Source: a virus. From it: a stretch of DNA of 34,914 nt. Made by a program: the position numbers and the translations under genes. The stretch lies in the IMG/VR virus record IMGVR_UViG_3300032242_000193, positions 1 to 34,914 of that record. One strand, given 5' to 3'. The notes under the pieces were generated by a model. That model was not told the DNA's origin. It saw only the letters and a program-made list of their open reading frames with translations, and made no database searches. Shown here in pieces: positions 1 through 34,914 of the stretch; the stretch's first letter is position 1, and each line of letters starts with the position of its first letter.

Positions 1-2022
1 ATTTCTAGTGGACACCCCGGATATAGCCCAGAGTTTGCCGATAAAAAGGTACGAGGTATTAAAGGTGGTCCTTATACATGCTTAAAATTTGAAGAGTTTA
101 ATCCTAAAGGTTGTGATGGATGCACGCACAAGGGTTCTATCAAATCCCCGATTGTTCTCGGCCGTGAAGTACAAGAAGCAAACGAAGCCGATAATATTGT
201 AGAAGATGTACCAGAGAATGTAGACCAAGGGCATACACAAACTTATGTAATACCTAAATATCCAGAGCCTTACTTTAGAGGTAAGAATGGTGGTGTATTT
301 AAACGAGTTATTAAACAAGAAGATGAAATAGAAGTACTTGTTTATCACAATGATTTATATGTAACACGTCGATTAAGTGATACCGATGTAGGTGAAGCAG
401 TAGTTATAAGACTACATTTACCTAAAGATGGTGTACGAGAATTTACAATACCTTTAACTGCGGTAACGTCTAAAGATGAGATAAGAAAGCATATGGCATT
501 TTACGGGGTTGCCGTAACTAAAACAGAAGAAATTATGCAGTACATAACAACATGGATAAATAAAATGCAATATACACATAAGACAGACACGGCACACAGA
601 CAGTTTGGTTGGGCTGATGATAAGTTTGAATCATTTATCTTAGGTAATAAAGAAATACGTGCAGATAGAGTAGACCATAACCCTCCATCGGCAGCAACAA
701 CACAACTTATGGCTGCTTTTAATACAAAAGGTACTCTAGCAGGTTGGCATGAATGCATGAACTTCTATAAAAAATCGGGTATGGAACTACATCAATTTAT
801 TATAGGGTTAAGTTTCGGCTCTATCTTTACTAAGTTTACTCCAGTCAATGGCGCGGTACTTCATGTATTTAGTAAAGATTCTGGTATTGGTAAAACAACG
901 GCTATGTTAGCAGGAGCTAGTATATGGGGTAACCCTATGCAGTTAGTGCTTAAAGAAGTAGATACAATGGCAACTAAAATGAATCGTGCCGAAATCTACC
1001 ACAATGTACCTTTATTTATTGACGAAGTAACTAACTCATCTCCAACTGAATTAAGTAACTTCTTATACCAAGTACCATCAGGTAGTCAAAGAAATCGTAT
1101 GACAGGCTCATCTAATCAAGAACGTACTCGTGGTGAACCATGGAATTTAACTTGCGTGACTACAGGTAATACTTCTATTATGGAAAAGATTAGTATATTA
1201 AAAGCTCTTCCTAAAGGTGAATCTATGCGTATTTTAGAAGTACGTGCACATCCAGTATTAGGATTAGAAAAAGAATTTACTGATGTATTAAGTGAAAAAA
1301 TTATAGGTAACTATGGTCATGCGTCTATACCATATCTACAATTTGTAATGAATAATTTAGAGTCTATTAAATCTCTTTACAAAACAACTCAATTGAAGTT
1401 GGATAAAATGTGTGGGTTTACTCCATCAGACCGATTCCATTCCGTTATAGTAGCAGATGGTATTATGGGTTTGATGATTGCTAAACGTGCGAAATTAATT
1501 GATTTCGACATTGCTGCAGTTGTCAAGTGGATTGTAGCAGTAACGGCAGATGTAAAAGAAAAATCCGAAGCTATGGATGTTGATGCCGAATCAATCTTAT
1601 CTAGGTTCTTAGCTGAAAACTATAATAATATTTTACGTATTAAGAGTACAGATGATGCACGTAGTAGTGGTAATAAGATTGACTTAGACCATTTGATTAT
1701 CCCAGATGCTACACCTCGCATGTCCTTTATGGTGCGGTATGAATACGATGAACAGATGATGTATATTTATCAAGCACCTTTAAAAGATTGGTGTGTCAAG
1801 CATCAAATTAACTATGAAGGATTAGTTGATTCTTTAAAACGTGGTCGAACTAAAGCTATAGTAGATAAGAAACGCATGGGTAAAGGTACTCGCATGAGTC
1901 TACCTTCTGTTGATGTACTATGGATTAATTGTAAGGATTGGTTAAATGAAGAAGAAATCGTTGCCACAGCAGAACACAAAGCCGCGCTCGAAGGTGATGA
2001 GGCTGGGACAATTGTGCCCTGA
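1..2022 (+). CDS. Phage primase-helicase (C-terminal part; 5' end outside window)
   Basis: The frame is open from base 1, so this is the C-terminal 673 residues of a longer protein. Near the left edge there is a likely zinc cluster: His at 13-15 and Cys codons at 79, 112 and 121, in a C-x10-C-x2-C layout followed by GSIKSPIVLG. This resembles the zinc-binding end of phage archaeo-eukaryotic-type primases. A helicase ATPase follows. Walker A is SGIGKTT (GKT at 889-897), Walker B is LFIDE (DE at 1021-1026), and a sensor-like TTGN sits about 45 residues later. The layout matches DUF927/D5-type phage replicative helicases. The product would unwind the phage genome and prime its replication in the cytoplasm. 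It is the only clear replication gene in the window and is transcribed towards the late operon. An ATG at 493 exists, but the uninterrupted upstream frame with conserved-looking motifs shows it is internal. The family call is from motifs only. Confidence 0.8.
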   Translation: MSSGHPGYSPEFADKKVRGIKGGPYTCLKFEEFNPKGCDGCTHKGSIKSPIVLGREVQEANEADNIVEDVPENVDQGHTQTYVIPKYPEPYFRGKNGGVFKRVIKQEDEIEVLVYHNDLYVTRRLSDTDVGEAVVIRLHLPKDGVREFTIPLTAVTSKDEIRKHMAFYGVAVTKTEEIMQYITTWINKMQYTHKTDTAHRQFGWADDKFESFILGNKEIRADRVDHNPPSAATTQLMAAFNTKGTLAGWHECMNFYKKSGMELHQFIIGLSFGSIFTKFTPVNGAVLHVFSKDSGIGKTTAMLAGASIWGNPMQLVLKEVDTMATKMNRAEIYHNVPLFIDEVTNSSPTELSNFLYQVPSGSQRNRMTGSSNQERTRGEPWNLTCVTTGNTSIMEKISILKALPKGESMRILEVRAHPVLGLEKEFTDVLSEKIIGNYGHASIPYLQFVMNNLESIKSLYKTTQLKLDKMCGFTPSDRFHSVIVADGIMGLMIAKRAKLIDFDIAAVVKWIVAVTADVKEKSEAMDVDAESILSRFLAENYNNILRIKSTDDARSSGNKIDLDHLIIPDATPRMSFMVRYEYDEQMMYIYQAPLKDWCVKHQINYEGLVDSLKRGRTKAIVDKKRMGKGTRMSLPSVDVLWINCKDWLNEEEIVATAEHKAALEGDEAGTIVP

Positions 2023-2209
2023 TGGAGTAGTTATAAATGTCAATTGGGATAAGTTTGAAATAGGTTCTTCAGTATTTATCCCTGCCATCAACATTGCCGA
2101 ACTTGAAAAACAAGTCAAAAATGTGGCAATTAAGATGAATTTTGATATAAAAAGTGCAGAAAGAATAGAAAATAGTAAATTAGGTATGCGCTTTTGGAGG
2201 ATTTTGTGA
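1946..2209 (+). CDS. Small conserved-looking phage protein overlapping primase-helicase end
   Basis: This 87-residue protein is of unknown function. It starts inside the end of the primase-helicase gene in another frame. Two starts are possible. ATG 1946 has AAGGA eight bases upstream. ATG 1997 (MRLGQLCPDGVVINV...) would give 70 residues and has AAGG only two bases away. I prefer 1946 on spacing, although the part after residue 18 looks more protein-like, with alternating hydrophobic and charged residues (DGVVINVNWDKFEIGSSVF). No signal peptide or membrane segment is visible. The overlap suggests translational coupling to the helicase. The intrinsic terminator follows about 50 bases downstream, so this is the last gene of the rightward transcript. 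Confidence 0.6.
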   Translation: MKKKSLPQQNTKPRSKVMRLGQLCPDGVVINVNWDKFEIGSSVFIPAINIAELEKQVKNVAIKMNFDIKSAERIENSKLGMRFWRIL

Positions 2210-2256
2210 TATATTATGAGGGCAACATTCCATTCTCCAATGCGTTGCAATCTCCT

Positions 2257-2287
2257 AGGGGTTTCTATAAAAAGAGGCCCCTTTTTT
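2257..2287 (+). terminator. Rho-independent terminator of the rightward transcript
   Basis: AGGGGTTTCT pairs with AGAGGCCCCT across a six-base ATAAAA loop. The stem is 10 bp with two G-U pairs and runs directly into six Ts. The T run is on the + strand only, so the hairpin mainly stops the primase-helicase transcript. It lies exactly between converging genes, and its T tract overlaps the TAA stop (2286-2288) of the giant minus-strand gene. The minus-strand reading has the stem but no downstream U run, so termination of the late operon here would be weaker. Confidence 0.85.
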
Positions 2288-5200
2288 ATTGGTATTCAGC
2301 TGCGTCTGCTTTAAGTTCTTTTAACATCTTTTTAGAATAACGTACACCATTAACCATCTCTTTAGTAGCACGGTCAAATTGTTTCTTAGATTTTTCTAGG
2401 TCAGATGTAATAGTACCTGCATTAACACCCAGCCCAGGGTGCTTCTCACCTAATTCAATAAGTTTATCTCGAGCTTCTATCATGCCATCAGTATCACCAA
2501 CAGTACGAGCTACGTTCCATTTATTACGGAATTTACTTGCTTTTTGATTAATCATTTTGTCAACACCTTTTTCACGGGCGCTAATTTCAAGTTGTTTAGT
2601 ATAATCAGCTGGAGCAAAACCAAATGCTTGAGCACCTATATTCCATGCATTAACATCACCTGTAATTGGGTCACCACGTAAAGTAGTTGTACCTTCTATT
2701 GCGTAACGAGGCGCTTTTAATAATACATTAGATATAGCTGATGGTAATAAATCTTCTAAGCCACGTTCAAAATGGCCTTCATTCATCTTACTATAACCAC
2801 GTGCAACACGTTGACCTACACCGTAAACTGGGCCACCTAATACTTGCATAACTTGGTCTTGGAATGTAGATGCAGCACTACCAGCTTTTGTATCTCGTAT
2901 AATTAAATCATTTAAAGATATACGACTTGCAATAGACAAGTTAGTCATAGATTCAATAGGTCCTTTATATACAAAGTCACCCATATACTTACGTGTAGCT
3001 GTATCTAAATCATCATCGTCATCATCATTAAATAAACTATAAAGCATAGATAACATACCAAAGAATGGGACACCACCTACACCTGCCATAAGAGTAGACA
3101 TACCCATAATACCACCTAACTGTTTCCATGCTGCTTTACGTTCTTGTGGAGTTAACGTTTTATCAAAAGCTTCTTTAGCTGTTTTCATCATCATATAGTA
3201 CATAGATATACCATAGCGTTTATACATGAAGAACATCTTACCTAATGCATGTTGGGATACACGAGGTGCTGCAGCTGCAGAGATACCACCGTTAGTAAGT
3301 TCTGCAGTATAGACTGCTTTATTAGCGGCTTGATTTTCAGCTGCTTCTTGAGTTAATTTACCGGAAGCAATATCGGATGCAAGTTTTTGCATTTCTAAAT
3401 CGTAAGCTGCAATCATAGATATTTCACGGTTCATACGTTCACCATGATGCATAACCCAGCCAGAGGCGGCATTAAATTTATTTAAAAACGTTGCACGTGT
3501 ATCACCATTTAAAACTTCATAAAGTTGAGAACGATTTAATTGTCCAAGTTTATTACCAACATCAATAAGTGTTTTATATTTTTTACCTATCTCTGAATCA
3601 GGTGCATAGTTAGCAATAGATGGCATAACTTTCATTTTTGTTTTACGTCCACCTGCACCAAGTACTTCCATTTCAGTCTCTGTACCAGAACCTAAAAATA
3701 TTTTAGTTGCATTACCAATAGCTTTAGATACAGACGCATCACCATATTTACCCTTAAGATAAGGAGCTACAATCATAGGAATGTTAGCAGCGTTGACAAT
3801 AGCTGAAGAAACGTTAAACCCTAATGTGTAAGCAAACGCGGCCGAATTCAATATACCGCCTAAGTCATGTGGTTTAGGATTAAGTACGTAACCTAAATGT
3901 TTTTCAAATTCTTGTAAGTATGATTTTTCTAATTGGTTATCACGAGCTGGAGTATTTTCAGTACCTTTACCTACAGTAATAGTATGCTCCCGCATTTGGT
4001 CTATAACAGAAGTAAGTTTGGGGTTATAAACCATATTAGCAATTTGATGTGCCATACCACGCATCTTACGTTCAAAGACACCAACGGTATCTTCCATGTA
4101 ACCTTCAGTATTTTTACGTTTTAAAAACGCTTTAGCTGCTGCTGTTTCCGGCAACATAGTTACAAATAAACGCATCATCTCATCAACAGCTTTAGCATCA
4201 ACATTATTGGTTTCCATAATGCCAAGCACACTATTTACAAAAGAACCAGATGGTGCGCGTCTATAATTAATATCAGATATTTGTGAGTAAGGTTCTACTT
4301 CAGTAGCACCAAGTTTATCTAATTCTTGCATACGAAGCTTACGTTCATAATCAGTTTTAAATGCTTCTTGTGCTCGGTCAGGTTCACCATATTTATTAAT
4401 AAAGTTATAACCTATCCAATAGTTACCTTCACGGCCTAATGCAAAGTAAGGGTCAATAACACCTTTCTTAGCAAGCTCCGCCATAATATCTCGTTTAATC
4501 TTTTCTTTAGTAGCATCATCTAAATTAGTTCCATCAATACGACTTTTAATTGCATTTTTTAATTCTTCAAACATTTGCTTATAAGCATCACGCATAGTTG
4601 GATATAACTTTTTCCATTGAGGTGCTAACTTATCATAATTATTTTTAAGTTCTTTATACTTACTAATATCTTCCGCTGATTTATAGTCGGATAAATCTTT
4701 AGTTGGGTCTACTTCATGTACAGTACTTTCATTAACAAGTTTATTAAATGCATCATGTTGTTCTGGTTTTGCTTTAATAGCCTCTTTAGCTTCATTTACA
4801 ACTGCATCAATACCTCTTGATAATTTATTTCTATATCCATCACGTTCATGAATAGTAGAATTAAACTTCATGCCTAAACCAGGGAATACTGTATCAGCAA
4901 CTTCACCAAGTGCATGCATAGGAAGTAAAGCTAGAACTACATTCTTAACTCCACTACTTCCTTGTTTTATACCTTCACTTAAAGCAGCCTTTTGATTTTC
5001 ACCTAAATAAGGAACTGTATTAATAAATTTATCTATACCTGTAAAAATTTTCTCACTTTTTGCGTTTGCCGGCGCGTGTAATGCGCCACTATTGCGATAA
5101 TCTGGTGCTGGTGATATAAGAGCATTAATAATACGGTCAACTTCATCTAAGGCCGATTCTAGCGGTTTAGAGGGCATACCGACTAATCTGCGTAAAAAAT

Positions 5201-8200
5201 TAGTAATTGCACGGCTAAATTTATCCCATGCACTGATTGCTTTACCTTGAGGATTAATACCTTGTAACTTTGCTCTAAATTCTGAATTTGCCAATGCTTC
5301 AGCTGCAAACTCTTGTACATTTTCTGCACCGTATGCAGTATCTAATGTATCTTTAACATCATCAAATATTTGTTTTAATTGTCTAGCTAATTGACTATCA
5401 GGATTATCTAGTTCATGAGAAATAACAGAGTGACCTACTTCATGTAATAGCACATGAGTATTCATACCTTGGTCTGCATCTAAATATATAGTGTTATTAC
5501 GTGGGTCATAATAACCTGGAACTTTTTTACCTTCGATACTAACTAGATTCGGCTCAACTCTAACTTTTGTATTTGACGCAATTTGAGAAAAACGATTTGC
5601 AGTTTTTGCAATAAATGCATCTTCATTAGCAGTTAAATAACTAAGTGCTGTTTTTAAATCCCCTTGTTGTAACGCTTGAACAATACGAGGATGTAGTACT
5701 TGTGATAAGTTAGATATAGCATCTTTAACAATATCAAATACTTTTACCTTTTGACCCATAATTCTTTCATAATGAAAAGGTCTTTGTTTTTCTTTACCTT
5801 CTTTTGCACGTGCTACTTCTCTTGCTTGTTCTTCAATATATTTAAGAATAGTTGGGTCTCTATCTAAACGGCTTTCTCTTATGCCTTCAATAGCTTCTTG
5901 CATTCTTTTTATAAAATCTTTTTGACTTGTTTCAGATGCAGCTCTTTTATATTTACTAAGAATCTCATTAAATAATGTTTGTGTTTCTTTACTTAAATTA
6001 GTGTAAACCCATCTAGAAGCAAGCGCAGCATTCTTACCATTGAGTCCTTCAAAGAATCGTGCTTCATTAGTTGTTTCAGTACTAGGTTTAAATACAGGAG
6101 TATCAAAAGCTAAGTCGTATCCAATATTAATTAAATTGTCAACAAGTCTTTTCATTTTACCAAAGTATATTTTGGCAGCACGGCCTTCATCTGTTTTTTG
6201 TTCATTTTGTAATAAGTCAAAACGAACTTTTAATTGGTCATCTAAACTAGTAATATCATCACCATAGAATGATGAGTATGATATATAAGGATTAAATGGT
6301 TTTGCTGGAATAGTATACATTTGTTGCCATTCTTGAGTACCTTCAATTTCTTCTTGAAGTACTTTACGAGGCTTTTGTTTTTCTTTTGTAATGCCTTCTT
6401 TATCTGCTTCAGTTAATTCTTGCCCTACTTCTGCTTGTGCAGGTACCCCAGTAGCTATTTGTTCTGGTGATATTGAAGGTGTAAAGGTAGCTTGTTGTCC
6501 TACATTAATAGGTGCTTGACCTACTGTTGCAGTTAATGCACCTGGCTGTGATTCTTTTCCTGTTGCAGTTGTAAGAATAGGTCTTCCAGTATTATCCACT
6601 GATATTCCTTGAGATTCTCCAAGTCCTTGGGTATCTCCAGATTCTGCGGGTCCGTTAGAAACTTCATCCCCTGCTCTATCTGTTGCACTGACAGCGTTAA
6701 TTCTTTCTCCATATTGAACCCCTTCATTTATTATGTTATTTAATGCAGTTTTTAGTTCTGGGGTAAAGTTTGTATTTTTAAGAGCTTCTTGTAAAACTTC
6801 CTTAGCTGCAACTATATCTGTTGATTTTGATAAATCTTTGTCAACAAGTCGTTTAAATATCCCAGCATTTTCTTTTAATCCTAACGCTTTTAATTTATCT
6901 GCATCTAGTATATGCGTTGTTTCCGGCGTAGTTACTTCAGGTGCAGCTGCTACCTTTATATTTTCTACAGTTGCATTTTGTACTGGTGTTGAATTTAAAT
7001 CACCCTTACGAATATTCTCAACGGTAGCTTGTTTATTTTTTACTTGTATATCTTGTTGTTGCTGATGTTGTTGCAACAAATTGAGAAGTTGTTGTTCTTG
7101 TGTATTAAGACCAAACTGTGCTTGTTCACCAGCTTGAATAGGTGCTTCACCAACTGTTGCTGTAGGAATAGGTAACTCAAATTGAGTTTGTGGTCCACCT
7201 TGTATAGGAGGTTCTCCTACTGTAGCTGAGGGTTCTGCACCACCTTGTTGTTCAGCAAGTTGTGTAGGATATAATAATTGTTGATTTGATTGTATTTGTT
7301 CTTGACGTTGTTGTGTATCAATAGCAGTTTGTCTAGCTTGTTTACTACGATTAGCTTCAAATGCAGCGCCAGGTGCTCCAAATAAAGAACCACCTAATGC
7401 ACCTCTTAATGACGCATCAAGAATACTATCAATACTATGTTGTGAGAATACTGTGTCTTTAGCACCTGCTAATTGAGACCCATAATTTTGTAATGCTTGT
7501 TGTGCGCCTTCAGTTAAACCTTCTACTCCAGCATTCTTAAGAACTTCTTTGCCGAATTCTCTTTTCCATGCAAGAGGAACTAATTCAGATTTTTGTAGTA
7601 ATTCATTAGCTACAAGTTGTTTACCTGCAGGGCTTATCTGTCTGAGGAATCTTTCAGGTGTAATAACATCAAGTGCTGCAACAAGTGGACCTACAGTAAG
7701 TGCTAGTCCCGGCTCTAATGAACCTGTCTCTTGATAAATTTGATTGAACGTGTCAGGTACGTTCATAGATAAAGAAGAACCCCATAGTCCTGTCTTTAAA
7801 CCTATATCAGCACCATGCTCTAATGCTTGTTTTTGTAATGCTCCTTCAGTAGCACGGTTTTTTAATCGAGAAACATATGCAGCTTCTGCCTCTTTAGTTA
7901 ATCCTTGTTTTGTAGCATACTCAGCGGCATGTTCTTCTAACGCTCTTTCTAAACCTTTTTTAGCTGCATATTTACCTGCTGTAGAACCAACACCTGCACC
8001 AAGTGCAAATGAAATCATATCAGGTGCTAGTTGACCAAAGTTTTCTGCGCCATAGTCAAATGCTTGACCGACGCTATTAATATCTTTATACGATTGATAA
8101 GCAGTAGGATATTGTTGTTCAACGTCTGCCATACGTTGTTTATATTCTTCCATTTGACCTTTGGCATATTTATCATTGCCGAAAGTAGAAGCAGCTAATG

Positions 8201-8411
8201 CTGGTATTAAATCAAGTGCAGTACCTTTAAGACTTTCAGTACTTCTTGCAAACCCACCCTTAATAAGTTCTCCCATAGGTAAATCTTTTGGGTCAAGTAT
8301 AGGTTGAGATGCTTTAGCCTGCATCTCTTCAGCTTGACGCATGATTTCATCACGAGATAAGTTATTGGGAAATTGGACATCTCCAACACCCGGTATGGTC
8401 ACACGAGGCAT
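2286..8411 (-). CDS. Giant virion/ejection-type protein with HEXXH metalloprotease motif (large polyvalent-protein-like)
   Basis: This 2041-residue protein is the last gene of the late operon. It has AAGGAG five bases before ATG, overlapping the stop of the previous gene. The N-terminus (VTIPGVGDVQFP...) is typical of large phage internal proteins. Next come Ala/Gly-rich helical and Gln-rich stretches (about 110-470), and a disordered zone with repeated ATVG[EQ]xPI motifs (A396, A418, A628). A zinc-metallopeptidase signature HEVGH lies at 990-994 in a hydrophobic helix (VLLHEVGHSVI), preceded by a strand YDPRNNTIYLDAD. Long helical regions follow, then hydrophobic segments near 1525-1550 and 1765-1790, an acidic run (six Asp) near 1795, and a basic helical tail. 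Position and size match the largest ejection protein (T7 gp16-like place), and the architecture resembles 'large polyvalent proteins' delivered with phage DNA. Inference: packaged in the virion, ejected into the host, with a protease acting on the envelope or on host or phage proteins. No lysozyme-type motif was recognised. Confidence 0.7.
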   Translation of the reverse strand: MPRVTIPGVGDVQFPNNLSRDEIMRQAEEMQAKASQPILDPKDLPMGELIKGGFARSTESLKGTALDLIPALAASTFGNDKYAKGQMEEYKQRMADVEQQYPTAYQSYKDINSVGQAFDYGAENFGQLAPDMISFALGAGVGSTAGKYAAKKGLERALEEHAAEYATKQGLTKEAEAAYVSRLKNRATEGALQKQALEHGADIGLKTGLWGSSLSMNVPDTFNQIYQETGSLEPGLALTVGPLVAALDVITPERFLRQISPAGKQLVANELLQKSELVPLAWKREFGKEVLKNAGVEGLTEGAQQALQNYGSQLAGAKDTVFSQHSIDSILDASLRGALGGSLFGAPGAAFEANRSKQARQTAIDTQQRQEQIQSNQQLLYPTQLAEQQGGAEPSATVGEPPIQGGPQTQFELPIPTATVGEAPIQAGEQAQFGLNTQEQQLLNLLQQHQQQQDIQVKNKQATVENIRKGDLNSTPVQNATVENIKVAAAPEVTTPETTHILDADKLKALGLKENAGIFKRLVDKDLSKSTDIVAAKEVLQEALKNTNFTPELKTALNNIINEGVQYGERINAVSATDRAGDEVSNGPAESGDTQGLGESQGISVDNTGRPILTTATGKESQPGALTATVGQAPINVGQQATFTPSISPEQIATGVPAQAEVGQELTEADKEGITKEKQKPRKVLQEEIEGTQEWQQMYTIPAKPFNPYISYSSFYGDDITSLDDQLKVRFDLLQNEQKTDEGRAAKIYFGKMKRLVDNLINIGYDLAFDTPVFKPSTETTNEARFFEGLNGKNAALASRWVYTNLSKETQTLFNEILSKYKRAASETSQKDFIKRMQEAIEGIRESRLDRDPTILKYIEEQAREVARAKEGKEKQRPFHYERIMGQKVKVFDIVKDAISNLSQVLHPRIVQALQQGDLKTALSYLTANEDAFIAKTANRFSQIASNTKVRVEPNLVSIEGKKVPGYYDPRNNTIYLDADQGMNTHVLLHEVGHSVISHELDNPDSQLARQLKQIFDDVKDTLDTAYGAENVQEFAAEALANSEFRAKLQGINPQGKAISAWDKFSRAITNFLRRLVGMPSKPLESALDEVDRIINALISPAPDYRNSGALHAPANAKSEKIFTGIDKFINTVPYLGENQKAALSEGIKQGSSGVKNVVLALLPMHALGEVADTVFPGLGMKFNSTIHERDGYRNKLSRGIDAVVNEAKEAIKAKPEQHDAFNKLVNESTVHEVDPTKDLSDYKSAEDISKYKELKNNYDKLAPQWKKLYPTMRDAYKQMFEELKNAIKSRIDGTNLDDATKEKIKRDIMAELAKKGVIDPYFALGREGNYWIGYNFINKYGEPDRAQEAFKTDYERKLRMQELDKLGATEVEPYSQISDINYRRAPSGSFVNSVLGIMETNNVDAKAVDEMMRLFVTMLPETAAAKAFLKRKNTEGYMEDTVGVFERKMRGMAHQIANMVYNPKLTSVIDQMREHTITVGKGTENTPARDNQLEKSYLQEFEKHLGYVLNPKPHDLGGILNSAAFAYTLGFNVSSAIVNAANIPMIVAPYLKGKYGDASVSKAIGNATKIFLGSGTETEMEVLGAGGRKTKMKVMPSIANYAPDSEIGKKYKTLIDVGNKLGQLNRSQLYEVLNGDTRATFLNKFNAASGWVMHHGERMNREISMIAAYDLEMQKLASDIASGKLTQEAAENQAANKAVYTAELTNGGISAAAAPRVSQHALGKMFFMYKRYGISMYYMMMKTAKEAFDKTLTPQERKAAWKQLGGIMGMSTLMAGVGGVPFFGMLSMLYSLFNDDDDDDLDTATRKYMGDFVYKGPIESMTNLSIASRISLNDLIIRDTKAGSAASTFQDQVMQVLGGPVYGVGQRVARGYSKMNEGHFERGLEDLLPSAISNVLLKAPRYAIEGTTTLRGDPITGDVNAWNIGAQAFGFAPADYTKQLEISAREKGVDKMINQKASKFRNKWNVARTVGDTDGMIEARDKLIELGEKHPGLGVNAGTITSDLEKSKKQFDRATKEMVNGVRYSKKMLKELKADAAEYQ

Positions 8412-8420
8412 TGTTACTCC

Positions 8421-9923
8421 TTAAGGTAATTCGTTTGAGCTTGCAGTAGGGTATTGTTTAGCGCCATAAGCTCTCATTGTACCTAATCTACTACTTGCAT
8501 ACTGCGTTGCTTTTTCATTAAATTTTTCCATAGCTCTTTGATATGAACCTGAATTAGGGTCAGTCTTAACAAGTGCTGTTTGCACATCAAGAGGTAAGCT
8601 AGTAAAGAAAGGCGCTGATTTAGGATTAGCTTTATAACCTTCTAATCTATCAAGTTCACTTGCAACCACATTGCCTGGAACACTACCCATACCAGCTGAA
8701 CCAGAACCAGATGTACGACGGTCATAATATTTAGCTTGTGATTCAAATAATTTTTTATGTGCATCATAGTAGTCACGAGTAACACCAAGTTTAGCAAGCT
8801 CCATATCAAGTTCAGAACCTTTAAGACCAAGGGCTACAAGTTGACCAATACGTTTATTTTTCTCGTCTCTTTCTTTAGATAGAACTCCTGTAATACCTGT
8901 AGCAAATTCTTCACCTGCAGGTCCAATATTAGCTGCAGCATAAGGAGATGTACCGCTCATCATTTTAAATCCTGCTTTTAATGCTTGAGTATAAAGGTCT
9001 ATTTTTTTATCTTTAGCTCTTTCTGTATCATCACCAAGAATAAGTTGTTTTAACCCTTCACGGTCAGTTTTAGCATTTGTCATAAGTTCATCTAAGTAGT
9101 CTGATTTAGTTGCAGCAACATCTACTTGTGGCGTTGTATCAGAACCTTTTTTATCGTCATGAATAGTAATAGGTGGTTTTTTAGTGGTTTCAGTTGTAGC
9201 TACAGCAGGCTCTTGTGTACCCAACATATTAGGTACAGAACCTACTGGACTTGTTTGTGAATATGGGTCAGTACTACCTGATAACCATGAAGCCCTACGA
9301 TTTTCTAATGCATCAATCCCTTTATTAAATTCACCATAAGCAGGCGCTGTTACTGGGACTGACTGTCTTTGGCTTCTATAATATTCAAGTGCTGGGTCAT
9401 ATGGCGTTTTAATTCCTGCTGCAGTTACAGATTGCGTTGGCTTACCAAAACTTCTAGCTAAAACATTTTCTTGACCTAATTGACGAGTTTTTCTATATTC
9501 TTCTACAGGGTCATAATCTGTAGGTGCAATATAATCACCTTTGGCATAGTGTTCTACATCACCGCCATCAGCAAATGCAATAATACCACCACCTGCCATT
9601 TGTGTAGGTAGATTACTTTGTGCTGCATCTATACCTTGACTAGGTTCGGCACTAGCTAATGTTTGTGCACCAAGTGATTGCTCAGGTGCAACTTGAGGTG
9701 TTTTACTTAATGCTGCCATCATATTAGCTTGTTGGCTTACAGATTGTAAATGGTCATTAATACTTTGAACTAACGGAATACCTACATAAGGTTTAACTGC
9801 GCCATCTTGAATGGACTTAGTTAAATTACTTAAAATGCTTTGAATTACACTAGGGTCTTTAGCACTTAGTGCTGTATCAGCTAATGATTGTGCATGATAA
9901 TCAATATTTTTTTGAATACTCAT
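8421..9923 (-). CDS. Probable internal virion (ejection-core) protein
   Basis: This is a 500-residue protein of unknown fold between two other core-type proteins. AAAGG lies six bases before the ATG and overlaps the end of the upstream gene. The first 75 residues look helical. Residues 109-130 carry MAGGGIIAFADGGDVEHYAKGD, a Gly-Gly turn motif that recurs in other virion genes of this window. The middle is Pro/Ser/Thr-rich and probably disordered. Residues about 275-400 are charged and helical (LDELMTNAKTDREGLKQL...) and the end is Ser/Tyr-rich. No membrane segment or enzyme motif is seen. Its place before the giant gene corresponds to the middle ejection protein (T7 gp15-like position). That role is inference from order. 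Confidence 0.6.
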   Translation of the reverse strand: MSIQKNIDYHAQSLADTALSAKDPSVIQSILSNLTKSIQDGAVKPYVGIPLVQSINDHLQSVSQQANMMAALSKTPQVAPEQSLGAQTLASAEPSQGIDAAQSNLPTQMAGGGIIAFADGGDVEHYAKGDYIAPTDYDPVEEYRKTRQLGQENVLARSFGKPTQSVTAAGIKTPYDPALEYYRSQRQSVPVTAPAYGEFNKGIDALENRRASWLSGSTDPYSQTSPVGSVPNMLGTQEPAVATTETTKKPPITIHDDKKGSDTTPQVDVAATKSDYLDELMTNAKTDREGLKQLILGDDTERAKDKKIDLYTQALKAGFKMMSGTSPYAAANIGPAGEEFATGITGVLSKERDEKNKRIGQLVALGLKGSELDMELAKLGVTRDYYDAHKKLFESQAKYYDRRTSGSGSAGMGSVPGNVVASELDRLEGYKANPKSAPFFTSLPLDVQTALVKTDPNSGSYQRAMEKFNEKATQYASSRLGTMRAYGAKQYPTASSNELP

Positions 9924-9925
9924 AA

Positions 9926-11131
9926 TTAACCTTTACCCATTGCGTTATATAAACCCAATCCGGCAATACCTGCTGTACCGAGACCAGCTAATTGTGATAT
10001 TGAACTTGGTGGAGCTTGATAACTTTGTGTAGAAGTCGTTTGAATTGGGGTACCACGAATTAAAGCCATCATAGATGAAAGTTGTTGCATTGGGAATTGT
10101 TGTCCTGTTGCATAGTTTTGAATAGCTTGATTTGTAATGTTTTGTTGTTGTTGCTGTTGTTGAGCACCAAATTGGTTTTGTAATCCTAAGATACCTTGTT
10201 GAGCACCAAGTTGTTGTGTACCTAACTGACCTAATGTAGCACCAGCTTGTCCTGCTTGACCTAATGCACCAAGTGCTGCTTGTTGTCCTTGTAAACCAAG
10301 ACCTGCGCCGTATTGTTGAGCTTGTTGAGCCTGATTAAATGCAGTGTTGTAACCTTGACCAATTGCTTGTTGCTGAGCCATCATAGCATTACGTTGAGCT
10401 TCATTTTGAGCTAACGCACCACGAGTACCACCAAATGCACCTGAACCTGTAGCTTGTGATGCTGCTTGAGTAGATGCTATATCACCTTGACGTTGAATTT
10501 CAGCCAACTGTGGTGCTAATGATGAACTAATATAAGGGTTCATATATGCACTCATAGCCGCAGGACTTGTAGCCATTTGATTATACTGATTACCTGTATC
10601 AGCAAGACTACCTACCATACCTAGTGAACCTAAACCACTAGCACCCGCAAGTCTAGAACCTGCTTCATATTGTCCTGGTGTTGTTAATCCACTAGCACCT
10701 GCAAATGAAGATGATTGTAGTGGACTAAATCCAGCAACATATTGTGATGGGTCTGTACTATATGGTTGATATGGTTTGATGCCAGTGATGTTTCCAGAAG
10801 AATCCGTGTTATATACTTGTTGCGCTGCAGCGCCCAATGTTGATTGGGTAATAGGCATTAACTCTGGTGGAATACTATTTTGATAAACAGTCGATTGTGT
10901 AGGACCTGAACTACCGCCACCGCTACCACCACCACCCATAAATTCTTTTAATCCTGTTTTTTTATTAATAGTGCCGGAACCACCCATAGATAATAATACT
11001 TTTGCTTCTTCTGCATTAACATGCGCAAGCTCCGTATCACCATCATCACCCATAGCAGCGATGTCTTTATAGAGTAAGTTTAATAACCAAATTTTAAATT
11101 CGGTTGGTAGTATAAATAATAAGTATTTCAT
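9926..11131 (-). CDS. Probable internal virion protein, Gln/Gly/Ala-rich
   Basis: This is a 401-residue protein. The start at 11131 forms an ATGA overlap with the upstream gene. An alternative start at Met27 (MGDDGDTELAHV) would remove a hydrophobic N-terminal stretch (ILPTEFKIWLLNLLY) that may be a membrane-seeking helix. DTELAHVNAEEAKVLLSMGG followed by a poly-Gly/Ser linker resembles the N-terminus of many uncharacterised phage core proteins. The centre (about 190-350) is a long low-complexity Ala/Gln/Gly helix-forming region with a run of seven Gln. The C-terminus ends in a Gly/Ala/Leu hydrophobic stretch (LGTAGIAGLGLYNAM). Small-residue-rich helices with hydrophobic ends suit a pore-forming ejection protein such as T7 gp14. 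This is inferred from composition and order, not from a family match. Confidence 0.55.
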   Translation of the reverse strand: MKYLLFILPTEFKIWLLNLLYKDIAAMGDDGDTELAHVNAEEAKVLLSMGGSGTINKKTGLKEFMGGGGSGGGSSGPTQSTVYQNSIPPELMPITQSTLGAAAQQVYNTDSSGNITGIKPYQPYSTDPSQYVAGFSPLQSSSFAGASGLTTPGQYEAGSRLAGASGLGSLGMVGSLADTGNQYNQMATSPAAMSAYMNPYISSSLAPQLAEIQRQGDIASTQAASQATGSGAFGGTRGALAQNEAQRNAMMAQQQAIGQGYNTAFNQAQQAQQYGAGLGLQGQQAALGALGQAGQAGATLGQLGTQQLGAQQGILGLQNQFGAQQQQQQQNITNQAIQNYATGQQFPMQQLSSMMALIRGTPIQTTSTQSYQAPPSSISQLAGLGTAGIAGLGLYNAMGKG

Positions 11132-11538
11132 ATCTCGAGTTCCATTAAGGTTGATATTGCTTTAGCGCCAAATTTACTATTCCATAATCTAACAATAGCT
11201 GGTCTACCCATGCCTTGTATTTTTGTAGCACCCCTGCTTTTAAGTATGTCACAGAGCTCTTTAAATACTTGTTGATTTGCAATCAATCGTCCACCTACTG
11301 TTGTAATAAAACCTACTCTTGAATTTGGATAGTTAATAAATGTTGCTGTTGCTGAACCATGAATCTCATTATTATCATCTACCATTACTATCAAGAGCCA
11401 CTGCCCCATACAAACTAATAACTTAGCTTGTTCAATCGTATAATCACCATGACCGTGTGCTAGTGCTGAAGCTACGAATTTTTCTACTCTCGGCCATGTT
11501 TGAGTAGCGTATTCGAGGGGTACGTATTGTGCTTTCAT
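11128..11538 (-). CDS. Small GNAT-like virion-associated protein (T7 gp13-like position)
   Basis: This 136-residue protein has predicted alternating helix/strand order: an N-terminal helix (VEKFVASALAHG), strands WLLIVMVDD and HGSATATFINY, a segment VGFITTVGGR, helix QQVFKELCDILKSRGATKIQG, then RLWNSKFGAKAI. That order is compatible with a degenerate GCN5-acetyltransferase fold. No clear acetyl-CoA Q/RxxGxG/A loop is visible, so enzymatic activity is doubtful. It overlaps the next gene by ATGA. T7 gene 13, also about 138 residues, sits in the same place before the ejection proteins. The likely role is assembly of the internal core or tail; this is inference from context. Confidence 0.5.
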   Translation of the reverse strand: MKAQYVPLEYATQTWPRVEKFVASALAHGHGDYTIEQAKLLVCMGQWLLIVMVDDNNEIHGSATATFINYPNSRVGFITTVGGRLIANQQVFKELCDILKSRGATKIQGMGRPAIVRLWNSKFGAKAISTLMELEI

Positions 11539-11541
11539 ATT

Positions 11542-13287
11542 TTATGCCGGCATAAATTGTCTTGGGTTAATTTGTTTACCTTGTTTTTTAGTACCTGTGC
11601 GTGCTTGACGAACTTTATTCATCATAGCATATAATTGTTTAGCACCAGCATCTGTTGAACCATTACCTAAATGAGATACCACATCAGCGGGTACAACAAA
11701 TTCACCTTCGGCTAATTGTGCTGGACGTTTATTAGCAATCATGCCGGGAATAGAATCTGACATGCCATCACCTGGACCACGCAACATACGACCACCATCA
11801 GAGTATGTACCTAAATCAGAAATACCACCTGATGACATTTTTTTGTATGGTGCCGCTAAATCCGGATTAGACATTGCTAAAAGATTTGCAGAATCTTGTA
11901 GTGAATATGTAGGTACACCTACAGTTGATGCTTGTGTAGGGGCTTGTGGTACGTCAGCATAAGTGGGTTGATATACTCTTGGTGTAACTGATGACGCTTG
12001 ATAGTCAGGAGATATGTTTGAACCTGGACTTGAACTTGATAATGATGCGCCTATGTAGTTACGGTTGTCAGCAGGTGAAAGTAATCCAAATGGCCCAAAG
12101 CCTGCAAAAGCTGAAAAAGGATTATTTGAATCACGCCCTACTGTGTAATATTGACCTTTATCTGCATCATAATAAACTTGACCTCCTATATCCCCACCAC
12201 TTGCAAAACTAACTGGACCACCTGACGCCATATGTGCTGTAGCTTCACCTGTTAATGGATTTGTTTTTGGTTCATAACTTGCCATAGTTTGTTGTGCACT
12301 TGTTGGCATTTGAGTTGGTGATGCATAGAATGAACGTGACTGTTGACTCATAGGATACATGTCACCATGCATAAAATCTACATTAACGTTATCTGATATC
12401 ATTTTACCGCCATCAGCTAATTGAGCTATACCGCCTTCAGCAAACCTTGGGTATACAGCTGCTGGATTATTTAATGGTTGATAGTTAGAAGCTAAATTAT
12501 ATTTACCTGTTAATGCACCAGTAGCTTGTGCTGGCACAGGAGCCATATTTGGTTTTGCATTAAGCGTTTTATATGCAGCTAATGCACCAAGACCTAAAAG
12601 CGGAGTTTTATATTTTTCAAAAAAGCTTTGTGGTCCACCTAAATTTGCAACTTGCGCGCCACTATATACTTTTCCATTTAAAGCATAATTACCATTAGCA
12701 AGTGGTCCATCAGCTTGAGTAGTAAGTCCTACAGGTTTTAAATTATTTTCTTGAATTAACTTAGAATAGTCTGTTGGTTGTGGAGCTACTGGTGGTTTAA
12801 CAGGAGGCGTATCAGATGTTGGTGGTGTACCCGGTATTGATGGCGTATTTGCAAGTGATTGCCCAGCATTTACTGCAGCTTGATTTTGTGCTGCTTGAAG
12901 CATACTAGGGTCTATTCCAGAGGCAGCTAAATTTGCTATACCAGACGTACCAACCGTTCCAGTACCAACGCCACCAAATGCAGGTGATGTGGCAGATATA
13001 GCTTCAGTAGTACCAAACGGAGACGTAGCAATAGATTGTGCAGGATTATATGCTTGCGCCCCCGCCGAAAGTGTTGACGATATACCTGCATCGGATGCAG
13101 GAGCTAACCCTGTGCCATTAAATAGTGTAGAAAAGTCAGGCATAAACCCTTTAATACCACCACCGATACCACCTGTGAGAGCACCCGTTAAAAAGTTACC
13201 ACCAGTAAGTGCGGATATACCACCACCAACGAGAGCACCCGTTGCTACATTCGCCAGTAGGGTTTCGCCTATACCAAAATCTGCCAT
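11542..13287 (-). CDS. Virion structural protein with glycine hinge motifs and conserved GEFVVPADVVSHLG C-terminus
   Basis: This is a 581-residue protein. AGGAG is six bases before ATG, after a 58-base gap that may hold a promoter. The N-terminus is Gly/Ala-rich with a possible hydrophobic hairpin (ALVGGGISALTGG...). The middle is Pro/Ala/Thr-rich and probably disordered. Gly-Gly turn motifs recur: FAEGGIAQLADGGKM (about 282-296), ASGGPVSFASGGD (about 354-366), and SSGGISDLGTYSDGGRM (about 485-501). The C-terminal block (DGMSDSIPGMI..., LAEGEFVVPADVVSHLGNGS, then a basic RQARTGTKKQGK tail) is a recurrent end of uncharacterised phage tail/core proteins. No enzyme motif is seen. Best described as a tail- or core-associated virion protein; the exact role is unknown. 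Confidence 0.6.
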   Translation of the reverse strand: MADFGIGETLLANVATGALVGGGISALTGGNFLTGALTGGIGGGIKGFMPDFSTLFNGTGLAPASDAGISSTLSAGAQAYNPAQSIATSPFGTTEAISATSPAFGGVGTGTVGTSGIANLAASGIDPSMLQAAQNQAAVNAGQSLANTPSIPGTPPTSDTPPVKPPVAPQPTDYSKLIQENNLKPVGLTTQADGPLANGNYALNGKVYSGAQVANLGGPQSFFEKYKTPLLGLGALAAYKTLNAKPNMAPVPAQATGALTGKYNLASNYQPLNNPAAVYPRFAEGGIAQLADGGKMISDNVNVDFMHGDMYPMSQQSRSFYASPTQMPTSAQQTMASYEPKTNPLTGEATAHMASGGPVSFASGGDIGGQVYYDADKGQYYTVGRDSNNPFSAFAGFGPFGLLSPADNRNYIGASLSSSSPGSNISPDYQASSVTPRVYQPTYADVPQAPTQASTVGVPTYSLQDSANLLAMSNPDLAAPYKKMSSGGISDLGTYSDGGRMLRGPGDGMSDSIPGMIANKRPAQLAEGEFVVPADVVSHLGNGSTDAGAKQLYAMMNKVRQARTGTKKQGKQINPRQFMPA

Positions 13288-13313
13288 ATCTTACTCCTAT
13301 AACATATTATCCA

Positions 13314-13342
13314 ATAATACCATTAATATAACGCAGATACAA
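13314..13342 (-). promoter_or_regulatory. Candidate sigma70-type promoter before the core-protein genes
   Basis: In the 58-base gap before the 581-residue gene the minus strand reads TTGTAT, a 17-base spacer, then TATTAT. The -10 matches five of six consensus bases and the -35 three of six. This is one of the two longest gaps in the late operon. In AT-rich DNA such a match can arise by chance, so this is only a candidate for an internal promoter boosting core/ejection protein genes. Confidence 0.3.
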
Positions 13343-13345
13343 TTA

Positions 13346-13639
13346 CTAAACAGTTGTTCCGCTTGAATTTACCCAGTGCTTTCCATTCCACCAAATTGGT
13401 ATTCCTAATGTAGTATCAAAATAATATTGTCCTACACTTACATTATCTACTGGGCGCCCTGTTGTTACACCTGAACTAGGTAAATTAATACCTTGTGTAA
13501 AATTATCTAACTGTGCAAAATAAAGACGTAGGGCATTACTAAACTGGTCTTGATACTGTTGTGTATATTCAACAGGTGCAATCAGTAAGTTAGGTGACTT
13601 AGGCGGACGAAGCGTAAAAGTTTTTAAAGGAGTTACCAT
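13346..13639 (-). CDS. Small virion-associated protein of unknown function
   Basis: This is a 97-residue protein whose start is coupled to the tail hub gene by a TAATG overlap. It has an N-terminal part with Pro/aromatic residues, a central helix (QYQDQFSNALRLYFAQLDNF) and a C-terminal beta-type motif (VGQYYFDTTLGIPIWWNGKHWVNSSG). The WWNGKHWV pattern resembles the short aromatic repeats used in phage fibre and tail attachment regions. It may be a trimeric tail accessory or an anchor for fibres. It was not recognised as a named family. Confidence 0.5.
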   Translation of the reverse strand: MVTPLKTFTLRPPKSPNLLIAPVEYTQQYQDQFSNALRLYFAQLDNFTQGINLPSSGVTTGRPVDNVSVGQYYFDTTLGIPIWWNGKHWVNSSGTTV

Positions 13640-15756
13640 TAACGTCTACCATCAGGTCTAATATCAATGCGGGGAGAACCAAGCTGCCAGGCTACCCCCA
13701 ACCCAGTTGACTCGATTCTAAACGCCATTTGACGCCCCCGCAACCTAGTATACACCTGTCCTGTAAATTCTTGAACAGTATATTGAGGTGTAGTTGTATA
13801 ATTTTGTGCACTAATAACTTGTGGATTATCGGCGGTACCATAAGGAGTACCTGAGTTTTGACGAGGTTTAACTGTCATTGTAACACTTGGATTATTAGTG
13901 ACTGAACCATTAAAATTGACATCAGGCAAGATACGCCATACAAAACCAAAATTGTGCCCATCACCAATATCGAAATCAGAAGATTGTACATAGGAATCAA
14001 TCGGTGCCGCAGCACTTGTAGATAAATCATCACATCCATTTTCATGATATAAAAGCCTTCCATTGTAATCAGCAGCAACAGGATATTGTACTGAACCAGT
14101 TTGAAACCACGCTGTACGAGCCATTGAGCCATAATACCAAACACGGTCTAGGTAATTATAAATAATATATTTATCAACAGAAGTACCACTACTAGATTGA
14201 CTTACATAGAACCACCATACTTCGTTGAACGCTTCATTAGCACCTGCAAACACTTGATAGGCTTGGTCTTGGTTAATATCGGCAAAGATATATTGACGTA
14301 ATGCACAAGGTAAAACTTCAACACGACCAGAGTACATATAGAATCGGTCTCGTCCCATCCAGTAAGTCACGTTGTTAATTGTAATCATTGAGTTTGGAGA
14401 CATCACAGAGATGTTATCCATTAATATTTGGAAGCCCCATACATAGGGTGCACCAAGATATTGCATAGAATAAAGACATGCATCTGTCCATACAAGAATT
14501 TCTTGTCGTGTAGCACGCGCACCCATAATGTAAGAACCATTAGTAAGTAAGAACTCACCTGATTGATTAGTAATAGAGGGCACCCATTGATATGGATTAG
14601 CTTGGTCAGACCAACGTACTGTCATTGGATTAAATGTAGTTGCACTATTATTTGGTGAATATGGATTAGAACCAAATGCAATCACAAATTCTTGAATTGC
14701 TGAAGTAACTACTTGATAAGTAGAACTAGGTACAAATGCACCTGCGTAAGAATATGAATAAGTACCAGAACTTACACCACTTGTAGTGGTTGTAATCGGC
14801 ACTGTAGTTGAACCTGTTAAATAAGTAGAAGCTACCTGCGTATTAGCAGGTAGGTTAGTTCCAGTAATATACATATAAGGATATATATTATTTGCAGCTG
14901 TTGCTGATACTGTAATACTTGTAACCCCACTACCAAAAGTAGAAGCATCTGTAAGTGCTGTGGCTGCATTAGCTAAAGAACTTAAATACTGTGCACGTGT
15001 AGATACACCCGTTGAATCTTTCCAATAAAATATCGGACCACCACGAGGTGCAATGACTAAGTCAGCACCAAAGTTATCGTTAGACCAAAGACGTAACTGC
15101 TGACCAATACCTGACGAATATGCTGAACCCCATGTACCACGAGACCACGGACCTGCGCCCCAACCTGTACCAGTAGAAAATACATTTAATCCTGTCGGAT
15201 ATTCATACTGTAGTGTAACGGTACCACCTGTACCTGTACCTGTACCTGATGCAGCTGTAGCAAAAGTCACTGTGAAAGTGGTCGAACTCGGCACAGTTAT
15301 AACCTGATAATCACCACCCGTAAATAACACCCCATTTACAGCAACAGTTGAAGTAATAAGTACATAATCACCTACACTCGGACTATATCCGGCATCAGTA
15401 ATAGTAACAGTTGTCGTGCCATTAGTAGAGATAGTTCCTGCAACACCTGTTAATGTGCTTGTACGTACAATAGGTGTAATATCATTATAGACACCACCAA
15501 AATAAATATAGTATTTAGAACTTGTACCTATACCTGTATAAACATTACCTGTACCTGCATCGGCATCAGCCCATATCCATAAAGAACGTGCAGTACCTAA
15601 AAATTGATTTGCAGATACTTGCGTCCAACCACCAATTTTTTCAGGAAACCCTGAACGAAACCGAATCTTATCGCCATCATACCAACCACCTTCATTGGAA
15701 TAATCAGTACCTTCACGGTTTAAACCTGGTCTAAATTGTAGTTTTTGTAATGGCAT
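13639..15756 (-). CDS. Tail hub / packaged-DNA stabilisation protein (P22 gp10-like)
   Basis: This is a 705-residue, mostly beta protein. The N-terminus (LQFRPGLNREGTDYSNEGGWYDGDKIRFR) and the end (RGRQMAFRIESTGLGVAWQLGSPRIDIRPDGRR) are typical of the large tail protein of many P22- or T7-like environmental phages, often annotated as tail hub, tail tubular B-like or gp10-like stabilisation protein. The body contains repeated WSxxxxPYxW-like aromatic segments, as expected for a beta-propeller-like tail nozzle. Ser/Thr/Gly-rich insertions (about 95-165 and 255-330) look like added Ig-like surface domains. The next base but one is the endolysin stop, and the 97-residue gene follows by TAATG. It probably forms the short tail tube that binds the receptor fibres and closes the DNA channel. 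Confidence 0.65.
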   Translation of the reverse strand: MPLQKLQFRPGLNREGTDYSNEGGWYDGDKIRFRSGFPEKIGGWTQVSANQFLGTARSLWIWADADAGTGNVYTGIGTSSKYYIYFGGVYNDITPIVRTSTLTGVAGTISTNGTTTVTITDAGYSPSVGDYVLITSTVAVNGVLFTGGDYQVITVPSSTTFTVTFATAASGTGTGTGGTVTLQYEYPTGLNVFSTGTGWGAGPWSRGTWGSAYSSGIGQQLRLWSNDNFGADLVIAPRGGPIFYWKDSTGVSTRAQYLSSLANAATALTDASTFGSGVTSITVSATAANNIYPYMYITGTNLPANTQVASTYLTGSTTVPITTTTSGVSSGTYSYSYAGAFVPSSTYQVVTSAIQEFVIAFGSNPYSPNNSATTFNPMTVRWSDQANPYQWVPSITNQSGEFLLTNGSYIMGARATRQEILVWTDACLYSMQYLGAPYVWGFQILMDNISVMSPNSMITINNVTYWMGRDRFYMYSGRVEVLPCALRQYIFADINQDQAYQVFAGANEAFNEVWWFYVSQSSSGTSVDKYIIYNYLDRVWYYGSMARTAWFQTGSVQYPVAADYNGRLLYHENGCDDLSTSAAAPIDSYVQSSDFDIGDGHNFGFVWRILPDVNFNGSVTNNPSVTMTVKPRQNSGTPYGTADNPQVISAQNYTTTPQYTVQEFTGQVYTRLRGRQMAFRIESTGLGVAWQLGSPRIDIRPDGRR

Positions 15757-15757
15757 A

Positions 15758-16204
15758 TTATTCTTTTATAAATAAGTCATGTTCGGCTTGTCTTCTTTTA
15801 ACAAGCCCTGGTAATGATACTCCACCTGCAAAGTGGAACTTTAATATATCGTTAGCTGCGGCACCCCATAAAGATGCGTTTATATCTTTGAGTAACGTAC
15901 TTTTTTGTAGCGTTCCCACACCCAAGTTATAACAAAAAGAACACAAAGCATCAAACTGATTTTGGGTAAGTTGCACTCTAACAAGCATATTAATTCCTGA
16001 TTCAGTACGAGTGAGGTCATTAACCAATAAATCATTTATTTCATCCTGTGTAAAATTTCTATTGTCACTTGAAGGCACTGACTTACCATCTCCAATAAGA
16101 TGGCCGTAACCCACAGTCCAGAGACCAACAGCATCACGATAAGGGTGATAACGACATCCTTCAAATCGTTTAATAAGTTCAATAGCATTTATAGACGCTT
16201 TCAT
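15758..16204 (-). CDS. Endolysin, GH24 lysozyme (muramidase)
   Basis: This is a 148-residue single-domain T4/P22-type lysozyme. The catalytic triad is present with exact family spacing: Glu15 (RFEG), Asp24 (YRDAVG) and Thr30 (WTVGYGH), the same E-x8-D-x5-T as T4 lysozyme. LTQNQFDALCSFCYNLG and the C-terminal LVKRRQAEHDLF also match the fold. It hydrolyses the N-acetylmuramic acid to N-acetylglucosamine bond of peptidoglycan at the end of infection. No signal peptide or signal-anchor is visible, so release through the adjacent holin is expected. It overlaps the holin gene by ATGA and has only a weak ribosome site, so translation is probably coupled. Confidence 0.93.
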   Translation of the reverse strand: MKASINAIELIKRFEGCRYHPYRDAVGLWTVGYGHLIGDGKSVPSSDNRNFTQDEINDLLVNDLTRTESGINMLVRVQLTQNQFDALCSFCYNLGVGTLQKSTLLKDINASLWGAAANDILKFHFAGGVSLPGLVKRRQAEHDLFIKE

Positions 16205-16587
16205 TTCTTAATATTGAGGTAGCATCGTTCACCAATTATGAAGGACATACAGGCTCCCGACATATCTAAAAATATTGATACAACAGAAACTCCAACAATA
16301 TTAGGATTAAATACCACAATACCTGTAAAAATTAAAATAGCTGAAATAATAACATATCTATAACATGCTCTTAAATCTACAATCCATTGACTTGGATTGC
16401 CTGTAGGATTGTCTAATGCTGCCATTGCTTGCATCTTTGTAGCTTCAGCTTCCATTAGCTGTATGCGCTCTGTTACATTTTGTGGTGTGCCACCAGCGCC
16501 ACCGGTTAATCTAGCAAATATGCCTCGCATTCCATCTGAAAATGCTGGAACAAGTGCTGGTAAAATTAAACTAATTAAGCTTCCCAT
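16201..16587 (-). CDS. Holin, three-TM type
   Basis: This 128-residue membrane protein lies directly before the endolysin. AGGAG is five bases before ATG. An N-terminal hydrophobic segment (SLISLILPALVPAF) is followed by a polar middle rich in Glu/Gln/Met. PSQWIVDLRACYRY leads into two strong membrane segments (VIISAILIFTGIVVF and VVSIFLDMSGACMSFII) and a short basic tail. This order matches the 3TM holin family found beside GH24 lysozymes in many phages. It would form inner-membrane lesions that release the endolysin. Position and topology support the call strongly; the family name is from memory of the pattern. Confidence 0.75.
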   Translation of the reverse strand: MGSLISLILPALVPAFSDGMRGIFARLTGGAGGTPQNVTERIQLMEAEATKMQAMAALDNPTGNPSQWIVDLRACYRYVIISAILIFTGIVVFNPNIVGVSVVSIFLDMSGACMSFIIGERCYLNIKK

Positions 16588-16595
16588 AATTTCTC

Positions 16596-17057
16596 CTATT
16601 TATTAAATATTTTTAAGTAACACATCACCCAGTCTGTCTTAATGCACATCTGAGCATCTATAATATTTATTTGACCCTTACAAATTCTTCTATGTAATTC
16701 ATTTTCTAATTTATCTTTATCATGAGCATTATTTGTACCACAATAGCTTTGAGGCCATAAATTTCTTTTATCATTGGCACCACCTAATTCTAAAGATACC
16801 AAATGGTCTACTTCGTAACCTTCTTTGCAAACACTTCTATCGTTACCTAATAGTTTATACTCAGCAAAAACTTGTTTTTTTAACAATTCAGGTACATTAC
16901 GAACAGCTGAAGTTGAAGTTGTACACAATTCTTTAACTGATACATCACGCATATAACCTGGTGTTAATTTAGAATTAGGTAATTCTGCTGAAACTCCAGT
17001 ATGTAAATTAAATATCAGTAATGTAAGTAAAGCTAATAGTATAATAAGTTTTTTCAT
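16596..17057 (-). CDS. Secreted HNH-type nuclease-like protein in the lysis cassette
   Basis: This is a 153-residue protein. Residues 1-24 are a clear signal peptide: KK, a hydrophobic core (LIILLALLTLLIF) and a VSA cleavage site before Glu25. The mature part has an HNH-like core: YEVDHLVSLELGGANDKRNLWPQ (Asp84, His85, Asn99), then DKDKLENELHRRIC (His122). Five to six cysteines suggest disulphides, consistent with export. Similar secreted HNH-like domains occur in bacteria and in phage lysis regions. Inference: a periplasmic nuclease acting on host DNA at lysis or protecting against other phages, or a former nuclease with another role. It precedes the holin by eight bases and ends in the holin ribosome site. 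The ATG has only a poor ribosome site. Confidence 0.65.
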   Translation of the reverse strand: MKKLIILLALLTLLIFNLHTGVSAELPNSKLTPGYMRDVSVKELCTTSTSAVRNVPELLKKQVFAEYKLLGNDRSVCKEGYEVDHLVSLELGGANDKRNLWPQSYCGTNNAHDKDKLENELHRRICKGQINIIDAQMCIKTDWVMCYLKIFNK

Positions 17058-17059
17058 AT

Positions 17060-17113
17060 TTATGCCGCCGGAGATAAAGTAAATTGTCCTGTTGTATTAA
17101 TTAATATAACTGA
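17060..17113 (-). pseudogene. Possible C-terminal relic of a fibre gene
   Basis: The 66-base gap before the secreted HNH gene contains a 17-codon open stretch ending in TAA, reading SVILINTTGQFTLSPAA, with a stop just upstream and no start codon. The INTTGQFTLSPAA ending looks like the end of a beta-rich fibre or assembly protein rather than random sequence. It may be what remains of a deleted module of the neighbouring fibre array. It is too short to be certain. Confidence 0.3.
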
Positions 17114-17123
17114 TTACTTTAGT

Positions 17124-17306
17124 TTAAAAATCTTTAAATATATTGTCAGATGGGTCAAACCACTTTAAATTTGATGAAAAATTATCAGGACATTCAATCC
17201 ACATATGCTCAGATATTGATTCTAATGGAATAATGTCAGAATATACGTCTGCAACACGATAACCCTGCTCTATGGGTTCATTTTTACATACTAATACATA
17301 CTTCAT
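17124..17306 (-). CDS. Small fibre-companion protein
   Basis: This is a 60-residue acidic protein following the glycine-rich fibre gene by 24 bases, with GGAGG twelve bases before ATG. Its pattern (short strand MKYVLVCKNE, then WIECPDNFSSNLKWFDPSDNIF) resembles small phage proteins that follow fibre genes and are thought to be fibre-assembly chaperones. The 57-residue product of 19993-20166 has a comparable PFDPSN motif. The role is inferred from neighbourhood. Confidence 0.55.
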   Translation of the reverse strand: MKYVLVCKNEPIEQGYRVADVYSDIIPLESISEHMWIECPDNFSSNLKWFDPSDNIFKDF

Positions 17307-17330
17307 TTTGAATATTTTCCTCCATCATTA

Positions 17331-18005
17331 TTAAGCCATTTCTATAGATACATAACCTACGCCACCATTGCCTGCATAAGAACCATGGTTAGAACCTTTT
17401 GTATAATCTGTATTGCTTCCTATAGCTCCAGCACCAACTGTAATGTTAATTGTTTGTCCTCCACGAACAGGCACTGTAGCAATACCTGTACCACCTGCTG
17501 AACCACCATAATTTGTTGGTCCATCATATTGAAAACCACCACCTCCACCAGCACTTGTACCTGCTGTAGCTGGTTTACTAAAGTCTCCACCTTGTGAAGT
17601 ACCAGATGCATAATAAGAATTACCACCTGTAGTTCCAGACTTAGCTCCACCTGTTTGGTTTAGTGTAGTAGAAATAGCACCTGATATAGATACTGTTCCA
17701 CCATTACCACTAGAATTACCACCATCACCACCATTAGTTGTAATATTAAATGTTCCATTTGTAACTGTTGTATTCCCACCAGCTGCCCCATTAGATTGAC
17801 CCCATTGACCGCCATTAAAATAAGATGTTTGACCTGCGCCACCACCACCAGAAGCAGTCACTAATATTTTACTGTTACCTGGAGGAACAGTAAATGTATA
17901 TGTACCAGCTGTGGTATATTGTTGTTTGCTAAACTTAACTTGAATATTAGATGCAAATCCAAATCCTTTAGCAGACATAGCCCCAGTCATTATATTTAAA
18001 GGCAT
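17331..18005 (-). CDS. Glycine-rich tail-fibre adhesin
   Basis: This is a 224-residue protein with AGGA six bases before ATG. An N-terminal strand region (IQVKFSKQQYTTAGTYTFTVPPG) leads into a glycine-dominated body with repeated GG, NGG and GGGG segments. It ends with TINITVGAGAIG and GGVGYVSIEMA. This composition matches glycine-rich phage tip adhesins that fold as packed polyglycine-II helices with exposed variable loops, as shown for the Salmonella phage S16 adhesin. A second, longer glycine-rich gene lies at 22548-23510. Inference: a host-receptor binding tip. No catalytic motif is seen. Confidence 0.65.
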   Translation of the reverse strand: MPLNIMTGAMSAKGFGFASNIQVKFSKQQYTTAGTYTFTVPPGNSKILVTASGGGGAGQTSYFNGGQWGQSNGAAGGNTTVTNGTFNITTNGGDGGNSSGNGGTVSISGAISTTLNQTGGAKSGTTGGNSYYASGTSQGGDFSKPATAGTSAGGGGGFQYDGPTNYGGSAGGTGIATVPVRGGQTINITVGAGAIGSNTDYTKGSNHGSYAGNGGVGYVSIEMA

Positions 18006-18013
18006 TTAAAATC

Positions 18014-19081
18014 CTACTTAAATTGAGATTGTGATGCTAAAACTGTAAATGTAGCGTTTGCCGTTTTAATAATACTATATGTATAAACATCTACACTAGA
18101 TGCGTCACCTGCTGTAGGTGCGGAACCATTTTGCCATAAAGGCGTTACTGATGCACCATCCACTTGAACGCCAGTATTATAATAAGCAGTACTACCTTGA
18201 GTAGAAAGGAAAGTAACAGTTCTTGTTTCGCCCACAGCCATGAGTGAATTTAATGTAGTAGAACCGTCACCTCTAAAGTTCATCACCCAAGTACCCGAAG
18301 CATTTGTGGTATAGTATAAAACACCTTGTGTTTTAACATCATAGTTAATCGTACCTGAAGATGCTATTGCAGATACAGTAGTTGTTTCACCAAGTGTTGT
18401 AACACTATTTGCATTAAGTGTTGTAAATGCTCCAGTAGTTCCTGCAATCGTCCCACCTGTAATAGCTACTGCATTAGCATTTTGTGTAGACATGGTTCCT
18501 AATGAACCTGTTGCGGCTGTTACCGCTGTTGATACAAATGCTGTTGTAGCTACCTTTGTAGTATTATCTCCTGCTGTAGGTGTCGGAGCTGTAGCAGCCC
18601 CTGTAAGTGTTGTGGTTCCTGTAACTGATAAATTCCCTGCTACCGTGGCGTTTCCGGCAATATTAAAATTACCTGGCGCACCTGATATACCTGCATAAAA
18701 ATTAGTACCATCACAGAATACTAACGTCGCCGAACTTGCAGGAATTGTAGCTAACGTACCAGAACTTCCGCCAATCGTAATGGCATATCCCCCTGACGTA
18801 TTGTTGTATACCACATATACTTTCGGCACTAATGGGGCTACAATTTGACGTATTGCCGAATTTGTTCCGCCTACAAAAAGCACCATATTACGCGCTTCGT
18901 CTGAAACACCATTAAGCACACTTAAAGTGTAATTAGCATTAATCATGGTAATAGACTGCACACCTGCTACGGCTTGTTCTATTAAGTTCCAGTTAGTATT
19001 AGTCGTAGTACCCCAAACACCAGACTGTTCGCCTGAAGCTATAAGCTGTATTTGAAGACTTGTTGAGTAGGTAGATGCCAT
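18014..19081 (-). CDS. Tail fibre protein
   Basis: This is a 355-residue Ser/Thr/Gly/Ala-rich beta protein with AAGGA six bases before ATG. The start MASTYSTSLQIQLIASGEQSG followed by VWGTTTNTNWNLIEQA is a common N-terminal attachment module of environmental phage tail fibres. The middle (NVAGNLSVTGTTTLTGAA..., DNTTKVATTAFV) has the trimeric beta-helix-like repeats of fibre shafts. The C-terminal 120 residues (TINYDVKTQGVLYYTTNASGTW...) form a separate beta domain also seen in phage fibres. It probably trimerises as a shaft with an attached head. The receptor is unknown. Confidence 0.7.
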   Translation of the reverse strand: MASTYSTSLQIQLIASGEQSGVWGTTTNTNWNLIEQAVAGVQSITMINANYTLSVLNGVSDEARNMVLFVGGTNSAIRQIVAPLVPKVYVVYNNTSGGYAITIGGSSGTLATIPASSATLVFCDGTNFYAGISGAPGNFNIAGNATVAGNLSVTGTTTLTGAATAPTPTAGDNTTKVATTAFVSTAVTAATGSLGTMSTQNANAVAITGGTIAGTTGAFTTLNANSVTTLGETTTVSAIASSGTINYDVKTQGVLYYTTNASGTWVMNFRGDGSTTLNSLMAVGETRTVTFLSTQGSTAYYNTGVQVDGASVTPLWQNGSAPTAGDASSVDVYTYSIIKTANATFTVLASQSQFK

Positions 19082-19091
19082 GATTTATCCT

Positions 19092-19991
19092 TTATTGAGA
19101 ATCGTCTATTGATGCCCAAGTAGTTGTTTGTGTATTATTAATTGTATTCCAACTTGCAGACTGTGTATTATTAATTGTATTCCAAGTTATTGTATCAGAA
19201 TCGTCTATTCTAAACCAGCCTCGTGGAAACTGAATATCTAACATAGCAAATGTTTCTACAATACTAGACTGAAATTGGGCCGCTATAGATGGCGTATCTG
19301 CTAAGTTAATGTTTTCATTTAAAGAAGCTACAAATCCTGCAATAATAGTTCTTGCATCATTACTACTAAAGTTCTCTGTAATAGATAAAAAGAACACCGA
19401 TATAATAGTTAACACATCCGCCATCGTCATATTTTCAGTTCTTGAAACTGCAAAGTTAGCTAATATACTAGCCGCATCTGCCATTGTTATATTTTCAGTT
19501 AAACTTTGTGCAAATTGCGCTGTGATACTTGGTGTGTCATTTAAGTTAACATTCTCTGTTTGTGAAGCTAGGAACTGAGCCGCTATGCTTCTTAAATCAT
19601 TCATGGTAAACGGTTCTACTCGGTCTTCTAATGCCGCAAAGTATTGCACGGATGAATCATCCATATTGATGTTCTCGGCTCTTGCTGCTGCAAACTGAGC
19701 TGTAATCGTTTGGTTGTTATTTAAATTTATATTCTCTGATATGTTTTGACCAAAGGTACTAGCCTGTGTACTTGAATCTGCAAGAGTAATAGCTTCTGTA
19801 ACGGAACCATTAAATAACCCTGCTTGAGAGTTAAAGTCATTAAGCGTAATCGGCTCAGTTCTACTTTGTAGAAAAGCATACACTTGGCTGTTTGAATCTG
19901 CTACCCCAATATTCTCTGTGAGAGATAATATAATTGAGTTGCCACCAAGAGATGCAAAAGGTGGTTGAGCAAAGGCAGCGTATCCAAACAA
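19092..19991 (-). CDS. Tandem-repeat fibre-like protein (eleven 20-residue repeats plus Trp repeats)
   Basis: This 299-residue protein starts with TTG at 19991, with GAGGT eight bases upstream. After a 24-residue hydrophobic/aromatic N-terminus, residues 25-244 are eleven repeats of exactly 20 residues with consensus TENI.L.D..SI.AQF..S. A divergent twelfth copy spans 245-264. The end (259-299) switches to four 11-residue repeats starting at Trp259, 270, 281 and 292 (WNTINNTQ-like). Constant-length repeats with conserved Asp and Phe suggest a beta-solenoid or coiled shaft of fixed rise. It sits within the adhesin array, between a 57-residue gene and the 355-residue fibre. No enzyme motif or known domain was recognised. 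Probably a virion spacer or fibre; the function is inferred. Confidence 0.6.
   Translation of the reverse strand: MFGYAAFAQPPFASLGGNSIILSLTENIGVADSNSQVYAFLQSRTEPITLNDFNSQAGLFNGSVTEAITLADSSTQASTFGQNISENINLNNNQTITAQFAAARAENINMDDSSVQYFAALEDRVEPFTMNDLRSIAAQFLASQTENVNLNDTPSITAQFAQSLTENITMADAASILANFAVSRTENMTMADVLTIISVFFLSITENFSSNDARTIIAGFVASLNENINLADTPSIAAQFQSSIVETFAMLDIQFPRGWFRIDDSDTITWNTINNTQSASWNTINNTQTTTWASIDDSQ
19095..19217 (-). repeat. Four 33-base coding repeats with Trp (11 residues each)
   Basis: Residues 259-299 of the same protein repeat W-x2-I-[DN]-[DN]-[ST]-[QD]-x3 four times. The middle two copies (WNTINNTQ) are identical in their eight-residue core, and the DNA is nearly identical, which suggests a recent duplication. 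Confidence 0.8.
19200..19919 (-). repeat. Twelve 60-base coding repeats (20 residues each)
   Basis: Residues 25-264 of the 19092-19991 product repeat every 60 bases without any length change. The copies are diverged at the DNA level but keep Glu at position 2, Asp at position 8 and Phe at position 16 in most units, which indicates old duplication maintained by structure. Confidence 0.85.
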
Positions 19992-19992
19992 G

Positions 19993-20166
19993 TTATACTA
20001 CCTCGTCTGCTGGTAAAGGTGTATTACCCTCGTCTAACCATTTTAGGTAGGCTTGGTAGTCTGTGTTAGATGGGTCAAATGGAATATTTGCTCCATCTTC
20101 TTTGATAACTATATTTGCTATAAAAGAATTTCCATCTGGCAATATTGCTTTAACTTGTTTATACAT
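19993..20166 (-). CDS. Small fibre-companion protein (57 residues)
   Basis: This is a short gene with GGAG seven bases before ATG. The product starts MYKQVKAILPDGNSF and ends with PFDPSNTDYQAYLKWLDEGN then TPLPADEVV. The 'DPxNxDYxxYLxWLxEGNTPxPAD' pattern is a recurrent end of small phage proteins lying after fibre genes, often called tail-fibre assembly-like. It follows the 354-residue fibre by two bases, and its end supplies the ribosome site of the TTG-started repeat gene. A chaperone or companion role is inferred. Confidence 0.65.
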   Translation of the reverse strand: MYKQVKAILPDGNSFIANIVIKEDGANIPFDPSNTDYQAYLKWLDEGNTPLPADEVV

Positions 20167-20167
20167 A

Positions 20168-21232
20168 TTATAACTCCGCTGTTAAACCAGCAGTTAATTG
20201 GGCTTGATAGCCAACAGACCAGTTATTTGCTGAATTATAGAAATATGCCACTTCAGTAGTAGTGCTATTGTATGGAGACAATCCAGGTGTTCCCGCCACC
20301 CCGCCTGTAACTGAGTATGATGCTGTTGGAACAGTAGATAATGTAGGAGCACTTCTCATACTGGATTTAAAAACAACACCTTGCGAAGATGCAATGTTTC
20401 CAAACATGATATTACCTTGAGGATAACTTGTTACCGCATAAAAATATCTCTGACACAATGCTAATTCATTAGTATACATTCTGCGTTCAAATGGTGTTGC
20501 TGTTGAGCCTACTTCTAGTTGGACACCTGTTATGTAGAAGGTAGCTCCGTTAGTGCCGACTACTGAAGTTGCGCCTGTGGCAGAAAAATAAGAATTTGAA
20601 GACCAAGAACCTGCTGTTCCACTAATTGTTGAGCCAACACCAAGACCCCATAATACATTTATACCTGAACCATTGTTAGTTAGCCACGTTCCAGTAGTAT
20701 CTCCAGCAATTGTTACAGAAATTGAAGTCCAAGTATTTGCTACTGGAATTGAATATGTAAATGGATAGCTGCGATTATAAGCACTATTATTTAATGTTCC
20801 CCCAAATGTTCCAGTAAGACTAGAATATACTTGAAAGGATAAAGTTATTGTTTTTGCATTAGCTGTACCCCAAGCTAAATCAGATACATTAAAACCTTCA
20901 ATAGATTGAAATAAATTAAATCTTTCTGAAGCGCCTACTGTATATGCTGAAGTAGAAGTAAAACCTAAATAATTAGTAAATCCAACAGGAGGAGTAACTG
21001 AACCTGCATTTTGTTGGGCCGTAAATTTAGATGCTTGTGATGCACCATAAAAAAACCTATCAACTAAATATTGTCCATTAGTAGGAGTAACACTAGCCCC
21101 AGCATTTCTCTGGTCAATCCTCATGTCACCATTTATAATACGATTCTTTAGCACATAAGGTGACGCTGCAGCTCCTTGTAGAGATGAGTCGTTAAATGTT
21201 ACTCCATTTGTGCCGTCTACTATTAAGCTCAT
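20168..21232 (-). CDS. Tail fibre / carbohydrate-binding-like adhesin (copy 2)
   Basis: This is a 354-residue protein with AAGGA six bases before ATG. The N-terminal module (MSLIVDGTNGVTFNDSSLQ) is a fibre attachment segment. SPYVLKNRIINGDMRIDQR begins a beta-sandwich of the carbohydrate-binding kind that ends with FYITGVQLEVGSTATPFERR and NELALCQRYFY. A distinct C-terminal domain (about 260-354) follows. It is paralogous to the 357-residue product at 23807-24880, with the same domain borders but a different C-terminal third. It shares 22 identical bases (20496-20517 with 24183-24204). Probably binds a surface polysaccharide. Confidence 0.65.
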   Translation of the reverse strand: MSLIVDGTNGVTFNDSSLQGAAASPYVLKNRIINGDMRIDQRNAGASVTPTNGQYLVDRFFYGASQASKFTAQQNAGSVTPPVGFTNYLGFTSTSAYTVGASERFNLFQSIEGFNVSDLAWGTANAKTITLSFQVYSSLTGTFGGTLNNSAYNRSYPFTYSIPVANTWTSISVTIAGDTTGTWLTNNGSGINVLWGLGVGSTISGTAGSWSSNSYFSATGATSVVGTNGATFYITGVQLEVGSTATPFERRMYTNELALCQRYFYAVTSYPQGNIMFGNIASSQGVVFKSSMRSAPTLSTVPTASYSVTGGVAGTPGLSPYNSTTTEVAYFYNSANNWSVGYQAQLTAGLTAEL

Positions 21233-21241
21233 ATTTTGTCC

Positions 21242-21757
21242 TTATACTGCCGCTTGATATGTAATTGTAATTATTGGGTTGTTAGCATTTGTCCACATTG
21301 TAGTATTATTATAGTAATAACAAGTCATTGTAGAACCACCGCTACCTACTAAAGCTTGAATCATATTGCCTGTATTGTTTTGTTCACGACCAGCTCCTAC
21401 TGCTGCTACTGACCCATTAGTGAAAGGCAATGTTACAATCATACCTCCACTTGCAGTTCCTACGGTTGTTAAAGTAATATTAACTTGAGCAGTTACTAAC
21501 TTGCCTATTTTTGTGTATGCTCCTGAAACAGAATAAGTAGTAATAGTTCCAGAGCCTGATGTTACTGTAGGTGTATAAGTGCCATATTCATAATCATTTA
21601 AAGCTTGAGATGATAATCCACCAGGATTTGCAGCAAATGTAAGACCACCAGAACCCACAGTCACTACCGTAGTACCCGCACTTTGTAATGCTAAGCTTCC
21701 TGTGTTATCCGCTGTGGCTACTATGCCTGAACTTGTTGTTGCGTTAATTGATGCCAT
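21242..21757 (-). CDS. Small tail-fibre domain protein
   Basis: This is a 171-residue beta-rich protein. Its start is coupled to the C1q-like gene by TAATG, with GGGGAG four bases before. The N-terminus (MASINATTSSGIVATADNTG) matches the short attachment segment of several genes here. The rest (DYEYGTYTPTVTSGSGTITT, VSGAYTKIGKLVTAQVNITL) is a stand-alone beta-sandwich domain found at the ends of many environmental phage fibres. Receptor contact or capping of a fibre is inferred. Confidence 0.6.
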   Translation of the reverse strand: MASINATTSSGIVATADNTGSLALQSAGTTVVTVGSGGLTFAANPGGLSSQALNDYEYGTYTPTVTSGSGTITTYSVSGAYTKIGKLVTAQVNITLTTVGTASGGMIVTLPFTNGSVAAVGAGREQNNTGNMIQALVGSGGSTMTCYYYNNTTMWTNANNPIITITYQAAV

Positions 21758-22329
21758 TATGCTCCCCTAGCTAAGAAACCTGATAAACCTGTTACACCAA
21801 AACCACTTCCTGCATTTAATGACCCGCCACTAGTTTGGTACATATATAATTCCACATAATCAGAAGAACCATTTAAATAAATAATTGTTGATGTATTTGC
21901 TGTTCCATTTAAACCTGAAACACCTATTCCTGAAGACTGTGAAATTTGACTCCCATTTTTCCAAATAGCAATACCATATGCTTGAGATGTTGAAACAATT
22001 TGAGCCATCCCATTAATTTGATAATACCCAGCAACTGTAGGGAGAAACCTATATAAAGATGTATTAAAATTTGAGTTGGTATCAAATAATATTGTATTGA
22101 TAGCAATTTTTGTCCATGTTGTATTTGGTATAGATGTTGTTGCACTTGCATAAGCGTTAAAAGCAGGACCATTCCCCGCTATGTTTGGTGGTAGGTTTGC
22201 TTGTGTTGTTCCTGTAGTAATAACTGTACCACTTGTTGATGGAAGCGTAAGCGTAGTTGAACCACTTATCGCAGGGGCTTGTAATATGACTGAACCGCTT
22301 GTATCGCCTGAGATTGTTATACTGCTCAT
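21757..22329 (-). CDS. C1q-like (TNF-like jelly-roll) fibre protein (copy 2)
   Basis: This is a 190-residue protein. I place the start at 22329 (MSSITISGDTSG) rather than the in-frame ATG twelve bases upstream. 22329 gives an ATGA overlap with the preceding gene and lines up with the paralogue MASIVVAGDTSG at 25661. After the attachment segment (TTLTLPSTSGTVIT), the domain FNAYASATTSIPNTTWTKI, FDTNSNFN, YRFLPTVAGYYQINGMAQI and IYLNGSSDYVELYMYQ follows the pattern of bacterial/phage C1q-like jelly-rolls, which form trimers. Likely a trimeric adhesin head. Confidence 0.6.
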   Translation of the reverse strand: MSSITISGDTSGSVILQAPAISGSTTLTLPSTSGTVITTGTTQANLPPNIAGNGPAFNAYASATTSIPNTTWTKIAINTILFDTNSNFNTSLYRFLPTVAGYYQINGMAQIVSTSQAYGIAIWKNGSQISQSSGIGVSGLNGTANTSTIIYLNGSSDYVELYMYQTSGGSLNAGSGFGVTGLSGFLARGA

Positions 22330-22538
22330 AGTACCACCCATTTACTGCCTGACGGCACGGTTATATTAATACCTGAATTGATTGTTAAAGGACCTACACT
22401 CATCGCACTTGACCCTGTTGTTATGGTATAACTTGTTGTCACTGTTCTTGTGTTTTCATAAAGAGGTACAGTAGGTGCTAACACTGTGACGTTAGAACTT
22501 GTACCTATCATTGTATTTTGGACTGTAGTTAATGCCAT
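22326..22538 (-). CDS. Small fibre module protein
   Basis: This is a 70-residue protein with AAGGA six bases before ATG. Its last 45 residues (VTTSYTITTGSSAMSVGPLTINSG... ending SGSKWVVL) match the C-terminus of the 813-residue fibre (ITASYTIPVGSNAMSTGPVT... ending AGSRYIVI). So it is a stand-alone copy of a fibre-end module, perhaps a cap or trimer seed. The first 25 residues (MALTTVQNTMIGTSSNVTVL) look like an attachment segment. Confidence 0.55.
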   Translation of the reverse strand: MALTTVQNTMIGTSSNVTVLAPTVPLYENTRTVTTSYTITTGSSAMSVGPLTINSGINITVPSGSKWVVL

Positions 22539-22547
22539 GATTTATCC

Positions 22548-23510
22548 TTATGCTGTGTAGCTTCCTGATGCTGTGAATGTTAATATTGTATTTGAACCTG
22601 AAGTAGTTACTGTAGGTGAACCTGTATATGTACTTGAATATTTTGCTGTAGGTACTGAAATAATAACGACACCAGAACCACCAGCTCCACCGCCTCCAGA
22701 AATTACATTGGTAGCACCACCACCACCACCGCCACCGCCACCTGTATTGGCAGTTCCAGCAACTCCGTTTGGTACAGCAGAACTATATCCGCCAGCACCG
22801 CCACCGCCAGAACCACCAGCACCTCTTGCACCAACTCCATAAGAACCACCAGCACCACCACCACCACCACCACCATAATTAACTGCTGACCCTGTGATAG
22901 ATGAAGAATATCCTGCACCACCAACACCAGCGGCTGAACCAACACTTGCATTTGTACCATTAGCTGCTGAACCTGCACCGCCACCACCTATACGAGTATC
23001 TGTTCCGGCACTACTTCCTGCTGAACCACCGCCAGTACCACCTGTATAAGATGTTGTTATACCAGATATTTTTTGAGATGACGTACCACCGGTTTGACCT
23101 GTAACTCCAACACCAGCTGCAGCTGTTTCTCCAATAACAGATATGATAGAAGCAGTGCCGCTATTATCACCATTACCTCCAGCACCTACAGTAATAGTAT
23201 AAGTTGTTCCAACTGTAAATGAATACGATGCCGCAACGACAGAGCCACCACCACCGCCTGCACCACCAGAACCACCAGCATTACTACTACCACCACCACC
23301 GCCAGCTACAATTAAATATGAACCGGCTACAGTAGGTACGGTAGAAGAAAAAACCCAAGAAGAGCCATTATAAAACTCTAGAGCTCCATAAGATGAGTTA
23401 TATCCCATCTGCCCTGTAATAGGAGAAGCTGGACGAGTTGCTGTTGTCCATGTAGATATGGCTGTGCCTCCGTTAGAACCTAGTGCTGATAGATTGACCG
23501 CATTAGTCAT
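22548..23510 (-). CDS. Glycine-rich tail-fibre adhesin (long form)
   Basis: This is a 320-residue protein with AAGGA six bases before ATG. The N-terminal segment (STWTTATRPASPITGQMGYN, then ALEFYNGSSWV) is a widespread phage fibre motif that positions a following domain. From about residue 65 there are roughly 200 residues of GGGG, GGAGG and GSGG clusters with embedded VGTTYTITVGAGGNG, as in glycine-rich tip adhesins built from polyglycine-II helices. The last 40 residues are a Ser/Thr beta cap. The glycine clusters create strand-symmetric CCACCACC DNA that could promote slippage and phase variation. Likely a receptor-binding tip; a shorter relative is at 17331-18005. Confidence 0.65.
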   Translation of the reverse strand: MTNAVNLSALGSNGGTAISTWTTATRPASPITGQMGYNSSYGALEFYNGSSWVFSSTVPTVAGSYLIVAGGGGGSSNAGGSGGAGGGGGSVVAASYSFTVGTTYTITVGAGGNGDNSGTASIISVIGETAAAGVGVTGQTGGTSSQKISGITTSYTGGTGGGSAGSSAGTDTRIGGGGAGSAANGTNASVGSAAGVGGAGYSSSITGSAVNYGGGGGGGAGGSYGVGARGAGGSGGGGAGGYSSAVPNGVAGTANTGGGGGGGGGATNVISGGGGAGGSGVVIISVPTAKYSSTYTGSPTVTTSGSNTILTFTASGSYTA

Positions 23511-23513
23511 GTA

Positions 23514-23810
23514 TTATCCTTGTGGAGCTTCCGTTACTGTATCTTCCCATAACCATGTTGTTTCGTTTAACACTGCTGTGTCTGATGGTTTAGGTGCAAT
23601 GAATACATCGTTGAGAGCATCGTATGTGTAACCAATTCCAGCGTAATTACCTCTTAAAGGTCTACCTTCTGGGTGTTGATTACCATGCGTATTATAGCTT
23701 GTTTGTAGCCAAGTACCTGGACTTGAATCTACGAACGTATCAAAAAATTCTGGTTCAGCCACGATGACTTGTGTAACCTTACCGTCTACTACTTTTGCAA
23801 AATGACTCAT
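23514..23810 (-). CDS. Conserved small virion/fibre-companion protein
   Basis: This is a 98-residue protein whose start overlaps the end of the 357-residue fibre by ATGA, with AGGA eight bases before. FAKVVDGKVTQVIVAEPEFF, PGTWLQTSYNTHGNQ and YAGIGYTYDALNDVFIAPKP form a pattern common in marine phages, including T4-like cyanophages, where it is an uncharacterised structural or tail protein. The neighbouring genes on both sides are fibres. The role may be fibre assembly or a fibre subdomain. Confidence 0.65.
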   Translation of the reverse strand: MSHFAKVVDGKVTQVIVAEPEFFDTFVDSSPGTWLQTSYNTHGNQHPEGRPLRGNYAGIGYTYDALNDVFIAPKPSDTAVLNETTWLWEDTVTEAPQG

Positions 23811-24880
23811 AGTTCACATCCTGTAAATTGAATCTGTGATGATGTTCCAACTGTTAGTCTAGCGGCTCTGTATTGAGTTAATCCACTAGCTACGCTAACA
23901 AATATTAAAGCCGTATTTATTGAAGCAGAATTAAATGTAACTGCTGTTGCTGTTGTAGTTGTTACCCCATCATCTGTACCAAATCCAGAAGCTGCTGTAG
24001 TTGTAATTCCCGTTGGAAATACTCTAGGTGTAACTATAAATGGAATGGTAAATTGACTTCTGGTTGTTGAATCTGATAACCCACTATAATTAATTGTAGT
24101 TGCAGAACCGTTACCTTGTATTACAGGCAAATACCTCTGACAATTAGCTAACTCTTGGTTATACAATCTTCTTTCAAAAGGAGTTGCTGTTGAGCCTACT
24201 TCTAACTGAACGCCTGTAATGTAGAGTGCATCATCTGCACCTGCTGTACCTGTTGGAGTAAATGAGGTATAAAAACCTATTTCATTTGTTCCTGCTGGTA
24301 TTGTTGCAGTAAATGTATATCTTACCCAAGATGTAGTAATTGCAGCATTAGTATTAATTGTATTAGCATAGTTAGTCCAAGTACCTCCACCAAAAGCACT
24401 TAATCCTTGGTCTGTTCCACTTCCTGTACCTAATATTACACTAATTAAATTTCCAGATGCTGAAAAATTTGCTCCAGCTTTAGCATAAAAAGAAAGAGTT
24501 ACAGTTTGACCAGATAAATCGTAGCAATTATTTGTTTCTATAACTTGAAATGCGTATAATATATTTGTATATGTTTGAGAAGCTGTTCTTTGCATTTTTA
24601 AGCTATATTGAAATCCTGTAGGAGCACTTGTATTTTGTGACCATGTAGCATTTGCTCCAGCACAATATACAGCAAATCTATCAGCTGTATAATTATAACC
24701 AGAACTAGTTGTAGTAAAGCTTGTTCCTCTTTGCCAAACTTGAAATCCACCGTTAATAATTCTATTCTTCAATACATAAGGACCCGCTGCGTACTGCTGA
24801 TTAGAACTATCAGAAAAAGTAAGTCCAGCACTAGAGTCTAGCGTTGTTGAGCCTGATGCTCCTGTAAGTATGAGTGCCAT
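23807..24880 (-). CDS. Tail fibre / carbohydrate-binding-like adhesin (copy 1)
   Basis: This 357-residue paralogue of the 354-residue product at 20168-21232 starts at a TAATG junction. The attachment segment (MALILTGASGSTTLDSS, LTFSDSS) precedes GPYVLKNRIINGGFQVWQRG and a beta-sandwich (VTLSFYAKAGANFS, WVRYTFTATIPAGTN) typical of carbohydrate-binding-like fibre domains. It closes with LYITGVQLEVGSTATPFERR and ELANCQRYLP. The C-terminal third differs from its paralogue, as expected when receptor specificity is swapped. Function is inferred from composition and context. Confidence 0.65.
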   Translation of the reverse strand: MALILTGASGSTTLDSSAGLTFSDSSNQQYAAGPYVLKNRIINGGFQVWQRGTSFTTTSSGYNYTADRFAVYCAGANATWSQNTSAPTGFQYSLKMQRTASQTYTNILYAFQVIETNNCYDLSGQTVTLSFYAKAGANFSASGNLISVILGTGSGTDQGLSAFGGGTWTNYANTINTNAAITTSWVRYTFTATIPAGTNEIGFYTSFTPTGTAGADDALYITGVQLEVGSTATPFERRLYNQELANCQRYLPVIQGNGSATTINYSGLSDSTTRSQFTIPFIVTPRVFPTGITTTAASGFGTDDGVTTTTATAVTFNSASINTALIFVSVASGLTQYRAARLTVGTSSQIQFTGCEL

Positions 24881-25041
24881 TATGCTAATTCCTCATCTGT
24901 TGGTTTAGATAATGTTGGGTGTTCCCATTTAGCTATGTAGTCACCTTTACCATCAGAGTCGTTTTGTAATGTGATTGTGGTTAGAAAGTCTTTATCTTCT
25001 AACTGTGGATATAGTTGTTTAATCTTTTCGTATAATGACAT
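24880..25041 (-). CDS. Small fibre-companion protein (53 residues, XkdW-like)
   Basis: This is a short gene with AAGGAG six bases before ATG and TAATG junctions on both sides (with the C1q-like gene before and the 357-residue fibre after). The product begins MSLYEKIKQLYPQLEDKDFL, continues ITLQNDSDGKGDYIAKWEHP and ends KPTDEELA. This resembles small phage proteins of the XkdW kind near tail-fibre genes. A chaperone or companion role is inferred. The tight coupling on both sides supports a real gene despite its size. Confidence 0.65.
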   Translation of the reverse strand: MSLYEKIKQLYPQLEDKDFLTTITLQNDSDGKGDYIAKWEHPTLSKPTDEELA

Positions 25042-25661
25042 TATGCACTCCTTACCATAGATGCTGAAAATGTAGAGTTGTTTGAATTTCCATAAGAAGT
25101 AATAGTTCCACTAGCAGTAGCTCTTACATACATTTCTAAATAATCTGTTGAGCCATTCATATATATTAAAGCAGAAGTTGTTAAAACTATTTCAGTAAAC
25201 GTACCTCCAGCATAAGGAATAGAGCAAAATTTAAAAAATGCACCATTTTTATAAAAAGCAATAGCAGAGCCTGTCATTGTTCCAGCTATGCTTGTAGCTA
25301 AATCAGCACAACCATTTACTTGGTAATAACCTGCTACCGTAGGAGTAAATCTGTAGTTAGTTACATTATCATAATTACTATTTGTATCAAATTCTTTTGT
25401 ATTTATTTGTGCTTTTGTAAAAGTATTAGTTGTTAGTGTAATATTAGCAGATTGATAAGCACTAAACGCTGGACCATTACCTACTACGTTTGTAGATAAA
25501 GATGCTTGCGTTACTGTCCCTGCTGAAGGCGTAATTGTACTTGCACTTGTTAAAACCGTTCCACTTGTTGTAGGCAATGTAAGCGTAGTTGTACCTGATA
25601 CTGCTGGGGCAGCTAAGGTTACGGTTCCTGAGGTATCTCCTGCGACTACTATGCTTGCCAT
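25041..25661 (-). CDS. C1q-like (TNF-like jelly-roll) fibre protein (copy 1)
   Basis: This is a 206-residue paralogue of the 21757-22329 product. GGAGG is nine bases before ATG, overlapping the stop of the S74 fibre. It shares the attachment segment (VAGDTSGTVTLAAP, TTLTLPTTSGTVLT) and the jelly-roll pattern: FSAYQSANITLTTNTFTKAQ, FDTNSNYD, YRFTPTVAGYYQVNGCADL, LIYMNGSTDYLEMYVRA. The two copies differ mainly in surface-loop segments. Likely trimeric receptor-binding head. Confidence 0.62.
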   Translation of the reverse strand: MASIVVAGDTSGTVTLAAPAVSGTTTLTLPTTSGTVLTSASTITPSAGTVTQASLSTNVVGNGPAFSAYQSANITLTTNTFTKAQINTKEFDTNSNYDNVTNYRFTPTVAGYYQVNGCADLATSIAGTMTGSAIAFYKNGAFFKFCSIPYAGGTFTEIVLTTSALIYMNGSTDYLEMYVRATASGTITSYGNSNNSTFSASMVRSA

Positions 25662-25662
25662 G

Positions 25663-26553
25663 TTACTTAGCCTCCAATGTTTCTATACGAGCTTTTAAGT
25701 CGTTGATGATGGTTTGTTGTTCTTGGATTGCTGCTGTTAGAGTAGCTACTAGGAATGATGTATCTACGCCTTGATATTTAGGATTTCCATTATTGTCAAT
25801 ATCATCTTTATTTCCACATACTGCATCAGGTATTATTTCTGCCAATTCATGAGCAATAAAACCTTCACCAATATCATTAGATTCTTTCCATGTAAAAGTT
25901 ACTGGTTTTAATAAAGAAACTCTATCTAAAGCATTTTGTAATGGTTTAATGTTTTCTTTTAAACGATAGTCTGATGATGTTGTATAAGCTACTGTTGTAG
26001 AATTTGTTTGTGAAATATATCCGTTAGTAGTATTGCTACTATTTACAAAGTTTATAAATCTACCACCTGTAGATGTTGCCGCATTTTGAATAGCTATGCC
26101 GTAAGCTGTGTTTGCAATATCTGCTGCTTTAATATTTAATTGATTATTAGCACCGCCAAGTTGAGATGTTGTTCCAATTAATGTATATCCACTAGAGTCT
26201 ATACGCATACGTTCTGAACCAGCTGTCCACCAAGAATGATTAGAATTTCCTATATCTTGACGATAAAAGTAACCAGAAGCAAATGAATATAATATATCTG
26301 AATTACCTGTACGATATGTAATAAATCTATCAGTACCAGCACCTATTCTATAATATGAGTCAGCAGTAACATTAAGACTACCAACCACATCTAATTTATA
26401 AACAGGACTTGTAGTACCAATCCCTACATTCTGTGATGTATCTATAGTAACTGCTGTGGTAGCTGCTGTTTGAAGTTGTAGTTGTCCACTAGAATCTCCA
26501 GTAGAAACTATGCCGCCAAATCCAGAATTACTTGCGTTTATCGTAGAAGCCAA
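25663..26553 (-). CDS. Tail fibre with C-terminal S74 intramolecular chaperone
   Basis: This 296-residue protein starts with TTG at 26553, with AAGGA six bases upstream. The N-terminus carries short attachment repeats, followed by VGIGTTSPVYKLDVVGSLNV (a common trimeric fibre motif) and a beta shaft to about 190. The C-terminal 105 residues are an intramolecular chaperone of auto-processing (endosialidase, Peptidase S74) type. SSDYRLKENI has the catalytic Ser194 and Lys199 at the S-x4-K spacing. FTWKESNDIGEGFIAHELAEI and a C-terminal coiled coil (TAAIQEQQTIINDLKARIETLEA) follow. The chaperone drives trimer folding and then cuts itself off before Ser194. The mature fibre would end near 193. 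Confidence 0.85.
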   Translation of the reverse strand: MASTINASNSGFGGIVSTGDSSGQLQLQTAATTAVTIDTSQNVGIGTTSPVYKLDVVGSLNVTADSYYRIGAGTDRFITYRTGNSDILYSFASGYFYRQDIGNSNHSWWTAGSERMRIDSSGYTLIGTTSQLGGANNQLNIKAADIANTAYGIAIQNAATSTGGRFINFVNSSNTTNGYISQTNSTTVAYTTSSDYRLKENIKPLQNALDRVSLLKPVTFTWKESNDIGEGFIAHELAEIIPDAVCGNKDDIDNNGNPKYQGVDTSFLVATLTAAIQEQQTIINDLKARIETLEAK

Positions 26554-26562
26554 TTTTTATCC

Positions 26563-29004
26563 TTAAATAACTATATATCTACTGCCTGCTGAGACAGTAA
26601 CGGTTACACCACTTGCTGCAGTTACAGGGCCCGTACTCATGGCATTACTACCTACAGGAATTGTATAAGAAGCCGTGATGGTTTTGTTATTAATAATTAT
26701 ACCATTAGTTGCATTAATTACAGCTGCTGTACCTGTGGTTGTAGTTGGAAGAGCTAAATAACGGCATGAGATATTATTAGTACCTAATGGTGGCGCTGTT
26801 GAGAATGTTAAAGTCGTTCCTGATACTGTGTAATTACCTGGGTCTTGAACCACACCTGATATAGCTACGACCACCGATTGGGAATTAGCAGGTGTTACAG
26901 ACATAGTAAATGCTACTTGAGAGCCTGTACCACTAAACGTATCATAGGATATAGTAGCTGCTGTATTAACTGATGCAAAGGCTATAACTTCAATCACGTC
27001 CCCTACATTAGCCCCCGTAGCTAAAACAATTGTAGTTCCATTAGACGCTGTATAGTCTGCAATAGCTAATTTAACACCGTTTCTATAAACTTCAACAAGA
27101 CCTACTGTATAAGTTACTGTAAATGTAGTCTGCCCTGCTGTGGCTGTAAAGTCTGTAACATTAAATGAAGCACCCGTTGCCGAGTTAGCTGCCCATGAGG
27201 GAACACCAGAAGCTAGCGTTAAAATATATCCATTAGTACCTGCAGCTAGTTTAGATAATGTATTTGTAGCGGAAGCGTAAAGAATATCACCCGTTGTATA
27301 AGTTGACTGTCCTGTACCGCCTGATGTAGCACCTAATGTGCCTGCTAAAGTGACAGCACCACTTGTGGCTGTATTGGGTGTTAGTCCACTTAAAGATGTT
27401 TGGAATGTTGTAACACCGCCTGAAGAAGCCTGCCATGAAGCTGTGGTACCGTTTGATGTGAGTACATATCCGTTAGTACCAATAGCTAATCTTGTAGCAG
27501 AATTTACGCCATTACCAAGTATTAAATCACCCGTAGAAGTAATAGGGCTTAATGCATTAAATGCAGCAGAGGCTGTTGTTTGTCCTGTACCGCCATTAGC
27601 AATCGGTAATGTACCAGTAACGCCTGTAGATAAAGGCAATCCAGTAGCATTTGTTAATGTCACTGAAGTGGGTGTACCTAGTATTGGTGTAACTAAAGTA
27701 GGAGAAGTAGATAACACATTGTTACCTGAACCCGTAGAGGTTGTAACTCCAGTGCCACCAGCTAATACAGGTAAAGTTCCAGCAGTCAATGCTGAAGCTG
27801 ATGTAGAATAAATAGCATTATTAGCCGCTGTAAATGTTGTAAGGCCTGTACCACCAAACCCTGTAGCTAATGTACCCGCTAATGTAATAGCACCTGCTGT
27901 CGCAGTATTAGGTGTTAAGCCTGTAGAACCACCACTAAATGTACTTACATAGTTACCTGTTAACGCAGAAGTTGGGATTGTGGTAGATGCTGTAAATGCC
28001 CCTGTACCGTTACCATAAACATAACCTGTTAAAGTAACTGCGCCTGTACCACCTGCTGCAACAGGAAGTGTACCTGCAGCTAAAGCTGAACTTGATGTTG
28101 AATAAAGAGCATTGTTAGCTGCTGAGAAAGTTGTAAGCCCTGTACCACCGTAACCTGAAGCAACCGCTGTACCTTGATAAGTTGTATTAGAAATAACCGC
28201 TCCACCAAAGTTAGCAGAGGTAGTACTAAAATCGTATGAAGCTGGAAGTAATGCGTATTTACCCCAAGAACCTGCAGAGGTTGTATTATCTTCTACAAAT
28301 ATATATGAGTATCCACCAGAAGGAACAGTATCTACCGTAGCAGATGCATTATCTACAATCGTGACAGTACCACTTGAATCATTATCAAATGTAAAGCCTT
28401 GGCCATTGGCCATTGTTGTGCCAACAGGTAACTGAATAGTTTGTGTAGTAGAACCACTAATTCTTTGATAATAAGCAGATGCATTAGTTAAAACAGTTGT
28501 ACCACCAGCAGCAGTAATAACGTTATAACCTGCAAGGAAGTTGTTAGCACTTATGTTTATATTAGCATCACGTAGAACTACAGAGTTAGCACCAGAAGAT
28601 GTAGTAACGCCTGTACCGCCATAAGCAACACCTACAGTTGACCCTTGCCATGTACCTGAAGATACTGTTCCTAAAGCACTAACATTACCAGAACCATCTA
28701 GGTTTACTGATTTTTCTGAAGGATAGGTAACAAAGACATTGACTGTACCAGAAAAAGTAACGGCACTTCCAGAATTGCTTGAGGATAAGATTGTAGTACG
28801 AGTTAAAGTAGGACCAGATGTTGAGTAAGTACCAATACCTACTTCCCAATTACCTGATGCATCTGTAGCTGCATAATAGGTTGTGTTTCCGTTGCCAACA
28901 ACAGCAAAAGATTGAAACCCAGTAACTGAGCCTGTTAGGGTAAAACTAATTGTGGTATTAGCCGTACCCTGCTGCTGGACACGGTCATTTAATGCAAGAG
29001 CCAT
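26563..29004 (-). CDS. Large tail fibre protein with GGTG repeats
   Basis: This is an 813-residue protein with GGAG five bases before ATG. The N-terminal domain (MALALNDRVQQQGTANTTISFTL, WEVGIGTYSTSGPTLTRTTIL) is a classic phage tail-fibre attachment domain. The shaft has repeated GGTG motifs, including two long copies of YGGTGLTTFSAANNALYSTS type spaced 98 residues apart, as in trimeric fibre shafts. Residues about 615-740 hold two beta-sandwich modules (FTATAGQTTFTVTYTVGLVE and a related VAFTMSVTPANSQSVVVAI). The end module (ITASYTIPVGSNAMSTGPVT) also occurs alone at 22326-22538. It is the first and longest fibre in the array and is probably the main shaft carrying the others. Confidence 0.85.
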   Translation of the reverse strand: MALALNDRVQQQGTANTTISFTLTGSVTGFQSFAVVGNGNTTYYAATDASGNWEVGIGTYSTSGPTLTRTTILSSSNSGSAVTFSGTVNVFVTYPSEKSVNLDGSGNVSALGTVSSGTWQGSTVGVAYGGTGVTTSSGANSVVLRDANINISANNFLAGYNVITAAGGTTVLTNASAYYQRISGSTTQTIQLPVGTTMANGQGFTFDNDSSGTVTIVDNASATVDTVPSGGYSYIFVEDNTTSAGSWGKYALLPASYDFSTTSANFGGAVISNTTYQGTAVASGYGGTGLTTFSAANNALYSTSSSALAAGTLPVAAGGTGAVTLTGYVYGNGTGAFTASTTIPTSALTGNYVSTFSGGSTGLTPNTATAGAITLAGTLATGFGGTGLTTFTAANNAIYSTSASALTAGTLPVLAGGTGVTTSTGSGNNVLSTSPTLVTPILGTPTSVTLTNATGLPLSTGVTGTLPIANGGTGQTTASAAFNALSPITSTGDLILGNGVNSATRLAIGTNGYVLTSNGTTASWQASSGGVTTFQTSLSGLTPNTATSGAVTLAGTLGATSGGTGQSTYTTGDILYASATNTLSKLAAGTNGYILTLASGVPSWAANSATGASFNVTDFTATAGQTTFTVTYTVGLVEVYRNGVKLAIADYTASNGTTIVLATGANVGDVIEVIAFASVNTAATISYDTFSGTGSQVAFTMSVTPANSQSVVVAISGVVQDPGNYTVSGTTLTFSTAPPLGTNNISCRYLALPTTTTGTAAVINATNGIIINNKTITASYTIPVGSNAMSTGPVTAASGVTVTVSAGSRYIVI
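27720..28152 (-). repeat. 294-base (98-residue) repeat in the large fibre shaft
   Basis: GGTGLTT[FS]-type unit 285-382 begins again at 383 with [YF]GGTGLTTF[ST]AANNA[LI]YSTS[SA]SAL, TAGTLPV and LAGTL repeats. The DNA of the two copies is recognisably similar. The second copy is partial (to about residue 425). Confidence 0.75.
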
Positions 29005-29013
29005 TTAAGCTCC

Positions 29014-29625
29014 TTAGCTAGTTGCAGTTGTAGAGTATGTTACTGAAACTGTATCGCCCGCTGTTGTGACCTTAGCTGTTGCAAAATTACCTTCACTATA
29101 TAAAGTACCTGCTGTTGAACTTTGTGTATTAACAGCGCCAGAACCTGTTACCAAGAAACAACCATAAACTGTACCACCTGCACCTGTAATAGTGTAAGTA
29201 ATAGCAGTAGCTGCTGAAGTTGTTACGTTAGATGGTGTTGTACCTGTTGAAGATGCCGCTGCAAACACTGCTGTACCTCGTACTGCTGAGCCACCTACTG
29301 TGTAGTTAATAAATTCAGCTGCATTAGTCGTAACCAATGTAGTCATAGTATCTGTAGCTACGGGTGTTAGTGATACTTTAGTAAGACCTAAGAATGGTCC
29401 AACTGTTGTGTATGTACCTGATGTACGTAATAAAGTATTGAGTAGTAACTCTTTACCGCCTTGAACAACTAAATTAGGAAACTCTTCTTCCCATTTTAAA
29501 TTGCCATCTTTATCGTGGCAAACTACGTGGTATTGACCATGTACGCCTAATACTTCGTTGGAATTTGCACCCGCATTTAACGTGATGGTAGCTTGGTCTC
29601 CAAAACCTTGTTTTTCTTTATGCAT
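29014..29625 (-). CDS. Conserved virion/tail-associated protein
   Basis: This is a 203-residue protein with AGGAG six bases before ATG. The N-terminus HGQYHVVCHDKDGNLKWEEE and FPNLVVQGGKELLLNTLL is a recurrent block of uncharacterised structural proteins in environmental phages. The C-terminal 130 residues are Thr/Ser/Ala-rich beta sequence. It lies between the adaptor block and the first fibre, so a baseplate- or fibre-connecting role is plausible. No enzymatic motif is seen. Confidence 0.6.
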   Translation of the reverse strand: MHKEKQGFGDQATITLNAGANSNEVLGVHGQYHVVCHDKDGNLKWEEEFPNLVVQGGKELLLNTLLRTSGTYTTVGPFLGLTKVSLTPVATDTMTTLVTTNAAEFINYTVGGSAVRGTAVFAAASSTGTTPSNVTTSAATAITYTITGAGGTVYGCFLVTGSGAVNTQSSTAGTLYSEGNFATAKVTTAGDTVSVTYSTTATS

Positions 29626-29634
29626 AATATACTC

Positions 29635-30063
29635 CTATGAAAATCTAATTACAGCGTCCGTGGCAGTGTCCGCTGGAAAAGTTATTGTAAATGAATTAGT
29701 GCAGGTCTTATCAGACCCAAAGTTTAGCACACAAACAGCTGAACCGGTTGTACTATTGTATATCAAAGCACCTCTACAAGTAAATGCGGCAGGGCTCCAA
29801 GTTACATTATTAAAAGACACATAAGCCGTGTTTGCAGTTGTGTTTGATAAAGGCGCAATAGGAACTAATGTATAACCACCTGCTGTATATCCTGTACCTG
29901 TTATTTCGTTTGTTGTTGTATATGCTGTTGTTGCATTATCTAAATTAGCATTACCGTTGTATAACGCAACTTTATATGTATAGGGTGATGTATTGGAAAA
30001 GTTCTCCAATGCATTTAAGCAGTTTTGCTTGAATATTGTAGTAAGTCCTTGAGCTATAGCCAT
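29635..30063 (-). CDS. Conserved small virion protein
   Basis: This is a 142-residue beta-rich protein coupled to the adaptor gene by TAATG. TYKVALYNGNANLDNATTAY, NEITGTGYTAGGYTLVPI, TCRGALIYNSTTGSAVCVLNF and the end TFPADTATDAVIRFS are patterns I associate with uncharacterised structural proteins next to tail genes in aquatic phages. It probably forms part of the tail or a fibre connector. The role is not established. Confidence 0.6.
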   Translation of the reverse strand: MAIAQGLTTIFKQNCLNALENFSNTSPYTYKVALYNGNANLDNATTAYTTTNEITGTGYTAGGYTLVPIAPLSNTTANTAYVSFNNVTWSPAAFTCRGALIYNSTTGSAVCVLNFGSDKTCTNSFTITFPADTATDAVIRFS

Positions 30064-30986
30064 TATGGATTAACCTGTATTCTTGCTTGGCCATCGCGAT
30101 AAGAATCACCACGTTCTAATCCTGTACCAAGTCTATTAAGTTGTTGCATAGCTTCTTGATATTTAGCTTCGTAATAAGTAACCATATCAGCTTCTGCTTT
30201 CATAAATATCATGGCTTCACGCATAGCACCATAAAGAAGGACTGGGTCATAATTATCACCTAACCATGATGTACCGTTTGTATTAGTGATTGCAGTAACG
30301 GATGTACTAAATCCTGAACCTGAGCTACCGATTGTAGTTGTAGCTGCAGATAGTGAATCTCCTACCACATAGAAGTTTCCACCATATCGTAATGATACTG
30401 ATGTAACACGCCCTCCACTTACTACAATATCTGCATATGCGCCAGAACCTGAACCACCTGTAAGAGGAATATTCTGATATACCCCGTTGGTATATAACGA
30501 ACCACCGCTGAACGATGCTGTATTTAATGTCGTAATCTGACCTTGTACAATAGTGGGTGGATAATAATAGTAGTGCATTTCTACACTATAACTAGAATCC
30601 GGCGTAGGCCCTAAAATAAGTGACATCTCATTAATGTCTGTATATTGAGACCCAAAAAGTGCATAGTGTTTAGGTAACCCTGTTTTAGTAGGGTTTGGAT
30701 ATGCTTCACGAATAAAGTTAACATCTTTATTTAATAAATATGTGTAATTACCAGATGCATCAATCACTGCAATAGAATAATTGGATAACCAATCATTAGG
30801 TAGTGATACATATTTATTACTTGAGGTTAATGTACCTGTTACGTTTTTACGTAAAGCTGGAATTTGAACTGAGTTATATATACGGTCTTCAGCTTCTTGC
30901 ACAAAGACAGGAATATTAGCCACGAACAACGCTTCGGTGTTCTCGGCATATGCTTGAATACTGTTATATAAAACTTCGTAGTTCAT
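30063..30986 (-). CDS. Head-tail adaptor protein (SU10 adaptor-like) with inserted beta domain
   Basis: This is a 307-residue protein. Residues 1-145 (NYEVLYNSIQAYAENTE, VQEAEDRIYNSVQIPALRKN, VSLPNDWLSNYSI, LILGPTPDSSYSVEMHYYYY) and 240-307 (GDNYDPVLLYGAMREAMIFM, then helix and RDGQARI) form the pattern of adaptor proteins that join portal to tail. They are interrupted at about 149-238 by a Gly/Ser-rich domain (GVYQNIPLTGGSGSGAYADI, VTSVSLRYGGNFYVVGDSLS) seen as an independent module in other phage proteins. It overlaps its neighbours by TAATG on both sides. It is placed after the gp4-like protein, as expected for neck genes. Confidence 0.65.
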   Translation of the reverse strand: MNYEVLYNSIQAYAENTEALFVANIPVFVQEAEDRIYNSVQIPALRKNVTGTLTSSNKYVSLPNDWLSNYSIAVIDASGNYTYLLNKDVNFIREAYPNPTKTGLPKHYALFGSQYTDINEMSLILGPTPDSSYSVEMHYYYYPPTIVQGQITTLNTASFSGGSLYTNGVYQNIPLTGGSGSGAYADIVVSGGRVTSVSLRYGGNFYVVGDSLSAATTTIGSSGSGFSTSVTAITNTNGTSWLGDNYDPVLLYGAMREAMIFMKAEADMVTYYEAKYQEAMQQLNRLGTGLERGDSYRDGQARIQVNP

Positions 30987-31318
30987 TAGCCCATTTTTCC
31001 GCTAATTTTACGACCTTTAGTAGCTGCACCATAACCACGCATTTCACCTACACCGTGTGGATTAATAACTTTATAGTTGCCTTTAGAAGTACCTGCTACA
31101 GAAATATTATATTCTTGCATAGCATTACCATTTTTATCAACTACATCTTCTGGTGCTGCATGTGCATTTGGCATAGGTTGTTTATACACACCAATATCAT
31201 TACCGCCGCCTGTAGGATATTTAAATCCAGTATAAGCACTTGCGTCTTTGTTTTCTTTAGCGTGACCTAATGGATAGGCTTCTGCTGGTGTTGGTTTTGG
31301 AAAGTCATTCTTAGCCAT
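30986..31318 (-). CDS. Small conserved basic phage protein
   Basis: This is a 110-residue, polar protein with GAGGA seven bases before ATG. It contains YPTGGGNDIGVYKQPMPNAH, YNISVAGTSKGNYKVI and a basic C-terminus RGYGAATKGRKISGKMG. Short Gly/Lys-rich ends like this recur in several genes around 31-34.5 kb. No fold was recognised. Probably a virion-associated or assembly protein. Confidence 0.5.
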   Translation of the reverse strand: MAKNDFPKPTPAEAYPLGHAKENKDASAYTGFKYPTGGGNDIGVYKQPMPNAHAAPEDVVDKNGNAMQEYNISVAGTSKGNYKVINPHGVGEMRGYGAATKGRKISGKMG

Positions 31319-31319
31319 A

Positions 31320-31529
31320 TTATTTTCCTCTTGATGAACCTTTTTGGTTAGCTACACGAGCTAAATTACGACCCATTCTCTTCATATCTGCTGAAGTTGG
31401 ACCACCTTTTTTAAGACTAGCTAAACTAGTACCTTTACTGCCTTTATGTTCTTGTGCATCATGCATTTTAAAAGCTTTTTTAATTAGCTTTTTATCTTGC
31501 GATAAATCTGATTTATCTTTTTCTGCCAT
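31320..31529 (-). CDS. Small very basic phage protein
   Basis: This is a 69-residue Lys-rich protein with AAGGAG seven bases before ATG. It includes KKLIKKAFKMHDAQEHKG and LKKGGPTSADMKRMGRNLAR, the latter with the KKGG turn motif shared with its neighbours. It may bind DNA or help package it; no family was recognised. Confidence 0.45.
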   Translation of the reverse strand: MAEKDKSDLSQDKKLIKKAFKMHDAQEHKGSKGTSLASLKKGGPTSADMKRMGRNLARVANQKGSSRGK

Positions 31530-31540
31530 TTTATTACTCC

Positions 31541-31975
31541 TTATGTTGTAGATATTGTTACTGTACCGACTTGTGTGTTACATATCAAGTCATTTGGGGT
31601 TAATCCTGTATCATTACTTCTTGCACCACCAACCGGACCCCAACCCCATTGGAATATTCTACTACCTGCTTCTGGATATCCATATTCATCTGCACTATTT
31701 ACGTTAGCTGCATATAAATTTGTTAATACACCACTTTGTCCTGATACATAGTATGACACGTCTGGACGTGGTTCCTGCACAGCTTGTGGGTCAAAAACAG
31801 GAAAAGTTCCAAGTAATAACTGTGGCTGGTCAGGATTAAAACAAGTTCTACATACTTTAATTCTATAAGGTTTAGTCTTAACAATTTCAGTACGTAATTC
31901 ATGCAACTTGTATCTAAATGCACATCTATCGCATTCGGCAATAGCATTTTTTCCACTAGAGTATTTAGTTGACAT
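31541..31975 (-). CDS. Zinc-ribbon virion protein
   Basis: This is a 144-residue protein. Cys15 and Cys18 (ECDRCAF) and Cys42 and Cys45 (VCRTCF) form a zinc ribbon with 23 residues between the pairs. The C-terminal 60 residues (FQWGWGPVGGARSNDTGLTP, NDLICNTQVGTVTISTT) form a separate beta part that recurs in aquatic phage structural genes. Its start lies inside the end of the HNH gene (11-base overlap) with only a weak ribosome site (AAAGAA). This is consistent with its original leader having been displaced by HNH insertion. Proposed role: neck or head-completion accessory. Confidence 0.6.
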   Translation of the reverse strand: MSTKYSSGKNAIAECDRCAFRYKLHELRTEIVKTKPYRIKVCRTCFNPDQPQLLLGTFPVFDPQAVQEPRPDVSYYVSGQSGVLTNLYAANVNSADEYGYPEAGSRIFQWGWGPVGGARSNDTGLTPNDLICNTQVGTVTISTT

Positions 31976-32471
31976 ATTTGTTATTCTTTAATAAGTTTTC
32001 TACACCTGGTATTACTTGTAAGTTTTCTATTACATGCAATCCTGAAACTAATTTACCATTTAATGGAATTATATGGTCTACATGCCATTCAAATCCAAAT
32101 AATTTAGCTCTTAATATTGCTAGTTCATATGCTTCTTTAATCATCCATAAATGGTCTTTATTTACCCATATTGGTGTTCTATTTCTTTTATTTGCCCTAT
32201 GTTTAGCTTTAGTTGCTAATATTCTAGCTTTACATTTTTGCCTAGTTTTTCTTGATACCGCAGCTGCTCGTTCAGGGTTAGCTTTCTTCCATCTATTTGT
32301 TTTATCCCTTAACATATCGGGATGTTTTTTAGCATATCTTTTATTTTGTTCTGCCCTTTTATCCGGATTAGCTTTTCTCCATGCTTGTCTATATGCACGA
32401 AGTTTATCTTTATTTTTTTCCCTATATAACCTGCCGTATTCTGCTCTAGCTATGGGGTCTTTTCTAGGCAT
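31965..32471 (-). CDS. Free-standing HNH homing endonuclease
   Basis: This is a 168-residue very basic protein. Residues 1-100 are Lys/Arg-rich, with repeated K[KR]ANP[DE] segments (WRKANPDKRA, WKKANPERAA) typical of DNA-contacting leaders of phage HNH enzymes. The nuclease is at the C-terminus: WHVDHIIPLNGKLVSGLHVI with Asp132 and His133, His146, then ENLQVIPG and Asn159 of VENLLKNNKY. The gene starts two bases after the gp4-like stop with no ribosome site and ends overlapping the zinc-ribbon gene. It looks like a mobile insertion between two conserved neck genes, cutting the empty site to copy itself. Confidence 0.85.
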   Translation of the reverse strand: MPRKDPIARAEYGRLYREKNKDKLRAYRQAWRKANPDKRAEQNKRYAKKHPDMLRDKTNRWKKANPERAAAVSRKTRQKCKARILATKAKHRANKRNRTPIWVNKDHLWMIKEAYELAILRAKLFGFEWHVDHIIPLNGKLVSGLHVIENLQVIPGVENLLKNNKYVN

Positions 32472-32473
32472 TT

Positions 32474-33412
32474 TTATCTATAATAAAATGTATTTCTTGG
32501 TACCCAACGTAATGGAGCTTTCTCTCGGTCTTCATCGGCTGCTTGCTGCCATGTTTCTTCGTAGGCTGCTTTTAGTCCCATAATACGTTGCATATCAACG
32601 CCTTCAAGTTTTACACTTAAATGATAGGCTAAACCTGCAGCCATAGCAGGAATCATACGGAATGGAATATCTTCTGTATTAACCCCATTACCTGCATCTT
32701 GTAATCTACGCATACGATAATATACAAGTGTGTACTGATTACCCGGTGGGTTCGGTGTAGGCCAAACATTAAGGCTTGGTAAATAATTTACATATACACT
32801 AGCACCTGCAGTATGACTTGCAGCTGTTGTACCATTTTGACCACGCCATGCATTTAAAATTTGATTACCTACAATATTTTGATAACCAATCGTTTCGTTA
32901 TCAATATTAATAAATCCTACTGTAGGAAGTCCTGTAACTGATGTTAATGTAATGGTTGTATCACTTGCAGAGATTGGATATCCTGTAGCCACTGTTGTTT
33001 GCGCTATATCTGCCACATTACCAGATTGACGATTTACATACATTTGAATTGGACGACCCGTAGCATTTTTATTAGGAATCGTAGAGTAGGTTGATTCACT
33101 AATGCGATTGATATTAATATCAATTTGATTTGTTTGCATACCATTATATTGACGCGTTACAGCATCAAGTATATCAATAGTATCTACAGGAAGTGGATAT
33201 ATGGCTTGGCCAGTATTCATTACAATTTGACCTTGCTCAACTGTCCAAAGATTAATACCTTTGTTAGCCCATTCAATTGTTAATAAATTGATGGACCGTC
33301 TAGCTGTGCGAAAGTCATAACCTGAACGTAGTTGTTTTCCGCATCTTTCAAATGCTTCCTCAACTATTTCGTTCATGTCTAAATTGAATGTACTTAGACC
33401 TGTAGTTGCCAT
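32474..33412 (-). CDS. Head completion / tail accessory protein (P22 gp4-like) with inserted beta domain
   Basis: This is a 312-residue protein. Residues 13-60 (NEIVEEAFERCGKQL, FRTARRSINLLTIEWANKG) and the end (IPFRMIPAMAAGLAYHLSVK, AAYEETWQQAADEDREKAPL) are helical and resemble the adaptor that seals the portal in short-tailed phages, with a beta part at 60-135. Residues about 140-209 are an inserted small beta domain: SDTTITLTSVTGLPTVG, INIDNETIGYQ, AWRGQNGTTAASHTAGASV. The same kind of domain occurs in many unrelated phage virion proteins. It begins at a TAATG overlap and precedes the HNH insertion. Confidence 0.6.
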   Translation of the reverse strand: MATTGLSTFNLDMNEIVEEAFERCGKQLRSGYDFRTARRSINLLTIEWANKGINLWTVEQGQIVMNTGQAIYPLPVDTIDILDAVTRQYNGMQTNQIDININRISESTYSTIPNKNATGRPIQMYVNRQSGNVADIAQTTVATGYPISASDTTITLTSVTGLPTVGFINIDNETIGYQNIVGNQILNAWRGQNGTTAASHTAGASVYVNYLPSLNVWPTPNPPGNQYTLVYYRMRRLQDAGNGVNTEDIPFRMIPAMAAGLAYHLSVKLEGVDMQRIMGLKAAYEETWQQAADEDREKAPLRWVPRNTFYYR

Positions 33413-33663
33413 TATTTTTTCCTTGCGGTTTTAGCTGAGTTAATAAAGGACTGTTTAGTTGGCGCACCCTTAGAACCAGGTTTACGCATTTTCTCACCAG
33501 AACCTGCAGCTATTCTTTTTTGTTTGGCATGTATATTTGCATATAGTCCAACTTTGCCACCTTTTTTATACTGAGTAAAATCAGTATTATCCCGACGAGC
33601 TTTTTTAACTGCTTTCGGCATTTTAGATGGATTAACATCACCCATACCACGAGAAGCTCTCAT
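33412..33663 (-). CDS. Small basic phage protein with KKGGK motif
   Basis: This is an 83-residue, strongly basic protein, coupled by ATGA to the previous gene and TAATG to the next. VGLYANIHAKQKRIAAGSG followed by EKMRKPGSKGAPT is a recurrent motif in small proteins near neck genes of environmental phages. The preceding YKKGGK shares the Gly-Gly turn with its neighbours. A virion-associated DNA or scaffold role is possible. Unknown function. Confidence 0.55.
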   Translation of the reverse strand: MRASRGMGDVNPSKMPKAVKKARRDNTDFTQYKKGGKVGLYANIHAKQKRIAAGSGEKMRKPGSKGAPTKQSFINSAKTARKK

Positions 33664-33926
33664 GCTCTAGTCTTTCCTCTAATACAACAACCATCAGCAC
33701 GAGCTGAAGCAGATTTAACTTTACCACCTTTTTTCATAGCTTTAGGGTTTAAATCAGTAGGTTTGTTTTTAGAACTTGGACCTAACTTTAATTCAATACC
33801 CTTAGCTTTGTTTTCTGACGGCTTAGACATTAGTTTCATTGTTTCAGCATATTTTGTCTTTGCTGAAGTAATATCTTTATCTGAAACACCTGACTCATAT
33901 AAATCTTTTAATTCATTATCAGCCAT
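33660..33926 (-). CDS. Small phage protein with ARADG C-terminal tag
   Basis: This is an 88-residue protein with AAGGAG five bases before ATG. An acidic/helical N-terminus (ELKDLYESGVSDKDITSAK) is followed by a basic part and the end KKGGKVKSASARADGCCIRG then KTRA. The last 15 residues parallel the ending of the next protein upstream (SARADGIASKGKTKGK). Such a shared tail suggests a docking or processing signal. Unknown function. Confidence 0.55.
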   Translation of the reverse strand: MADNELKDLYESGVSDKDITSAKTKYAETMKLMSKPSENKAKGIELKLGPSSKNKPTDLNPKAMKKGGKVKSASARADGCCIRGKTRA

Positions 33927-33935
33927 GTTGGCTCC

Positions 33936-34445
33936 TTAGCAGAACTTACCTTTAGTTTTACCTTTAGAAGCAATACCATCAGCACGAGCTGAAGCAGTGC
34001 CACCTTTAGCCATTTTTTTCATTTTACCACCGCCACACATCTTTGTAACTTTACCACCTTTTTTCATACCACCAGCTTGAATACCTACTGATGGACCTGA
34101 ATCACCTAAGTTTTTACCTTTAGTATTTCCACGTTTTTGTACTGCTGATTCACCAAATTTAAGTAATTTATTTGAACCCGCTTCTACATCTTTAGCCATT
34201 GTACTTGGTCCTGTTTTAGCCATAATACTTCCACCTTTTTTTAAAATTGCCTCTTGACCGTGTTTAGTCTTTGGCGAGTTAATTTTCTGTAAGTCTGTAC
34301 GACCTCCAGACCCAAACTTCTTGCCTTTATCAGCATCCGAAAAATCTTTACCAACAGAGACAGGAATTCCTACTTTTTTAGCAAATGCTGGGTTATGCGC
34401 CACAGCAGTCATTAAATTGTGTTGCTTTTTACTTTTACTCGGCAT
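33936..34445 (-). CDS. Basic phage protein with KKGG motifs and ARADG tag
   Basis: This is a 169-residue Lys/Gly-rich protein. The start overlaps the preceding membrane-protein gene by 11 bases. The N-terminus KSKKQHNLMTAVAHNPAFAK followed by KVGIPVSVGKDFSDADKGK is a conserved-looking phage block. The rest is low complexity with LKKGGS, MKKGGKV, CGGGKM and AKGGT, ending TASARADGIASKGKTKGKFC. Probably virion-associated; function unknown. Confidence 0.6.
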   Translation of the reverse strand: MPSKSKKQHNLMTAVAHNPAFAKKVGIPVSVGKDFSDADKGKKFGSGGRTDLQKINSPKTKHGQEAILKKGGSIMAKTGPSTMAKDVEAGSNKLLKFGESAVQKRGNTKGKNLGDSGPSVGIQAGGMKKGGKVTKMCGGGKMKKMAKGGTASARADGIASKGKTKGKFC

Positions 34446-34629
34446 TTTTCTTTGTTAACCAAGATTGTACAGTTTTAGTTTCATATATACGTATGGCTGT
34501 CCATACAACAGTAAATAGAGCTGCCATAGCTGGAAGAATATTTGCCAATGTTCCCAACACTGTTGCAATAGAGGCTCCATCAAGTACATGTTTCGTGTGT
34601 TCATTTATATCATTAAAGTGTTTAATCAT
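34435..34629 (-). CDS. Small holin-like membrane protein
   Basis: This is a 64-residue protein starting at 34629 with a TAATG overlap and GGA seven bases before. An upstream in-frame ATG at 34635 lies too close to the GGA. A short polar start (MIKHFNDINEHTKHVLDG) leads to one long or two short membrane segments (SIATVLGTLANILPAMAALF, TVVWTAIRIY), then a charged end. ATVLGTL...RIYETKTVQ is a pattern typical of small phage membrane proteins often called holins. A real holin lies at 16201-16587, so this could be an auxiliary or antiholin, or a virion membrane protein. Confidence 0.5.
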   Translation of the reverse strand: MIKHFNDINEHTKHVLDGASIATVLGTLANILPAMAALFTVVWTAIRIYETKTVQSWLTKKNAE

Positions 34630-34886
34630 TAACATTTCCAGCGTTTTAGTGACGCTGCCTTTCTTGTTGGTTGACCTTTTTCATCTTTCATAGGACCAGG
34701 CATTCCAGACATCCTTGCACAAAACGACTTCTTACGAGCGCCACCTTGTGGTTGAGGAGCCTTTAGGTTTGACCCAGTAGCTGCATTATATTTAGCACGG
34801 CCTTTGGCGGTAAGCCCAGCGCCCTTAGATGCAGGCAACTTTTCACCACGCCCAACTGCAAGCGAGACACCTTTTTTCTTAGCCAT
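34629..34886 (-). CDS. Small conserved phage protein (DUF6321-like)
   Basis: This is an 85-residue basic protein. LPASKGAGLTAKGRAKYNAA, GSNLKAPQPQGGARKKSFCA and RMSGMPGPMKDEKGQPTRKA form a highly patterned, presumably conserved sequence that recurs in uncultured aquatic phages and ends in SLKRWKC. I associate it with DUF6321 but cannot verify. It has no obvious ribosome site. Only 28 bases remain to the right edge, so upstream genes (probably capsid/portal) are outside the window. Function unknown; Cys residues may bind metal. Confidence 0.6.
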   Translation of the reverse strand: MAKKKGVSLAVGRGEKLPASKGAGLTAKGRAKYNAATGSNLKAPQPQGGARKKSFCARMSGMPGPMKDEKGQPTRKAASLKRWKC

Positions 34887-34914
34887 ATTGAACTGTTTGA
34901 TACGTAATATTTGA

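Follow-up and report, generated by a model that had tools for sequence, protein, structure and literature searches.

A multi-adhesin array with two candidate anchor fibres and replaceable heads in a putative host-recognition region of a short-tailed aquatic phage

The DNA analyzed in this study, referred to here as the window, is a 34,914-base IMG/VR virus record (IMGVR_UViG_3300032242_000193) and is probably a fragment of a larger genome. Seventeen consecutive and nearly gapless ORFs run along its minus strand from position 29625 down to 17124, flanked by a tail-adaptor block on one side and lysis genes on the other, and a Shine-Dalgarno sequence is visible upstream of most of them. They comprise about 12 fibre- or adhesin-type genes, four small accessory genes, and one conserved gene to which no function is given. 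The original prediction of about 15 consecutive fibre genes was thus right about the consecutive array but not about the number. The array and its conserved borders consist of the following genes.

g11, 30063-30986, minus strand: SU10-type tail adaptor, the conserved left border (Pfam PF24175, E=5.8e-20; conserved in relatives)
g12, 29635-30063, minus strand: conserved gene beside the adaptor (phrog_644; matches in 86 loci)
g13, 29014-29625, minus strand: conserved gene (phrog_8123; dN/dS 0.12 against the closest relative)
g14, 26563-29004, minus strand: candidate anchor fibre 1, 813 aa (phrog_18673, tail fiber; N-terminus conserved across relatives)
g15, 25663-26553, minus strand: plug B with an S74 intramolecular-chaperone head (Pfam Peptidase_S74, E=4.4e-14, above cutoff)
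g16, 25041-25661, minus strand: plug A with a predicted C1q-like head (49% identical to g22; in the C1q family alignment)
g17, 24880-25041, minus strand: 53-aa XkdW-type accessory (Pfam XkdW above cutoff; PDB 2hg7, E=2.4e-5)
g18, 23807-24880, minus strand: predicted CBM4-like (ITGVQLEVG) head (phrog_4492, E=1.1e-43)
g19, 23514-23810, minus strand: 98-aa accessory, here downstream of g18 (phrog_7759)
g20, 22548-23510, minus strand: Gly-rich head (Pfam Gly_rich_2 above cutoff)
g21, 22326-22538, minus strand: 70-aa stand-alone copy of the g14 fibre-end motif (52% identical to g14 residues 772-813)
g22, 21757-22341, minus strand: plug A with a predicted C1q-like head (AlphaFold model with Foldseek match to C1QL proteins, E=3e-9)
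g23, 21242-21757, minus strand: plug B with a small head like a tailspike-family end (phrog_32881, E=3.3e-9)
g24, 20168-21232, minus strand: predicted CBM4-like head (phrog_4492, E=7.9e-49; AlphaFold model with Foldseek match to CBM4, E=2.6e-6)
g25, 19993-20166, minus strand: 57-aa accessory (downstream of a CBM4-like head in relatives)
g26, 19092-19991, minus strand: repeat protein of about 300 aa (dN/dS 0.26; usually immediately before g27 in relatives)
g27, 18014-19081, minus strand: candidate anchor fibre 2 (conserved N-terminal domain, about residues 1-130; variable remainder)
g28, 17331-18005, minus strand: Gly-rich protein, a weak assignment (Pfam Gly_rich_2 below cutoff, E=0.094)
g29, 17124-17306, minus strand: 60-aa small gene after g28, a possible accessory by position only
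g33, 13639-15756, minus strand: tail stabilisation protein, the conserved right border (phrog_3287)

The four small ORFs g17, g19, g25, and g29 (53-98 aa) are counted as accessory genes rather than adhesins, and no family match to g29 was found in PHROGs and Pfam searches. The start of g22 is probably the ATG at 22329, which is preceded by GGAGG, rather than 22341. The array occupies 12.5 of the 34.9 kb (36%), so it does take up over a third of the window as predicted, but its share of the genome would be nearer a fifth, because related contigs extend to about 56-67 kb. These contigs are among the many IMG/VR matches of g33, whose nearest named phages are DSL-LC04, MinM2, Planktothrix phages, and the Pelagibacter phages HTVC027P and HTVC023P. 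On the basis of these matches, the window appears to represent about half of the genome of an HTVC023P/DSL-LC04-type short-tailed phage. The largest ORF in the window (2286-8411, 2041 aa) is weakly conserved (7 loci), and in relatives its position is taken by a protein annotated as a DNA-transfer or large structural protein.

The head types originally proposed for the array are present, the C1q jelly-roll and the ITGVQLEVG-type sandwich according to structure prediction, and the S74 and Gly-rich types according to Pfam. Two heads, g22 and g24, were modelled with AlphaFold as single chains using 47 sequences each. The g22 model is a confident C1q jelly-roll whose fold matches among phage proteins include the phi812 central spike and a cyanophage A4 portal-tail chain, and its plug has no predicted secondary structure in the single-chain model. 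By itself g22 is a sub-threshold C1q match in Pfam. However, PF00386 is matched by 16 of the 47 members of its family, and the family profile, which matches C1q proteins in the PDB, supports the assignment; g16 and g22 are therefore predicted to adopt the C1q jelly-roll fold. Both genes with the YITGVQLEVGS motif, g18 and g24, match the tail-fibre PHROG 4492. The g24 model is a CBM4-like sandwich with a target TM of up to 0.71 for the core alone, the first 30 and last 100 residues not being confident, and fibre entries of CBA120 TSP4, Pa193, and Kp7 appear lower in its list of fold matches. A CBM4-like fold with putative sugar binding is thus suggested for g18 and g24, and a PDB sequence match of this family to the spike GP13 (9t9r; E=0.05) is a lead at most. 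Searches of g14 and g27 against PDB sequences found nothing useful.

The original prediction also held that several adhesins start with a similar segment, as if plugged onto a common base. The similar starts form three separate pairs, g15/g23, g16/g22, and g18/g24 (shuffle z of 10.2, 17.9, and 17.8), and no other pair of N-termini in the array exceeded a z of 5. The N-termini therefore fall into three unrelated families, which rules out a single start segment common to all adhesins. Across 196 loci and with approximate head labels, plug A carries C1q heads in 99 cases and unassigned heads in 27, whereas plug B carries S74 (24), Gly-rich (18), and C1q (13) heads; the small cells of this plug-by-head table rest on loose labels and were not relied on. 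In g14, a conserved N-terminal domain (about residues 1-105) is followed by a variable repeat shaft and a conserved fibre-end motif, and the N-terminus of g27 matches annotated tail proteins of HTVC023P, MinM2, and DSL-LC04. Because their N-terminal domains are conserved and their remainders variable, g14 and g27 are probably virion anchors that attach to the tail through these domains. In relatives, the same heads that the window carries on plugs occur fused directly to the two anchor domains. CBM4-like (loci L179, L356), C1q (L234), and S74 (L168, L173) heads are joined to the g14 anchor, and S74 (L326, L279) and Gly-rich (L177) heads to the g27 anchor. Two apparent fusions of the g14 anchor to CBM4-like heads (L193, L282) were discarded, as they are without the motifs of that family. 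The fibre-end motif of the g21 type is in relatives joined to g14-type anchors, with 36 such fusions.

These fusions, together with the presence of several heads with their own plugs in one genome, are what a branched tail would predict, in which the small adhesins dock on the 813-residue fibre or on each other and every virion displays many heads. However, three unrelated plug families do not look like one docking segment, and we consider this arrangement possible but rather doubtful. The reading that we prefer, which is set out below, has the plug-head adhesins carried by the tail itself or by the anchor fibres.

The interval between the tail adaptor and the stabilisation protein measures 14.3 kb in the window and 4.2-15.3 kb (median 10.1) in 32 relatives. 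The window thus ranks second of 33 within a continuous range, and relative G044 is larger, which rules out size as an exceptional feature; the expectation of unusually many adhesin genes has weak support from this rank within a continuous range. The array is large, but not exceptional, among HTVC023P/DSL-LC04-type relatives. When genes were called by a simple script and heads labelled by spot-checked BLAST thresholds, a recurrent order emerged in the relatives, namely adaptor, g12, g13, g14 anchor, variable heads, g26, g27 anchor, variable genes, lysis genes, and stabilisation protein, with local gains and losses. The border genes match tens of loci, and several array genes match few or none. 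The border proteins are themselves variable in places: an extra domain of the g11 adaptor (about residues 148-235) is absent in roughly one third of relatives, in which the flanking parts join directly, and the middle of g33 (about residues 120-335) varies strongly in length and sequence between well-conserved ends. 2OG-Fe(II) oxygenase genes are present in the fibre region of L162 (5324-5944), L163 (16780-17373), and L357 (9539-10809 and 13815-14489), the phages with such genes being DSL-LC04, HTVC027P, and HTVC023P; none was seen in the array of the window.

It might be argued that some of the heads decorate the capsid, or confer general sticking to particles and glycans rather than selection of a host cell, since they have general glycan-binding or C1q folds and no tail domain is recognised on the plug-only proteins. 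The location of the region between two tail genes and the fusion of the heads to fibre anchors in relatives make this improbable, and point instead to the preferred reading of tail-borne adhesins.

As the original prediction proposed, related contigs were compared to see which genes vary. The closest relative is L193 (contig 3300023184_000425), in which flanks and anchors are kept and heads are replaced. Its DNA is 93% identical to the window from the adaptor block into g14 and 83% identical from the end of g25 into g27. In g15 homology stops after about 33 codons and in g16 after about 35-50, and it resumes at some gene ends; the g15 counterpart keeps residues 1-33 at 88% identity and carries a different head. 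The g14 protein of L193 is 162 residues shorter owing to a shaft deletion, and both of its ends are about 90-100% identical. The array therefore contains replaced putative receptor-binding genes inside conserved flanks, in the manner of a variable island. The dN/dS values of the compared array segments (0.08-0.31) indicate that they encode maintained proteins.

No reverse transcriptase (PF00078) was detected in 15 records, the window being a fragment, with a search control that was positive in 3 genomes, nor was a resolvase-type invertase (PF00239) detected in these records, and no long inverted repeats were found around the array genes in the window. A store of alternative tips, of which one or a few would be used per virion under a retroelement- (DGR) or inversion-type switch, could account for the many alternative heads and the paralogous pairs g16/g22 and g18/g24, but is very improbable given these results and the intact, maintained ORFs, all on one strand with their own start sites. 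With neither enzyme found, exchange between phages is a better fit than a programmed switch. Two genes with HNH features were also observed in the window. The first (16596-17057), between the array and the lysis genes, encodes a 153-aa protein that begins like a signal peptide and contains an HNH-like motif, EVDHLVSLELGGANDKRNLWPQ, and has no relatives in the 160 or so loci compared first. The second (31965-32471) is a 168-aa HNH-type, homing-endonuclease-like gene inserted between conserved neck genes. Some contigs have relatives of this gene at other positions, among them positions inside or next to the fibre region (L182, L197), so that it might act to promote recombination locally.

Several heads are followed by a particular small gene. 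Of 93 genes for the XkdW-type accessory, 91 lie directly downstream of a gene for a C1q head, and of 105 genes for the 57-aa (g25-type) accessory, 103 lie directly downstream of one for a CBM4-like head, although either head type accounts for only 4-5% of the 2940 predicted genes. As many loci were fetched by these very heads, the fair subset consists of loci fetched with the other head, in which the pairing holds in 16/17 and 28/30 cases, respectively. The 98-aa (g19-type) accessory follows Gly-rich heads in 22 of 37 cases (7/8 among loci that were fetched with shell genes). The window itself contains the pairs g16-g17 and g24-g25, with the exceptions that g18 is followed by g19 instead of a g25-type gene and that g22 has no accessory. 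The isolated phage MEP401 (Zobellviridae; host Methylophilales FZCC0133) contains both pairs, the C1q gene gp56 followed by the XkdW-type gp55 and the CBM4-like gp53 followed by the 57-aa-type gp52. The match of g17 to the XkdW family (PF09636) covers the N-terminal half of XkdW only, and no Pfam or PDB match to g25 was found. In T4 (gp37/gp38) and lambda (Stf/Tfa), the fibre gene is followed by that of its chaperone. The g17 and g25 types occupy such a position directly downstream of their fibre, as does the g19 type in the 22 of 37 cases. By analogy with this gene order, and with the fibre-chaperone modules of Alteromonas phages (PMC10579305), the accessories probably help the folding or trimer assembly of their head. 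Specificity of the 57-aa accessory for the distal tip was dropped as an idea, since accessory-head co-variation is weak (partial r=0.12, p=0.04). A limited, open-access literature search turned up neither head-specific accessory pairing nor the two-anchor layout, which does not prove them to be new.

Domains, folds, and comparison together support a multi-adhesin host-recognition region, most probably that of an HTVC023P/DSL-LC04-type short-tailed phage. We give a probability of roughly 0.68 to the reading that combines two anchors with separately translated plug-head adhesins, their accessories, and the exchange of heads between phages. According to this model, g14 and g27 would be fixed to the tail through their N-terminal domains. 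Around them would be adhesins translated from genes of their own, each consisting of a short plug at the N-terminus and a C1q-like, CBM4-like, S74, or Gly-rich head; these would probably assemble as trimers, several with the aid of a small accessory specific to the head type. The adhesins would probably be made together, mounted on the tail or the anchor fibres, and bind surface glycans, and their heads, sometimes with the accessory, would be swapped between phages by recombination at conserved plugs and gene ends. More tentatively, and at clearly less than even odds, the genes may belong to a kit shared across aquatic phage families, consisting of interchangeable plugs and a limited set of lectin-like heads, each head type with its own assembly factor, so that several independent adhesins per virion could be read from gene order.

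The array shows how an abundant aquatic phage group places many separate adhesins between conserved anchors. It also offers testable pairs, the C1q head with its XkdW-type partner and the CBM4-like head with its 57-aa partner, both of which MEP401 carries. Should these partners prove to be assembly factors dedicated to one head type, it would become feasible to make properly formed adhesins from uncultured phages and to measure which glycans they target.

Among known systems, the named HTVC023P/DSL-LC04-type phages share the adaptor-to-stabilisation gene order and the anchor-type fibre N-termini, but their heads differ from those of the window and they carry the oxygenase genes in the region. 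In the Alteromonas phages A5 and V22, a fibre gene and its cognate chaperone gene have moved together between distant phage families (PMC10579305). That system comprises one fibre and one chaperone, whereas the window has several head types with different small accessories as putative chaperones. The array resembles CBA120, with its four-spike branched tailspike complex, and other Ackermannviridae in having several receptor-binding proteins in one cluster (PMC7506556, PMC11414711). However, the window phage is of a different type, with lectin-like heads and no recognised depolymerase. The Ackermannviridae spikes share N-terminal docking domains; among the N-termini of the array, as compared with each other, three unrelated families and no shared docking segment were seen. 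The closest parallel in gene content is found in the marine metaviromic islands (Mizuno, Ghai, and Rodriguez-Valera 2014; PMC3909814), which are variable host-recognition regions of up to 4.6 kb defined by poor read recruitment, in which carbohydrate-binding, tail-fibre, C1q-like, and lectin-like genes are most frequent and XkdW and fibre-assembly genes are also listed. We found no mention there of the head-accessory pairing seen in the relatives of the array, and the array differs in its length of about 12 kb, its phage type, and its definition by contig comparison (PMC3909814). The array is, nevertheless, a large member of this already described class of variable host-recognition regions, in which C1q and XkdW genes occur.
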